DNA from: Parietichytrium sp. I65-24A
Taxonomy: Eukaryota; Sar; Bigyra; Thraustochytrida; Thraustochytriidae
Direction of reading: 5' to 3'
NCBI GenBank assembly: GCA_012862575.1
Contig: BLSF01000057.1
Span: forward strand, 124,001 to 188,000
DNA: 64,000 bases
In this document: in pieces, positions 1-64,000 of the stretch
Position numbering within the stretch: position 1 is the first letter of the stretch
Layout of the letters: each line of letters starts with the position of its first letter
Position numbers and translations under genes: made by a program
Notes under the pieces: generated by a model
What the model saw: only the letters and a program-made list of their open reading frames with translations
What the model was told of the DNA's origin: nothing
The model's database searches: none

Positions 1-2
1 CT

Positions 3-1205
3 TCTGATGGAGCCGAGTACCAAGCGAGATATCTCGTCTTTGCGTGCGGGCCGCTCTCCCGTCCTTCAAAGCAAACAATTCCAGGAGTCGAGTCCTTCGA
101 CCAGTCGGTCTGGCACACGGCGGAATGGAATTATTCGTTTGACTATACCGACAAAGTCGTAGGTGTGGTGGGGACAGGGGCAAGCGCCATTCAAGTGATA
201 CCTCAGATTGCGAAGACCGCAAAGAAACTTTACGTATTTCAGCGATCTCCGGCTTACTGTTTCCCGAGAAACGACAAGCCTTTAGTCGACGAGAAGGACA
301 TCCATCGCGGCATCGAAGAAGGCTCTATGGACCATCTCCTTCGATTACGAGCAGAAGTAAACGAGTTCATGGACCGCCGCGTCTACCCTCTTCAAAACGT
401 GGAAGAATACAACAGAGCCTCGCAGAAGATACATGAGAAATTGGTTCACAAACTTGTGAAGAGCAAAGTCACCGCCAAAGCTTTGGTGCCAACTTATCCG
501 CAGGGATGCAAGCGGCCGCTCCTTTCTGACAATTATTTTCAAACCTTCAATCAGAGCAATGTTGTATTGATTCCTTCAGCCGTAACTCGTATCAGCGGCA
601 ACCTCATTCAAACCGAGCGGCATGGTGTGGTGGACGACCTCGACGCACTTGTACTTGCAACTGGGTTCAGAACCGGAGTCATCGACGACATCGAGATCAG
701 AGGGGCGGACGGAATTACACTTCTTGAAAGTTATAGCCGAAAAGGTGGAACCCATACGATGTTTGGCCTCATGAGTTCCGGCTTTCCAAACATGTTTATG
801 CTTCTTGGCCCTCAAAGCTGGTCGCCGCACGGAAACACAAGTGAGGCAATCGACATTCAAACAGATTGGCTCGCCCACGTCATCAGCAAAATGGAGAGAA
901 ACAGTGCCACGCAAATAGAGCCTCTGGAGGAAGCGGAATCATACTGGTCCACAATGATCAAAGAGAAATCTCGCAATGCCGTCCAATCAAAGTGCTTGTC
1001 CTGGTACACAGATGCCTCAGGGAAACCGGTCATGTGGAGCGGCCGGTGGTATGACTTTGTTGACCAGCTATTGCAAGAGACCACTATCTCTTTCTCACTG
1101 CGGAACGCAAAGAATCAGACCCTTGATGCAAGCGAAATCCTTCGGGGATTTAACGTCTCCACGCACTCGTTGCCCCTGGCGGAACGAACCCCATCTCGAC
1201 TCTAG
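3..1205 (+). CDS. Flavin-containing / Baeyer-Villiger-type monooxygenase, 3' part
   Basis: The frame is open from base 3 and runs off the left edge, so the N-terminal FAD-binding segment and the true start lie outside; 400 residues are visible. Class B flavin monooxygenases use FAD and NADPH to insert one oxygen atom into ketones or to oxidise N or S atoms. Visible evidence: FDQSVWHTAEW matches the Baeyer-Villiger fingerprint (FxGxxxHTxxW); it is followed by the second Rossmann motif VVGTGASA for NADPH binding, then by an LATGF motif typical of the family. FMO-like N-oxidation cannot be excluded because the first Rossmann motif is missing. The GTG at 165 that could look like a start is internal, since conserved family sequence continues upstream of it. 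The substrate is unknown. No intron is seen in the visible part. Confidence 0.85.
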   Translation, partial: SDGAEYQARYLVFACGPLSRPSKQTIPGVESFDQSVWHTAEWNYSFDYTDKVVGVVGTGASAIQVIPQIAKTAKKLYVFQRSPAYCFPRNDKPLVDEKDIHRGIEEGSMDHLLRLRAEVNEFMDRRVYPLQNVEEYNRASQKIHEKLVHKLVKSKVTAKALVPTYPQGCKRPLLSDNYFQTFNQSNVVLIPSAVTRISGNLIQTERHGVVDDLDALVLATGFRTGVIDDIEIRGADGITLLESYSRKGGTHTMFGLMSSGFPNMFMLLGPQSWSPHGNTSEAIDIQTDWLAHVISKMERNSATQIEPLEEAESYWSTMIKEKSRNAVQSKCLSWYTDASGKPVMWSGRWYDFVDQLLQETTISFSLRNAKNQTLDASEILRGFNVSTHSLPLAERTPSRL

Positions 1206-2738
1206 GAGTGCACACTCTTACACGAGCTTGAACAGGATCTGTGTTGACATGTGAATCATTTTTATCAATCAATCAAAAAATATCCGTTTCCAATGTCGAC
1301 TACTAGTAAAGTACTTCAGTTTGTGCTACGTGTACTAATTATTAGCTGGACTAGGCTAGACATAGCTACGAGAGTTGACAGAGTCTGTACTGTGCAATAG
1401 TCCCGCAACGTAAAAATGGACAGTGGTGGTTTTTTAGATTAGTTGGAATGGCGGAGCTCCAGAAGAGATGAAGCTTTGAGACACGTGGATTCCTGCGCAC
1501 AAATACAAAATGCGGAGAAGATCGCGACTTCTACGCTTCCTCGGGGTTGTCGCACGTGCGGAGTTTGATATGCCGGCCGACAAGTAACACTGCCTTCGAA
1601 TGGTTTGGAGCCACCTTTCAACGAATTATGTGGCCGAGCAACTTAAGCTCTGCCACCCGTCATGGATGCTAAACTAGCTGTAGGCATTTGGCGAGCAGAA
1701 CAGCTTTCATTCCGAGCTCGGAGTTGCTTTTAAATGTTTATTTATGTCAGTATACCCTGAGATGGCAGATGAATGAATGAATGAATGAATGAATGAGACA
1801 TCCAAGTGCCGGCCGTCTTTCTCCAGACTTTAGCCACCAGAGATCACCAGAGCTCGGCAGCTCGGGCGACTTTCTGACCGTGAACGACCGACTAGTATTC
1901 GCTGTTGATTTCAACACGACAAGCTTTGCGTTGAACAAGCAACTCTCAGAGCTTCCTCTCACTTTCGGACACCTGCGACTAGCGATCATGTTTTTATCGC
2001 TTAGCAAGCAGCTAAGCTCGCTCGCTGTTTTTTGGCCAAATTTTGTTTTACTTAACTGTCTCGCTACTGCTCGCGGTAAGCTTAGTAGGTTGGGGAGGAA
2101 GGCGGTGGGGAGAGAGAGAGGAAAGAAAGAAAAAATGCGCGAGATTGATGATTGGCCGAACGAATAAGGGTTTCTCAGGAGAAACGGTAGGCAGAACGTG
2201 AAATGAGCGAGCAAAAATACTAACTGCGATAACGAACGAATCATTTTTTAGTCGATGAAAAAGCTCGTTCAATGAATCCAGTTTTCATTTTTTACCGCTT
2301 TCTAGTTGATAGGTTACTCATCACTTTCCCCATATTCCCGCTTGCAGTTCAACTATTTTTTATTCTTTTTTTTTTCTCAATTCTCAATTCTAGAGCGTTC
2401 TATCCTGAAACTCTGAAATAAATGTCTGTCTCCCTGCGCAGTATTATGAAAAGAAGGAGAGCGAGAAACTCTTCCTGCCTTTCTACCTCGCTCTCCTCAG
2501 ACTCCGTGACTACTGCTCACTCCAACTCCTCTATCTGTGTCGGTGCGTCGCACACAAGACAGAGGCTCGGATGCAAGGGCAGGAAGAGAAGAAGGAAAGG
2601 AAAAGTGAACGGGTCTGCGAAAGGTGTGGGTGGAGTGGCAGCGTTGGGTCGGGTGCGCGCCACGTGCGGAAGCACCGCGATCATCAGCGCGGACTGCGGG
2701 TTGATTAAAGGGAGCTCGCGAGATTGTAGGTCGCAAAA
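1206..2738. other. Intergenic region, no gene seen
   Basis: 1.5 kb between the monooxygenase stop and the HECT ligase start. It holds a GAAT tetranucleotide tract (about 1770-1796) and purine-rich stretches near 2105-2140 and 2580-2610. Short open frames on both strands here are low in complexity and partly encode the tetranucleotide repeat. The promoter and 5' leader of the HECT gene should lie in the last few hundred bases. Confidence 0.6.
1770..1796. repeat. GAAT tetranucleotide microsatellite
   Basis: About six to seven uninterrupted copies of GAAT, in intergenic DNA. Confidence 0.9.
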
Positions 2739-5700
2739 ATGGACGTGGAACGAGCCATAAGGTTGGTGGACTCACTGAAAAGCTCCGTGGACGAAGACGG
2801 CAAGGACAGCAGAGTGTCCTCCAAACGCATAGCTGCTGATATGGAGACGCTGAAAGACCTGAGGAATTTTATACAGAAACATCCATCAAGCGTGGACCTT
2901 TTTTCGAAGCAAGGTCTCATCACTGTTCTGGTGGGCAAGCTGCAATCCGCGCCGGATGCCAACCAAGTATACTTGCTTCAAATTCTTGCGGCGCTGGCAT
3001 ACCTGATTCAAAAAAGTGATGAGCGGCTCCAGATCGCAGCCGGGTGCGGTATATTTGACGCAATTGTTTCCAAAATGGACAACCCAAACACCAGCGAGGG
3101 GGCACTGCTTCTGATTGTTCAGGTGATTTCATTTCTCGTGGACGACTCCGAGACATACATGAGACAATTTGCTCAAGCTGGCGGCACCAATGCATGCATT
3201 CGCGTTCTTGCGAGGGGTTGCGTGAGGTCTAGTATGCTGAATGCCAAGGTGGCCACCCTATTAGCAAGCATCTGCGACACTTTCCCGCGCAATGCAAATC
3301 CTGTGTGCAGCAAGCTTGTGGAGAGGATACAGCACTGCTCTGAGCAGATCTGCGCGTTGGACGCTCAGTATGGGGCTGACCCAGCGAAGTCCTTGCCGCA
3401 AGCTGCCCGCCCTTACGAGAATAGTTGTATCACCCTCACACAAGCGCTTGGTCTCCTGCTTGAAAGTAAGCCGCGTAGAGCCAAAGCCGTTTTTAGCGAG
3501 CCTTTCGTGGAGGCGTTTTTGCGCGTATTTGATTTGCGTTCTACTCTCTCAAGCCAGGTGCTGGAAACGATTTGCTTCACTTTGACTTATGCAATTGGTG
3601 GAAGCTTGGAACGTGCGACAACCTTGATGAAACTGAACGCAGCTGCCAGAGTCAGCAAAATGATTTATTTCGCTGAGCGCTTGCCAGAGTCAACAATCCA
3701 AGCTTACGCCACCTTGGTGTCTCACATGCTGGACACTCGTCTTGCAAGCAACGACCCCGCTTCCAGATCGGACGCAGACAAAATTGCTGCCCCACTGCTT
3801 ACGGCCATTCAGGCAATACGCAAGAGCGAACAAGTTCTAAGTAACTGCGATTCTTCGCTGCCTAACTCTTCGTCACCGTTCGGTGCCTTTTTGACCACCC
3901 AAGCGGGTTCTTTGTCTCCGAATTTGTCGTCGAGGAGCGATGGCGCTTGTCCCTTGCCAAAGAACATAGAGCGCTCAGATATCAGCCAAATGCTCGCATT
4001 TCATACCACAAGCAACGCCCTTCGCGCAGTGAGAAAGCTCACGAAAATTGGCGGCCAGCCTTTTGAGTATTTGCGATCTTCCGGTTCGTTTTCTGTCTAC
4101 ATATCGCTTCTTCAAAATAGCAATGAGTTGGACGACATCGCGAAGGCCGAGTTTCTTCAAGAAGTCGGGCTTCTTGTGGAGCATTCCCCGCAAACGGGGC
4201 TGTTTCTCGCAGAACATGGAGCGTGTAGAGAACTGAAGCGGATTATCAGCTCTTGCTCCCACTCAACAGAGCTGTGCAACGCTACGCGCGCGATGGCCTG
4301 CTTTGTAGAGCATAGTACCTTGCTTGGCTTCCAAATCACAGATATTGCACTGAAGGACGAGTGCGATCTTAGTCTGATCGAGATCTTGCATCGTGCAGAG
4401 ACATCAGGAGCGATTCCGCACGAAGTTCTTTTAAACACTGTTGGTGCATTGGGCTACATGGTCAAGCGTCAGACCGTCCAGCAGCGCGAATCGTCCACAT
4501 ATGCTGTCAAGACAGAGGAGCAGCCTGAGCTGGTCAAATACGAGAGAGCAAGTACGTCCCTCTGTCACTTGCTCCAGAACAAGACGATTGGAGAAAGTTT
4601 GACATGGAACTCGTTGTGGGCATTGATCTACCTCATGAATGGTCTCAATAAAGAGTCGTGCATACGTGCTGTTCGCAAAGCAGGTGGTGTGGACATTTTC
4701 TCTAAAATTGTGACTGAGAACCCGCAAAACCAGCCATTGATATGCTCCGCTTCAAAGGCACTGTGGCAGCTTGCCTCCAGCGGAGAGGGGAACGTTCTCC
4801 AACATGCACCTCTCGCTGTGAGACTGAAGGTCCTAACTTGTGCGGCAAGGTCACAGACGGCCTCAGGAAGAGCCGAAGAGGCCAACACGTTTGGCACTTT
4901 GGAGCTTTCCATCGACCCATCTCACATTCTGGACACCTCGCTCTGCGTTCTCGAAAAATTTACGGGAGAGCAGCTTCGCGGCAATGCTTTAAAGATTCAG
5001 TACAGCAGCAAGGAAATTGAGCAAATTGGGGTGGACGCTGGGGGCGTCCGCAGAGACTGGCTCTCGCGCCTGAGCGAGGAGCTGTTTGATCCCAAATTCA
5101 ACCTCTTCATTGCCGGTTTTCATCCTAACGACAGCGTTCAAATTAGCCCTTCCCCAGCATTTGGGGGTTTCACGGACGAGCAGCAGCGAACCTGGTACAG
5201 ACTCGTTGGGAAAATTCTGGCTCTCTCGATTCTCTACGAAGATCCTCTTGGCGTTGCGTTGGTTCCTAGTTTGTCCAAGCTGATCCTCGAGGAGCAGCCA
5301 GTCTTTGAGGACGTCAAGCACGTCTCGAATGAATATTACAGGACCTTTTCTGTTCTTCAAAATCTGCGTAGCACGGATTACCCTGCGTTTGAAAACGCAC
5401 TTCGCGATTTGACGTTCACAGTTAACAGCAGAGAGTGTATGATGGCTGAAGCATTTGAACGTCACGGCCATGGGCAACCTGAGGAGGCGCTTCCACAACC
5501 CACTTCTGGAATTATTCGTTGTGCGAGCCAAGATCTGGGCCAAGGCGCAGAAAGTCTGTCGCATCGAATTGATTCCGTCAAGGAGGAAGATGAGGACGTA
5601 GAAAGCGAAACCTCAGAACCCGGGATGAGGGTGGAGATAGACGATGGTGATGAGTGGGGTTCTGGTGAAGAGGCTCTTTCGCCACTCCCGCCTCGGCCAA

Positions 5701-6659
5701 CAGTGAACACAACCGCCCCATCGATGTTGTCAAGGAACATATCACTGGATTCTTCGGAAGCCGTGCCCCCATCACCAGCAATGACTTTGGAAAGACAGAA
5801 GCAGATTGACGATGTTGTGAAAAAGTGCAATTCGATTCGGGAATGCGCAAAGCAATTAAATCTGGCTCGCAGCAAAGGGGACCGTGCATTGATTCGCAGG
5901 CTGTTGGTGCTGCAGAACGACCTACTCTTAAATAAACAGGACACTGACGAAACCGAACCCGACGACGAAAGTGTCACTATGCCCGGAGTTGCCCACGCAG
6001 CAAATCGAAAGCGACGTTTGAGCTCGACCAGTCAGAGCAGTGAACAAGAGAAGGCAGCTAAGCGTATGCAGACCGGCGCTGCAAAAATGAAGAGGATGAT
6101 GAGTGACTTGATGGACGGTGGTCAGCTGGAGCGTATTCATCCGGGAAACTTTGATCAATATTTGGAAATGGTGACCTTCAAGCTACTTGTTGAGAATGTT
6201 GCGACTCAGGTAGCCATGGTGAAACAGGGTTTTCACGATCTCATCCCGCGAGAGATCATTCTTGCACTTTTGAAACCCGAGGAGTTTGGGCAGCTGATTG
6301 AAGGAGACCGCTCAATTAACATCGAGAAGTGGAGAGAAAATACGGTGACGAAAGGCGGCACGGACCAGGACACTCCCCAGCTGAGATGGTTTTGGGAGTA
6401 CGCGTCAAGTCTGTGCACGCCTGAGAGACGAAAATTGCTACTTTGGGCCACTGGTTGGCGATCGATTGGCAATGGAGGGTTTGCTAATCGGTCTTTTACA
6501 ATCGAGCTCACCAATGTAACTACCCCTGCAGAGGACGAACGACTTCCGAGTGTTGCAACGTGCGGCTTCCACATGTGGCTGCCTAAATATTCAAGCAAGG
6601 AGCAGCTCGAGAAGAAGTTCAGATTAGCTATGTCAGAGACTGGCTTTGGAATTTGTTAA
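2739..6659 (+). CDS. HECT-domain E3 ubiquitin ligase with N-terminal armadillo-like repeats
   Basis: 1306 residues in one exon; the ATG sits in AAAATGG. HECT ligases take ubiquitin from an E2 onto a catalytic cysteine and pass it to a substrate. Residues about 1-640 are a Leu/Ala-rich helical solenoid resembling armadillo repeats, the layout of the UPL3/TRIP12 class. The HECT N-lobe begins near residue 746 (VDAGGVRRDW, then WYRLVGKILA). The C-lobe ends with LPSVATCGFHMWLPKYSS, so Cys1275 is the predicted catalytic residue, 31 residues before the C-terminus. Oddities: roughly 220 residues of acidic, Ser-rich and then basic sequence (about 900-1125, including RKRRLSS) interrupt the HECT domain between the segment ending DLTFTV and the one starting IHPGNFDQYLEMV. 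Also, a Gly lies between the catalytic Cys and the usual Phe. Substrates are unknown; nuclear location is only suggested by the basic insert. It converges with the next gene. Confidence 0.9.
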   Translation: MDVERAIRLVDSLKSSVDEDGKDSRVSSKRIAADMETLKDLRNFIQKHPSSVDLFSKQGLITVLVGKLQSAPDANQVYLLQILAALAYLIQKSDERLQIAAGCGIFDAIVSKMDNPNTSEGALLLIVQVISFLVDDSETYMRQFAQAGGTNACIRVLARGCVRSSMLNAKVATLLASICDTFPRNANPVCSKLVERIQHCSEQICALDAQYGADPAKSLPQAARPYENSCITLTQALGLLLESKPRRAKAVFSEPFVEAFLRVFDLRSTLSSQVLETICFTLTYAIGGSLERATTLMKLNAAARVSKMIYFAERLPESTIQAYATLVSHMLDTRLASNDPASRSDADKIAAPLLTAIQAIRKSEQVLSNCDSSLPNSSSPFGAFLTTQAGSLSPNLSSRSDGACPLPKNIERSDISQMLAFHTTSNALRAVRKLTKIGGQPFEYLRSSGSFSVYISLLQNSNELDDIAKAEFLQEVGLLVEHSPQTGLFLAEHGACRELKRIISSCSHSTELCNATRAMACFVEHSTLLGFQITDIALKDECDLSLIEILHRAETSGAIPHEVLLNTVGALGYMVKRQTVQQRESSTYAVKTEEQPELVKYERASTSLCHLLQNKTIGESLTWNSLWALIYLMNGLNKESCIRAVRKAGGVDIFSKIVTENPQNQPLICSASKALWQLASSGEGNVLQHAPLAVRLKVLTCAARSQTASGRAEEANTFGTLELSIDPSHILDTSLCVLEKFTGEQLRGNALKIQYSSKEIEQIGVDAGGVRRDWLSRLSEELFDPKFNLFIAGFHPNDSVQISPSPAFGGFTDEQQRTWYRLVGKILALSILYEDPLGVALVPSLSKLILEEQPVFEDVKHVSNEYYRTFSVLQNLRSTDYPAFENALRDLTFTVNSRECMMAEAFERHGHGQPEEALPQPTSGIIRCASQDLGQGAESLSHRIDSVKEEDEDVESETSEPGMRVEIDDGDEWGSGEEALSPLPPRPTVNTTAPSMLSRNISLDSSEAVPPSPAMTLERQKQIDDVVKKCNSIRECAKQLNLARSKGDRALIRRLLVLQNDLLLNKQDTDETEPDDESVTMPGVAHAANRKRRLSSTSQSSEQEKAAKRMQTGAAKMKRMMSDLMDGGQLERIHPGNFDQYLEMVTFKLLVENVATQVAMVKQGFHDLIPREIILALLKPEEFGQLIEGDRSINIEKWRENTVTKGGTDQDTPQLRWFWEYASSLCTPERRKLLLWATGWRSIGNGGFANRSFTIELTNVTTPAEDERLPSVATCGFHMWLPKYSSKEQLEKKFRLAMSETGFGIC

Positions 6660-7133
6660 ATACGCAGCTACCCATCGCAAAGGCTTCTTTTTGATTGGTT
6701 CATCAAGATATTTGTTCTGGATGGCTTCGGCGCGTTATTTTCTGGTTGGAAATTAAGGGTGAAATTATTTCCTTTTTAAATAATTGATGTCAACTTGAAA
6801 AGTAATTGTGGATCTGACATTACCATTACTGCTTTTTCGCTGCACAATGCCTGCCTGTGAGTTCTGTTTCACCTTGCTCCACTCTGCTTTTCAGGACACT
6901 TGTTCCCTCTTAATTTCCTTGCTCATGGCTGAATGTGCAAAGTTGGGCACTTTTGGCATGGTTGGTTGCCAAAACTAAACCTACACCAAACTCTGGGAAC
7001 ACACACAGTAAAGCAAAAAACATCATTTTTTTCCATTGGGATGGGGGTTCGCACTTAGTCCCTCGATCGACAAAAAGACACGCTGCGTGCTATATGCGAC
7101 GCGGACCACAGGCATCTATTACGTAAGGTTCGT
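6660..7133. other. Intergenic region between convergent genes
   Basis: 474 bases of AT-rich sequence between two convergent stop codons. No gene or repeat was seen; it should carry the 3' ends of both transcripts. Confidence 0.6.
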
Positions 7134-9977
7134 CTATGCTTTGGCGTGTACTTGCGCCATTTCCGTCTCAAGAAAGCTTGCCTCTTCTCCTTCATCTACA
7201 TCACCACTTTCTTCTACACGGAAACGAGGTTGATCCACACCAATTTTCGCGTGAAGCTTCTCCACAGACTCTTCCCAGGTCACTGGCGTTGAGAATGGTG
7301 GAATGACTCGCAAGAAGAAAAAACTGATGCCCGCATAATTGTCCATCGTCACCAACATTGCCCCTGCAACGAGAAGCGCAAACGCTCCATAAAGTGGGCT
7401 CTCGGCGACACCGCCTCCCTGTCCTTTGGACTTTCCGGACCCTGCTGCGTTTGCGTGCTCTTCGGCAGGAGGGTGAAGAATCTTAAATGCGTTCAGAAAA
7501 ACCTGGGCGGATGCAAGGTTCGTTACGTGCCCGTAGCGGAACCCATCTTGAGTATCAGATGACCGACCAGCGGTCATTTGGGCGAGATCTAGAGTAAAAC
7601 CGCATTGTTCTGCCAGCTTGGAGCCCATCATGCCTTTTCTGGCGAGCGCAGCGGAGGCGCTAGATATTGCCGAAGAGGTTGAAGTTGCGGCCAAATCGTC
7701 TACCACTACAGGAGGCAGAACCACCATGCACGGGGTCTCACCAAGGCTTTCAGCCACCTTGTCCCAAGCAGAAACAAGTTGCTTCAAATTTATATCACCT
7801 CCATGCGACCAGGCGCCGAGTACAACAAGATCTGACGATTTGGACGACTTCAAAACGGATGCGATTTCTACCGGGCCTGTGGCGTCTTCTATCGTCAACA
7901 CTCCATACGCAGAGTCACTGTCGTCTGAAGCTGGGTCGAGAAAAACTTTGTACCCTTGACGTTTCCCGTTCACAGAATCCTCCTTGATTTTGTGTCCAAT
8001 CGTCGGGTCCAGGATGTGATGCGCGGCCACTCCGAGGTCGTACATCGTTTCGTCACCTACAAACAAGACCTCACGCCCTGCAAAGACTGCGCGAGCCTCC
8101 GCGCTGGGCAGTGCAGTGAAATGACATGACTTGACGGCAAGCAAGTTGGACCATCCCCACGATTCGGTGACACATGCGTTGCTTGCGCTATCAGATTTAC
8201 AAAAGCTCTTTGAACCTCCGGTTCGCCACGTGCCCAAATTAAGGTTTTCCAAACAAGTCTTGGTCGCAAATTTTTGGCTCCTGGGACGAAGCGGGCCAGC
8301 ATTAATTGGCGCGCCAACCTGTATTATGTATGGAAGCCCAAAATTTGCAAATGTTGCTGCAACAAATCCAACGAGCAACAGGGACATAGGCCCTTTCTTC
8401 AATGCCGAACCTTCAGCGCCCGAAGAAGGGCGCGAGACAGCATCTTCAACGAATCCTCTGCTGACAAGGAGAAACGCGAGCGCGCCGCAGAGCGTAGTTG
8501 CAATCAAGACGAGAAACCAACCCGCTTGAAGTACCTGGAGAAGCCAAGCTAGTGCACCTGTCAAACCAAGAACCGCGCAAAAACCGCCCAAATTCTTCAA
8601 GACGAGTTCAAACTCGTCAGGCACAAGCATAGCGCGAGTCGCCATCGTTACGCGATAGAGGCGGCGAGCAACGGTAAAGTAAAGAGCAGTCACTACCACG
8701 AGGTTGATCTTAGGGTAGTTTGGCACAAGTACCAGCACGGTCTTTGCATTTGAGGTGAGCCAAATGTGATGCTGCATGAGATAGGTCTCCAATGTATACT
8801 TTCCGATTGTTGCCAAAACACCCAGATGCACTTGACGTAGCCATGGAGTTGAGTTGCGGAAGTACAGATAGCTCAAAAGTGGGATGAAGAAGGTGTATGG
8901 ATTGACGGTGTTGAAGACGAGCTTTGGCAAAGGGAGGATCTCAGTTGCCCACCAGGCAGTGAGCGCAAAGAGCGCAATACCAACCGAAGTCTTCACCATA
9001 AAGTTCTGGGTGTTGGGTAATTTTTCAACCTTGGCTATCCACGCACTTGCTTGTGGAAAGTTGAGCGCAAAGATCATTCCAAAGAAGGTCGAGTAATGAT
9101 CCAGGCCACTGCGAAAGTGCCATTCGTACTTGATCCCGTACGCACCAACGGCAGCTCCAGGGTGAGGGTCATTTGGAATTAAACCGAAAACAATGTCAAA
9201 GATGAAGCCGAATTCCCATACAAGAAAGATGATGAGTCCCACCACAGCAAGCTTGACTCTGATTGCATATTTGCTGTGATTGATTCCACTGTATACGCGC
9301 ATAGTGGCGTACACCACAAGAAAGTAGAAGGTGTGGAGAGGACAGATGTAGTACAGCATGTACATGTTGTTGAGCGTGAAGCAAAGGAACAGGACACTGA
9401 AGTTAAGCCTCCACATCATTTGAGCAAAGCGGACAAAGCCAAAGTCTTGCTTGATGTAGAAAAAGCTAAAGTTCCCAAAACCAGTCATCCACACGTAGCA
9501 CGAGATCATCACTCGAACAGAGTTGTAGACTTCCTCTGCGTGAAAGTAATGGTACAAGAGAAACACAGTCTGCATCCAGCCTTTCCATTCTTCTGTCTGA
9601 TCGCGATTCACCAAATCGTTGCATTTGGGGTCGTGCTTGATGGATCCGAAAGCGAACATGAGCACCATGAGGCAGATAAACCAGAAGAAGTCTGGTATGT
9701 GTTCCTTTTGCTGGTGGGGGAAGACAGGATAGTTCTCACACATCCACGCAAAACCCATGATAGCACCCAACAGCACAAACTCCTTGCTCAGAGCAAGCAC
9801 CGAGTGCGGATCATTTAGCTTCATGCCAGGGATCTTCTTCGCGTCTCCAGCCGGAGCGTGGGTGCCCCAAAGCTTGGCGCTCAACACCACGAACACCACC
9901 AAATTTGCGCCAAATCCCACTCCCATCGCCAGCGTGGACATGGGAATGTCCTTCGCTGCGTACGACACGCCCTCCAT
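7134..9977 (-). CDS. CAS1-type multi-pass O-acyltransferase with C-terminal PC-esterase/SGNH-like domain
   Basis: 947 residues, one exon, ATG at 9977. CAS1/CASD1/RWA proteins are Golgi membrane enzymes that O-acetylate sialic acid or polysaccharides. Residues about 15-520 contain many hydrophobic helices and match the CAS1 ten-helix domain (for example WKGWMQTVFLLYHYF and EVYNSVRVMISCYVWMTGF). After another hydrophobic helix (about 545-565) comes a domain resembling TBL/PC-esterase proteins: an NLGTW segment, spaced cysteines, ESWGWSN, then REVLFVGDETMYDLG. In the family this last block is the GDS nucleophile motif; here the Ser position is Glu643. A DGFRYGH segment (Asp811, His817) may correspond to the C-terminal Asp-His block. 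A final hydrophobic helix (about 880-905) and an acidic tail follow. In human CASD1 the SGNH domain precedes the membrane domain; here it follows. The polysaccharide or glycan substrate is not known. Confidence 0.85.
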   Translation of the reverse strand: MEGVSYAAKDIPMSTLAMGVGFGANLVVFVVLSAKLWGTHAPAGDAKKIPGMKLNDPHSVLALSKEFVLLGAIMGFAWMCENYPVFPHQQKEHIPDFFWFICLMVLMFAFGSIKHDPKCNDLVNRDQTEEWKGWMQTVFLLYHYFHAEEVYNSVRVMISCYVWMTGFGNFSFFYIKQDFGFVRFAQMMWRLNFSVLFLCFTLNNMYMLYYICPLHTFYFLVVYATMRVYSGINHSKYAIRVKLAVVGLIIFLVWEFGFIFDIVFGLIPNDPHPGAAVGAYGIKYEWHFRSGLDHYSTFFGMIFALNFPQASAWIAKVEKLPNTQNFMVKTSVGIALFALTAWWATEILPLPKLVFNTVNPYTFFIPLLSYLYFRNSTPWLRQVHLGVLATIGKYTLETYLMQHHIWLTSNAKTVLVLVPNYPKINLVVVTALYFTVARRLYRVTMATRAMLVPDEFELVLKNLGGFCAVLGLTGALAWLLQVLQAGWFLVLIATTLCGALAFLLVSRGFVEDAVSRPSSGAEGSALKKGPMSLLLVGFVAATFANFGLPYIIQVGAPINAGPLRPRSQKFATKTCLENLNLGTWRTGGSKSFCKSDSASNACVTESWGWSNLLAVKSCHFTALPSAEARAVFAGREVLFVGDETMYDLGVAAHHILDPTIGHKIKEDSVNGKRQGYKVFLDPASDDSDSAYGVLTIEDATGPVEIASVLKSSKSSDLVVLGAWSHGGDINLKQLVSAWDKVAESLGETPCMVVLPPVVVDDLAATSTSSAISSASAALARKGMMGSKLAEQCGFTLDLAQMTAGRSSDTQDGFRYGHVTNLASAQVFLNAFKILHPPAEEHANAAGSGKSKGQGGGVAESPLYGAFALLVAGAMLVTMDNYAGISFFFLRVIPPFSTPVTWEESVEKLHAKIGVDQPRFRVEESGDVDEGEEASFLETEMAQVHAKA

Positions 9978-10713
9978 TTTGGCTTATCTTCGCTCGACGT
10001 CTGCGAGCTCAGCCACCTTTTGCGCTCTCCGGCTCCACGCTGCGATTTTCGTTTTCGCTGGGGCAGAGCCCGCAGCTGAATCTTTCGAAAAACGCGGCGG
10101 CTCCAAGGTTTCCGCTCTGTCGCCGAGAGGATTGGGCCAGCGACCAATCTCCAATGGGCCGTGCGCGGTCTTGCAGTCTCCCGTTCTTTTGTGAGACTCA
10201 GAAACGATCGATCGCCCAGATCGCCCAATCGAACCTGTGGCATCTGCCCGCCTCTGTGCTTCTATGCCTATTTATATCTATCTCTTTATGCCACTGCCAC
10301 CACTGCTAGGTGCTTGCGCTGTCTCTTCGTGATCACATCGAACTGTCTCCCTTCTCACTGCCCATCACTGCCCTGCTACTAAGCTTACTCTGTCTCTCTT
10401 TCTTTGCACTAATTGCACTAGACTTGGACTGGTTGGTTGGAAAGAAAATCCTGAAGAGGAAAAGGACTTTCAGTTCTTTCAGTCGGAGGATTCTTGTGAA
10501 AAGATCCTCCCACTCGGGTACTGAGTACCGTACGCGGGTAAAACAGTCCGTCCATTCTGGACCTTCTGAAATAAGTAATTCTGAAATCTGCAGTCTCACA
10601 AGAGCAAGTTGCACATCCTCGACTCCGCCCAAGATCGGCAGGGAAGCGAGAGGAGCAGAGAAAAGGGGCACGCGTGAACGCAACTCGCGCAAGATGTGTG
10701 ATGAGTTCTCAGA

Positions 10714-10730
10714 GTACTGACTGTGAGTAC
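10714..10730 (+). promoter_or_regulatory. Dispersed near-palindromic 17-mer, copy 1
   Basis: Reads GTACTGACTGTGAGTAC. The same 17-mer occurs at 44851-44867 and its exact reverse complement at 37524-37540; close variants lie at 37445-37460 and 47407-47423. All are between genes. A protein-binding site or a small repeat family are both possible; no function is known to me. Confidence 0.35.
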
Positions 10731-10894
10731 CGACCGGTGTGTGTACACAATCACCGCGGAATATCACAGTCAGTGCATCAACGAGAGAAGAACTCGAACT
10801 TGAAGGCCCAACCGCTGCGCAAAGGTCTGTCTCCTAATCGCGCGATGAGATCCTCCTCCCTCCTCCTCATCCTCATCCTCATTCTCCTTGCGTT

Positions 10895-10986
10895 GCATTT
10901 GCATTTGCATTTGCATTTGCATTCGCATTTGCATTCGCATTCGCATTCGCATTCGCATTCGCATTTGCATTTGTATTCGCATTCGC
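10895..10986. repeat. CATTTG/CATTCG hexamer array
   Basis: About fifteen tandem units of GCATTT or GCATTC, with C/T variation at one position. Intergenic, roughly 0.9 kb upstream of the chromatin gene. Confidence 0.9.
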
Positions 10987-11319
10987 AAGCCGCATCTCGC
11001 ATGTGGCATGTCTGTCATATGTCCGTCCACAGAAGATCCGATCAGGCTGGTTAGGCCGATTGGTTGTCCAAGTTGGCCGTCCTAAGGAGCGTTCGCGAGC
11101 AACGAACCATTCCGCCAGCTTGCCATGGCGTTCCCATTCTCTGTTCGCGAACAGAAGAACGCTCTTCGGGTCCCGATCTTGTTGATCGCAACCCTTGCAG
11201 CGCGCGTTGTGGCGGCTGTCGTCTTGGTTCCTTCCTTCCTTCATTCGTTCCCCTGGCACTCGGTTACGGGCCGGCCTAGGCCCGCTCCTCGCCGCCTTCG
11301 TTCCTCCCCCTTCCTTGCG

Positions 11320-11385
11320 CGCATTCCTTCCTTCCTTCCTCCCATCCATCCGTCCTTCCTTCCTTCCTTCCTTCCGTCCTTCGTC
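11320..11385. repeat. TTCC-rich imperfect microsatellite
   Basis: Repeated CCTT/TTCC units with CCATCC and CCGTCC interruptions. A related shorter tract lies near 11230-11245. Confidence 0.8.
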
Positions 11386-11505
11386 GCCTACGTCCTCGCT
11401 GCTGCTGCCGCTACTGCTGCTGCTGGCCGCCGTTTCACGCTGCGCACCCTCGCGATCAGCCGCCGCATCGCGCGAGGTTTTGGTGCGGGGAGAGGGGTAG
11501 AGAGA

Positions 11506-11776
<271 letters not shown>

Positions 11777-11857
11777 CGGAGCAGCGGTCTCTCTGGGGGG
11801 GAGAAAGGGAGAAAGAGAGGAGTGAGGGAGGGTGAGAGAGCCCTGCGCTGGAGGGCC

Positions 11858-14800
11858 ATGGCGGAGTTCCCGCGAGACCGGGTGCACGGGTGCCGGGCGG
11901 TGCTGCGCAAGGTGTTACAGGATTTCCCGATGGCGCTGGCGTTTTGCAAGCCGATCGACACGACGAAGAATGAAGAGTATCTGAAGGTTGTGGACGAGCC
12001 CATGGACTTGAGCACGGTGGATCGGAAGCTGTGTGCCACGGCGCAAACGCTGGGAGTGGAGGTGGAGTGCTCGTTCTCCAAGGCTGGCCTAGGGAATGTC
12101 GCCGTGTACAAGTGCTTGTACGACTACAAGAAAGATGTGGAGCTGGTGTTTCAGAATTGCATCAAATTCAACGGGGCGGAGAGCCCAATGGGCCAAGTGG
12201 CTGGGAAAGTGGGCGAACTCTTTCGGGAGCTGTACAATAAGTGGCTGCTTGACAGCGTGATGGCCGGGACAAAGCCTTGGGAGAAGGAGGAGCTTCCCGT
12301 AGCACCGTGGGACCAGAGCGGCCCTGTGGCGAGAAGAAATTCTATTACCGGCAAGCCGAGTGGCGTTGCGGCGGCAATGGCTGGAAAGGCTAAGAGAGAC
12401 AGCGCTGCGTCCTCGAATTCCGAGGGCGAATCTAGCGACGACGAAAAGTCGTCTAGCAGCAGTAGTAGTAGTGGGGACGACGACGATGATGATGATGAGG
12501 GTGATGATAATGATAACGACGACGACGACGACGACTCGGAGTCCAGTGGTAGCGGCGACGATGATGAAGATGAGAGCGATAGTGAGGATGACGACGATGA
12601 TGAGGGGGACGACAGAAGCTCCAGAGCAAACGGAACCCCCACAAGGAATGAGTCCCGTCGAAAGTCAGAGCCTGCTCCATCTAGCAAAAGAGTTGCACAG
12701 GGCGCAAAGGGTTCTTCCTCAACTCGGAAGTCTTCTCGGCCCCGCAAGCGCCCTGCAAGAGATCTGAAAGGCATGGCAGTAATCTTAGTTTGCGGCATCC
12801 ACCAGCTGGCGGAAGAGATGAGGGAAAACACCCTGGACGAACTGGCTCCCCACTTTGAAAAGTTGCACTCCATTCTGGACTGGCTGCAGAAAGCTCAACC
12901 AGACAAGGAAGAGATCATATCGTCGTGGAAGATAGAAATCATTCGGCGTCTGGTGGGTGCTACTAAAGGGAGCCTTGACTCGTATTTTTTGACGCCCGAA
13001 TTCAAAAGGCTTCGTCAAAAGAAAGACGTTTGTGCCTTTCTTGGAATCCAGGGAGAGGATGAGTGGAACAATGAGTCCGCATTTCGCGCCGCGAACCAAG
13101 ACATGGCCAAATTTTTTGTGGACCCGTCCTCTGGGATGCCTTCCGAGGCGGAAGCTTCCCCGGTGCCGGAGGATTTCGGAAACCTCAAGGTGGGTCCTCG
13201 CCGTCGACTGGACAAGCCCATCAATTGCGGGAATGTAGTTATTCTTGATCTTGGCCGGGTTGTGGATGCTCCCGGTTTCCTGACCAAGAAGCATGTGTTC
13301 CCCCTTGGATTCACCTCGGAATGCGAGTTTTTCTCCTCTCGGCTGCCTGGAAAAATGACCAAATACAGAAACGAGGTGCTCTTGTCCGAGGATAAAACCG
13401 AGCCTCTATTTCGAGTGACAGACGTCCATCACAAAAATTTTGTGGAAGGTTCTTCACCAACTGAAGCTTGGACTTTAATGATTGTCGACATTCTCATCGG
13501 CATGCACAAGTATTGGGAGAATCTTGCTCTGGGTGTGAAAGTGTCTGACGAAGTGTGCGCTTTGAACGTCCTTCCATCAAATGCATCCCGAGCCTTGGCA
13601 AAGACCGAAGACGAAGACAAGAAGATGGAGCTTATTCAGAAGGAGGTTGACAAGGTACTCCAGCATCTCTTAAAGAAAGTTGAGGCCAACGTGTTGCGAG
13701 ATCTCTTGGTTAGCAAAACCCAAGGCGCAGGTGGGAACGGAGAGCCGAGCGAGCAGCTTTCTTCTGTTGTTGACGATGAGAGCTCAGGGTCGTTAGTCCC
13801 TGCTACTGCTTCCGTTGCTCCGGTTGCAAAAGCAGTGGAAGAGGAGAAACCGCGGAGCATAGTTGACTCGACCGCATCTCCTGCCGAGAACGGTCAGAAA
13901 AAGCGCAAAGCTGTAACGCTGAAGGACCTGGTTCGTGTTGGGCGAATCTCTCCGGATGGGCCGGGCATTGAGGTGGAGTACCAGGGACACAAATTCCGTG
14001 CAACAATCAACTCTGACGGTCAAATCGTTCATGAAGGTGTCCGTTTTGATACCCCTTCCGCGTTCAGTATTACCGTGAAGAGAAAGGTAAACCCGTCTAA
14101 AATGGCCGATGATGGGTGGAAATCTTGTACCTACAATGGCGATAATCTGCATGTCGTGAAACGCAGCCTCACCGAGGAGGACCTAGAGCGGATAGAGGAA
14201 TTCAAGAAGGAGATGGCAGAGAGCTCGCTCTCATTGAAAAGAGAAAATGCGCTGTTAGATTTGGACTCCTCGCTCAATGGGAAGGGGATAGGGGACAAGA
14301 ATTTTCTTGCTGGAGCTCCAAATCTTCACCTCCTACCCCAACCGCATCAGATCCAGTGGTGGCAAGTGGACCTCACACCGATGCTCAACGAGCAACTTGG
14401 CAAGTATTTGTTTGGTCTGGATCAACCCATCGTGCTTGACGTTGTGGAAGCGTTGCCAATGATGGACAAAGTAGGTATTTATCGGTTCCGCGTTCAACGT
14501 GGTACCGAAGACAAGGACAACTTGCGTATACAAAAGCGGAACGGGATGCTGTATACTCGAATCACCAAGGCTGTGCAGCGGATTGTCAAGCATCAAGATG
14601 CGGTTGATCGGCGTGTGGAAGCTGCCGCCAGGCGCCAGATGCGTATTGAGGATCGCTTCGCTCGAAACTGGCGAATTCACATGAAGAAGGTCGATCGCGA
14701 GGCCGCCGCTGCAACTCGTAAAGAAGACAGAGAGATGCGCTTGAAGGAAAAACAGTCGATTCTTGAGGCTCTCGTCAACTTACGGGAGGAAATGAAGATG

Positions 14801-17800
14801 ATAAGCTCCCCTTCTAAAGGTGAAAACAAGGCGGAGCAGCTCGCCAAGGTTCAGAAAGACATTGAGCGCGAGCGCAAGTCCGAGGCGTCTCTTTTGAAGG
14901 ATTTGGAGGGCTATAAAGCGGCTGGACGCTCGTCAGACGTTAAAAGAGCGGAAGAACGTCTTCAGTCTCAACGCGCTCGAATCGGTGTGATGCAGCTTAC
15001 TTTTAGAAAGCTGTCCCAATCCGAGAACGAGCGTATTGAGAGAGAGACTCAGGAATCCAGCGCGAGGCGAGAGCTTGACAACCTGATTCAAAGCATGAAT
15101 CGGGGCGACGAGGCGGCGGAGAAGGAGGTCTTGCCTGACGACATGGACGTAATTGACTCCTCGCCAGCTCTTGCCGTTGAAGCAATGCAGGAACTGATGC
15201 CCTCTCCGGAAGCGGACAGTGTTCTCGAGATTTGGGACTTTTTGTCCAAATTCGCTCCAGACTTGGGTCTCTGCGAGAAGCCGGAGGTGGAGGATGGGCT
15301 GTACAACCCCGAAAAGGATGATATCTTCGTTGGCGATTTAGATGCTGACGAGGGCGAGGGAGGGAACGATGACGATGATGACGAGAAGGAGGTCGACATG
15401 GAAGACGATGATGATGATGATTACGAGGAGATGGACGAAGAAGAGGAGGAGGAAAATGAAGACGATGAAGATGAGGAGGCCGATGGCGACGATGGCGACA
15501 TGGACCTGGATTCCAAGCCCGAGCGGTCAAGTAAGAAGAGCAAGTCGAAAAAGAAGCAGCCCAAGGTGTCGAATGGAGTGCTGGTATTGCCAAATTCACA
15601 GCTCACGCAGCTTGGGCTTTTCAGCTCCAAAAAGAAGAATAAAAGCCGCTCGAGACCAGTCATGACGGAGTCGCCCGAGAAGTCGCCAGTAATGCTGTTT
15701 CCAGAAATCAGACGAGCATTGGAAGATTGCGACATGAAATTGCTCGGTCCCGTCCATGTGTTAATGCTCGAATTTCTTTTTCTTGGAGAAACGGCGGTTG
15801 ACCTCACAGAGGCTGCAAAGGAAAGAAGCCTTTCGGCTCGCCGCTACGTGCCTATCAACGAGTCCACTTGGCAAGAGGTGATGCGGTACTACCTTATGTT
15901 CTTGGTCAAGCAACTGCAATCAGGGAGAGAGAACCCAACTATCAAGGAAACTTTGCACCGGCTCGATCTCTCTGTGAGCTGCATCATGAGTAAGGCAATC
16001 GATTTGCAAATACGCGACGATGACGCAGAGGATGAAGATGGCGAGGAGATTAGCCAAAATGCGCGTCGTAACGCCCGCCGCGCAGCGAAGGCTAAACTCA
16101 TCACATCTCGTGACGCTGCTCTTGGGTCTATAATTCAGCGGGTCAAAGCGTTGGCGCAAGTGGAGTTCAGCGGAAGCGGAAGTGCAGAGTTGCTTTTGCT
16201 GTATCCTACCCCTGCCATGATCAAGACGCCTTACGCACCTCCGCCAACTCTGGCCAAGCTCAAGCCGATTATTCCGATTTTGCCAACGTTGAAGCCAAAG
16301 TCGAAGCCAAAGTCCAAACCTATCGCGAAGTCCAAGGCTGCGAAAAGTTTGCCATCAAATCTCCTTCCTCAGGTGATGTCTAAGGTTTCGCACGCAACAA
16401 TTGCAGAGATGCCGCCTTGGGCTCAGAAGCTCATTGAAATCAGGGAAATGCCAACGAATCGCGGCTCGCGAATTCGGGCCTGCGTTCAGGAAACTATCGG
16501 TATCATCGGCTCCGCCACTGGACTGGACGACGTTCTCAATGTCTTAACAGCGCTCATCAAACCAGGAGTGTTCAAGTCCAACGCAGCTGGTCCTTGCAAA
16601 CGCGCTTGCTTGACCTTAATCGCAGAGAAATTTACTGATAAATTCCCAGACCTGGTGGAGGCACGGCAGGTGGCACAAGCGGCACAGGCTGCAACTTCAA
16701 ACTCTGTTTCTGGGGAGCCTGAAGTAGGTGGCGACGTGGACATGGAAGACGACCAAGCGCTGGAGGAGGAAGAGGAAGAAGCTCCGCCAACCAAAAAATC
16801 GTCCGCAAGCGCGAAGAAAAAGAAAAAGTCTTCGAAACGCCAATCCAATGGCGCAAGCGCCTCTGCGGCGCGCGTCGCAGAGCCTGCCCCTCTGCCAGCA
16901 GTGTCAATGTCTGCTCCAAAACCTTTCAAGGAGGAAGCCTTGCCAATGACTGACGACATGACGCAGAGATGCCGCGCGATCATTCGAACAATTGCGCAAG
17001 ACACCCGAGCGGAGCTCTTCCGAGAGCCAGTAGACACGAGCATTTTTAGCGATTACTTGGACTATGTTCAAGAGCCCATGGACCTGCGCACCATTGACCG
17101 CAACCTTGCAAAGCATAAATACGAAGTCGTTGGTGACTTTGTTAAGCATGTTTACCTAATCTGGGATAATTGCGTAAAGTACAACACCGCCGTAGCAGAG
17201 ATCTCTCACATCGCCAAACTCCTTCGATCAGACAGCGAGACCCTGATTCGAGCCTGGATCCGAAAGGAGTCCAGGTCCGTCAAAGCAAACCCTTTCAACT
17301 TTGAGAAGAAGCTACCGCCCGCACCTTGGGAGGAGGAGGCTCCAGTCGCCTCTGGAACTCCTGGAGCGGAGTCCTCCGCAACTGGAGGCAAGTCAAGCAA
17401 AAAGAGGAAGAGGCAGAAGGTGACGGCGAGTTCTTTCGAAATCTCCTCTGCGCTAACGGTTAAAGGCTTTAGTAGCGATGGTCCGCATGTCGGAGTGCGA
17501 ATCGCCCGGCGACAGGACGATGGTAGTTTTGAGCGTGGAACCATCGTTGCTTACCACGATGGTAGTGGCGGTCAGTGGCACATCAAATTTGACGATGATG
17601 GCGAAGAAGTCACTTTTAACGAAAAACAAATCAAGGAAGGCTTTGAAGTGTACGGGGAGTACAGCTCAGCAAAGAAGAAGAGTAGGAAGGACAAGAAGGA
17701 GAAAAAGAAGAAGGACAAGAAGAAGAAGAGTAAAAAGAAGAAGGGTACGAATGTGAGCGAGGAAGAGAACGAGGACGGCGAGGAAGAAGATGCTCCGGCC

Positions 17801-20029
17801 ACTCCGCCCTCGAAGCCAAGCAAAGCTCCTGAAGAGCCGCTGGCATCTGAAAAGAAGAAGAGCAAGAAGAAAAAGTCCAAGAAGAAGGGCGAGCTCGAGG
17901 ACGACGAGGATGAGGATGGGGAGGTCCCCTCCAAGCCGCACGCAAGCTCTGCTTCAAAGAGCAAGAAAAGAAAGTCCAGTGATGCAGACTTGGAGCCCGG
18001 TCTGTCAGATGCCGAGGAAAAAGACGGTGACAAAGTCGACTTTGATCCCGCAAATCCAGAAGGAAAAATTCTCCTGCGTCTCGACACGTTCCCAGACTAT
18101 GCGTTTCTCGGAGGAATAATCACAAAGTGGTTTGAAGATCTTGGCTGCATTGAGGGAGTTGTAACTCTCTACGACGAAGATACTGAGGTGTTCACAATCG
18201 AATTCCCAGAGACTGAAATCGTTTTGAAGGTCAAGCGTGCAGAGCTTGAGTCCCTCGAGAAGGACTCAGCGTTGCTACGAATTGGCAGCGACCGCAATGG
18301 GGTGGAGGACGAGCAAGTTGAGCTTGATCGAATCGAAGCTTTCGACCCAGAGCGGCAACGCTGTTATCGCCGCGTGAAGCCAAGCGATCCTCTTAAAGAG
18401 GAAGAGGAGGACGATGACGATGACGATGTACGGCCCATGCAACCCATTGTTAACAGCACCGAGGTCATTGGTGATGCTCTTGCGCCACCGGTGGTAGATC
18501 GTCGAAAAGAAATTGTTGCTCTACGAAAGCTGGTAGTGGAGTTGGGTACCAAGAAGTATGAAGAGTTGAGCTTTGAGCTCAGGACAACACTTCTTCGCGT
18601 TCTTTGTGAGCAAGTCGCTGAGAGCGGGACTCTTCGCGAGATTGTGGAACGTCGAATGCTAATAGCCATTAAAACGCGTCAGATGTGGAGAGATCATCCC
18701 CCGGTGGTGAAAAAGGACCCGAAATACTACCTTCCCGTCTCCACAGGCCCAGATCTTCTTATCGGTGACAACCCCTCGGAGCAAAGCGCATTAGAGCGTC
18801 GCCTCCAGAAATTCAAGGAGAGTTCTGCCCCGAAAAATTTGATGCGAGCGATAGAGCGCGTGGAAAAGGATTTGGAAAAGCAGAAGAAAAAGAAGCAATT
18901 TAAAGATGAGGCGAGGCGATGGAAGACCGAGCTGGAGTTCAAGCTGCAAACGGTGGCCACAAGACCGAGGATAATTGGAATGGACCGCTTCTTTAACCGC
19001 TATATTTGTTTTCCTGGTGATAGTGGCAAAGCCTTTGTGTGCCTCAGCGACGAGACATTCAAATCAAACCCGTCGCTACGCGGCCGCGATAACTGTTGGC
19101 GAGTTCTTCAGGGGCGCGAGAATATCAATCGTTTTTTAGCAAGCCTGAACCCCAAGGGTGCTCGTGAGGCGGCTCTGTTGGGCGCATTTCAAGCTCGCGC
19201 GAGTTTGTTTTTGCGCTGCCAACGCTCTCTCACTCTATGGCAAGAGGCAGAGGGCCGCATCGGGTCTACCTCGCAAACCTCAGCGATCAAGAAGGAGGTT
19301 GATGGTGACACTCTTATGGACAGTGATCGTAAACCATCAGTCAAGCAAGAATCTGGTGTCGCCGAACCTGAGGGTGCCGATGTCCCAGTAAAATCGGAAG
19401 CAGTTAAGGTCGAGAAGGACGGAGAAAGCTCCGCCGAGGAGGAAGAGCGCCTTGCGCAGCAGTCTCTTGTGGGTAAGCAACTCGCTCTCGCGGAAATGAA
19501 CAAGGGTATGATCGGAGAATTCCCTCGCCGTTTCTACAATAGTTCGCAAGCCGGAATTGTCCTCGGTGAGGAAGTTGTTTTGCGCCATACCCGAGCTTGC
19601 GAGGACGCATCGCCAGCAATACTTCGCGAAGGAACGTACACTGATCGAACACTGTTGGATGTCAAGGTCTTCTTGCTAAACATCGAGTACTGTGTATTCC
19701 TCACTCGTCTGGATGAGCCTGCTGCAAGCTGGCTTTACGGACTGAGAAAAGGATGGATTCGCCTCGTCACCTCTGCAACGGAGTGGCGCGATCTTCGCCA
19801 AGCCTGCTGTATGCTTGAAGTGGCATTGATTGGAGCTTCGGTACCCACAGAAAACTGGTATCCAAACCTATACGGCGATGCAGGTTACGCTCTTCGCACG
19901 CGAACTTGTTCAAGCCTTGCCTCACGAGTGAGTGCTCTGGACTACGCAATTAATCACGAGGATCTGTCACGACAGGCTGTGCAGCGTGCCAAATCTAAGG
20001 CGCGTAACAAGAAGAAGCGCAAACGTTAA
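11858..20029 (+). CDS. Giant chromatin protein: two bromodomains, FYRN/FYRC, RAMA, DDT, Tudor-like and WHIM-like segments
   Basis: 2723 residues in one exon. I chose the ATG at 11858 (GCCATGG, MAEFPRD) over an in-frame ATG 36 bases upstream. In order: bromodomain 1 (about 9-134, PMDLSTV and NCIKFN, the acetyl-lysine Asn); acidic and Ser-rich linker; FYRN/FYRC (about 479-549, FPLGFTSECEFF then PLFRVTD and GSSPTEAW); RAMA-like domain (about 688-764, LKDLVRVG, NSDGQIVHEG, DDGWKSC); long charged coiled coil (about 895-1085); DDT-like helices (from about 1122, VLEIWDFLSKFAP) split by an Asp/Glu insert; bromodomain 2 (about 1700-1805, PMDLRTI, NCVKYN); two Tudor-like segments (about 1862-1935 and 2069-2158) around Lys-rich tracts; WHIM-like C-terminus (about 2213-2458, RPRIIGMDRFFNRYICF). 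DDT plus WHIM is typical of ISWI-partner subunits (ACF1/BAZ), so a nuclear remodeller subunit or histone/DNA-mark reader is inferred. RAMA is proposed in the literature to recognise modified DNA. Domain calls are by eye; the Tudor-like and DDT calls are the weakest. Confidence 0.82.
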   Translation: MAEFPRDRVHGCRAVLRKVLQDFPMALAFCKPIDTTKNEEYLKVVDEPMDLSTVDRKLCATAQTLGVEVECSFSKAGLGNVAVYKCLYDYKKDVELVFQNCIKFNGAESPMGQVAGKVGELFRELYNKWLLDSVMAGTKPWEKEELPVAPWDQSGPVARRNSITGKPSGVAAAMAGKAKRDSAASSNSEGESSDDEKSSSSSSSSGDDDDDDDEGDDNDNDDDDDDSESSGSGDDDEDESDSEDDDDDEGDDRSSRANGTPTRNESRRKSEPAPSSKRVAQGAKGSSSTRKSSRPRKRPARDLKGMAVILVCGIHQLAEEMRENTLDELAPHFEKLHSILDWLQKAQPDKEEIISSWKIEIIRRLVGATKGSLDSYFLTPEFKRLRQKKDVCAFLGIQGEDEWNNESAFRAANQDMAKFFVDPSSGMPSEAEASPVPEDFGNLKVGPRRRLDKPINCGNVVILDLGRVVDAPGFLTKKHVFPLGFTSECEFFSSRLPGKMTKYRNEVLLSEDKTEPLFRVTDVHHKNFVEGSSPTEAWTLMIVDILIGMHKYWENLALGVKVSDEVCALNVLPSNASRALAKTEDEDKKMELIQKEVDKVLQHLLKKVEANVLRDLLVSKTQGAGGNGEPSEQLSSVVDDESSGSLVPATASVAPVAKAVEEEKPRSIVDSTASPAENGQKKRKAVTLKDLVRVGRISPDGPGIEVEYQGHKFRATINSDGQIVHEGVRFDTPSAFSITVKRKVNPSKMADDGWKSCTYNGDNLHVVKRSLTEEDLERIEEFKKEMAESSLSLKRENALLDLDSSLNGKGIGDKNFLAGAPNLHLLPQPHQIQWWQVDLTPMLNEQLGKYLFGLDQPIVLDVVEALPMMDKVGIYRFRVQRGTEDKDNLRIQKRNGMLYTRITKAVQRIVKHQDAVDRRVEAAARRQMRIEDRFARNWRIHMKKVDREAAAATRKEDREMRLKEKQSILEALVNLREEMKMISSPSKGENKAEQLAKVQKDIERERKSEASLLKDLEGYKAAGRSSDVKRAEERLQSQRARIGVMQLTFRKLSQSENERIERETQESSARRELDNLIQSMNRGDEAAEKEVLPDDMDVIDSSPALAVEAMQELMPSPEADSVLEIWDFLSKFAPDLGLCEKPEVEDGLYNPEKDDIFVGDLDADEGEGGNDDDDDEKEVDMEDDDDDDYEEMDEEEEEENEDDEDEEADGDDGDMDLDSKPERSSKKSKSKKKQPKVSNGVLVLPNSQLTQLGLFSSKKKNKSRSRPVMTESPEKSPVMLFPEIRRALEDCDMKLLGPVHVLMLEFLFLGETAVDLTEAAKERSLSARRYVPINESTWQEVMRYYLMFLVKQLQSGRENPTIKETLHRLDLSVSCIMSKAIDLQIRDDDAEDEDGEEISQNARRNARRAAKAKLITSRDAALGSIIQRVKALAQVEFSGSGSAELLLLYPTPAMIKTPYAPPPTLAKLKPIIPILPTLKPKSKPKSKPIAKSKAAKSLPSNLLPQVMSKVSHATIAEMPPWAQKLIEIREMPTNRGSRIRACVQETIGIIGSATGLDDVLNVLTALIKPGVFKSNAAGPCKRACLTLIAEKFTDKFPDLVEARQVAQAAQAATSNSVSGEPEVGGDVDMEDDQALEEEEEEAPPTKKSSASAKKKKKSSKRQSNGASASAARVAEPAPLPAVSMSAPKPFKEEALPMTDDMTQRCRAIIRTIAQDTRAELFREPVDTSIFSDYLDYVQEPMDLRTIDRNLAKHKYEVVGDFVKHVYLIWDNCVKYNTAVAEISHIAKLLRSDSETLIRAWIRKESRSVKANPFNFEKKLPPAPWEEEAPVASGTPGAESSATGGKSSKKRKRQKVTASSFEISSALTVKGFSSDGPHVGVRIARRQDDGSFERGTIVAYHDGSGGQWHIKFDDDGEEVTFNEKQIKEGFEVYGEYSSAKKKSRKDKKEKKKKDKKKKSKKKKGTNVSEEENEDGEEEDAPATPPSKPSKAPEEPLASEKKKSKKKKSKKKGELEDDEDEDGEVPSKPHASSASKSKKRKSSDADLEPGLSDAEEKDGDKVDFDPANPEGKILLRLDTFPDYAFLGGIITKWFEDLGCIEGVVTLYDEDTEVFTIEFPETEIVLKVKRAELESLEKDSALLRIGSDRNGVEDEQVELDRIEAFDPERQRCYRRVKPSDPLKEEEEDDDDDDVRPMQPIVNSTEVIGDALAPPVVDRRKEIVALRKLVVELGTKKYEELSFELRTTLLRVLCEQVAESGTLREIVERRMLIAIKTRQMWRDHPPVVKKDPKYYLPVSTGPDLLIGDNPSEQSALERRLQKFKESSAPKNLMRAIERVEKDLEKQKKKKQFKDEARRWKTELEFKLQTVATRPRIIGMDRFFNRYICFPGDSGKAFVCLSDETFKSNPSLRGRDNCWRVLQGRENINRFLASLNPKGAREAALLGAFQARASLFLRCQRSLTLWQEAEGRIGSTSQTSAIKKEVDGDTLMDSDRKPSVKQESGVAEPEGADVPVKSEAVKVEKDGESSAEEEERLAQQSLVGKQLALAEMNKGMIGEFPRRFYNSSQAGIVLGEEVVLRHTRACEDASPAILREGTYTDRTLLDVKVFLLNIEYCVFLTRLDEPAASWLYGLRKGWIRLVTSATEWRDLRQACCMLEVALIGASVPTENWYPNLYGDAGYALRTRTCSSLASRVSALDYAINHEDLSRQAVQRAKSKARNKKKRKR

Positions 20030-21101
20030 GTAGTTTTCGAACTCCGCCTATACCTGTTGCTCTTTTGAACTCCAGGCAACTTGTTCCTGTGTAACAGAAG
20101 GTAACATCATCAGTTCAGCTCGTTTGTTGTGTTATGGGCGACAATTGGCTCTTTGTTTTGACATGTGGGTAATTTTCATTGTGGAAGGTCAAAACTGGCC
20201 CAGTTCCCCGAATTCTTTATTTTTTTCTTCTAATTTTTTAATTTTTAAAATAATTATCTAGTAAGGGGTACCCACATCGTCGATGTGCCAATGTGTCAGC
20301 GAGGGTCAGCGAGGGCCGATCAATAATTGATTATGGGAGTGCCGGCCGATCGGGATCGCCTTGGCGTTCTTATCTCACATTCTCACATTTTCTCACATTC
20401 TCAACCGTCGAGAAAACACTTATGCAATCGGCCACATGCACTCGTTCCGCAGAAATGCGCATTCAACCGAGAGGCACGTGCCCGTCGCTTGTCCACCGAA
20501 ATAACGCAAAAACTCTGGTGTACATCACGGCGCTCACTGCGAGTACACGTACTTTGGTATTCTCCAGATAGTTGGGGATGTTACGTTAAACCTTGATCGA
20601 TGGTACACACTTTACTTTTGGAGGTACGCGTGTATGTCTTCTCACACTGAACCATGCTGAACATCAGCAAATACAATCTGAACTATGCTAGACAAGCTGA
20701 CTATAATTAGCATAGCAAGATTTGAAGTCACTTGTCTCTACTGTTTTGGAAGATTTCTGAAGACTGTGTCTGTGTAAAATTCTCAGTCGTACTCCAACTC
20801 GAGCGGACACGAGTGAGAGGAAACTCAGCAATAAGATTGAACCGCATAACAAATTCCGGGGCTCTGCGAGATGAGCAATTGGACGAAGTGGATCGGCCCG
20901 ATGCGAGACACGATGGCGCGAAAATAGAAGAGCTCACATCCCAAACCCCAGACCCCAAATCCAAACCAACAAGCATTTCAACAAGAGAAACAAGGAAGCA
21001 ATACCAAAGAGCACAGCAAGACAGAGCACCAAACACTCGTTACAACTCTTTACAGGCATCCGCGCGTCAAAGTCGATCGCTAGAAGAATTCGTGCGGAAC
21101 A
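20030..21101. other. Intergenic region, no gene seen
   Basis: About 1.07 kb. An AT-rich patch lies near 20215-20260, probably the 3' end of the chromatin gene transcript. The 300 bases before 21102 are open in one frame but low-information and are probably leader of the next gene. Confidence 0.55.
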
Positions 21102-22477
21102 ATGGTTAAAATATCCAAGGTTGTCCTACTAGCTGTCATCGCGACCAGCTGTCTTCTTTCAACAGAGGGAGACCGAACTCTACTGGCTCAACGCGAAATT
21201 CACGCAAATGGCATACAGCTTCCTACTGCGGAGCTGGACGAGATGTCCACTGAAGGGAGAGACCTGCTTTTCAAAAAGTTTGCCAAGAGTGTGAAGAAAA
21301 CTGTTTCCAAAGCTGGAAGCGCAATTAAGAAAGGTGTGTCGACGGTCGGCAAAACAGTCAAGACAGGAGCTTCAACTGTCAATAAGCAAGTCTCCAAAGT
21401 CGGGACCACAGTCTCCAAAGGCATCTCAAACGTCGGGAAAGGTGTGAAAAAGGCGGTCGATGATGCCAAAGACTTCGTGCAGGACGACGTCAAGGATTTC
21501 TTCAAGGATGATGTCAAGGACTTTTTCACTGATGATGTCAAAGACTTTTTCAAAGAGGACGTGAAGGAATTCTTTGAGGAGGACGTGAAAGATTTTGTCG
21601 AGGACGTTGGCGACTTCTTGGAGGAAAACATCAAAGACATTTCTAGAGAGCTGAAGCGCGCAGTGGCTCGGCCATTCGTGAAGCGAACGAAAGAGCTCTT
21701 CAAGAAGATCAAGAACGGAGCTAAGGACGGATGGGAGGACTTGGTTGCTGGCTTTGACGACATTGGCGACTACTTCAAGAAGCAGTTTGTTCAGGATCTC
21801 AAATGGTTTGGCGAGATGATAAAGGACGGCATCGAGCTTGTGTAAGTTCCCCTCTCCTCTGAGTTTGCCAGAGATTTGTTGGCTCTGAATTTAGATTACT
21901 GACCCCTTCCGTCATTCTCGCAACAGGTGCGAAAAAGCCAAGCTGGACATTGCCATTGCGACTACGTGCTCATTCACACTTGAGGCTGTGACCTGCGTGG
22001 CCATCGGAGGATCCGCACCATTTTGTGGAGGGCCACTAACAAAGTCAGCGTTCAAAGAGGTTCTGGATAAGCTGTCGAACGAGGTGATCAAGAAGCTGCC
22101 GCAATTCTTGGCCAAGGAAATTGTAAGTCTCATTTCGGAAACCACTAGGGACTGAATCAGAACGAGCACAAACACTGACGCCATAATTCTGTCCACAGGC
22201 TGGAAACGCGGTTGAAACTGTTGTCTCATGCGCGGCCTACAACGCCCTGGATGTCATTCCTGGCGTTTGTGATGGGATTGTCATGAGCGCCTCGCAGCTT
22301 TTATCTAGCGCGCTTCTCCTCGACCCATTTGGTGGGGTCTGCGGGGCTCTCACTGACTGCATCTGTGGGGACTGCCCATTCCAGTGCAGTACCCCAGTTC
22401 CCAGCATTTGCAAAGGCGACACGCTAAACCTTCTCACCAACGCTCTTGGAGATGCCGTCCAGGACGTTTTGTTCTAA
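21102..22477 (+). CDS. Secreted protein with amphipathic tandem repeats and Cys-rich C-terminus (three exons)
   Basis: Reconstructed as exons 21102-21841, 21927-22122 and 22199-22477, giving 404 residues. Intron 1 (GTAAGTTCCC...CAACAG, 85 nt, phase 2) and intron 2 (GTAAGTCTCA...TCCACAG, 76 nt, phase 0) keep the frame open to TAA. Without splicing the frame stops inside the first donor. Residues 1-23 are a signal peptide (basic start, then VVLLAVIATSCLL). Residues about 60-120 are Lys/Gly/Val/Ser-rich with loose 11-residue periodicity (GVSTVGKTVKT, GASTVNKQVSK). Residues about 126-175 are acidic 8-residue repeats (DDVKDFFK, DDVKDFFT, EDVKEFFE). The C-terminal third holds many cysteines (CGALTDCICGDCPFQC) and hydrophobic helices. 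I recognise no family. It resembles exchangeable apolipoprotein or LEA-like amphipathic repeats only in style. A secreted or surface lipid- or wall-associated role is a guess. Confidence 0.8.
21842..21926 (+). other. Intron 1 of the secreted repeat protein gene
   Basis: 85 nt, donor GTAAGT, acceptor CAACAG. The phase-2 join restores the Val-Cys codons and an open frame. Confidence 0.85.
22123..22198 (+). other. Intron 2 of the secreted repeat protein gene
   Basis: 76 nt, donor GTAAGT, acceptor TCCACAG, phase 0. Confidence 0.85.
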
Positions 22478-22900
22478 ACTAAAACCTCTACATGTACAAA
22501 GTCGGGTAAACCTTCACCAACAGCTTCCTTTTTCACTTCATCTATCTTCATCTGCAACATTTGCACAGAGTGCACATGAGTGCACAGACTCCAATCTCAA
22601 CAGCCCATACTTCTAAAGAAGACATGGAATGTATTAGGTATTAGAACCATTTACGAGAGAGGATTGGGGCCATCGCTACCGTAATGGATAGATAGCGGTA
22701 GAGGGGGAAATTTTTTCAAAACCAAAACTTGTGCATGAGGACATTCGAACATACGCACACTCTGCCCTTCGCTCTTGTTTCGTAGAAAGATAAAGGCCAG
22801 TGAAAGAAAGTATCGTACCCGCAGCACGATCGGAGGCTCAAAACTTTCTATCCGCGGAAGAAGACGCGCATGATACGGAGAAACAAAATCACCTTGTGCT
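22478..22900. other. Intergenic region, no gene seen
   Basis: 423 bases between the secreted repeat protein and the acetyltransferase gene. Nothing recognised; it presumably holds the 3' end of one gene and the promoter of the next. Confidence 0.5.
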
Positions 22901-24121
22901 TTGGGGAAGCAAGGTCGCCGGGAAAGGAATCTGGAGGAAAGTAAATTTGACGTGCTGGGCACAGGTGACCGTGGAAGGCCGGATAGGAAAGCTGAAAAGA
23001 TGGGCCGGTCTTTGCTACAGATGTGGGGCATAAAGGAGAAGGGAAAAGTGCCAGCGAAGGAGGAGGCAGAGCAAAAGTGCGAGCTGGATGGCAAGTCCAG
23101 CACCAAGGCGGAGGATGTTGGGGAACAGGAAGCGGGCAGAAAAGTTGAGAAAGAATCCAAAACGAGGCATGCTGTTGCAACGGGTGGAGTGCCTTTGACG
23201 TGCGTGCTTGGGAAGCAAGGGTCAAGAAAGTGGAGCAAGTGGAGCGGCGTTGAAGCGCAAAATTCGAAAGAGTCCTCTTTTTCCGCGTACGCTCCCGTGG
23301 ATAGACGAGCGGCGGCAACGCCAACGCGAGTTTACGGGAAGCGGAAAGCCGCGGAAGTTTTAACACACATATCGCCTGGTCGTGGGCAGACAAAGGTAGC
23401 CAAAGTGGCGTCGCAGCAGATCTTTCTCGACTTTGGCCAAAAGAACTTCGAAACCATTCAGTGCAAAAAGTGCGGGATGATGTATGCCCCTGGAGTAGTC
23501 GAGGACGAGGCACAACACAAGGCGTTCTGCTCTTCATCAGCTTTTCGGCTGGGCTCCTCATTCAAAAAACATGTGACAGAAGACATTCTCGTCCAGAAGA
23601 CTGAAACTTTCGTTCTGGTGTGTTTTACCGCTGAGCAAGCTACGGACCGCAAGATTGGAGCTATGATTTCACAAATAATGGGAGCGAAGCGCTCTGTGGA
23701 CGAAGAGATGGGCTTTATCGGGCACGGAAGCATATTGCAGCCAGGCCAGTCTCTTTTCGCCCACGTCTCTATTTCTGGGAAACCTCTGCTGGAAGGCTTC
23801 GTCGTTGCCGAACAAATCAACTCCAATCACTCTCTCTTCAGGGCGCGGCAGACATCTGGCGGATCAATCAAGCTCAAGACTCCTGAAGAGGCGGACAGAA
23901 AGCGTCCATTTTTGGGTGTTTTGCAGGTTTGGGTACACCCCGACTCACGCAGACAAGGAGTTGCCAGCAGGCTGTTAGACGCAGCAAGGTGTCACGCCAC
24001 GTACGGGTATGTTTATTCCCGCAAGCAGGTAGTTTTCTCACAGCCAACGTCAGATGGCATCCATCTTTGCCGTGCGTTTACAGGAGATCAAAAATATTTC
24101 AACGTCTATGCTCTGGCATGA
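22901..24121 (+). CDS. ESCO/Eco1-type cohesin acetyltransferase
   Basis: 406 residues, one exon. ESCO enzymes acetylate the SMC3 subunit of cohesin in S phase to establish sister-chromatid cohesion. The N-terminal 165 residues are basic and low in complexity, as usual for the family. A zinc-finger segment follows (IQCKKCGMMY...EDEAQHKAFC, Cys188, Cys191, His206). The C-terminal acetyltransferase block reads LGVLQVWVHPDSRRQGVASRLLD, then YSRKQVVFSQPTSDG and FNVYAL, all recognisable ESCO signatures. Oddity: the last zinc ligand, usually His in an HxxxH pair, is Cys210 here. The first ATG is at 22901; another ATG at 23000 in a good context (AAGATGG) could be the real start and would remove 33 residues. 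Confidence 0.88.
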   Translation: MGKQGRRERNLEESKFDVLGTGDRGRPDRKAEKMGRSLLQMWGIKEKGKVPAKEEAEQKCELDGKSSTKAEDVGEQEAGRKVEKESKTRHAVATGGVPLTCVLGKQGSRKWSKWSGVEAQNSKESSFSAYAPVDRRAAATPTRVYGKRKAAEVLTHISPGRGQTKVAKVASQQIFLDFGQKNFETIQCKKCGMMYAPGVVEDEAQHKAFCSSSAFRLGSSFKKHVTEDILVQKTETFVLVCFTAEQATDRKIGAMISQIMGAKRSVDEEMGFIGHGSILQPGQSLFAHVSISGKPLLEGFVVAEQINSNHSLFRARQTSGGSIKLKTPEEADRKRPFLGVLQVWVHPDSRRQGVASRLLDAARCHATYGYVYSRKQVVFSQPTSDGIHLCRAFTGDQKYFNVYALA

Positions 24122-24366
24122 GCAGATCGGCAGGAGTATTCTGATCGTATTGCGTTCTCTCGCGGAAATGTAGAAAAAAAAAGCGATGATACGCAGGTTA
24201 GTTAAATATCACCGGTACTTGAGTACCGAACAACTTTTTAAATGAATTCCGACAATAAGTTTTGATTATTTCCAACATTTCAACAAATTGGCATGCGATG
24301 CATGTCATTTTTCTTAAATCGAATAGGTTCATGAGCAGCGAATGGTGAAGTCGTCAACGACAACAT

Positions 24367-25170
24367 TTAAGCTCCAGTTTTCTGGTCTGGGTAAAGCCAG
24401 ACCATGGAAGCCATCCAAGCAACGAACAGGATGGCAGCGGCTACGGTACTATACATCGCGCTGCCTGACGACGGATTCTTGACGTCTTGAGCCGATGGGC
24501 TGCATCTCTCAGCGCTGGAAGTGGATTGCCCCGTCGCAGCATCCCCTTTACCGGCCGCAGCCTGTGACTCTTGCAACTTTCTCCTCTCTTTGTACAACTC
24601 AACATAATGCGGGAACAGTGTGCAAAATTCCTTGTTGCGGACGTTCTCTTCCAGTGAGCGAGCAGCAAGGATTCTCCGCTGCGCACTGGTCATCTCGATA
24701 GATCCCATCGTCGAAGAGTTGTCCAGCATGAAAGACAGTAGCCCGGACAGAATTGAGCTCACTGACCACATGGGATTCCACGTCTCGGGGTGAAAGTCAG
24801 ACATGCTCAAACACAGCCTGGTATTAGTTTTGAACCTTCCGTTCCTCGTAAGCATTAGAATCGATGGTGGTTTGTACGGGTAGTCTGACGGGAATCTCAG
24901 GATCCCATGATAAACGCCGCCTTCGTAACTGTTCGAGCGGAACGCAACACAAAACAATTCAGCTCCGAACACCCAAGACCTCACAGTCGCGAAAAAGTTT
25001 CCCTCTACAACACCCGCGCACCAAACTTACACGCTGTCCTTCGGCCCTTCAATCACGTAATGCCACTCGAGAATATTCGTCTCGTGCGGCGTGGCTGTGA
25101 TGTGCTCTACCGGATTTTTCTTCAGCTTCACCAGCTCCTTCTGCAGTCTCTTACGGCACACATTCGCCAT
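24367..25170 (-). CDS. Tail-anchored ubiquitin-conjugating enzyme, Ubc6/UBE2J type (two exons)
   Basis: Reconstructed as exon 1 25170-25031 and exon 2 24928-24367, joined in phase 2, 233 residues. Exon 1 begins MANVCRKRLQKELVKL and contains ILEWHYVIEGP, the expected E2 N-terminus. The join gives KDSVYEGGVYHG, which matches the UBE2J pattern. Cys86 in NTRLCLSMSDFHPETWNP is the catalytic cysteine; this HPE-containing loop is diagnostic of the Ubc6/UBE2J class instead of the usual HPN. The C-terminus has a Ser-rich linker and one hydrophobic helix (AAAILFVAWMASMVWLY), so it should be tail-anchored in the ER membrane, acting in ER-associated degradation. The ATG at 24984 inside the intron is not a start, since it would delete the first E2 strand. 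The gene converges with the acetyltransferase gene. Confidence 0.92.
24929..25030 (-). other. Intron of the Ubc6-type gene
   Basis: 102 nt, donor GTAAGT, acceptor GAACAG on the minus strand, phase 2. Confidence 0.9.
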
Positions 25171-25201
25171 TTCCCCACCTTCGCTTTTCCCCTCTCTCTC
25201 T

Positions 25202-25224
25202 CTCACTCACTCACTCACTCACTC
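25202..25224. repeat. CTCA tetranucleotide microsatellite
   Basis: Five to six copies of CTCA, just upstream of the Ubc6-type gene. Confidence 0.85.
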
Positions 25225-26220
25225 CACCCTCCGCGTACGTTGTCTCCCTCCGCACCCAGCACCCCCCTTCCTCCTCCTTCCTCCTCCTTCCTTCCTCCTT
25301 CCTTCCTCCTCCCTAAGGTCCTCTTACACCTGTGGTAGTGTCGTACTGCGGGAACTGCGGGGTGTGGGCACACCCTCGCGGCACTTGGCGACGCAAACAG
25401 AGGGCTATGGTTTTGAGTGGGAGGGTGTTAACGGATGAGTGCTGAAACGCTACGAGAAACAACGGGCCTACGGGTGCCTACGGGCCGAGGGGACGCGCGA
25501 GTAGCGACGCCTAGCAATACGAGAGACGGCGCGGGTCAGCGAGTAACGAGAGGGTCAGTGTGACGAGAAACGGAATGCTTCGGACGAGGCCACGTCATCG
25601 AAGACATTGAAGACATTCGAGGACTTCGAGATACCTTGAGGACATGATTATTCGATTGGCTATGTTGACTGTGAGTCGGACGAGTCGGACGTCAGGGACC
25701 ATGCGAGACAGATGAATAAGTTATCTGTTTATTTTTTGAGTTCGCTAGTACCGCACGTGTACAAACGAGTAAAAGTGCGCCTCTTCTTCCAAGGCCGAGT
25801 CGTTTGCTGTATTCTTCTTCCCTTTGTATGATTTTGAAGTTACTCGTATTACTCGTAGTCAATCACCTATGAAGTGGCTCATGCTCGCTGTCGAACAGAA
25901 CATGAAGGCTAAAGGCAAGAGTCTCGAAACTCTCGTGACGTAAAAACACTGTCAGAGTCAGAAGTTTCCATTTTCTTCCCGAATTCTTCATTCAACTTAT
26001 GCATAATGAGTATCGGCACTAGCTAGCAACTTGTATTCCACTGCGCCGACATCCAGCACTCTAAAATAAAATTACTTTCCACCTTATGCCCGAGCACCAG
26101 TCGTCCACTTTCCGATACTTTCCGCTTCCCTGTGTATTCCCGGGCTCTGTCCGTGGTCCGTGGGATCCGTGGGCATGCATAATGCATATGTTGACAGAGA
26201 TGGGGAGTGGAGAAAGTGGA

Positions 26221-26246
26221 GATCATCATCATCATCATCATCATCA
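26221..26246. repeat. ATC trinucleotide microsatellite
   Basis: About eight copies of ATC, about 400 bases upstream of the UIM protein ATG. Confidence 0.85.
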
Positions 26247-26636
26247 ACATCCCAGTATGTGACCTACACTGTAACCGCGGGTGCACTGTCCACTAACAGC
26301 TAGCTAGCTAGCTGGTACAGTGCATGAGGAGAGTGGTGGGGTACGCGGTACTGAGTACTGCCCGCACTTCTGGTGCAAACTCCGAACCTCTTTTGACAGA
26401 CTCGAGGCACGGGAAGCACGGGAAGAATTTGTTCGATTTTGTTGTTTGTCTGAGACTGGAGAATTGAAGGTGCAGGTCGAGGAGGAAAAGACAAAAGACG
26501 CCACTTGCTGTTTATTCTGTTCTGTTCTGTTCTGTTCGTTCACGAGTGTGCTCGAGGCTTGACGCTCGCTCCAAGGCGTATTGTTTGGCGATCCCAGCGT
26601 AAGAGTTGAGGATTGAGAACTACTGACTCTGTGGCC

Positions 26637-27926
26637 ATGGACGGCGCTGCAGGTCGCGGGCGTAGGGAAACTGGCGGGCAGCGGAACGGCGACCAAGGTC
26701 TTCGCCTCGGTGTCCAAGGAGTTGGGCGGCGGCCTTCCCAAGACTCCAGCGGCGACAACGGCGCAACGGCAGCTAGTGCAGGAGGGGCTAATAGAACGAA
26801 TTCTGCGCGAGAACTTGGGGAGCGACCTCGGAGAAATCGACCAAAAAGAAATACGTCGTCCGCCAGAGAGAGGGTGTACGGGAACTCGTTCGGATCGGGA
26901 TCCGACTCAGGGAATGGCGACGCAGCCGCTCAGAGCTTTGTTCAAAGCAATCGTTTTGATGGATTTGAGCGCGGAACGAGCATGGCGCAAGATACTTACT
27001 CGGACTTGAATCGACTGATGGAGCAGTCTTTTGGGAACCCGGCATTTCTGGACCAAGGCTTTGGAAGCCGTGAAGGTCGAAATGCTGCTGTTTCGGAGTC
27101 TGTTGACCACGGGGATCTTTGGGGCGTCGATGACGAGACAGACTTGACAATGCAAAGACTTTTAGAGCAATCTTACTCACAATCGAGACCTGGGGGCGAT
27201 GATGCCCTGCTCCAGCAAGCTATTCGCGCATCTTTGCAGAGCGCTCCATCTCAAAATACCCATTTCGCAACTGGTGGCACAGATCATTACAAGGAAGATG
27301 AAGCGCTTGTGAAGGCTATTGAAAATTCTGCCGCATTTTCGGATGCCATGGATGACGATCTTATCGCAATTCAAATCGAATCCCTGTTTGCTTCGCATCC
27401 AGATGAAGTCGCACTGCAGGCCATCTCAATATTCCAGGAAAGGCGCGACGCTTTCGAGAAGGCCGGATCGGGCTTGCAAAAGCCGCCCACGGTCGATGAC
27501 GCTGTTCAGGAGGCATTGAAACAACTGAGGAATCGCGAGAAGCAAGAGATCGAAAGGCAGGCACTGGATTTGGAATGGAAGGAGATCGAAGATGGAGGGG
27601 TGGATCCAACAGTACTCGCGGAAGCAAAAGGAATCTACGAAAACCTTTGTAAAGAAATGCGCGAAAGTGGTGGCGCGTCCCCGACTCTCGATTATGCTTT
27701 AAGTTTAGCAAACGACCGTGCGAAAGCAAGGGTCCGACAGAGAGAAGAGCAAGAAGCCATGGAGCGGGCCGCAAAAGAGCGCGAGAAGGCGGAAGTTGCG
27801 AGGCAACAAGAAGCCGAACAGGCAGAGATTCTCGCCGCGCGCCAGAGGGAATCACGCCAGGAGCGCGCAAAACGACTCGCTGCTGCCATGGAGAAGAAAA
27901 TGCAATCCAGTATGGAGCAGAACTGA
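26637..27926 (+). CDS. Protein with ubiquitin-interacting motifs and C-terminal coiled coil
   Basis: 429 residues from the ATG at 26637 (GCCATGG); the in-frame TTG upstream is not a credible start. The N-terminal 90 residues are Gly/Arg/Asn-rich and probably disordered. Two segments fit the ubiquitin-interacting motif, an acidic cluster followed by LxxAxxxS: GDDALLQQAIRASL (about 186-200) and KEDEALVKAIENSAA (about 220-234). Two degenerate relatives precede them (SDLNRLMEQSF, MQRLLEQSY). Residues about 330-425 are a highly charged Arg/Glu/Ala helix, probably a coiled coil. A ubiquitin-binding adaptor is inferred; the pathway is unknown. Two other ubiquitin genes lie in this window, but clustering in a eukaryote carries little weight. 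Confidence 0.7.
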   Translation: MDGAAGRGRRETGGQRNGDQGLRLGVQGVGRRPSQDSSGDNGATAASAGGANRTNSARELGERPRRNRPKRNTSSARERVYGNSFGSGSDSGNGDAAAQSFVQSNRFDGFERGTSMAQDTYSDLNRLMEQSFGNPAFLDQGFGSREGRNAAVSESVDHGDLWGVDDETDLTMQRLLEQSYSQSRPGGDDALLQQAIRASLQSAPSQNTHFATGGTDHYKEDEALVKAIENSAAFSDAMDDDLIAIQIESLFASHPDEVALQAISIFQERRDAFEKAGSGLQKPPTVDDAVQEALKQLRNREKQEIERQALDLEWKEIEDGGVDPTVLAEAKGIYENLCKEMRESGGASPTLDYALSLANDRAKARVRQREEQEAMERAAKEREKAEVARQQEAEQAEILAARQRESRQERAKRLAAAMEKKMQSSMEQN

Positions 27927-28148
27927 TGAATAATGTGCCGAAGCCCGCGAGCGCTCTTCAAGCCAATCGAGTTGTATTTGCGGCGGTGCTGTCTCTTCTT
28001 CTCTGAGTCCTGAATTGTGCCGCTTTGATTATGGGCAAACAAAAACCTTCACTAGCTTAAGCTTGGCTCGCGAGCTTTTTTGTAGAATTGTACATGGGAA
28101 AAAGCGATGTGACACATTTTTTTAAACATCTTAATTTATCCGGGCGCT

Positions 28149-28778
28149 CTACATACTATGCCGTCTGCTCTGGCGGGCTCTTTCGCAGCTTGGCGCTACT
28201 GGCTCCTCGCCCGCACACGAATTGTCATGATTTGGAAGCTCTGGCTCTTCGTTTTCGGTGTCGAATTGGTTCATGAACGGCACCTCGCGAAAAGTCAGGA
28301 AATAGGTGGGGCGGTTGGCAAAGGTAGATTCATACTCACTGTCCAAGGTGACATACAGGAACACCTTTGCCTCCGACAGCGACTGATTTACGGTGTGCAA
28401 GAATGGCTCGATCGCATTATGCACTTTGACTCGAGTTTTTCCAGGGCCTCTCGGCAGTAATCCGGAAGTGGCTTTCTTGAACAACCGTTTACTCTCAAGT
28501 GCAATGTTTTCCAATGCGGAATCGCCAATTTGAGACCGGGTGGACTGGCTGACGAAAGACCTGTGAAAGATGCTATACTTTGAGAGAACAATCTTCTCAG
28601 CTTTCAGAGACTCGTCACGCCGCCCCTTGCCTGTCCAGCTGAGATGGGTTTCGCTGCGAGCGCTCCGGGAACTAAAGCTTTGCGTGGAATCGGAATCTGC
28701 CATGGCGCCCCTTGGTCGTCTTCTATCCCCCGAAAGCATCTTAAACGAGCTGGTTGCTGAAAACAGCGTTGGCCCCAT
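28149..28778 (-). CDS. Hypothetical protein, 209 residues
   Basis: Not recognised. The frame starts at an ATG at 28778; a second ATG begins a possible shorter form at SDSTQSF. The middle (about 60-170) mixes hydrophobic and charged residues as a folded domain would (VHNAIEPFLHTVNQSL, AKVFLYVTL, YFLTFREVPF). The first 50 and last 40 residues are Ser/Glu-rich and probably disordered. No signal peptide or membrane helix is seen. It converges with the UIM gene. An unseen upstream exon is possible. Confidence 0.5.
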   Translation of the reverse strand: MGPTLFSATSSFKMLSGDRRRPRGAMADSDSTQSFSSRSARSETHLSWTGKGRRDESLKAEKIVLSKYSIFHRSFVSQSTRSQIGDSALENIALESKRLFKKATSGLLPRGPGKTRVKVHNAIEPFLHTVNQSLSEAKVFLYVTLDSEYESTFANRPTYFLTFREVPFMNQFDTENEEPELPNHDNSCAGEEPVAPSCERARQSRRHSM

Positions 28779-31700
28779 TGCAAATCGATGCTATCACTTG
28801 TGTTCCTCGCGGTTTGTTGCAGCGACCCTCTCTGCCAGAGTCAACGATGCACTGTCCAAGCAAACGCGGAGGTGGTCGGGGCACGCGGGCGAAAAAGCGC
28901 TTGCAACTGATCGAACGAACTAACACTCAAACAAAAGATAACGAGTGGTCAAACACCTTGCAACCCTGCTGTTTCAAGTTTGCTGTCTCGGAATGAATGC
29001 CTCGAATGGCAAGTCGCTCTCTAGTTTCAAATTGGGGACTGCTCCACTAAGCTAGAGTAGCACTACTTCTCAACGCGCGCCCACTGATCCTCAATAGACA
29101 CCTCTAAGCCGCCCCGCCCTGTCCAACGCATCTTGTCAAACACCTGTGACCTGTGTGCCACAATCGCTGGCTTCTTTCTTCTCTTCTTTGCACGAGATGT
29201 GTCGCTAGCGACCGGTGGTAGGATCGAGGCATGGCGGCGCTCATTCCTTTTAGTTAAGCCTGGCGCATCATTGTTCACTGGTTTCGGAAGGATTTCCGAA
29301 TCGCTCACTGCACTGACGACGTGCAATGTGCTTTAGAGCAGTTCGAAAGGATGGAAATCCGGAAAGGACCTGAAAGGTTGGAGAAAGCGAATCTGAATAT
29401 TGGTGAGCTCACTGCCGATTCCTGCGTGACACATTGCGAGTTGGCAGTGAAATGATGCCTTCCGCTTCGAGGGAGAAATTCCAGAGCTCTCGCTGTCAGT
29501 TAGCTCTGTTGACTCCTTGTCTCGTGGCTTTGAGGTTGGAGACACAAGCTACCTCGTCGGGTAGCGAGATTCAGATTAGTGAATTCACTGCCAAATCTTT
29601 CAGAAGAGTCTGACACAGTCTGACGTATCAGTACTAGTAGTACCGGTACCACCACTAGCTCTTGGGAACGAACGTGCTCGAGACGTTCGGGCACTCCTTT
29701 ACTGGAGCACCAGCGCCACCAATTGCGCCAGCTCTCAGAATTCAGATTAAAACATCCACGAAGCCAAGCCCAGTCGACACAGCCCAAGTTCTGTTGGAAA
29801 CAGCACATTCTAAACTTTGAAACTTTTCTATAAACATTCAGACAGCCCAGAAGACAGACAAACGAGGATGGAAGAAGGTTGTGCAATCCGAGTCACTTGG
29901 AGAATTCTTCTGAATTCTGCATCCTGTACTAGTACAGTACCAGCCGAATAGTAAGCGCAGTAAGAGGTGCGAGCGTGTGCATGTGTCCTTTTACTGGCTC
30001 CGTTAATTTAAAATCAAGAAGCGTTAAAAAAACACTTTCGGAAAGAGGGATTCCGGTACAGTACTAGTAGATAGTCACAGTACCAGTACACATGGACTGT
30101 AGAGAGACGCGGCAACCTGTCTATGTGCAGAAAACAAAGGTAATTCACTGAGGAATTGGTGCTTACTCTTCGGATTTAACTTAGATACGTCTGGGTCGCT
30201 TTCGGTGAGCGACGTGGATTTATTGTGCGACTGGACAGACGGTCCGCTGAATGCCTCGTGATTTCTTAGACTCGCAAGCAATGGTATTCTCGGAACCATC
30301 AATTCACAGCAGTGGCCGAGGCTGTGGAAGCTCGCCCCTTCCACGACGGAAGACGGTTACATTGGACAAGACCGTGACCGTGGCCGTGAATAGTTCGGCC
30401 GATCCCTCATTGACACCGATGCCGCGTCCACATGGGAAGCGGTCGAAGAAGAAGCAGAGCGAACCAACCGCGATCGTGCTTGTCACGGAGGCGCCACGTC
30501 ACGCACTGCGCAATCGAACTTTGGTCCGAAGGCAGACTTCCATGGCCAAGCTGTCTTTTAACCTTCGGTATGGATCAGCAAGCATCTGAAATGAGCGCTG
30601 TAATTTGTCGTTGTCGTATTCGGTTTCCACCAATGCGTTACCAAAGCAAGGCCCTCTTGTCGTAGAAACCGTCTGTCAGCCGATCAATTACCCTCTGTTC
30701 GCCAGCTTCAACTCGGGCTTTTAGAATTTAGAACTCGAAGATTCAACCAAGACAAAATACTGCATTGCTTCTTTTGGAAGCCGCGCGGCGTTCTATCTCG
30801 TACTCTGAGGAATTCGATGGAGTAAATGAAAGGCATGATTTTCATGCAACAATAGAGGATCACGAAATGAATTGAAGCCGCCCAAGCTCCCAGGCGCCAA
30901 ACAATGCACCCCAGAGGAGCAAAGCTAAACGAAGCAGAGGGAAAAAAAAGTCTCGACAGCTTCCGCAAGCCATTTTCTGGGCACGCGCTTCCTTGTCACT
31001 TGCCACTTGCCACTTTGCACTTATATTGTCGGAGTCCAATTTTCAGCCAACGGATCAATTCAACCATAGGCAGTTGATTGATGGCATCGTAGTGGTGACC
31101 ACCTCATAGTCTCTCTAGTGAAATGTGCACTATTTGTTAACGGAAATACTAGCACTGAAACAATTCTCGCGTCTTCTTCAGAGTTGAACTTGATTTTGAA
31201 TACTTTTTGAACGACTAGAAGTGTAACTGGCAGTCTGCAACGCAACCAGAAAGTCCAAAAAGAAGCGAAAAGGGAAATTGGGAAAAAAGGAGACCAGAGA
31301 GCTTCCAAACTGAAATCGAATGCGAAAAAGAAACGCAGAGTTAGTAGCTCGGACGTACTCTCAGTACACCAACAATCATTACCGGTACTGTCGCTCGAAA
31401 CTTGAATTGACTGTGAATTGGTCGTGGAAGAAGGTGCGGCAGAGTAAAGTGAGAAGACAACAGCGACTGGCCATCCGCGTCGGCGTTTTGGGTAGCAGGA
31501 GATAGTTTTGTGAAGGCCTGTATTGTACAAGAGACTGTGTTTGTTATTGCCGCTGTGGAACAAGGCAGACTGAGGCTTTGTGTTCTCTTGTAGTAAGTTA
31601 GTTGCTTGGACTCTCATTGGCTAGAGCACGGTGCCGATACTGTAGAGTACCCGGAGACTGGCGGCGAGCGGTGAGCACGAGAGAGTGCAGTCAGACTCGG

Positions 31701-31876
31701 TGCGTTTGAGCGTATTGGACGGAGTCGCAACGCGTGCGGTGATAGTTTGCTCGGGGATAGCGAGAGCAGGTGGAGCCGGGTCGTAAAGACACAGGGGTAG
31801 TCGTGCAGTGGGAAAGTCGAAGAAAACGGGGCCTCAGATAGATGTCGAGTTTGGAGTAGGCGGCGGCCTCAATAAG
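28779..31876. other. Long intergenic region, no convincing gene
   Basis: 3.1 kb. Several 60-185 codon open frames occur on both strands, but none has family motifs, compositional bias or a supporting splice structure. Recurrent GTAC-rich elements appear near 29627-29660, 29925-29942 and 30054-30092 (CAGTACTAGTAG, TACCGGTACC). The last 250 bases should hold the promoter and leader of the tubulin ligase gene. A diverged or lineage-specific gene cannot be excluded. Confidence 0.5.
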
Positions 31877-33748
31877 ATGGATGAGCGGAGCATTGCAAGC
31901 TCGCGCAGCTCAGAATCTGCAGCCCCATCGCGGCCAAAGTTGAGCTCGACGAAGCTCCGTTCCAAGAGGCGAACGAAATCCCCCATCATCTTGAACGCAG
32001 CACTGTGCAAGTATGAGGCGGTGCGAATTGCAGTGGACAATCTGGAGTGGGTGCTGGATGAAGAGGAGGACGAGTTTGACTCGGTCGAAGCTGCCTCTGC
32101 GGCATCTGAAGACCGGGAATTGTGGAATGTTCTCTGGACCGACAATAGCGTGAGCCCGCAAAGAGCCATGCGGCTCAAGCGGTTCCAAAAAATAAACCAC
32201 TTTCCTGGTATGTACAATCTTGCCCGGAAAGGGGGCCTCGGTAAGCACCTCACGAGATTGGCAAAGTTATTTCCGCTTGACTTTAGCTTCTTTCCCCAAA
32301 CCTGGGTGCTGCCTGCCCAATGGACCGAGTTCAAAGAGAACGTTGACTCTGGAAAGGGCAACAGAACGTACATTATCAAGCCCGACGCCTCGTGCCAGGG
32401 TAAAGGCATTTTCCTTACTCGCTCATACGAAGGCATAAGCACCTCGGAAAGCCTCGTGGCACAGCGTTACCTCCACAAACCACTGCTCATCGACGACTAC
32501 AAATTCGACATGCGCATCTATGTTGTGGTGACCAATGTGAATCCGCTACGAATGTTTCTGTTTGACGAGGGCCTGATTCGAATTTGCACTGAAAAGTACC
32601 TCGAGCCAAAAGGAACAAACCTGGGCAAAACGTGCATGCACTTGACCAACTATGCGGTGAACAAAGGCAACGGAAAATTCGTCTTCAACAACGACTCGAA
32701 AGATGACGGGAAAGGTAACAAACGAAGCTTGGCGTGGTTTTGGAGGTGGCTGGCGGATTCACATGGCCCGGAGGCTGTCAACACTTTGAAAAGTGACATG
32801 AAAGATATGCTCATAAAGACGTTGATATCTGTGCAACCCCTGCTCGCGCATACCTACAAAACGTGCGTTCCGCACTCAGCAAAGTCCGCCCTGGATCGCA
32901 ATGTCCATGGCGGAAACAAGGATTTGACCGAAGATGCTTTTCGCACTTCGCTTTCTAATTGCTTCGAGATTCTCGGCTTTGACGTCTTGGTGGACCGAAA
33001 GTTCAAGCCGTGGCTGATTGAGGTAAACCACTCGCCGAGTTTTGGGATCGACACCCCGCTGGACAAGTCAATTAAAACTCGTTTGATCGAGAGAACTTTA
33101 CGCCTGGTGAATATTTCTGCGACGGACAAGAGCAAAGCCAAGCTTGTGGCAAAGCAGCACGCGCAGTCGCGACTGTACTCCAACTCGAAATCCACGGACA
33201 ATGCAAAGGTGAAAGACCCTATCGTTGGTGAGATTTTAAAACAGCTGAAACGCGAAGCATCGCAGATGAGCGATGGAACCTTTGAGCGAATCTATCCTCC
33301 AGCGTCACAGGAAATGTTCGAATACTTTGAGCCGTATTTTAGAGCGTCTGAAAAACTTTTTACAGAGCATGCTAATGGTACTGCAAGAAAGACTTCTGCC
33401 TCATCAAGCAAACCAGCTTCGAGCGGCAAGGCTCAACCTTCGGCGACTTCGATCGTGCCAGCACATAAAACAAAATTGAAGGCTCCTCCTGCTCGCAAAG
33501 AGCGCGAAGCCGCCTCCAATCGAAGCGGTTCATCAAGGTCGCTAAACTTCGGTCTCCCAAACCCTTCGGCTACGCAGGCGAAAAGTCTAGTACCAAGGCG
33601 CAAGGAGAGCGCCCCGGGAAGGAGCGTTCAAGTATTAAAGTCGACCACTCGCATAGATCTGGAGGCTTTTAAAGCAAAAGGCGTGCAACGTCGCTCTGTC
33701 TTTGATACATACTTGAAGAAAATGCATTCGCATCAGCAAACCTATTAA
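31877..33748 (+). CDS. Tubulin-tyrosine-ligase-like polyglutamylase (TTLL family)
   Basis: 623 residues from the first ATG (31877, AAGATGG). TTLL enzymes use an ATP-grasp fold to add glutamates to tubulin tails, typically on axonemal or basal-body microtubules. Visible motifs: YIIKPDASCQGKGIFL (about 165-180, nucleotide-binding), LHKPLLIDDYKFDMRIYV, CMHLTNYAVNK, and FEILGFDVLVDRKFKPWLIEVNHSPSF (about 362-388, metal and ATP site). A basic Ser/Lys-rich tail follows, like the microtubule-binding extension of TTLL6/7/13-type elongases. The frame is open 69 bases further upstream without an ATG. The acceptor-like GTCGTGCAG at 31801-31809 could join an upstream exon ending in A to make a split ATG, so the N-terminus may be longer. 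It fits the presence of an axonemal dynein gene in the window. Confidence 0.9.
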   Translation: MDERSIASSRSSESAAPSRPKLSSTKLRSKRRTKSPIILNAALCKYEAVRIAVDNLEWVLDEEEDEFDSVEAASAASEDRELWNVLWTDNSVSPQRAMRLKRFQKINHFPGMYNLARKGGLGKHLTRLAKLFPLDFSFFPQTWVLPAQWTEFKENVDSGKGNRTYIIKPDASCQGKGIFLTRSYEGISTSESLVAQRYLHKPLLIDDYKFDMRIYVVVTNVNPLRMFLFDEGLIRICTEKYLEPKGTNLGKTCMHLTNYAVNKGNGKFVFNNDSKDDGKGNKRSLAWFWRWLADSHGPEAVNTLKSDMKDMLIKTLISVQPLLAHTYKTCVPHSAKSALDRNVHGGNKDLTEDAFRTSLSNCFEILGFDVLVDRKFKPWLIEVNHSPSFGIDTPLDKSIKTRLIERTLRLVNISATDKSKAKLVAKQHAQSRLYSNSKSTDNAKVKDPIVGEILKQLKREASQMSDGTFERIYPPASQEMFEYFEPYFRASEKLFTEHANGTARKTSASSSKPASSGKAQPSATSIVPAHKTKLKAPPARKEREAASNRSGSSRSLNFGLPNPSATQAKSLVPRRKESAPGRSVQVLKSTTRIDLEAFKAKGVQRRSVFDTYLKKMHSHQQTY

Positions 33749-33995
33749 TTAAATTTTCTCAACCATGTGATTTTACAGTCCGTTCATCCCTCTTTCTTTT
33801 CGACCGGCATAGAACAAGCGCGTTGAGAAAATCCTCATGATGGTGAAATGAAAATCTTAATAAAAAACTGTCCTTCATTGCTTCTCAGTACTATGCACAA
33901 AAGGTTTGAAAAAGGGTGGCATTTTGCAGCTCGCTGCACTGGAACAAGTTCTCGACTGTTGCACGCGTATAAATTAGACAAACAAATTGCGGGCT

Positions 33996-35195
33996 CTACA
34001 ACTTCTTCGCAGTCCGCCTTTCGTGAATAATAGACTTTGGGTACTGCACTCCGTCCAGTTCCTCGACATAGTGGCAGTCGCGAGCAGTCTTCCACAGTGC
34101 TTTGTGGATAGGGGCTGGGTCGTACTTGTAGTGCGATTTAAGTACAGGGATGAGTGCTTTCGTAGCCTCCTGAGCGTGGTAATGAGGAAGCTCATGAAAG
34201 ATGTGGTGGCAAACGTGGGTACTTCCGATGTGATGGTGCAGCTCATCAATGATCCAAGGATATGGACGATCGATGGTGTTCACTGCACCACGCAGCCAGG
34301 ACCATTCGTCCTCTCCGAAATGTGGCACGCTAGCATCGCTGTGCTGAAGCCATGTGTAGCCCACGAGCCAAGCGTTGACAATCAAATATGGTCCGCCGTA
34401 CATGAGCGCAACGGTTTTTACGCCGTATATTGTTGACGCGTATGCGAGGATGGCGAGCATCCCGAAGATTCCAGCGCTGGAGAGGAAAACCTTGAAGCGG
34501 AGATGCTCTGGGAAGAGCTCGTTGCTTGCAAATGGGCTAAAATGGTTTGGCTTCTTGGAGTACCTCTGCTTGGTGACTGGGCTCCTGCGAGATCCGGTAG
34601 CGTGCCAGAACAAGTACATGAGCCATCCAAAGCCGAGGTGCAGGATAATCTGCAGAAGGACAAATGCATCTTCACCAACGGCGTCGAGAACCTTGGTGTA
34701 CAGTTTGTGCACTTTGCGCTTCAGATCAGGAACGTGACTCTCACCATCCAGCAAATGATTGCATTTGGCGTGGTGAACCTTGTGGGTTCTCTGCCAGGAA
34801 AAGTAAGGAACCAAGAGCGCAGAGTGAGTGAAGAAGCCGACAAAGTCATTGATGAAATTGCTCGAAGAGTATGCATAGTGCCCGCACTCGTGACCAACCA
34901 CCCAAAGGCTGGTCATGATGGTTCCCTGGCACACGGCATAGACCCCCCACAGGAAAAGGTTCACCAAAGTCAAGTCCATGGAGAGTGTGTTGTAGGCCAG
35001 GTAGCCGAACGCTGCAACAAAGGCTGCATCGCGCAGCAGAAAGAATGTGCTTTTCAAGGCTGAGCGCTCGAAGCAGTGTTTAGGAACGGCATCGCGAAGT
35101 TCTTTGACGGAAGGAAGCTTCTCTTCCAACTGAGGTGCGAGGGGGGCCTCGCCGGACTGCCCGACTCCCCTGTGTTTCACTTCGCTCTGACACAT
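33996..35195 (-). CDS. Membrane fatty acid desaturase, delta-12/omega-3 class
   Basis: 399 residues, one exon, ATG at 35195. These ER enzymes insert a double bond into acyl chains with a di-iron centre and cytochrome b5. All three histidine boxes are present: HECGH (102-106), HKVHH (138-142) and HVCHH (327-331). Hydrophobic helices lie between boxes 1 and 2 and boxes 2 and 3. The HECGH first box and WQRTHKVHH second box are typical of delta-12/omega-3 acyl-lipid desaturases (oleate to linoleate). There is no fused cytochrome b5 domain, as expected for this class and unlike delta-4/5/6 front-end enzymes. Regiospecificity cannot be read from sequence alone. It converges with the tubulin ligase gene. 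Confidence 0.93.
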   Translation of the reverse strand: MCQSEVKHRGVGQSGEAPLAPQLEEKLPSVKELRDAVPKHCFERSALKSTFFLLRDAAFVAAFGYLAYNTLSMDLTLVNLFLWGVYAVCQGTIMTSLWVVGHECGHYAYSSSNFINDFVGFFTHSALLVPYFSWQRTHKVHHAKCNHLLDGESHVPDLKRKVHKLYTKVLDAVGEDAFVLLQIILHLGFGWLMYLFWHATGSRRSPVTKQRYSKKPNHFSPFASNELFPEHLRFKVFLSSAGIFGMLAILAYASTIYGVKTVALMYGGPYLIVNAWLVGYTWLQHSDASVPHFGEDEWSWLRGAVNTIDRPYPWIIDELHHHIGSTHVCHHIFHELPHYHAQEATKALIPVLKSHYKYDPAPIHKALWKTARDCHYVEELDGVQYPKSIIHERRTAKKL

Positions 35196-36205
35196 CTTGC
35201 CAGCGGCGCGAGAGATGTACCTCAGAAACCCTCACTCGAAACAAGTCCACTGGACGTCTTTTGGGGACTGCCAACCCGACCAAATCCCGGAGAATCACAC
35301 GCCTGTGAGGTGAAGATGGCCAAAGAGGAGAACTGATGAGGAACATTGTAAACTTGTGTTTGTTCTGCCAACTTGTAGGTGAATCTTACTTGCACTCGTG
35401 AGACAGCGAGTCCGTCATCGGCCAATGCCGTAGCTCTGCCCCAGCCTTCAACGTGGCCAAACTATGTCAAACCGCTCCTCAGCTTGCATAGTTCGTACCA
35501 AGCTTCGCATGACCAAGCAGAAGACGCAAGCCACACCAACGTTTCTGCTAGGGATGCTGGGAATGACTTTGTTTCTTTTTTTCTTTTTTTGCTGGCGCTG
35601 ACTGGGGGTGTCTGTGCAGTAAGAATCACAGAGATCGAGCACCCAAAGCGCACGATCCTTTTGGCAAAGGTTGAGCAAACAACACAACACTCAGCTCTTG
35701 CAGACACAGACAGACAGACACATCTGGACTCTCCGGACTCACTCCATCATGATCGCCACACTCCAAACGCTCCGCAACTTTGCAACTACCAACTGCTCTT
35801 CGAGATCTTTGGCTTCTTTGGCAGAGAAATAAACCAAACTAAATGGGAAGCCGCTCGCATGGTTCGCATGGAGTTGCTGATTGACTGATTATATTCAATC
35901 TCAATGCCTACTTTCGTCTGGTTCCGATGCAATTCGAACCAATTACCGCCGACGGTAGTCTCCGCTGGTCCCCACATCCGTCTTACAGTCAGATAAGTCA
36001 GCCCGTTCACGCTACCGGTACTCACTGTCGGAAGTAGACTCTGTGGTAAAAGTTGGGCGGGGAGCTAGGTGTTGTCTGTTGATCGCGCAATAGGTAAGGG
36101 TGGTAGGCGCGAGGGAGATGCGCTACTACGTAGTGCGAAGACATGTGCAGAACTCGTGTTGACAGTGAAAGGTTTGAATGAACGAACAACTCCATCATTC
36201 ACAGT

Positions 36206-36233
36206 CGATGATCGATGATCGATGATCGATGAT
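36206..36233. repeat. CGATGAT heptamer, four copies
   Basis: Four perfect tandem copies in intergenic DNA. Confidence 0.9.
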
Positions 36234-36420
36234 CGGTGGTCAATGGGATTAATGGGAATGCAGAATGCAGATTGTCAGTGGATGTGCTCCTCCAAGCTCT
36301 TTGAATATAATTGGCAAGGTTTCTTCGTTTCTTCACGGTCAATAGTCGGTCAGTCGAGCTTCACGAGCTTTATTGTCAAACGTTTCTTTTCGATTCGTTC
36401 CACCAAGTTGAGATCATGCC

Positions 36421-36462
36421 TCTGTTTCCTGTTTTCTGTTTTCTGTTTCCTGTTTTCTGTTT
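36421..36462. repeat. Pyrimidine heptamer repeat (TTTTCTG/TTTCCTG)
   Basis: Six imperfect units alternating TTTCCTG and TTTTCTG. Confidence 0.85.
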
Positions 36463-37444
36463 GATCGGAGTAAAAATTTCCAAATCTAATCGTTAAGGAG
36501 GTTGAGCTGGTTGGGAGGGTTGAGCTGGCGATTTGGTGCGGTTGAAAATGATGACGAGCGACGGAGTGTGATGAATGAAGCAAATGCATCGAGATTTTGA
36601 AATGAAATTGGTTTCACACTTCAACATCTTGCCAGCAGTCCGCCTCTTTGGATTCACAAGACGGGTACGACTCGATCCGCTTGCGCTGATATGCGCTGAT
36701 AATCGGAGGTAGCTTCTGTGGCCAGCTCCTCCTGCCTGGCAGCCTTCTTACTCTGACAACTCCGAGACTTTACACCGCGCTCAGCTCGCGCGTCATTTCG
36801 GACGCCCCAATTGCTGGCTAGTCCCATTGGTCTCATTCCTTTGCGCACGCGGTTCCCAATTTCTTTCCTCTCCGTCAGCTCTTGAAGTTCTTGGCTGCCT
36901 GAGGTTCGCCATAGCCTCCACGACCTCCCCTCTCGACGCATCGCGGCATATCGCGAATATCGCGGCAGGATCGGAAGCCCGCGTAAGCAAACATCAGGAA
37001 TCCGAGCAATCGAGTAGCTTGCGAACGCTTCGGAGACTCATTGACAGAATTGACAGTGAATAAAAAGTTTCGTGTCGAACGAACGTTCGTTGAATCGACG
37101 ATGGCAATTGATTTATGCCTGCACACAGTCTTTCAATCCATCAATCAAATCAATCTAACTAAAAAGTTTGGCCGAAGAAGCTCTGCTCCTTTCTTGACTT
37201 GCTTGAATTTTGATTGACATCGAGTTGCAACGAGCTGGAACCACTATTGAAAAATATGTGCCGGTAGGCCCCTCCTTAGGATGGGATGGCGTCAGGTCCT
37301 GACGCGAGGTTGCGGAACGCAATTCGATTCAAGGAAATATTTTCAGATACGTTAATTATTGCTCGTCGTACGATCCGTAATCTCAGATGTGTAACTATTG
37401 ACAACTACTGAATGTTCATGCTCAGATATGCTCAGATGCTCCTG

Positions 37445-37460
37445 GTACTACTGTGAGTAC
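37445..37460 (+). promoter_or_regulatory. Dispersed near-palindrome, one-base-shorter variant
   Basis: GTACTACTGTGAGTAC: copy 1 minus one G. It lies 474 bases upstream of the hotdog-protein ATG and 64 bases before another copy. Confidence 0.3.
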
Positions 37461-37523
37461 TCCTGGTTGACATGAGAAATCCAAAATGTCGATGCGACGC
37501 TGACGTGAGTACTCAGAGTACCG

Positions 37524-37540
37524 GTACTCACAGTCAGTAC
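37524..37540 (-). promoter_or_regulatory. Dispersed near-palindromic 17-mer, exact inverted copy
   Basis: GTACTCACAGTCAGTAC on the plus strand, the exact reverse complement of the 17-mer at 10714. It lies 394 bases upstream of the hotdog-protein ATG. Confidence 0.35.
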
Positions 37541-37691
37541 ATGACATCGGCACACGTACACTTGCTCCACGGTTCGCGCACAGTCAGTCCGAGTCACGGC
37601 CAGTCCGAGCGAAACGTGAGGTCAACTTTTGAAATCCGTGGGATCGGAATTACTCGCTCTCAGTCACGGGTATTGATTACCTTCAGGGGTA

Positions 37692-37722
37692 CTCACTCAC
37701 TCACTCACTCACTCACTCACTC
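37692..37722. repeat. CTCA tetranucleotide microsatellite
   Basis: Seven to eight copies, directly after a GGGTACTCA sequence. Confidence 0.9.
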
Positions 37723-37933
37723 AGAGTCAGTCTTGATGATCTCGATGAGGTCTAGGGGCTCTTAACGGCAGCCGCTACGAGTTATCCACGACAGAGGTCG
37801 AAATCCTGCGGGAGCGAGATAGAGCGCGGACTTGCAGGTGCCGAGTTGTTCAGACCAGAGCGATTTGTGGGCAAAACTGTGTACATTCTCGACGAATTGC
37901 CCTGCAGAGACTGAAGTGCAGTGGAAAGAGACA

Positions 37934-38578
37934 ATGGTGTTGCGCGGCGTCTATCACGCCCTGGCGGGCGTGTTCGAGAGGGAGATGGCGAAACGAAGTG
38001 GGTATGCGCGAGTGCAAGCGCTGAGCAAGCTGGGAGTGTCCAAGCCGCACATTTGGAGGGGGCGAAACTCATTCTTGGATATTGACTTAAATATGCACAT
38101 GAACAACGCGAGCTTTGTTTATCTTTCTGAATTGGCTCGATGGAGAATGTCTGCGGTGAATGGATTGCTTGGTCTGGCAGTCAAGAACAAGCTACAATTC
38201 ATCGTGGGCAGCCAGGCGTTCCGGTATCGATATGCCATCCCGCCGTTCGCAAAGTTTGAGATTCACACGTCAGTTGTAGCAATAGACGACCGTTGGATCT
38301 ACATGGCGCATACGTTCACTGAGCCGCCGCGAAAAGACGGCAAGGATGCCAAAGTCTTTGCCGAAGCAACCGTTCGCGCTATCATCATGCCTTCCAAGAA
38401 AGGCGAAAAACTGTCACCAGATGATCTGCTCGACCAATTAGGGGTCCCTGAGGCGTCCAGAATGCTGCTCAAAGACCCATATGCTGTAGATAGGGTCAAG
38501 ACATTTTTGGCATGGGATCTGGCCACTGAGGCGTCAATGAAAACATTTGGGAAGAAAGTTCCAGACCCAGAGCTGTGA
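37934..38578 (+). CDS. Hotdog-fold thioesterase-like protein (THEM6/4HBT type)
   Basis: 214 residues from the ATG at 37934 (ACAATGG); the in-frame TTG upstream is ignored. The segment FLDIDLNMHMNNASFVYLSELARW (about 47-70) matches the DxxxHxNN signature of 4-hydroxybenzoyl-CoA-type hotdog enzymes, with Asp51 the likely catalytic or structural acid. It most resembles THEM6-like eukaryotic proteins. Downstream hydrophobic strands (QFIVGSQAFRYRYAIPPFAKFEIHT and WIYMAHTF) fit the hotdog beta-sheet. Acyl-CoA hydrolysis is inferred from the family; many THEM6-like proteins have no proven substrate. No signal peptide is evident. Confidence 0.78.
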   Translation: MVLRGVYHALAGVFEREMAKRSGYARVQALSKLGVSKPHIWRGRNSFLDIDLNMHMNNASFVYLSELARWRMSAVNGLLGLAVKNKLQFIVGSQAFRYRYAIPPFAKFEIHTSVVAIDDRWIYMAHTFTEPPRKDGKDAKVFAEATVRAIIMPSKKGEKLSPDDLLDQLGVPEASRMLLKDPYAVDRVKTFLAWDLATEASMKTFGKKVPDPEL

Positions 38579-38869
38579 ATATGACGACGACGACAACGAG
38601 TATATTTGCTTTATATTTTTTTACAAATGGTCGATCAGCAGGAGACACCTTCAACTCCCAATGTTAGAAATTGCACTTGAGGAAATGTGAGTAGTATAAC
38701 TTTGCGCCGCAAAAACGAGTACCACGACGAATTCGTTCGAGAGACACGGTCTTTTCTCGCCGACTAAGCATACGCTTAAGATAAGCAATGAAAAGAATTT
38801 TCGACGGCGCAAACGTACTTCATTCAGGGCACAACCTCTTCTTCGAGTGGAGTCCACCTTCTCATCACG

Positions 38870-39787
38870 CTATATGCTACCTGCCGTGGGATCCCCCACA
38901 ACAATACCAGCACTCCCTTCCGCTTCAGAAGAAGGAGGAGTTGACTCCATTACCTTCTTATCTTGCTCCAACTTGACAATGTTCGCCAAACACTCACCAA
39001 TGATAACTTTGAAGGATCTCATCTCCAGTCCCAAGTCTTTACCCCACTGTAAGACTGTTTCTGTTTTTATTGGCGCGGTGGGCTGTGCGACCAATATTTG
39101 TTGAGCAGCTGCCAGCAAAACAATAAGCCCGGCTCTTTGACCGATGTCGTCGTGCACTAAGCTGGGAACAGGGAGCTTTGCGAGAACCTGCAAGGCCTTC
39201 ATCACATTGGCCGTAGTCATCACGTACAAGGGATGTTCCGCGTACGCCACGCCACTCAGAGGCACCAACTCTTTCTCGGAGTCATAGTACGCCGGGCTGT
39301 CCGGTCTCAAGATGTTCAAAACAGACTTTAGTCCAAAGGTCGACAATGCTCCAAGTTGCGCAAGCGTGGGTTGTGAAGAAAACGCAAGCGTGTCAGTGAC
39401 CTTTATCATGCTCGCGTCTGGCGCAGGAGGAAACGTTGGGCTTGGGCATGGCCGCATGGCCAGGTCAATGAGTTTGTTGCGCAATACATTATACCCTCCT
39501 TTGCAGGTCATGTCCAGCCCAATGAACGCCGTGGCGTCCCCGATGTACTCTTCATTGAAAAACACATGCGGCACTGTGAACGTTCCAGTCGTGCGAATAC
39601 AGAATGCGGCATACGCGCCCTCTTTGGCGCAGTTTACCCTCTTAATCTCAATATTCGGCGCCTCCCCGTGCTCGTTAACTTTCCCATCCAATTCCTGCAG
39701 CACGCAGTCTTTGAACTTTTCCAGAATCCCATGCACCTTGCGGCAGTACGAGCAATTATCCTTCTCAAATATCGTCACCAGCCCCAT
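38870..39787 (-). CDS. Glutaredoxin fused to a DUF442-type pseudophosphatase domain
   Basis: 305 residues from the ATG at 39787; a TTG six codons upstream is less likely. Residues 1-105 are a glutaredoxin: NCSYC with Cys12 and Cys15, FTVPHVFFNEEYIGD with the cis-Pro motif. Residues about 125-265 match DUF442 (the phosphatase-like domain of bacterial Blh proteins): LAFSSQPTLAQLGAL, then a GLKSVLNILRPD strand, then LVHDDIGQRAGL. In active relatives the last block is a HCxxGxR-type P-loop; here the Cys position is Asp213, with Gly216 and Arg218 kept. The second half is therefore probably catalytically dead and may bind a phosphate or other anion. In bacteria DUF442 is often found with sulfide and persulfide genes, so a thiol or sulfur role is a reasonable inference. 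No targeting peptide is clear. Confidence 0.8.
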   Translation of the reverse strand: MGLVTIFEKDNCSYCRKVHGILEKFKDCVLQELDGKVNEHGEAPNIEIKRVNCAKEGAYAAFCIRTTGTFTVPHVFFNEEYIGDATAFIGLDMTCKGGYNVLRNKLIDLAMRPCPSPTFPPAPDASMIKVTDTLAFSSQPTLAQLGALSTFGLKSVLNILRPDSPAYYDSEKELVPLSGVAYAEHPLYVMTTANVMKALQVLAKLPVPSLVHDDIGQRAGLIVLLAAAQQILVAQPTAPIKTETVLQWGKDLGLEMRSFKVIIGECLANIVKLEQDKKVMESTPPSSEAEGSAGIVVGDPTAGSI

Positions 39788-40014
39788 CTTGCTGCTACTT
39801 GTCAACTACTTTGGCACTCCCGCCCGCACTCCCCACACTCCCGGAAGGGACACCTGCAACCTGCACACCTACGCAGTGCCCTCTCGCTCTCAGACAGCAG
39901 CGCAACAGGCTCCGTGGCTAGCAAATGCGACCAACGCCAATGGCCAATGGCAAAACAGCGGCCCAGCACACGTGCGTACCGGTACAGTACCACTCTGCGT
40001 CTCTGCTCGGAAGT

Positions 40015-40050
40015 GTGCTGCTGCTGCTGCTGCTGCTGCTGTTGTTGTTG
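40015..40050. repeat. TGC/TGT trinucleotide microsatellite
   Basis: About nine CTG/TGC copies running into three TTG copies. Confidence 0.85.
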
Positions 40051-40774
40051 TCTACACTAACTTACTGAACATGGCATGGCCCTCTCTCTCTCTTCTGTTG
40101 CACACTTGCCAACTCACATGAAAGGTCACTGGTACTCTATACATGAGTGGTACTCTAGAGAATTTAGAATTTATGTATTCTATGAGAAATGCTTAGAGTG
40201 CCGGACCACGATCGGGGGAATCGGGGGAAAGGATGGCCGAGTACCACTCGCCTTTATCTACGTGAACTGCGCCGAATAATACTTTCTCGCTCGGGTCCGA
40301 GAATGCCCGGTTCCTCGGTTCCGTGCCTTCCAACTCTGTCGCAGAGCTTTGTTTCATCTCTAATCTAAAGCTCAGCGAAAAGCTTGTCCAGCTTGCAATG
40401 CAGACTCTCCTTTTGCGCACGAGACCTTCTCGAAACGTTACATCCGCACGAGCACCGGCAAGCTCATTCTTTCTTTTCTCTTTGTCTTTCCTTCCCCTCA
40501 TTCTCCTGCGTCTTGTTGATACCAATTGCCACATGCCACATGCCACGCATACCAGAAGCCAAATCCCAAAAAGTTGAATTTTGAAGATTACATTAACCCT
40601 CGAGCCTCGGACTACCCTTTCGCCTAACTGGACGCCCTGGCGAGATGAAACCGACATTAACAGTAAGTAGAACTTAAAAGAAATATGTGGTTCGTTCATT
40701 CGTTCATCCATTGTTTTCATTGCTCGAGTTGAGTTGTTTGTGCGAGTAAGTTATTGCGAGACCTGCGACGAAGA

Positions 40775-40836
40775 GACACACACACATACAGACATAGAGA
40801 CAGACAGACACACACACAGAGAGAGAGAGAGAGAGC
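40775..40836. repeat. Compound CA, GACA and GA microsatellite
   Basis: CA repeats, then CAGA units, then CA, then GA; the last block resembles the GA tract ahead of the chromatin gene. Confidence 0.85.
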
Positions 40837-41068
40837 TGCAGCGACTGGCTTGGTGCGAGGTCGTGCGTGCTACTGGAGCAAAGTTGTGGGAACGAGCCGA
40901 GGTGGCGAATGACAAGTGACACTGGGAGGAGATAAGGGCTCTGCACGACGCGGTAAAGTCGGCAAGTTGGGAGCAAAGAAACCAACCAAGCTGAAAGGTA
41001 CGGCGAGGAACCGCAGCGAAGGGGGAAAGGGAGAAAGGGGGAAAGCGCGCCTCTCAAAGGCGGGGAAA

Positions 41069-42376
41069 ATGGCGACGTTCGATCCGTTGGAGATTCTGAG
41101 GCGAGTGCGGGGAGAGGTGCAAGTCGTGCATGTGAATAGGAGCGGATCGAAGGCAGACATGCTCACGAGACGTGAGGAGGATGAAGATGGTGACGATGGA
41201 GGTAAAATGCGGAGCTCGAAAGGCGAGGCGCAAGTGAATAGATTCACCGCGAGGCTCCAGGAGATACCAAAGGATTTGATACAGAAGCCAGTCGGCCCTG
41301 CCACACTGGAGTCAATCGCCCAGTTGCAATATGATCTTGCGATTGCGCATTCACGCTTAGCGACGCAAGAGCTAGAAATTGCGGAACTCACCGAAACACG
41401 ACGCTTGCTAGAGGAAAGATGCGAGTCGCATAAAGCGGAAAAGTCCAGGTGGCGACTGGAGAAATATGCGTTAGAGCAGGACTTGGAAACAACACGAAGA
41501 GGGCTCAGGGATGCGCTCAGCAAATTAAGCTCCACCGAAGAGGTGCTTGACCGTTTCAAATCTGAGCGGCAATCCCTTTCGCGGATTTCAATGTCAGGGT
41601 ATGGTAACGGGTCCGACGTAGCGAGTGAAAGTAGCTTTAATCACAGCACAACGGACCACCACGCGGTATTCATACCGCGCAGCAATTTCCGTTCTCCCGC
41701 AGAGACGGCCTATCACCACTCGCCCGGTAAAAGCAGCGAGATGATGGTTTCGCCAGTGTCTAATTCACCACCTCCACCGCCCCCACCAATACTCGGCTCG
41801 CATCTCGAACTTCAGATTCATCCCATGGTGGGAGAGAGGAATATGCGCTCCCCTTCTACCGCAAGCCTTTCAAAGGAAACAGAGTCACTACATTCGGACT
41901 TTGGCTTTGGGGGGAGAGGTCCGCGGAGTGTGAGATCTGACACGAATAGCAAGCGGTCTCCATCGTCCAAGCGACCACCGTTTATTGGGACCAGTCGCCA
42001 GGGATCCTTGTTCGAGGACTCCGTATTTAATGTAGAGAATAAAATTGCGCGCGACCAAAAAAAGTCAGCGGAGGACTTTCGCAGACAAGCCAAGTCGAAC
42101 TCGGCGGAAATCAGTTCGAGATTGGGGGACTTGCAGGATATCGACGAGGCGAGTAGCGCCTTTGGAGGGAACAAAAGCCAGCCTTCTCTCCGCGATCGAC
42201 GGATGAACTCTCTTTCTTCGTTTGCTTCGGCTAGCGCTTTAATAAGGCAGAACGATAAGAGCCAAGGCGACAGAAGAGCATACGAAAACCGTCTCCGCAT
42301 CCCGCCGTCGGTTCGGGAGACCAGCCGACAGAAACCAATTTCGTCAAAGCCACACGTCAGCCTTGACCTGGATTAG
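41069..42376 (+). CDS. Hypothetical coiled-coil protein
   Basis: 435 residues from the ATG at 41069 (AAAATGGCG). The upstream in-frame sequence to 40916 begins with GTG and is very basic, so it is probably leader. Residues about 85-185 form a heptad-rich coiled coil (SIAQLQYDLAIAHSRLATQE, EIAELTETRRLLEERCE). The remainder is Ser/Pro/Arg-rich, with a short poly-Pro stretch (about 230-240) and a second helical patch near 330-365. No catalytic motif, signal peptide or membrane helix. Not recognised; a cytoskeletal or scaffold protein is plausible. Confidence 0.65.
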   Translation: MATFDPLEILRRVRGEVQVVHVNRSGSKADMLTRREEDEDGDDGGKMRSSKGEAQVNRFTARLQEIPKDLIQKPVGPATLESIAQLQYDLAIAHSRLATQELEIAELTETRRLLEERCESHKAEKSRWRLEKYALEQDLETTRRGLRDALSKLSSTEEVLDRFKSERQSLSRISMSGYGNGSDVASESSFNHSTTDHHAVFIPRSNFRSPAETAYHHSPGKSSEMMVSPVSNSPPPPPPPILGSHLELQIHPMVGERNMRSPSTASLSKETESLHSDFGFGGRGPRSVRSDTNSKRSPSSKRPPFIGTSRQGSLFEDSVFNVENKIARDQKKSAEDFRRQAKSNSAEISSRLGDLQDIDEASSAFGGNKSQPSLRDRRMNSLSSFASASALIRQNDKSQGDRRAYENRLRIPPSVRETSRQKPISSKPHVSLDLD

Positions 42377-42768
42377 GTGCTCTTTTGCGTAGGGAGTAAA
42401 GGAGACTGTTCTCTTCGAGAGATTTCGATTGTGTATTACAGTTAGTTTTCAAATATAAAGTAGATAGCGGTGTTTTGTTTTTCTTGACTATAAAATTCTT
42501 AACTCTTTCAATCCAAGAGGTATTTTTTTAGTAACTGTTGTATAAATGATTAATTAATAGCCCGCCAAGAAATGCATCCGGTTTTCTCTCGCACCAAGCT
42601 AAATAATAATTTATGATCTAGGGACATGGCCAAATTATCAGTTCAGAGAGGGCAGATTAGCAAGACCAAGGGTCGGATAAGTTCACTACGAGGGTGCATC
42701 AGTTGTGTCAGAAAAAAATTAGCAGAGGGGAAGGGGGGGGGGAGGCGAGGGAGAGTGCGCAAAAACGT
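42377..42768. other. Intergenic region between convergent genes
   Basis: 392 bases, AT-rich in the first half, with a poly-G run near 42733. No gene was seen. Confidence 0.5.
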
Positions 42769-43632
42769 TCACTTTCCATTCGCGCGAAGCGCTTTGAGAC
42801 GTTCCTCCAGCCTGCGACGTTGGTCATCCTCGGCCTGTTTACGGGCGTCCACCACAGACATCTTCTTGCCCGATGAGCCTTTGCCTTTGTTGTTCACCAT
42901 TGCGATCGGGGTCACTAACTTGCTTGGCGTGGAAGAGTTATTCTTTTCGGAAGTTGGGGTGGTGTTCTTGTCAAGAACGCCCTCCTTGGTCCTCATTTGA
43001 ATATTTTTGATCTCCTCCAGCTCTAGCTCTCTCTCAAGCTTTTCTTCCTGTCTCTCCTTCTCCTCCTCATCTTCCTCGCTCTCCGCAAGCTCTTCGGCAG
43101 GATCAACCTCGCTGTCTCCATCCTCCGACAGAAGCTCGTCTTCGCCTTCAGCCGCGGCAGGATCAGACACAAACTTGGCAATCTGAGCGGCGGTGCCGCG
43201 GAGTGGCGAGGTAGCCCTTCGGGAGGGCGACGATGGCGTGGCAGATGCCACAGGGCTCTGCAAAGGCGAATGGGCCTTCACCTCCTCCACTGCCTTTGCG
43301 AGTGGTGTCGACAATGCTGGCGCCCGGTTCGGGAAGTTCGAAAAGTGCAAACCCGACCCGAGAGCAAGGATGATCGCAAAAACGACAATCTCCAGTTGCG
43401 CGCTGGCGAAAGCCACTCCGACCTGCACTGCAGAGAGCGGGATCAGCTTTGGCGTGGTGACGGCCAAGAACCCCACCGCAACGACTCCCCTCAGGAGCGC
43501 AGGGACGTCATCCAGGTCGCCATCATCGCCGGCGCCGGCCCACACCAACGCTGCTGGGTTCACTGCATTCAGCGCCGCGAAAGACGCCACCGCCACCATT
43601 GCGGCTGGAACGGACGTTTTCAACGCTGCCAT
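42769..43632 (-). CDS. Hypothetical membrane protein with acidic coiled-coil tail
   Basis: 287 residues, ATG at 43632. The first 100 residues contain about three hydrophobic helices rich in Ala and Val (MVAVASFAALNAVNPAALVW, GVVAVGFLAVTTPKLIPL, LEIVVFAIILALGSGL). Residues about 105-150 are Ser/Pro-rich. Residues about 155-215 are a Glu-rich charged helix, and the last 30 are basic and helical (DARKQAEDDQRRRLEERLKAL). Not recognised. The first helix could act as a signal anchor or transit peptide. The cellular membrane involved is unknown. Confidence 0.6.
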   Translation of the reverse strand: MAALKTSVPAAMVAVASFAALNAVNPAALVWAGAGDDGDLDDVPALLRGVVAVGFLAVTTPKLIPLSAVQVGVAFASAQLEIVVFAIILALGSGLHFSNFPNRAPALSTPLAKAVEEVKAHSPLQSPVASATPSSPSRRATSPLRGTAAQIAKFVSDPAAAEGEDELLSEDGDSEVDPAEELAESEEDEEEKERQEEKLERELELEEIKNIQMRTKEGVLDKNTTPTSEKNNSSTPSKLVTPIAMVNNKGKGSSGKKMSVVDARKQAEDDQRRRLEERLKALRANGK

Positions 43633-43714
43633 TTCTTATTTCTTATTTCTTCACGCCGCACTGCACAAACCTCCCCCGAAATTGACCTTCCGGGACCACC
43701 CACGATGTTCCACG

Positions 43715-43758
43715 ATCCCAGCAATCCCAGCAATCCAAGCAATCACAGCAATCACAGC
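43715..43758. repeat. 9-base tandem repeat upstream of the membrane protein gene
   Basis: About five imperfect units (GCAATCCCA, GCAATCCAA, GCAATCACA), starting about 85 bases upstream of the ATG at 43632. Confidence 0.8.
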
Positions 43759-44850
43759 CTCGACTGCACTCAACTACGTTGTGTTGCGTTGTGTTGCGTT
43801 AAGTGGTCCGACGAAAGGCGTTTGAATGCGCTTCTTTCTTTTTGCTCACCGCCCACAGTGGTCGCCTTCGCGTTCTTGTCTCTCTCTCTTTGTTCGTGTC
43901 TCCGAAGACTCTAAAGCACTTCCAAGGTAGTTTGATTTTATGTCTGGTTGTTTTCAATTGATTAGTTTGATTAGTTTGATTGACTGTGAGATGATCCACT
44001 CATGCATTTTCTTTCGTTCATTCAAATTGCACTTGAATACATTCTTTTCTTACTCTGCTTCCTATGCTTTTCCCTACCCATCCACTTTCTTCCCGTCACG
44101 GTTCTTCCAGACCTTCACTTACCTAGCCTTTTTAGTAAGCATTACTATGCGACCACTTCCAGGGATCCTCCGGGTCTCGAAGTAGGAGGCCTTAGGTGCC
44201 ACATAGCGTGGGGACTTGAAGAAGGTTCTAATTGGCATGGTGGTAGTGCCTCGGTAGCGGAGATTAGGAAGGAGGGTTTCGGATCGGAAGGTTAGTGAAA
44301 CTCTGGCGTGGGGCAGCGAAGAGGATGAGGCGATTGGGATGAGAAGGCTTCTCGGAAGAAGTCTTATCCTGAGCATGCAGTAAACACTAAAGAGGGGAGA
44401 GTGGCGATTGGCCGGGAGCCAGGAAGGGCGAGTCGGGCGATTGGACGACCAGGTGTGGGGAATGCAGACGTTCGGTCCACGAAGCACAGAGTCCTGTTCA
44501 ATTAATGAGGTGCTGGGTGCAAGGTGGAAAGAAAGATAAAAACAGAACAGAAATAAACAGCAACTGCAAACAGTTGCAAAGCGCAAAACAGTACCCGGAA
44601 AACTTTTTACTGTTAATAAAAATGAATGATTTTCTTTTTTTAATAAAATTTTGGACTTTTTGTTTACGAGAGAAGGAGGAAGGAAGGAAGGAAGGAGGAG
44701 CCAATAACGAACATACCTCTTCTGTGGGAGCGCGCAACAGGCGTTGCGGGTTCCCTGCAAGCCAGCCTCCTCCTCCTCGCGAACGTTTGCAGAAGAATAT
44801 TAGAACAGTAATTCAGAATTCAGAATGCAGTTGGTCTCGACAACGAGTTG

Positions 44851-44867
44851 GTACTGACTGTGAGTAC
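44851..44867 (+). promoter_or_regulatory. Dispersed near-palindromic 17-mer, exact copy
   Basis: GTACTGACTGTGAGTAC, identical to the copy at 10714-10730. It runs into GTACTCACTCACTC. Confidence 0.35.
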
Positions 44868-45473
44868 TCACTCACTCGCATGTCAGTACAGGCTCCCGAT
44901 CCCACCATGTTCGTTCTCTGCGAGCACCTTCGTTCACTGAGGCAACTGCCTACTGAGTACTGAGTAAACAGTCGGAACCGAAAACGGGGGATGTGGTGTC
45001 TTCACCAGCTTTGCACTTGTCTCATTCATTTCGAACTCATTGTTTTACTCTGATGGAAACGTTTAGCCGGCGAGGGCTGAAGTGTCAAGAGACCTCGGGT
45101 TTGTAATCTTAGCAAAGTGCCTGGCTTTCTCCGGTTGATGAGAGAGGAAAAAGCTTAGCTGTGAAATTCACAGTGAGCATGAGTAGCGCAAGCTTTCCAA
45201 CCCCACAAAAAAGGCTTCAGGAAGATGGTTGGAATAGAATCGGAGCCTGGTGCGCGGAACATAGCAGTCGCCCACACCTGGGTAGCTTCTGTTTTTCCTT
45301 CATTTTCTTTCTGTGTCGCGTCGACACGCTTTCTTGCAGCGAATATTTTTAGCGATGGGAAAGAAATGACAATCTCCTGGGTCAAGCACGCATGTATGCC
45401 AACTGTGAATAGCTGTGTGAAACTGTGATTATTTGGAGATATATCCTCTTTCGTTCCTAGCAAACAGACAGGT

Positions 45474-47093
45474 TCACAGCTCCTCCTCCTCCTCTTCCCC
45501 TTCCTCCGCGTCATCTTTATCGGCCTGATGTTCGCCCATTGGAGCCTCGCCCTCTGGCCATTTGCCGTCTCCAAAATCAAATTCGGCGACTTCTGAGCGA
45601 GGACAGCAGCGCACCTTGAGGTCAGAAGAATCGGCCGCCCTCTCCACTGCTTCAAACCAGTTGGCAGAATGGGGATCAGGGTCCGTCGCCATTACAAGAA
45701 ACCGCATGCGTGCAGAGTTTTCCATCTCAACGCCATCAATCTTTGCGAAGCTAGGCCCCTCTGCGTTGTCTTCAGCACCTCCCCTGACGAAGCGGTATGG
45801 CCAACCCAATTCTCTCATCATCCCTGCGATGACTTGCTCGTGTTCGCTAGGTGGCTTCCCGGAGCCGGATCGGTCCATGGAAATCACCCCGGCCAAAGCT
45901 CCTTTGAACAGATCCTCACAAATGGTCGCCACGCGAGCCACTTCGCCGTCTTCCTTCGCAGAACACTCGGGTACTGTGCAGACCACTACATCACCTTTCG
46001 CGCCATACGCCAAGCCGCTAGGACCGGTGACTTTGCGAACCTCTTCGGCCGCAGAGTCCAGGGCCGAAATATCCTTGCCGACCATGACGACATTGTAATT
46101 TCGCCCCCGCAAAGCCTTGGCCACCTGCGCGCCGCCCTCTAAATCTGCACCGAAAATCACCACGGCCTTGGAGGCGGTAAAGTCCACCTCCTCCGCAGCA
46201 ACTCTTCCACCGGCAGTTCGAGGGTTGCGCGTGGGAACATTGCGCGAGAGTGCAAAGTCCCAGCTTCGCGACGTGGAGTAATCCTGGAGAATGCGAACCA
46301 CCTGATTGATCGTGAGCTCTCTGCGAACGTCCATCCGGCCTCGGCTGCGCAGAAATCCTTCCAGGGGCAAACGCGCCGACCGCACGCCCACGCTCGCAGC
46401 CCTATTCTTGGTCGTATTCTTCGGGTCTGCGCGAGACACAATCCCGCCAACCACGTACACCTCGTCCTGCACGACCTCCTGCAGCTCCTCGTCTGCGTCC
46501 GCGGAGAGATACACCACCGCGCTCTTTCCCCCCGCGCCACCATCGCCTTCCGCATGCGCCAGCTCCTCTGCCTGCGCCCAGTAGCACCGCCCATCGCGCA
46601 TGGTCGATTCGTCCGCGGCCACAAACTCCACCAGCGCGGTGTCCGCCCACTTGTCCGCAGCGAGCCCCTTGTTCACGTCCTCGCGCAGCTTGTCGCCCGC
46701 GCCGCAGAACCTGATCGTCGCGGGTCTCGCCGCGGACAGGTTGCCGGCGTACACGGCCTGCATCTGCCGCGCCAGGGACGGCACTCTGCGCGCGTCCTCC
46801 TGGTCCGCGAACGCCAGGTCCACCACCACGCGCGTGCGAATCTTACCAGCCGCGGCCGCCGCGCACGTCCTCGCGCGGGTCCTCGCGCGCCCGCCGTCCT
46901 TGCGCCGCCGCTTCCTGCGCTCGCGAGGCGGCCGCCGGCGCAGGCTGCTGCGCACGAGCATGCGCACCCGCTTCTTCGCCGCGCACGAAGAATCCAGACC
47001 GGCTAGCTCAGCGCCGTGCGCGGCGAGGATGCGCGCGCGAGCGGCCTCGTGCTCTTCCCGCAGCACGGACGCGTCGGCTCCGGCGGAGGACAT
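45474..47093 (-). CDS. TRM10-type tRNA m1G/m1A9 methyltransferase fused to a C-terminal Rossmann domain
   Basis: 539 residues from the ATG at 47093 (MSSAGADAS); the longer frame upstream starts later than any conserved sequence and overlaps a tandem repeat. TRM10 enzymes are SPOUT methyltransferases that methylate purine 9 of tRNA with SAM. The N-terminal 70 residues are strongly basic. Residues about 75-300 match TRM10: VVVDLAFAD, VYLSADADEEL, VYVVGGIVSRADPKN, SARLPLEGFL, ELTINQVVRILQDY. Residues about 308-465 form a second domain starting KAVVIFGADLEGGAQVAKAL and resembling an NAD(P)-binding atypical SDR; Rossmann-like alternation continues (YNVVMVGKD, DVVVCTVPE, AGVISMDRSGSG). The tail is poly-Glu. 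Usual TRM10 proteins end after the SPOUT domain, so this extension is unusual. The sequence is very GC-rich at the 5' end of the gene. Confidence 0.82.
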   Translation of the reverse strand: MSSAGADASVLREEHEAARARILAAHGAELAGLDSSCAAKKRVRMLVRSSLRRRPPRERRKRRRKDGGRARTRARTCAAAAAGKIRTRVVVDLAFADQEDARRVPSLARQMQAVYAGNLSAARPATIRFCGAGDKLREDVNKGLAADKWADTALVEFVAADESTMRDGRCYWAQAEELAHAEGDGGAGGKSAVVYLSADADEELQEVVQDEVYVVGGIVSRADPKNTTKNRAASVGVRSARLPLEGFLRSRGRMDVRRELTINQVVRILQDYSTSRSWDFALSRNVPTRNPRTAGGRVAAEEVDFTASKAVVIFGADLEGGAQVAKALRGRNYNVVMVGKDISALDSAAEEVRKVTGPSGLAYGAKGDVVVCTVPECSAKEDGEVARVATICEDLFKGALAGVISMDRSGSGKPPSEHEQVIAGMMRELGWPYRFVRGGAEDNAEGPSFAKIDGVEMENSARMRFLVMATDPDPHSANWFEAVERAADSSDLKVRCCPRSEVAEFDFGDGKWPEGEAPMGEHQADKDDAEEGEEEEEEL

Positions 47094-47200
47094 TTCGCGT
47101 TTGGAGGTATGGAGGGATGGAGGGATTTGACACGGACGACTGAGCGCGAGGCGGGAAACGCAACGCCGCGCTGGGACCGGAACCTGCTCTGCGACGTCGG

Positions 47201-47240
47201 TTCTCCACGGTTCTCCACGGGTCTCCACGGGTCTCCACGG
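47201..47240. repeat. Tandem decamer, four copies
   Basis: TTCTCCACGG twice followed by GTCTCCACGG twice, exactly 10 bases apart, 108 bases upstream of the TRM10-like ATG. Confidence 0.9.
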
Positions 47241-47406
47241 GCGACGAGAGGATGAGAGAGAATGAGAGAAAGGCTGCGGCGCAGCGTCGATTGGTCTGTG
47301 CGCTCTCTTGTCCAGAATTCAGAATAATTAATTCAGATGAACATGTGTGTGATGATGTGTGATGACAGTGGTAGCAATTTGTGGATGGCAAGCACAGTCA
47401 TTTAGA

Positions 47407-47423
47407 GTACTCACTGTCAGTAC
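47407..47423 (+). promoter_or_regulatory. Dispersed near-palindromic 17-mer, variant copy
   Basis: GTACTCACTGTCAGTAC; it keeps the GTACT...AGTAC arms. About 310 bases upstream of the TRM10-like ATG. Confidence 0.3.
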
Positions 47424-47895
47424 CGGGTATGTATGGAGATGGACTTGGGGGTCTTGGGGAATAAGGAGGCAAATGCGCAAGAGGTGGTCGAGCTCGTGCA
47501 GAGACCCGGAATCACAATGAGTGATCGAATAATCGATTGAATGATTGATTTCAGTGTCACTTGATTGACTGAATGATTTCAATTGATTGACTGATTGATC
47601 GTGAGGACTTTTGGGATGGGAAAGGGGGTGGACAAACAGTGATCGACTATGGCTCTTGGACAAAGAGAAGCCAAAGACAATGCGTTCTCGTGACTTTCGC
47701 GATCCTTGTGCCAATTTTCGATTTATGCCTTGTTGACGTTTGACTCGGGATTGACGCAATGGCCCTGACATGCAGCTTCGGAATATCTGAGTTCCGGTGT
47801 TCAAGTTTTAAATCAAAAGATCATTTTATTTTTTGGATGAAGAGACTGATGAGAGGACATGGAATTCGAAGGAGGAGGACCGGGCCAAAGTGATC

Positions 47896-50800
47896 TTAGT
47901 TGGCCGGAACTGAAGTTGTCTGCTCAGAAATCGATGTAGTGAGTGAAGTTTTGGATGACTGCTGGCTTGAGGGAAAGAGCCCACGGACTTTGCCAAGTGC
48001 CCACGAGAGTCCTGCGCCAAAGACAGCTACCAACGTGACGAGAGCAGTTCGCAGCATTGCAAGCTTTGGAACGCGTGGCGAGTTGACTGGTTTGGGCTGA
48101 TACGGGCACCCTTTGCAGATGAGGTAGACAGCTTGAAGATGAATTCCGAGAACGACCCAAAGAGTCATCATGGGTTGACGTAGCAAAACAAGCCAATTGT
48201 TCGAGATGCTTTCCCGGCGAAGGTGCACACTTGCGATGAACGTTTGCGGATCTCGAGAGTCGCTTTCCGCGGCGGGTAAAGTGTCTGCTGCTCCGGAAGA
48301 GTGCTCCCAGCCAGGCATCATTTTGCCCTTGACACTTGCGCCAGGTTCTGGCTCGCGACGAGTGCTAATGGCTTTCAGGTGCAGCTCCTCTGCAGGAACG
48401 CTCAAAATCCATTGATAGTCGTGATACACGTCGAAGAAGGGACTCACGTGAAAGTCCTTCTTCCACTTGGAGCTCTTGTACATCCGGCCACGGGCAGCGT
48501 TCCCACTGTCATCGGTCTCTGCTTCGTGGCTGAAGAAGTCAAGCACATAAATCCTTCGCTCTTCCCAAGGCGTGTTGCTTACCTCCAGAACCACTGCTTC
48601 CAGGCGTGTCCTATCCGGGGTCAAGCAGTAAAACACACTGACTGGGTTAAATACCAGCCCAAAACATCGCAGGTTGGTCAGCAGTACGATGGGACCTGTT
48701 GGACGCCGCTTGCACTGCTTCTCGACAAGAAAGCGCACCTTCTCCCGCAGCGACCATTGCCCTCCTGAGGAGTCTTTCACGGCTTGAAGATAGTCTTTCT
48801 CACTCCAGGAAAAGAGATTCCAGCGATTTACACTGACCAAATGGCTGCGGGAGAATGCCCTTCCCTCCTCGGCCTCCTGAAGGTCAACCAAAGCCATCCA
48901 CACAGAGTAGCTAAAAGCGTGCTGAGCAGGAGACGCATCACGGACCTTTTCACGGCGATGGTGAACCGAGCCTCGGTATAGAAAAGAGTCTGGAGAGATT
49001 TCGACACGAGAAAATTGAGAAAAAAAAAAGTGAAAAAGAAAACAATCAAGTTAGTAGGAGAGATCTCTCTTTCACAGATCGAAAAAAGATCCCGATGCCT
49101 CAAATCACACAAGTCTTTCAATTTACGTACTCGGTGCTGCAGTAGCTTGTGTCCCCGACCCCATTGAATTGATCAACTCCGTGCGGGTCCGCGCTTGGGA
49201 CAGCAATTGGTCAGTGTTCAGCCGATTCTCGTACTCCTCTTTGAACTGGAAGAGCGTTTGAATCAAAATTGCAGTCTCCCGCAACGCGATTGCGCAAATT
49301 GGTAACAAAACTGGCCAGGGGGCGCGGAGAATCACTGGGCTCAAGAGGATTGGCACTGGCACCCAACGGACCAAAAGCATCGTCACGATATCCGCAACCC
49401 AAAGATAGCTGTACTTTGCGTTGGAGAGGTTGTAACCCCGGAAGAAAAGCAAGGTCCGCAGATGACGGATGCACGCATGGGCTTCACTCACACCGTGAAT
49501 AATTGTTAGCCCGAGCGCCGTCGTCGCTGTTTTCGTGTCTGCAGAGAGGGAATGAAAGACTAATGCCAGCAGTGCTGCTGCATGCATACCATTGAGAATG
49601 GACTTGCGAACGAGGAACCTCGAGAGAGATGCCCATGCAAGAACGCTAGCAACAAAGTGCATGGGTGACTTTATGTAATATTTCCCATTGCCAGTCCCTG
49701 ACGAGGACGAGAAGGCGAGCGCTTGTGGTGAAGAGGCCTCACCCACCTGACAAGCTCCTTCTTCGCTACCCCACGGACAAAAGTGGATCTCGCCATCCAA
49801 TTCCATCTGGGAAGAGTTGCTCTCCAAGCTGGAAGCAACTGCGGATGTTGTATCTACTTGCCAAGGTGTGGCGTTCGCCAAGCGGGTGGTGTACAGCACG
49901 TCGTGAAAGGCAATCAAGCCCGCTACAACGAGGCAGACAAATGCGGAAACGCAAAATTGGACAAAGATGAGCTCGGAACGGCGACGAAGGCGCTTTGCAA
50001 TTGCTGACGTAGAAGCATCCAGGCTTGGAAGGTAGGTTGCCACAAAAGTAGAAAAGATTACTGCCCCACAGCAAATTGTGCAGAACGATCTGATCATCGG
50101 ATCCAACGTCAGGGAGAGAACTGCAATCCAGGACATGACTGCCACCAAAGCGGGAAGCGCGACCTGTTCGTAATTCTCGAGCAGAGTAGTAGCGACTGGA
50201 TGAGACCCTTCGTCGTCCGTGCTCTCATTCAGATTATTGATGAATGTGAGCTGATAATTGCGGATGTACTTTTGTTTAAACGCCGCTTCGCAGTACGCAA
50301 AGTACATTTCAAAAACGCGAAGCCACGACTCAGGGTAGCCCAAAGTTTTAATCTGCGCCTTGTTCGCCACGAAGTTTTCTCTCCACACTCTCAACGTGAT
50401 GGCATAATCTGGGCCCATGTCAAACGCCTCTTGCAAGTCGAGGGCAGTGTGCTTTGTTGCCCACTTTACCGCGCCCAACGATGGAAGGTGGCCTCCCGGA
50501 AAGATACATTCCCTAATAAAGTCGGAAGTGGAGCAATATTTGTCGTACTTTTCATCTGGCATGGAAATGACCTGGATCACTGCCTTTCCACCTTTCTTAA
50601 GCGCCCTCTCCACCGAATCAAAGTATTCCGGAAGATGCTTGTGGCCCACGGCTTCTAGCATTTCGATGGAGACCACCTTATCAAAGGTTCCTGGAGCAAA
50701 GTTATTCTCATAGCCCGGTTCACCCTTCTCGGTAGGTCCTTGCTGAAGCCCGATCTTTCGATAATCGCAAATAATCAAATCTACTTTGTCCTCCAGCCCA

Positions 50801-52983
50801 GCAGCCTTCACACGGGCTTGTGCTTCCTTAAGCTGCTCAGTGGATATTGTGATTCCAGTTACCCGGCACCCGACGGTAGAGGCCGCACGAATGGCAAAAG
50901 AACCCCAGCCACAGCCAATCTCCAAAACGTGATCAGTAGGCTGCAGATCTGCCCGCCGAATGATCTCGTCCAGTTTCATCAATTGTGCTTCGTGGAGGCT
51001 AAGCTCTGTCTGTCCGTCGGCTACTGTCGCCCCAAACTCACGTGTGTGTATGCCCGAGGAATAAGTCATGGACTGGTCCAGAAACAACTTGTACATCTCG
51101 TTTCCCAGGTCGTAGTGCTCCTCAATATTTTTTCGGGATCCCGCTACCGTATTGTCCCTGGCGAGATGCCTCACGCTTTCAATTACGCTTCCAAAAGAGT
51201 AAGCAACGGAGGCAATGAGCCCAAACAAAGCGGAGTCCTTAGAAATCCCCAAAGGGTTTAGGGCATCCCTCAGCTGCTGACTGTTCAGGATCAAAATGTC
51301 AAATAAACCGACGAGGTTGTCCACGTCAAACATTTTGCGCCTGTAGGCCCTGCCAATGCCTATGTCGGACTCTTTCACACACATCCAAAGAAACTGGAGG
51401 TCGTACACTCGCATGTTGACGACAGGCTCGGATGCAAGACGAGCGTCTTCTGCAGTGGCTCGGCCGAACTTCAACTCGTTCCCATCCGGAAGAATCATGC
51501 GAAAGAACCCGCGCTGAAGGCCACGTGATGCCAGGGCCTTGAACACCCTCAAGCCAACTTTGACCTTCCATGTCTTGTCCGGCGAAGGGCCGCGGACCAA
51601 GTTGATACCTGGCTTCTCTGGGGCCCCGGCTTTGATCGCCCACGCTGGTGGGGTCCGACCATCCGCGGAGAGAGCAGTGCTGACTGCCACGGCGGCGCGA
51701 ATGCCATCTTCATGAAACCCTGAGCCAAGCCATGCCCCGCAGAACCACAAGCGGCGACCAGATTTGGCGGCGTTTGGGTCAGCCTGAAGCTCGTTCAGAG
51801 CCCTTTGTGCTCGCATCGCTTTGGTGTCGAAGACGGGGTGGTCAAGTACAACCTTGTGGACTACCTTTGCTGGGTCAATTTCTCCAAGCGGGTTTAATGT
51901 GCAGAGTAAAAGAGGAGCGTCCTCCGGAAGATTCTGCAGGTGATTGAGCCAGTAGGTCACACAAACCCTTGAATCGCCTGTGCTGGTGGACCGGTCCAGG
52001 ACATTCCAAGAAGCCCAAGCTTTTTTGCACAGAGGCATTTGGCTTTCGTCTGAGTGCAGGTAAACGTCATTGGCTTGATAGCGAATATCGCTCACGAGAG
52101 AGCGGTCACTTTCGGCGGCGTCGCCTTTCAGCACTTTAGCACATGTATCGGAATGGCAGGCCATCACGACATGGTCAAATGCTGATTTTTGGCCACTCTC
52201 CGTTGCGACTTGAACACCATTGCTTTCCACGGTGACTTCGACTACAGGGTCGCCGAGCAGAAAGCGGGCATTCATATTTACAAGGGCCTTGTGCACAGCG
52301 TCCACGTATTTTTCACTTCTCCCTGTCACAACTCTCCATCTCGGCCGATGGCCAAGAGGATTCAGCAAGTGATGATTGTGCATGAACGCAATGAGCGGCA
52401 AAATGGGAAAGTCCAGCATCTGATTATTTGGAACGCTCCAAACAGCAGCTGTCGTGGGCAACAAGTACTCTTTGCGAAATCGATCAGAATAATTATTTTG
52501 ATCGAGATACTCTCCAAGGGTCACAGCATCGTAACGTTCCTTGTCGTCGAGCACCAGGACACTCTCCTTTCCGAATCGAACAACCTCCCGCATCATGCGT
52601 AAGAAGGAGGGCGACACGGCATTCTTCCTCTGGGCAAAGATGGTTCCCAAGTTGTGCGACGCCCATTCCACCTGCCCATCGTCCACCGACAACGCAAAAC
52701 TCATGTCACTAGGCTCATGGTCCACGCCCAACTCTTCGAAGAATTGAGTCAAATATGGGTAAGTGGTGAGGTTGAACACCTGGAATCCCAAGTCAACAGG
52801 CGGGCGCTTGCCATCCCCTGGAAAAGTCAGGGAATGGCCACCAAGCCGCTCTTCTTCGCCGTACACAGTCACCTCAAATCCTTGCTTGGCCAAAGACCAT
52901 GCCGCCGACAATCCCGAGATGCCAGTTCCGACGACTGCGACACGCTTCCCGTGCCCGGGTGTTGCTGTGGGTGTCATTTTCAT
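47896..52983 (-). CDS. FAD amine-oxidase-like, cyclopropane fatty acid synthase, membrane and DUF1365 fusion (two exons)
   Basis: Reconstructed as exon 1 52983-49131 and exon 2 48989-47896 (phase 1), 1648 residues. Module 1 (about 10-445): FAD-binding oxidase, VAVVGTGISGLSAAWSLAKQ and GGHSLTF. Module 2 (about 468-921): cyclopropane fatty acid synthase, HYDLGNEMYKLFLDQSMTYSS, VLEIGCGWGS for SAM (about 689), and FIRECIFPGGHLPS. This enzyme class adds a methylene group to unsaturated phospholipid acyl chains. Module 3 (about 931-1250): about eight hydrophobic helices, perhaps TLC-like. Module 4 (exon 2): DUF1365, with FLYRGSVHHRREK, QHAFSYSVWMALVDL, RCFGLVFNPVSVFYC. Oxidase-synthase fusions are known in plants; bacteria keep all these as adjacent genes. 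The splice is supported by an in-frame stop upstream of DUF1365, by absence of any ATG before its conserved HRR...HxFxY motif, by matching phase, and by a TACTAAC branch site. Two separate genes remain the alternative. The start is the first ATG at 52983. Confidence 0.8.
48990..49130 (-). other. Predicted intron joining the membrane module to DUF1365
   Basis: 141 nt on the minus strand: donor A|GTACGTAAAT, a perfect TACTAAC branch-site sequence at 49056-49050, pyrimidine-rich tract, acceptor CTCTCCAG. No AG lies between the branch site and the acceptor. Unspliced, the first frame ends at TAA 49125-49123. Confidence 0.75.
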
Positions 52984-55525
52984 CAACGTCAACACGGCCT
53001 CACCTGGTATGTTTCGGGACTGATCGAATTGCAAAGTTAAATCCCTTAAAAGACAGCCCAGGGCCAGCTGCAGAGATTTCTAACACACGAGTATCGACTG
53101 TGAACTCTGGTCTACATGCGACAGAGCGGTGAACATCAAGTACAGGTACATCCACGTGGGTACATCAAGAGAGTGATACTAACTTACTTACTCGATAAGC
53201 TTCGATCTTGGCAAGTTCAAAGAAGACCGACCCCTCGTCTAGCTGGAAGCTGACACAGCGAGGAGAAGGTCCGCTGCCACACCTGTGACACCCTGCGACA
53301 CCTGTGACTCGATCGAGAGGCTACTCCAACATCTTTGTTCACCAGGTGAGGACAGGTGATGTTCACCTCACATTCGTTGGCAGTGCATGTTGCAAACCTT
53401 TCACACGCCCGTGCCGAACGACAAAGCCCTCGTTTCACTTCACTGTTCTCGCTCATTGCCATCATTTGCCATCATTTGCCATCATTTGCCATCAGCGCGA
53501 CGTCATTGCGCTTGGCAACACTCTGATGTCGATATGCTCGCATTTACTGTTAACTTTTTCAATCAATCAGTCTCTCACTCAAATAAAAATCTTCACCATC
53601 TGTATGAGCCTCCAATAGACGCGACGTGGAACAATGATGGGATCAGATCTGGATATTTTCGTTCTCACATGCACTACTATTAGGGCAGTAATCCTCATTA
53701 GCCGTGCCCATCTATGCGCTACTTAGGACCAGGAGAATAGCTTGGTTTTTCTCCCACTGTGGAGTTGGGGGAGATGGTCCTTCTACTCAAATTATTCGAT
53801 CAAATAGCGAATAAAGTGACTCGCTCCTTTTTCCTTTCTTGTGAGGTACCCCAGTACTATACTATCTGTAATCATAATCAATAGTCAGTAATAAAATGCT
53901 TTAGTGGATCACGTGTAGTGGATCAATAATTTTTGGTGATGCTGGGGTACTACTAGTCAGTAGGAATAGGAAGTAGTACAAGTCGAGAACCGATCCGCCA
54001 TAAGAAAGAGACTGAAGAGATCTTTTCCCCTCTGCCTTCCCAATCTTCTCTTGTGTGAAGTGCGTTTGCGCTATTTCTTTGGTGGCGTTCATTCCTGTCT
54101 ATGGTTGTCAACGTGTGAAAGCCAATTACAGCAACGCATTTGCGCTGCTTTTGACTTTTAATCAGAATCATCAAGAGTTAGAAATCAAGAATTAGGGTCT
54201 TTCTTGAATTGATTCGCAGTGAGAGAGAATCAGCGGAGCACAGCAGCACCCGCGGGTTTACAGATGTTTATAGTCAATCGCATCGCTTGTAAAGCAGGAC
54301 AAAATCTTTTCTTCCTGCTGGAGTCCGTGCTGCTCTTAAGGATTTTACTATACAGAAGGATATGGGGCCACGAGCGCGCGTTTTTTTTCCACCTCCTTAT
54401 TGATTACGGTAATTTGATTGTGCGATCAATCTGCACTACACCCACCTCTGTGAGTCCCGGGTCTCGCGAATCATTTGAAATATCATTGTGAGTCGAATCT
54501 CAGCTGCTTGTGTTGATGGAAACTTACACTTCTTTTCAGATTCACAGCATTGTTGATGTCAAGTTGATTGACTGATGAAGGTCCTTGGAGGGCTGACAGG
54601 CACTGAGCAAACAGAGCTACCAGAGATACCAGAGCACAGTTTGTCCTCTGTCACCGAGCATTGTTCAAGTGAGAGAGTGTGTGAGTGAGCCTCGAAAGTG
54701 CTCTGAGTAGTAGCGTTCCCACCCACGAGTCAGCGCTTGCATCAATCAAACTGTGAGCAAGCGTTGCCTTACGATGCTCACGAATCATGAATTCTCCAAA
54801 CCAGAACATACCAAACACTTGCCGTCCACGCGCTCTCTTGGCTCCAAGTGTGCCCAGTGTGCCCCAAGTTTAGTGCCTTCTAAGAGACATCGATCATCGA
54901 ACACGCGCGCGAATTCGCGTATCGGCTGCTGTCGGAAGAAAAAGCGACTCCCTTCATTGTATACTTAAGCCATGCTTTGTTTAGGCTATTTGAGAGCCCG
55001 ATCGCTGACAAAGCATGACAACGCGGAAGAGCCAACAACCAATGTTCGATGATCCCCAGGATCGACGCACCTGGCACAAACCATCGCGCCCATGGCTTCC
55101 AAGTCGAATAAATGTCAACGACTTTCTTGACACACCGCGCTCTCGCGCCTCCTGCGTGCGAGCTTTGGGCTGTGTTCGACTGTGAAGAAGATTTGGACGA
55201 AACTATTTCAGAGCGTCTGAGCTACAGTATTCACGATCAACTCGTCACAGCAGTCTGTTCGTTTTAGCGAAAGCCTCTGGAGCCTCTGGTATCCTCTGGC
55301 CAACTTTGCAATTTGACGAGGTATCCTACAAAGAAGATACTAAAGTTCTCGAGAGCAAAGTTTTGGATATTCTGAGCAGGCAAGCAAGCAAGCAGACGCG
55401 GGAGGTGCAGAGAAACTTGACATTGCAGACGTCCGAGAAGCGCGGTGTCAAAGCTAAGCCCCGTGAGAACGTATCAAGCAAGAAGACCTGGGGAGGGACG
55501 AGCGAGGGTGGAAAAAAAGGGCAAG
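52984..55525. other. Divergent intergenic region between two lipid methyltransferase genes
   Basis: 2.5 kb. It holds three copies of the decamer ATCATTTGCC (53461-53490). No open frame has protein-like features. Both divergent promoters should lie here. AT-rich patches occur at about 53790-53960 and 54160-54200. Confidence 0.6.
53461..53490. repeat. Tandem decamer ATCATTTGCC, three copies
   Basis: Three perfect 10-base units, about 480 bases upstream of the ATG at 52983. Confidence 0.9.
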
Positions 55526-56735
55526 ATGGCAGCTGAGACCGACGCTCAACAGATGCGCGAGGAGGGGAGGAAGAAGATGAGCTTGGTGGACAAGCTCGTG
55601 AACAGGGTGCAGCCAGCAGTGATGCCAGTGATGGAACGCGGGTACGTACCCGACCGACTGACTCGGTTTGGCATTCGCAAGTTGCTCAACTCGATGCTCA
55701 CCGTTGTCAACTTTGAGGGCGACGCTGAGAAACAGCACGAATACCTTGAGTCGTTCATTGCAGACCTCAAGACGAGGTCGATCGCGGAGCAAACCAATGC
55801 GGCAAATGAGCAGCACTACGAAGTCCCTGCTGAGTTTTATCAGTCGATGCTTGGTCCGTACTTGAAGTACTCCTCCGGATACTGGCCGAGTGACGATTGC
55901 ACCCTGGAGGAGTCTGAAGAAGCCATGTTGAAGATGTTCTGTGAACGCGCGGGGCTCCAAGATCTAAAAAAAGGTTCCAAGGTACTTGACCTCGGCTGTG
56001 GGTGGGGCTCGCTTACCCTCTACGCTGCTCAGCATTTTCCAGATCTTGATTTCACCTGCATCTCCAATTCCAACTCGCAGAGAACTTTCATTGAGGAGCG
56101 GTGCCAGGAGCTGCATCTCTCGAACGTGCAAGCCAAAACGAGCGACATTAATGTCATGTCGTTTCAGAAAAAGCAGTTCGACCGTGTCATGAGTGTCGAA
56201 ATGTTTGAACACATGAAGGTAAGTAGTCGCACATCGTTTCTTCCGGTATGCCACTGGCCCTTGTCTAACTTTCACCGTACATCTTCGAATCTCGTAGAAC
56301 TACGAGAAGCTATTCGCAAAAGTCGCAGAGTGGCTTAAAGATGACGGCAAACTCATGGTGCACATCTTCTGCCACCACCAATTCACTTACCACTTCCAGG
56401 ATGGCTGGATGGCGGAGCGGTTCTTTTCGGGGGGCACAATGCCAAGCAAGGATCTCTTCCTTCGCTTCAATCAAGACCTCTGCGTCGACCGGCAGTGGGT
56501 CGTGAATGGCACGCACTATTCGAAAACACTGGAGGCGTGGCTCAATAGGCTGGATGAGCCCACCAATCGCGCAAAAATCCTCAAACAGTTGGCCCAGGTC
56601 TATGGCGATGGCCAAGAGCATAAGCAGCTTAACGATTGGAGAGTGTTCTGCATGGCTTGTAGCGAATTGTTTGCTTACAATGGCGGAAATGAGTGGTATG
56701 TTTGCCACTATTTGTTCTCCAAAATTGCAAAGTAG
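55526..56735 (+). CDS. SAM-dependent methyltransferase of the cyclopropane synthase / coclaurine N-methyltransferase group (two exons)
   Basis: Reconstructed as exons 55526-56218 and 56298-56735 (phase 0), 376 residues; the ATG lies in AAGATGG. Unspliced, the frame ends shortly after the donor. Visible motifs: NEQHYEVPAEFYQSMLG with YSSGYW (substrate-side family signature), VLDLGCGWGS (SAM-binding, about 153-161), FDRVMSVEMFEHMKNYEKLF spanning the splice site, and FSGGTMPSKDL. The FFSGGTMPS block resembles coclaurine N-methyltransferase-like proteins of plants and protists more than true cyclopropane synthases, which have FPGG. N-methylation of a small amine or acyl methylation are both possible; the substrate is unknown. 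It is divergent from a gene containing a true cyclopropane synthase domain. Confidence 0.85.
56219..56297 (+). other. Intron of the methyltransferase gene
   Basis: 79 nt, donor GTAAGT, acceptor CTCGTAG, phase 0; joining gives the conserved EMFEHMKNYE. Confidence 0.9.
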
Positions 56736-56991
56736 GCTAGTGTTGCCACGAACAGATCTCTAGCTGCAATTGACGAATGTATGAGTGAAGGCCTTCCGGC
56801 CCGCACCAGTGCCTTGCTTGCAACTTTATTGGGAATCTTGTGCCTGGAGGTTGTGGTCATCACTACCTTCGAGAAATCTCTGCCGTGCCCTGTCAAAATA
56901 ATCTCCTTGGCAATATTAGTCATCAGAGCTAATGCTCAAAAACGATGAAAATAGACAAGTTCTCATAAATATTTAAAAAGACATATAACAT

Positions 56992-58449
56992 TTACAACTG
57001 TTCTGTGCCTTGTAATTGGTCCTTGCTTTGAAGTGGAGATTGTTTGACGCTCACCTTTCCCTCGTCGACAAACAAAGCCAATAAGGCTGCGACCAGAAAC
57101 GAAATTCCGCCCAAGACCAGAACCCAGGGAACTCCTTCCTTCTCTCCCATGTTCGTGCGAATATTGGAGACCACAATGGTAGCGACGAACTGTGCTACCA
57201 CAATGAAGATATTGAGTATGCCAAATTGGAGACCAACATCATCCCTATCCGATTCATGGCTGTAGTTCGCAGTGTATGCGAAGGGAAATGAGGTGATCAC
57301 CGACACCGGGACTCCGTAAAGCACAACCAATGCTCGAACTGTCACGATTGAATTGGGAAGGCACTTTGCTAGGATGCACATAACGCCCCCGACACCAAGC
57401 CCAAAGGAGTAGAGAGGGCGAGTTCGTTGAGGCCGGTAGAAGACTGCCCAAAGAGTAGCGCAGAGCGAGAATGAGACTTGTACAACGAAGGACGATACGC
57501 GGAGATCCTCGTACAGTTGCTCACCCTCCTCGTACCTCAATACACCATCCATCGTGCAGTTTTTCAATCCCGCAACGAGGCACCCGTCATAAACGCATGT
57601 TGAGATGTACGAGGGCAGGACTGGCCAGTACGAGAAGAGCCCGATCCAGGAAAGAAACTGAACAATACCAAGCCTCCAATTTCTCCACTTGAGTTGACGC
57701 ACGCCATCCCAAACTTGGAAGATGCACCTGGAAATAAGATTTCCACCCTCCGGTTTCCAGATTGGTTGCTCTGTCACGTAGGCGCAAATTGGTAGCAACA
57801 CGATGAGATTAACGTAAAACACGGTGGTGAAAAGCCAAAAGACATCCGTGATATCTGTGTACAAAGCGTTTTGAAATCCGAAACCAACCAGCGTCCCGAG
57901 ACCCTGGAATACGGACGCGAGAAGTTGCCCAGGAACTTGCATTGAAGCAGGTGCCAGGTCGGCTAAAAATGCTCTTGAAGGAGTTTGAATGACATTGATC
58001 GCACCATCGAGGAGACAGAACAGCACTCCTGCGATCGCGACGGACACTGTTGGATTTTCGGAGATGGAGTTGCTGCTTGCAAGCAGAAGGCTCACCACAC
58101 CGAGAAAGATAAGACCCCCAAGCATCCACGGCCGTCGTTTGCCAAGTACGCTATATGTGGAGTCGGAAAGTGCTCCAACGATGGGAGCGACGAGAAGACC
58201 CATGAGCGGGCCGCTGATCCAGATGTTGGACGACCAGAATTGTGAAAGCCCGAGAGAGCGCAAATACGGAGTCGTGGCGCTAAATTCCGCTTGCCAGATC
58301 GACTGAATACCCAGCCAAGGACTTGCAACGATTGCAAGCTTCCAGATCGCGTGCCATCTTGCTGCGTGCGTCGCTGCGCTCCCTTCTATCTCGAAGACTT
58401 TTCTCCCCATGCATGCCCCACGAGGCACGGCCGACTCCTGTTCTTGCAT
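56992..58449 (-). CDS. Sucrose/glycoside-type major facilitator (GPH/SLC45-like) transporter
   Basis: 485 residues from the ATG at 58449; the upstream in-frame TTG is ignored. About twelve hydrophobic helices span residues 35-470. The loop between helices 2 and 3 reads GLLVAPIVGALSDSTYSVLGKRRPW, matching the plant sucrose transporter and SLC45 signature (GxxxQPxxGxxSD...GRRRP). The family couples sugar uptake to protons at the plasma membrane or vacuole. Leu or Ala replaces some usual residues (for example APIVG in place of QPxxG), so the substrate is uncertain. It converges with the methyltransferase gene and may serve nutrition together with the amylase downstream, but this is only proximity. 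Confidence 0.85.
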   Translation of the reverse strand: MQEQESAVPRGACMGRKVFEIEGSAATHAARWHAIWKLAIVASPWLGIQSIWQAEFSATTPYLRSLGLSQFWSSNIWISGPLMGLLVAPIVGALSDSTYSVLGKRRPWMLGGLIFLGVVSLLLASSNSISENPTVSVAIAGVLFCLLDGAINVIQTPSRAFLADLAPASMQVPGQLLASVFQGLGTLVGFGFQNALYTDITDVFWLFTTVFYVNLIVLLPICAYVTEQPIWKPEGGNLISRCIFQVWDGVRQLKWRNWRLGIVQFLSWIGLFSYWPVLPSYISTCVYDGCLVAGLKNCTMDGVLRYEEGEQLYEDLRVSSFVVQVSFSLCATLWAVFYRPQRTRPLYSFGLGVGGVMCILAKCLPNSIVTVRALVVLYGVPVSVITSFPFAYTANYSHESDRDDVGLQFGILNIFIVVAQFVATIVVSNIRTNMGEKEGVPWVLVLGGISFLVAALLALFVDEGKVSVKQSPLQSKDQLQGTEQL

Positions 58450-60704
58450 CTTTGCCCTTCTCTGCTCCGGGCGACAGGGCGAATACACGCATGTCTCCAG
58501 CAAGACAAGGATATTTCACGTGCCTACGAGTGGTGTAAATGCCCAACGCCCAGTATTGTAGTAGCTGACATCGCCCAGTCCGCATCAGTAGATACCGACG
58601 TTGGCGATCTTTGACTCGTCTATTCTCGGGCGATGCAAAAATGTAAGGTTTCGTCAGGAACAAGGCTGACATCGACTAAGCACATGATCCCATCAGCAAG
58701 GATCCAAGATTCGCTCTGCCAATCTTCAAGACAACTGAACGCTAGCAATTGCAAGGCTTCGAACTTTCGTTCGACAAGCCAAAATCAGCGCATTTCGAGT
58801 TCTATACCAAACGGCTGTGCTCACCTTTGTTGAGATCTTGCGAGCACGTCTTCCATAACATCAGCCATGTTTTCCAGTTTCCCTCACTCCCCCTTAATAT
58901 GCATGCACTTGTCGATCAAGGAGGGAAGAGAAGTGCAGACAGGATGTTTGCCCTTTTGTTCTTCCACATCCATTTTCGTTTTAAAGAAAGAATACCAACA
59001 TCACAACGACCTGAATTTTGTTCCTGAAATCTGTCGCCCTTCTTTTTGACGATTCGCACACCGTTCCACACACAGTTATAGTGTGTATTTATTGTGGCCC
59101 ATGAGTCCAAAAGCATTGATCTGATTCTGCAAATCGCTGCTGTAACAAGTTTAGCTGCGCTTCACACCTTTCCCGAGTAGTCCCATTAATCCCATGCTCG
59201 TTTGCGCCAAGCGGTTTGCTCTGGATGTTCGGGAATGGAGTTCCGTCTCTCTACCTGTCACGTGACGAGACGGTACTCAGCACTCGTCGCTGGATTGCGA
59301 AATCAATGGCCGAGACAATTTCTCCACCGATCCAATCTTTGCTCGCAATAGTAGCCTTACAGAGGCTAAGTGGAGTTTGATCCTATACTGTGCCGTGAAC
59401 AGATCAAAACCTGCATTTAAACCTGCTTCTCGCTTTCTTCCAGTAAACCTTACCAGTGTGTGAACGTTGCTATGACTCAGTTTAATATCAATGTCGTCCA
59501 GCGGGAACAAAACTTACGTCGAAGATTGTACCGACAAAACTGCAAATTTCTAAGCGAAGGAGCTGCACCCATCCCGAGATACTATACATGGCTGCAATAA
59601 ATCATTTGCTGCTTTTTGTTCGTGATGGAGGTGGCCGTCGTGCTCGCCCTTCTTGCACAGTTGCTTACTCACAGATTCGCCAGGCTGAAATCTTGCGGCG
59701 AACCTTTCACACTGCGACGGTGTCTCACGAACACAGCAGTGGTTCCAACCTTCACACTAGAACTTCTTTCTTCATCACGACACTTGGAGGAATCGTAGTG
59801 GCAGGTGAAACAAAACGCGAAATCATGCTACTAGGTACTCAATTCTCACTCTCTGGTAGCGGAGCAGTAACTTTCGATTGGTGGATGTCAATCCGAGAGA
59901 GCGCCGACTGCCATCCACGCCACTGCCCGCCACCCTAGCCACTCAAATCTCCCCCCTCCAATCCGACACACTTCATGCTTGATTGCAATGTTCCGATGTT
60001 CATAGAAAATGCCTCTGAGCGAACACTTGCCAGATTAAGCCATCTCAGGCGCCATTCGAACAGCGTTTTTTTTTTCATGCTTCCTCCGAGCTTTGCTCGG
60101 CCGACGTCCGTCTTTCGTTTTTGCCATTGAGTCGGGGAGTCTCGAATGTTGCCTCTAACGAGTTTTTGTCTGAGTTTTTTTTTTAATCTTTGTTCCCTGG
60201 AGCACGGCAGTACTCTGTACTCCCCCATTTCGCAATCCAACTCGAACCTGGGCGGATAGGGCTGCGCAGCCGACGGCCATTTCTTTGCGATCGTTTGTTT
60301 GGGCGGTCATGTTGCCGTAAATACTCTTCGATCCAATCCTGCGGTCAGAAGAAAGATCGAATGTGCAACCTTTCCGCTAAGACTCGACTGCGAGAAAAGG
60401 TCGGGGAGCCAAAGCTTGAACAGCCGCAGACAATCGATAGGGTAATCAAAGGCACGAAATCTATGCAATCTGGCTCCCTTGTGCCTCACTCTCCGGCACT
60501 CACTCTTCTACTCGCAAGAGTCTCAGTCTCAGACCGCAGTATTGAGCGGGAAGAAAGAAGGAAAGACCTAGGCTGACTTTGGCACTTGAGCCTGGCAGGG
60601 ACAGAACGACCGGCAAGGGAAGGCAGACCCCGAACTCGAAAACCCAAACGAGCTGGAATTCCAAGAGGGCCAGAAGGAGAACAAGAGATCGAGCACACGC
60701 AGCG
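58450..60704. other. Divergent intergenic region, no gene seen
   Basis: 2.25 kb between the transporter start and the amylase start. Several 60-130 codon frames lack protein-like features. Poly-T runs near 60066-60075 and 60175-60184. The last 120 bases before 60705 are open in frame with the amylase from a TTG but are Arg/Lys/Thr-rich and precede the signal peptide, so they are treated as leader. Confidence 0.6.
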
Positions 60705-63278
60705 ATGAAGGTGGCCTTGAAATTGAGTCTTGGCGTCGCAGCCGCGTGCGCCATTGTGCGGGGAAATCCTGTGGAAGATATCCCAGATGCTTCCGTTGTC
60801 AGCGAGGAGGAAGTGAGACAATGGGCAGTATCGCTCGCCCCATTCGGAGAAACTCAATTTAGCGGTTCGCGCATGCCAAGCCCAGAGTACTGGGGAGATC
60901 ACTCCATGTACCAGATTTTCATCGATCGATTCAACAATGGAGATGCCTCCAATGACTTTGTGAATATCGAAGGCTTTCAGCAGGATGAGATGAGTCGGAA
61001 GAGCTACGAAAACGTCCACTTGTACCATCACGGCGGTGATCTCCGTGGAGTCACCAACCGCCTCGACTACATCAAGTCCCTCGGCACGAAGATCGTGTTC
61101 ATCACCAGTTTCCTGCACAACAGCGAGGGCCAATTCCATGGATACTGCGTCAGCAATCATCTCAAAGTAGACCCTGCGTTTGGAAGCCTTGAAGAACTTC
61201 AAAACCTCGTCAAAGAGGCTCACAGGCGTGACATGTATGTGATCATGGACTTCGTCGTGAACCACGTGTGCGACATCAAAACCTACTATGACGGATACTA
61301 TCCAACCGGGTCGGAGCACACCGCGTGCGCTGAAGGTCTGTACAATGCCGTTGAGAACAACCAAGACGACAGCAACGTGCCGAATCGAGGTACACTCAAG
61401 TTCTCATCCGATTTCTTCCCTGCTTTGAAGAGACAAGAGTACTTTAGTCGTTGTGGAAAAGGACTCACTGAGAATATTGGCGAAGCAAAATACTCGGACT
61501 TCGTTTCTTGGATGTGGGACCTTCAGACTGCTCATTCTCAGGTTCACGTTCTGCTCGCGGAGATGGCAAAGTACTGGATTGCGGCTGCTGACGTCGACGG
61601 CTTCCGGCTGGACGCCACGAAGCATGTCAGTGACTCGCTTATTCCATTCTTCACCTCGCACGTTCGAGACTACGCAAATTCCGTCGGCAAAGACAACTTC
61701 TACGTGATTGGAGAGATTGTAGCTGGTCCTGAGTGGCAAGTGCGCCAAGTAGGAACCATGGCAACCAACACTCTTTCCACGCGCACCAAGCAAGTTGTGG
61801 AAGAGACTCGCTCGGTCTGGTCGGCACACCCAACTCAGAACTACCCTGGCCTGACAGCTGTGTATGACTTTGCTCACGGTGGCACCATGAAATCTATCGC
61901 TCGTCAGGAGCAAAGCCCTGGCTCCTTGCAAGGAATTTTCTCTGACTCCTCTCGCCAAGCGATGCTAACAAACAGTGACGACGGGCAGTTCTGGAACTTG
62001 GTCGACCAGCATGACTGGCCCCGCCTCCTTGCAGGATCTTCAACCAAGAACAATGCCGGGGTCACGCTCTCTGCATACTCTTACATCTTTTCCGCCCGCG
62101 GCATTCCCCACATCTACTACGGCAGCGAGCACGGCTTCAACGGGGACTGTTGGTGGAGTGCCATGGATCTTGGGTCAGAGACTGCCACGAATAGGATCCA
62201 GCGCCATTGTTCTGGAGACAGCTCCATCGGAGTTCCGCCTTACGAGACACATGGGGATCCAGATGCTTTGTATCGCCAGACCATGTGGGTGAATGGCGGA
62301 TATGCACTTGGCATGGCCGACTCTACTCGCGCTGCCGGCTTGGTGGCAATTCACGAACCTCGAGGAGAGAACCCGTACAACTGGAAGAACGATCCTTTTC
62401 TTGCGGACAATGACATCACCAACAGGGTAAAAACGCTCACAGACATTCGCAACAGCTGCCCTGCACTGCGCAGAGGTATGCAGTTCTTTCGGGAGACCAA
62501 TGACCAGGGCCTGATTGCATTTTCCAGGATGTACTACCAGCAAGAAATTGTCGTTGTTGTGAACAGCCGTGGAAATGAAATAGACGTCCCTTCGCTGTAC
62601 GTGGACTACAACATCGCGCAAAGTGCCCCAACTAACCGATACAGGAACCTGATGGATCGCTCCGATGTTGCCACCGTGTCTGGAAGTGGAAGCGAGTACC
62701 GACTTAACGTTGGAAAAAGGCTTGCCGGGTATGGGGTTGCAATCTACGTTCGCGAAGACTTTGTAGACTTCTCGGAGGTAACAGATCCACCAACTCTAAG
62801 CCCAACTTCTTCCCCAACTCCAACAGAGACGACTCCATCCGGCAGTCCTTCGCGACAGCCAACACGGTCACCTTTGCAGCAAACGCCGATCCCGACTTTG
62901 AGCAGCTCATCCCCAACAATATCCCCAACAATGGGCCCAACGGTCTCTCCAACTACATCCTCTTCTCCTTGCGAAGCAACCCGCCGACGACGCTTGGAAG
63001 CCTTGGACCACCTCCGCTGTCTCGTAAATGCGGATGTAGGCATGGGGACTACATCGAAAGTCGCCGCCGCGGCTTCTGAAACAGATGCTGCTGAATACTC
63101 GGTGAGCCCGATGACGGCTGGTGTCATTGGAGCCATCACAGGCGCATCGGCGTTCGCATTTTTGACCACTGGAGTAGCCGCGTTTAGACGCAGGCGACAG
63201 GACAGCACGCAACCAATTTTCGAGTTGGAGCATGGAATGGCTGTCGCAGTTGAGAACCCATCTTACGACCGCAAATGA
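60705..63278 (+). CDS. Secreted, membrane-anchored alpha-amylase (GH13)
   Basis: 857 residues from the ATG at 60705. A signal peptide is visible (MKVALKLSLGVAAACAIVRG). GH13 enzymes hydrolyse alpha-1,4-glucans such as starch and glycogen. All four conserved regions are present: DFVVNHV; DGFRLDATKH with nucleophile Asp303; VIGEIV with acid/base Glu337; VDQHDWPR with Asp437. The catalytic barrel ends by about residue 560; a beta-rich C domain follows to about 690. Residues about 698-760 are a Ser/Thr/Pro-rich linker (PTLSPTSSPTPTE and similar), probably O-glycosylated. One hydrophobic helix (about 806-828, AGVIGAITGASAFAFLTTGVAAF) followed by RRRR gives a type I membrane anchor with a short cytoplasmic tail. 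Unlike ordinary secreted amylases it should stay on the cell surface or an endomembrane. The exact glucan specificity is unproven. Confidence 0.93.
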   Translation: MKVALKLSLGVAAACAIVRGNPVEDIPDASVVSEEEVRQWAVSLAPFGETQFSGSRMPSPEYWGDHSMYQIFIDRFNNGDASNDFVNIEGFQQDEMSRKSYENVHLYHHGGDLRGVTNRLDYIKSLGTKIVFITSFLHNSEGQFHGYCVSNHLKVDPAFGSLEELQNLVKEAHRRDMYVIMDFVVNHVCDIKTYYDGYYPTGSEHTACAEGLYNAVENNQDDSNVPNRGTLKFSSDFFPALKRQEYFSRCGKGLTENIGEAKYSDFVSWMWDLQTAHSQVHVLLAEMAKYWIAAADVDGFRLDATKHVSDSLIPFFTSHVRDYANSVGKDNFYVIGEIVAGPEWQVRQVGTMATNTLSTRTKQVVEETRSVWSAHPTQNYPGLTAVYDFAHGGTMKSIARQEQSPGSLQGIFSDSSRQAMLTNSDDGQFWNLVDQHDWPRLLAGSSTKNNAGVTLSAYSYIFSARGIPHIYYGSEHGFNGDCWWSAMDLGSETATNRIQRHCSGDSSIGVPPYETHGDPDALYRQTMWVNGGYALGMADSTRAAGLVAIHEPRGENPYNWKNDPFLADNDITNRVKTLTDIRNSCPALRRGMQFFRETNDQGLIAFSRMYYQQEIVVVVNSRGNEIDVPSLYVDYNIAQSAPTNRYRNLMDRSDVATVSGSGSEYRLNVGKRLAGYGVAIYVREDFVDFSEVTDPPTLSPTSSPTPTETTPSGSPSRQPTRSPLQQTPIPTLSSSSPTISPTMGPTVSPTTSSSPCEATRRRRLEALDHLRCLVNADVGMGTTSKVAAAASETDAAEYSVSPMTAGVIGAITGASAFAFLTTGVAAFRRRRQDSTQPIFELEHGMAVAVENPSYDRK

Positions 63279-63463
63279 GTTGGTCGCTCGTATTTATCGC
63301 GCACTTCACCGCAACATCATGAAGAGTGACGATGTCTCGTTGATTATTTCTATTTCGTTTTAATTTAAAGTTTTTTTAATCTATTTGCTTGCTTTATCTC
63401 TCAAGTTTTTAAAAACAGCGTTATCTTTATCTAGTGTCGACTTTTGAATACTGTGCCTTGCAG

Positions 63464-64000
63464 TTAATCATTTGTCTGAAGCAGAATTGCAGCCCCTGCG
63501 AGAACCCACTTGGACTTTGGCACGCGTGTTCTCAATGGCGCAAGGAATACAAAGTCAGGTCCTCGTCGCCCGGTCAAATACACCGGAGTCTCGTAAGTGC
63601 CCTCTTCGTGGCGGATGTATCCAACTGCGGTGGACTCCCAGCGAGGCTTCACCTCCACGGCGCGAATATACAGCACTGGCATTGGCCCCAGTACTTGCTT
63701 CAGCTTACTCGGAACGATGAATCCTGCACAATCAACGCCATTCACCTGATAGATCTCCGCGGCGTCGTCATCATCGTCCACCGAGAATCGGGCACCTTCC
63801 ATGAACAAACCGTGAATGAACGCCCCTTCGGTCGGCGCGGTCTGCCCAGACAATTTGCTCGGATCCAGAATGGTGGTTGCGTGGGTCTCAATCGTGCAAC
63901 GATCCAGGGCAACGCCAGATCGCCGTGAGGTGACTTGCATGATGGCGGTGAGAAATGCAGACGGATTGAACAAACCAGGAAGCCAAACTGATGGAGGCAT
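63464..64000 (-). CDS. Axonemal-type dynein heavy chain, C-terminal end only
   Basis: The last 178 residues of a much larger protein; the gene continues beyond the right edge, so the start is not visible. The sequence matches the C-terminal domain of dynein heavy chains: SVWLPGLFNPSAFLTAIMQ, a GAFIHGLFMEGARF strand, MPVLYIRAVEV, YETPVYLTGRRGPDFVF and SKWVLAGAAILLQ. The GLFMEGARF and YxxPVY...RG blocks are typical of axonemal and cytoplasmic heavy chains; the short C-terminal tail fits axonemal forms. A motor for flagellar beating is inferred. It converges with the amylase gene, 185 bases away. Confidence 0.93.
   Translation of the reverse strand: MPPSVWLPGLFNPSAFLTAIMQVTSRRSGVALDRCTIETHATTILDPSKLSGQTAPTEGAFIHGLFMEGARFSVDDDDDAAEIYQVNGVDCAGFIVPSKLKQVLGPMPVLYIRAVEVKPRWESTAVGYIRHEEGTYETPVYLTGRRGPDFVFLAPLRTRVPKSKWVLAGAAILLQTND

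Follow-up and report, generated by a model that had tools for sequence, protein, structure and literature searches.

What kind of fatty acid would a eukaryotic protein make if it joined an oxidase, a cyclopropane synthase-like methyltransferase, a membrane domain and DUF1365? A gene in the window, the whole 64-kb stretch of DNA that was analysed, raises this question, and a preliminary description had left cyclopropane, branched and furan-type acyl chains as candidate products. We propose, with a probability of roughly 0.7, that the locus encodes the enzymes for furan fatty acid (FuFA) synthesis in a eukaryote, distributed over one membrane-anchored polypeptide and one neighbouring gene.

The fused gene occupies positions 47896–52983 on the reverse strand and would encode 1,648 residues once spliced, comprising UfaD-like, UfaM-like, orphan membrane and UfaO-like (DUF1365) modules. 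Exon 1 (49131–52983) contributes a frame of 1,284 codons, whereas exon 2 (47896–48989) encodes the DUF1365/UfaO-like oxygenase module followed by a C-terminal hydrophobic segment detected by hydropathy. Joining 52983..49131 to 48989..47896 yields an in-phase coding sequence of 4,947 nt (1,648 residues plus stop), and a possible polyadenylation signal (AATAAA, 47825–47830, reverse strand) lies about 66 nt past the stop. The recomputed coordinates bear out the frames, the intron, the in-phase join and the product length given in the preliminary description. A Pfam search recovered Amino_oxidase, CMAS and DUF1365 in the two intron-joined frames, and the union of oxidase, synthase, membrane and DUF1365 modules in one predicted protein is well supported by sequence. 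The DUF1365 match is the only one in this 42.5-Mb eukaryotic genome. A second ATG in exon 1, at 52977 in the context AAAATG, may be the true start.

The two exons are separated by a 141-nt GT–AG intron of phase 1 (48990–49130, reverse strand; GTACGT...TACTAAC...CAG), with the branch-point consensus TACTAAC at 49050–49056 and the first AG downstream of it as acceptor. Without splicing, the upstream frame ends at a TAA (49123–49125) a few bases inside the intron, which agrees with the earlier placement of the intron just ahead of this stop. The DUF1365 frame, as also described, has no start of its own: it opens after a stop at 49051–49053, and its first ATG occurs only past the conserved HRR...HxFxY start. 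TACTAAC is present four times in the 64 kb, both strands counted. Dinucleotide shuffles of 49150–48985 produced it in 45 of 20,000 cases and, combined with an upstream GTRNGT donor and an AG 10–75 nt downstream (phase not demanded), in 1 of 20,000. The intron is poorer in GC (0.355) than the two exons (0.525 and 0.535). A codon-usage score does not discriminate: it was 0.22 for the last 20 in-frame codons ahead of the acceptor, no lower than the 0.08–0.12 of the exons. For comparison we took the best-scoring candidate introns at seven exon junctions of the genome, of which CCT genes supplied six and another CMAS gene one. These were 66–217 nt long with a GTAAGT donor in six and GTACGT in one, an agreement that is partly built in because the scoring favoured GTAAGT and the branch motif. 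Their branch-like motifs were CTAAC or CTGAC, with a perfect TACTAAC in none of the seven; three (C25, C23 and C30) had ambiguous acceptors, and one (C16 b) had an acceptor other than the first AG. The distance from branch to acceptor was 19–44 nt in candidates with a plausible branch motif, versus 61 nt in the fused gene. Broadly, the 141-nt intron resembles other introns of the genome, and we infer that it is spliced in the cell.

Each enzymatic module was assigned through operon relatives of the biochemically tested C. sphaeroides and R. palustris enzymes. The UfaD-like FAD desaturase module (D; 51664–52950, reverse strand, residues about 12–440; Amino_oxidase, 1.7e-21) is 36–45% identical to D of 93 bacterial loci. 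In the alignment of these 93 operon D rows, 68 columns show at least 95% conservation, and the module retains 62 of them. It belongs to the amino-oxidase fold family and carries the FAD motif and UfaD-type conserved columns, and probably desaturates a methyl-branched acyl chain. The UfaO-like module (O) spans about 48088–48981 (DUF1365, 2.3e-60), shares only 25–38% identity with bacterial DUF1365 proteins and keeps 18 of 19 conserved columns in a comparison with 82 bacterial rows, as expected of the UfaO family. By analogy with the bacterial enzyme, it would form the furan ring in an O2-dependent manner.

The UfaM-like SAM methyltransferase module (M; 50251–51486, reverse strand, residues about 500–911; CMAS, 6e-72) includes a CFAS-family N-terminal domain and keeps 59 of 62 conserved columns. 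Our tree, for which 84 operon M rows were filtered by length and then thinned to alternate rows, leaving 41, placed it inside the clade of methyltransferases from D-O-M operons with support of 100/99; module M and the neighbouring methyltransferase both had an unusual letter make-up in this tree. Bicarbonate in E. coli CFAS is bound by Glu239, His266 and Tyr317 (PMC11387697), and module M retains the first and last of these ligands but has Gln in place of His266. Gln is likewise found at this position in 78 of 79 operon M rows (Arg in the other) and in one of eight other Cfa-like rows. The product of the methyltransferase is unreadable from sequence alone, since E. coli overexpressing Halomonas ufaM contained cyclic fatty acids beside the 11-methyl product (PMC12089945) and the cotton fusions discussed below make cyclopropanes.

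Between modules M and O lies a membrane module (49131–50226, reverse strand, residues about 920–1284) with five strong hydrophobic segments by hydropathy. Nothing significant was found for it in Pfam, where a search with a limit of E 10 gave at best an 11-residue match at E 0.1, and no relative in the PDB (best E 1.1), in plasmids, in 89 bacterial loci or elsewhere in its own genome (next best E 0.23). A TLC identity (TRAM/LAG1/CLN8, PF03798), suggested by eye, was rejected: the 14 TLC matches of the genome do not include the module, and a profile comparison with seven TLC proteins of the genome gave no match either, with the same outcome when one frame-ambiguous row was dropped or used in either frame. 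As no search returned a relative, the membrane-bound assembly line of the preliminary description is something we can only infer.

The preliminary description had missed a divergent neighbour on the forward strand (55526–56735; exons 55526–56218 and 56298–56735), which encodes a FufM-like SAM methyltransferase. Its 79-nt intron (56219–56297, forward strand) reads GTAAGT...TCTAAC...TAG. With methyltransferases from the vicinity of 20 bacterial Ufa loci the protein shares 37–46% identity, and it keeps 89 of 103 conserved columns. It is sister (100/100) to a second methyltransferase clade of 25 rows, mostly encoded near bacterial Ufa operons: 20 come from loci with a Ufa operon in the fetched stretch and five from whole genomes, of which three duplicate locus rows and two lie away from an operon. 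The neighbour and all 20 FufM-like proteins have His at the E. coli Cfa His266 position and Phe at that of Ile268. The best PDB match of its exon 1 is coclaurine N-methyltransferase; the label 'FufM-like' is based on genomic association and the published LIME1 match. Among the 93 bacterial loci, 20 have a FufM-like gene in the flanking sequence retrieved, and 15 of these genes lie on the strand opposite D, as at the fused gene. The gene at 55526–56735 is likely to be FufM. An MFS gene (56998–58515) and 15 other window proteins had no match at E ≤ 1e-4 to the ORFs (at least 90 aa) of the 93 bacterial loci, so the link shown by this test is confined to the fused gene and its FufM-like neighbour.

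Among the products previously considered, furan is the likeliest because the three enzymatic modules match the UfaD, UfaM and UfaO families and module M lacks the bicarbonate-ligand His. The substrate would be an 18:1-type (monounsaturated) acyl chain of a membrane lipid, to which the UfaM module would transfer a methyl group from SAM, shifting the double bond. Next, using FAD, the UfaD module would desaturate beside the methyl branch to give a methylated conjugated diene, and the UfaO module would insert oxygen from O2 and close the ring, producing a monomethyl furan acid. A second methyl group, added by the product of the divergent FufM-like gene, would yield the dimethyl furan acid, while the orphan membrane module may keep the three sites at one membrane face. 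The chemistry of the fused modules is carried over from tested bacterial enzymes, and the biological role is presumably the scavenging of radicals and singlet oxygen.

The oxidase–synthase arrangement is equally that of a plant-type cyclopropane synthase (oxidase–CPS), whose activity the DUF1365 module might modify or stabilise. Cotton and Sterculia CPS share the layout of N-terminal oxidase plus synthase, and cotton GhCPS1 and 2 generate cyclopropane acids in yeast, with a reduction of about 70% upon deletion of the oxidase domain (PMC3132707). However, module M lacks His266, as do the operon M proteins, although the reference for this residue is E. coli CFAS and not plant CPS; it also falls in the operon-M clade and not with E. 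coli Cfa. Furthermore, neither a UfaO-like fusion nor a FufM-like neighbour has a known role in cyclopropane synthesis, and we regard this product as unlikely. It is also unlikely that the pathway instead ends at methyl-branched mono- or dienoic acids, with DUF1365 acting elsewhere or inactive. UfaM alone, or UfaM with UfaD, does give 11Me-12t-18:1 or 11Me-10t,12t-18:2 (PMC7380195), but the retention of 18 of 19 strongly conserved columns indicates that the DUF1365 domain is under constraint.

We see a similarly slim chance that the locus holds two genes, namely a D-M-membrane protein ending at the 49123 stop and a DUF1365 protein that begins in a different first exon or at a codon other than ATG. 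The upstream frame does have its own stop, and Arabidopsis and Chlamydomonas have DUF1365 annotated as a gene in its own right (PMC10940516, PMC4067076). Against this stand the stop at 49051–49053 with no in-frame ATG ahead of the conserved DUF1365 start, and the in-phase intron with its donor, branch sequence and acceptor at the first AG; any other first exon could sit only within the upstream gene or the 141-nt spacer. A more speculative and rather doubtful variant of the single fused gene is that it was born by intergenic splicing, the intron being what is left of the spacer that once separated a D-M-membrane gene from a UfaO gene. Since the stop of the upstream gene is still inside the intron, splicing would decide the product, the spliced form leading to furan acids and the intron-retaining form, which has no oxygenase, to methylated dienes; the membrane module would hold the lipid and pass it between active sites.

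As for the origin of the fused FuFA gene, D, O and M occur together in 74 of the 93 bacterial loci. Of 70 loci with readable order, 67 have D-O-M, whereas the fused gene reads D-M-membrane-O. None of the 283 module-matching ORFs in the 93 loci combines two modules, and the D-M-membrane-O fusion was found neither in these loci nor in the portion of the literature searched. DUF1365 is present in 32 of 120 Pseudomonadota genomes, in 30 of them in frames of at most 410 aa; the two longer frames have no D or M match, which does not support a bacterial fusion as source. Module O groups with six Aeromonas/Vibrio/Pseudoalteromonas-type rows (100/99; tree of 40 of the 74 complete loci), and module M with the single Aeromonas row of that type kept in its tree (99/89). 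Module D joins seven mainly beta-proteobacterial rows with weaker support (94/87) and a branch length of 2.14, in a sample biased toward similarity to the window's own D; both D and O form long branches. The trees of D, M and O thus disagree on a single donor, and one donor operon is not supported. A viral source was also rejected: none of 44 candidate stretches from viral contigs proved related to D, and DUF1365 had no match in phage records. Thraustochytrid PUFA synthase, sought as a marker of the taxon, gave no hit above the cut-off. The earlier suggestion of bacterial operon transfer followed by fusion is plausible, but it is not shown, given the different gene order and a grouping of D that differs from that of O and M.

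Furan fatty acids have antioxidant activity and have been reported in plants, algae, sponges and bacteria (PMC3528120, PMC7922858), and the enzymes demonstrated to make them are bacterial in the literature searched, as far as the sources consulted go. The locus is a candidate for a eukaryotic FuFA synthesis that is complete with two genes: starting from a monounsaturated acyl chain, the fused and FufM-like genes together could produce a dimethyl furan fatty acid. Because M, D and O share one chain, the methyl-diene intermediate may be passed on rather than released. Production strains could take such a chain as a natural design; in yeast, product conversion rose with an artificial BfaA-B fusion (PMC7791843). 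No joined D–M–O protein was found in the parts of the literature searched, which is no proof of its absence from print.

In R. sphaeroides, UfaM, UfaD and UfaO are enough for 9M5-FuFA formation from cis-vaccenate, and deleting any of them blocks it (PMC7380195). The UfaD, UfaO, UfaM and FufM of R. sphaeroides and R. palustris (PMC7380195) represent the same three families as the fused modules plus a second methyltransferase like the neighbour. However, UfaD, UfaO and UfaM are separate genes in bacteria, and the relatives examined have no membrane module; here they are fused, the comparison being made via operon relatives. The Arabidopsis set of AtUFAMD1 (AT3G23510), AtUFAO1 (AT1G30130) and AtFUFM1/LIME1 is eukaryotic, belongs to the same families and joins D and M in one protein, as in the fused gene, and all three localise to lipid droplets (PMC10940516). 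Unlike in the fused gene, UfaO is separate there, function is assigned by homology and no membrane module is reported in the sections consulted (PMC10940516). Cotton GhCPS and Sterculia CPS likewise place an FAD oxidase before a CFAS-family synthase in one chain, but their product is cyclopropane and the consulted parts of that report mention no DUF1365 (PMC3132707). A two-domain protein of Desulfococcus oleovorans resembles the fused gene in linking DUF1365 to a methyltransferase, although, judged by its table row, it is bacterial, has the opposite order and its methyltransferase is labelled OMT (PMC2613160). Chlamydomonas CFA1, CFA2 and the DUF1365 gene Cre06.g269300 belong to related families but are separate genes, and are tabled among those needing SAK1 for singlet-oxygen induction (PMC4067076). 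Compared with these systems, three enzymes that are separate in bacteria appear to be joined in one membrane-anchored protein of a single-celled eukaryote, and a likely fourth adjoins it.

By analogy with the bacterial Ufa system, we propose, with a probability of roughly 0.7, that the fused gene (47896..52983, minus strand) and its divergent neighbour constitute a furan fatty acid (FuFA) pathway, its chemistry being extrapolated from that of the bacterial enzymes. Pfam returned matches to the three enzyme types named in the preliminary description: Amino_oxidase at residues 22–282 (the UfaD-like FAD desaturase module, D), CMAS at residues 617–911 (the UfaM-like SAM methyltransferase, M), and DUF1365 in exon 2 (the UfaO-like module, O), where almost the entire profile is covered. 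The roughly 360 residues between CMAS and DUF1365 form a membrane module with five strong hydrophobic segments, for which Pfam, the PDB, the plasmids, the remaining genome and the first 89 bacterial loci all lacked a significant match. The DUF1365 match is the only one in the whole genome, and searching the rest of the genome with the oxidase module yielded weaker matches only, the best-scoring at 28% identity. A 519-residue frame at that identity to the UfaD-like module (contig C16, 485706-486971) is possibly a second flavin desaturase or oxidase.

Formation of a monomethyl furan acid from cis-vaccenate in R. sphaeroides is reported to take no more than UfaM, UfaD and UfaO, each one required, with UfaO being a DUF1365 protein and FufM adding a second methyl (PMC7380195). 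In a methyltransferase tree of 78 rows, including 41 methyltransferases of bacterial Ufa operons (84 filtered by length, then alternate rows taken), the M module was nested in the operon-M clade (100/99) and the neighbour was the sister of the FufM-like clade of 25 rows (100/100), both rows being flagged by the tree program as unusual in letter make-up. The bicarbonate ligands of E. coli CFAS are given as Glu239, His266 and Tyr317 (PMC11387697). The position of His266 is Gln in the M module and 78/79 operon M (Arg in one), and His in E. coli Cfa, 7/8 other Cfa-like rows, all 20 FufM-like rows and the neighbour, the last two also sharing Phe at position 268. Since most columns with a conservation of 95% or more among the bacterial rows are kept (D 62/68, M 59/62, O 18/19, neighbour 89/103), the modules look functional. 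We suggest that M would methylate an acyl chain of a membrane lipid, which D would then desaturate and into which O would then insert oxygen; the membrane module would keep D, M and O together, and the neighbour would supply the second methyl.

The fusion depends on a predicted splice between exon 1 (52983–49131) and exon 2 (48989–47896), both on the minus strand. As the preliminary description held, the DUF1365 frame is unable to start alone, having no ATG ahead of its conserved start and an in-frame stop further up, and a 141-nt intron with TACTAAC joins the two frames in phase to give 1,648 residues. The intron has the donor GTACGT, and its acceptor is the first AG past TACTAAC. Of the twelve in-phase GT–AG joins listed around the junction, just one, that ending at 48990, has a consensus donor and the branch sequence and also leaves the DUF1365 start intact. 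Among 20,000 dinucleotide shuffles, TACTAAC occurred in 45 and donor, branch and acceptor together in one. Seven comparison junctions in the same genome, taken from CCT genes and a further CMAS gene, have introns of the same kind, 66–217 nt long, with donors GTAAGT in six and GTACGT in one, but the scoring itself favoured that consensus and left the acceptor ambiguous in 3/7. None of the seven has a perfect TACTAAC, and the first AG is passed over in one. The branch-to-acceptor distance also counts against the join, at 61 nt versus 19–44 nt in the comparison introns, and codon scoring near the acceptor is uninformative. The stop codon of exon 1 (49123–49125) lies within the intron, and translation of a transcript that kept the intron would therefore yield a protein lacking the oxygenase; the product is possibly under splice control. 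This layout fits a fusion in which the spacer that once separated two genes came to be spliced out.

The preliminary description had the oxidase, DUF1365 and synthase as separate genes in many bacteria, and so they are throughout 93 loci (13 plasmid loci and 80 genome contigs, the best 80 of at least 563 relatives), where each of the 283 matched ORFs carries a single module. All three genes are present in 74/93 loci, and 67 of the 70 with readable order have D–O–M (by frame start, two exceptions are O–D–M and one D–M–O). Likewise, none of 32 DUF1365 matches in 120 sampled Pseudomonadota genomes shares a frame with D or M (30 judged by frame length, two by blast). A ChrR anti-sigma gene lies inside the fetched stretch of five annotated plasmid loci, with a sigma factor adjoining in four, which is reminiscent of the R. 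sphaeroides Ufa genes with their chrR control and link to singlet oxygen. The order in the fusion, D–M–membrane–O, departs from the usual bacterial one, and the D, M and O trees disagree with one another: O, on a long branch, groups with Aeromonas/Vibrio/Pseudoalteromonas-type rows (100/99), M joins the single such Aeromonas row retained (99/89), and D, on a very long branch, is placed elsewhere (94/87). Transfer of a bacterial operon is a possible origin.

The FufM-like neighbour (55526–56735, plus strand) has one 79-nt intron; it and the fused gene are transcribed divergently, with 2.5 kb between them. It shares 37–46% identity with a second methyltransferase near bacterial Ufa loci, found inside the fetched stretch of at least 20/93 loci, a lower bound owing to short flanks at many of them, and on the opposite strand to D in 15/20, as in the window. 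The best PDB matches of its first exon are coclaurine and pavine N-methyltransferases. The other strong CMAS gene of the genome (contig C30, 79810-80714, locus L115) forms a long unplaced branch in the tree. It carries an intron and N-terminal hydrophobic stretches, and presumably resembles fungal sphingolipid C9-methyltransferase rather than cyclopropane synthase.

The window covers bases 124001–188000 of contig C57 in an assembly that comprises 42.5 Mb in 172 contigs, and its genes are of eukaryotic type (HECT ligase, tubulin-tyrosine ligase, ubiquitin-conjugating enzyme, Cas1p-type acyltransferase and tRNA methyltransferase). Some 13 kb separate the fused gene from a fatty acid desaturase gene (33999-35231, minus strand), which could be a source of unsaturated substrate. 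The window also holds a 2,842-residue open frame (11501-20026, plus strand) with a low-complexity Arg/Glu-rich start and undetermined residues. Elsewhere in the genome, a ketosynthase match lies in an open frame of 4,180 residues (part at contig C40, 224000-230000, locus L116), which, from 2,000 of its residues, looks like a type I fatty acid synthase bearing ACP-like repeats in tandem; this layout is known from thraustochytrids. An open frame of 5,583 residues that matches the ketosynthase part of the PfaA profile four times (contig C66, 8562-22499) is probably a giant modular polyketide synthase.

Related systems divide these functions differently. Plants have oxidase–CPS fusions (PMC3132707); a plant protein combining D and M, with O separate, is also described, and the Arabidopsis FufM homologue is LIME1 (PMC10940516), and an LD location is reported for plant UFAO1 (PMC10940516, again PMC12712439). 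A DUF1365–methyltransferase protein of Desulfococcus appears as one table row (PMC2613160). In Chlamydomonas, where furan modification is under study (PMC8491031), the related genes are separate and induced by singlet oxygen (PMC4067076). There, Cre09.g398700 goes by two names in different tables, CFA2 and coclaurine N-methyltransferase (CPLD27), and singlet oxygen induces it alongside CFA1 and a DUF1365 gene (PMC4067076); from this double naming and co-induction, Chlamydomonas may have this pathway too, with its genes unfused. The literature searched showed no D–M–O fusion, and the D–M–membrane–O arrangement was likewise absent from the 93 bacterial loci.
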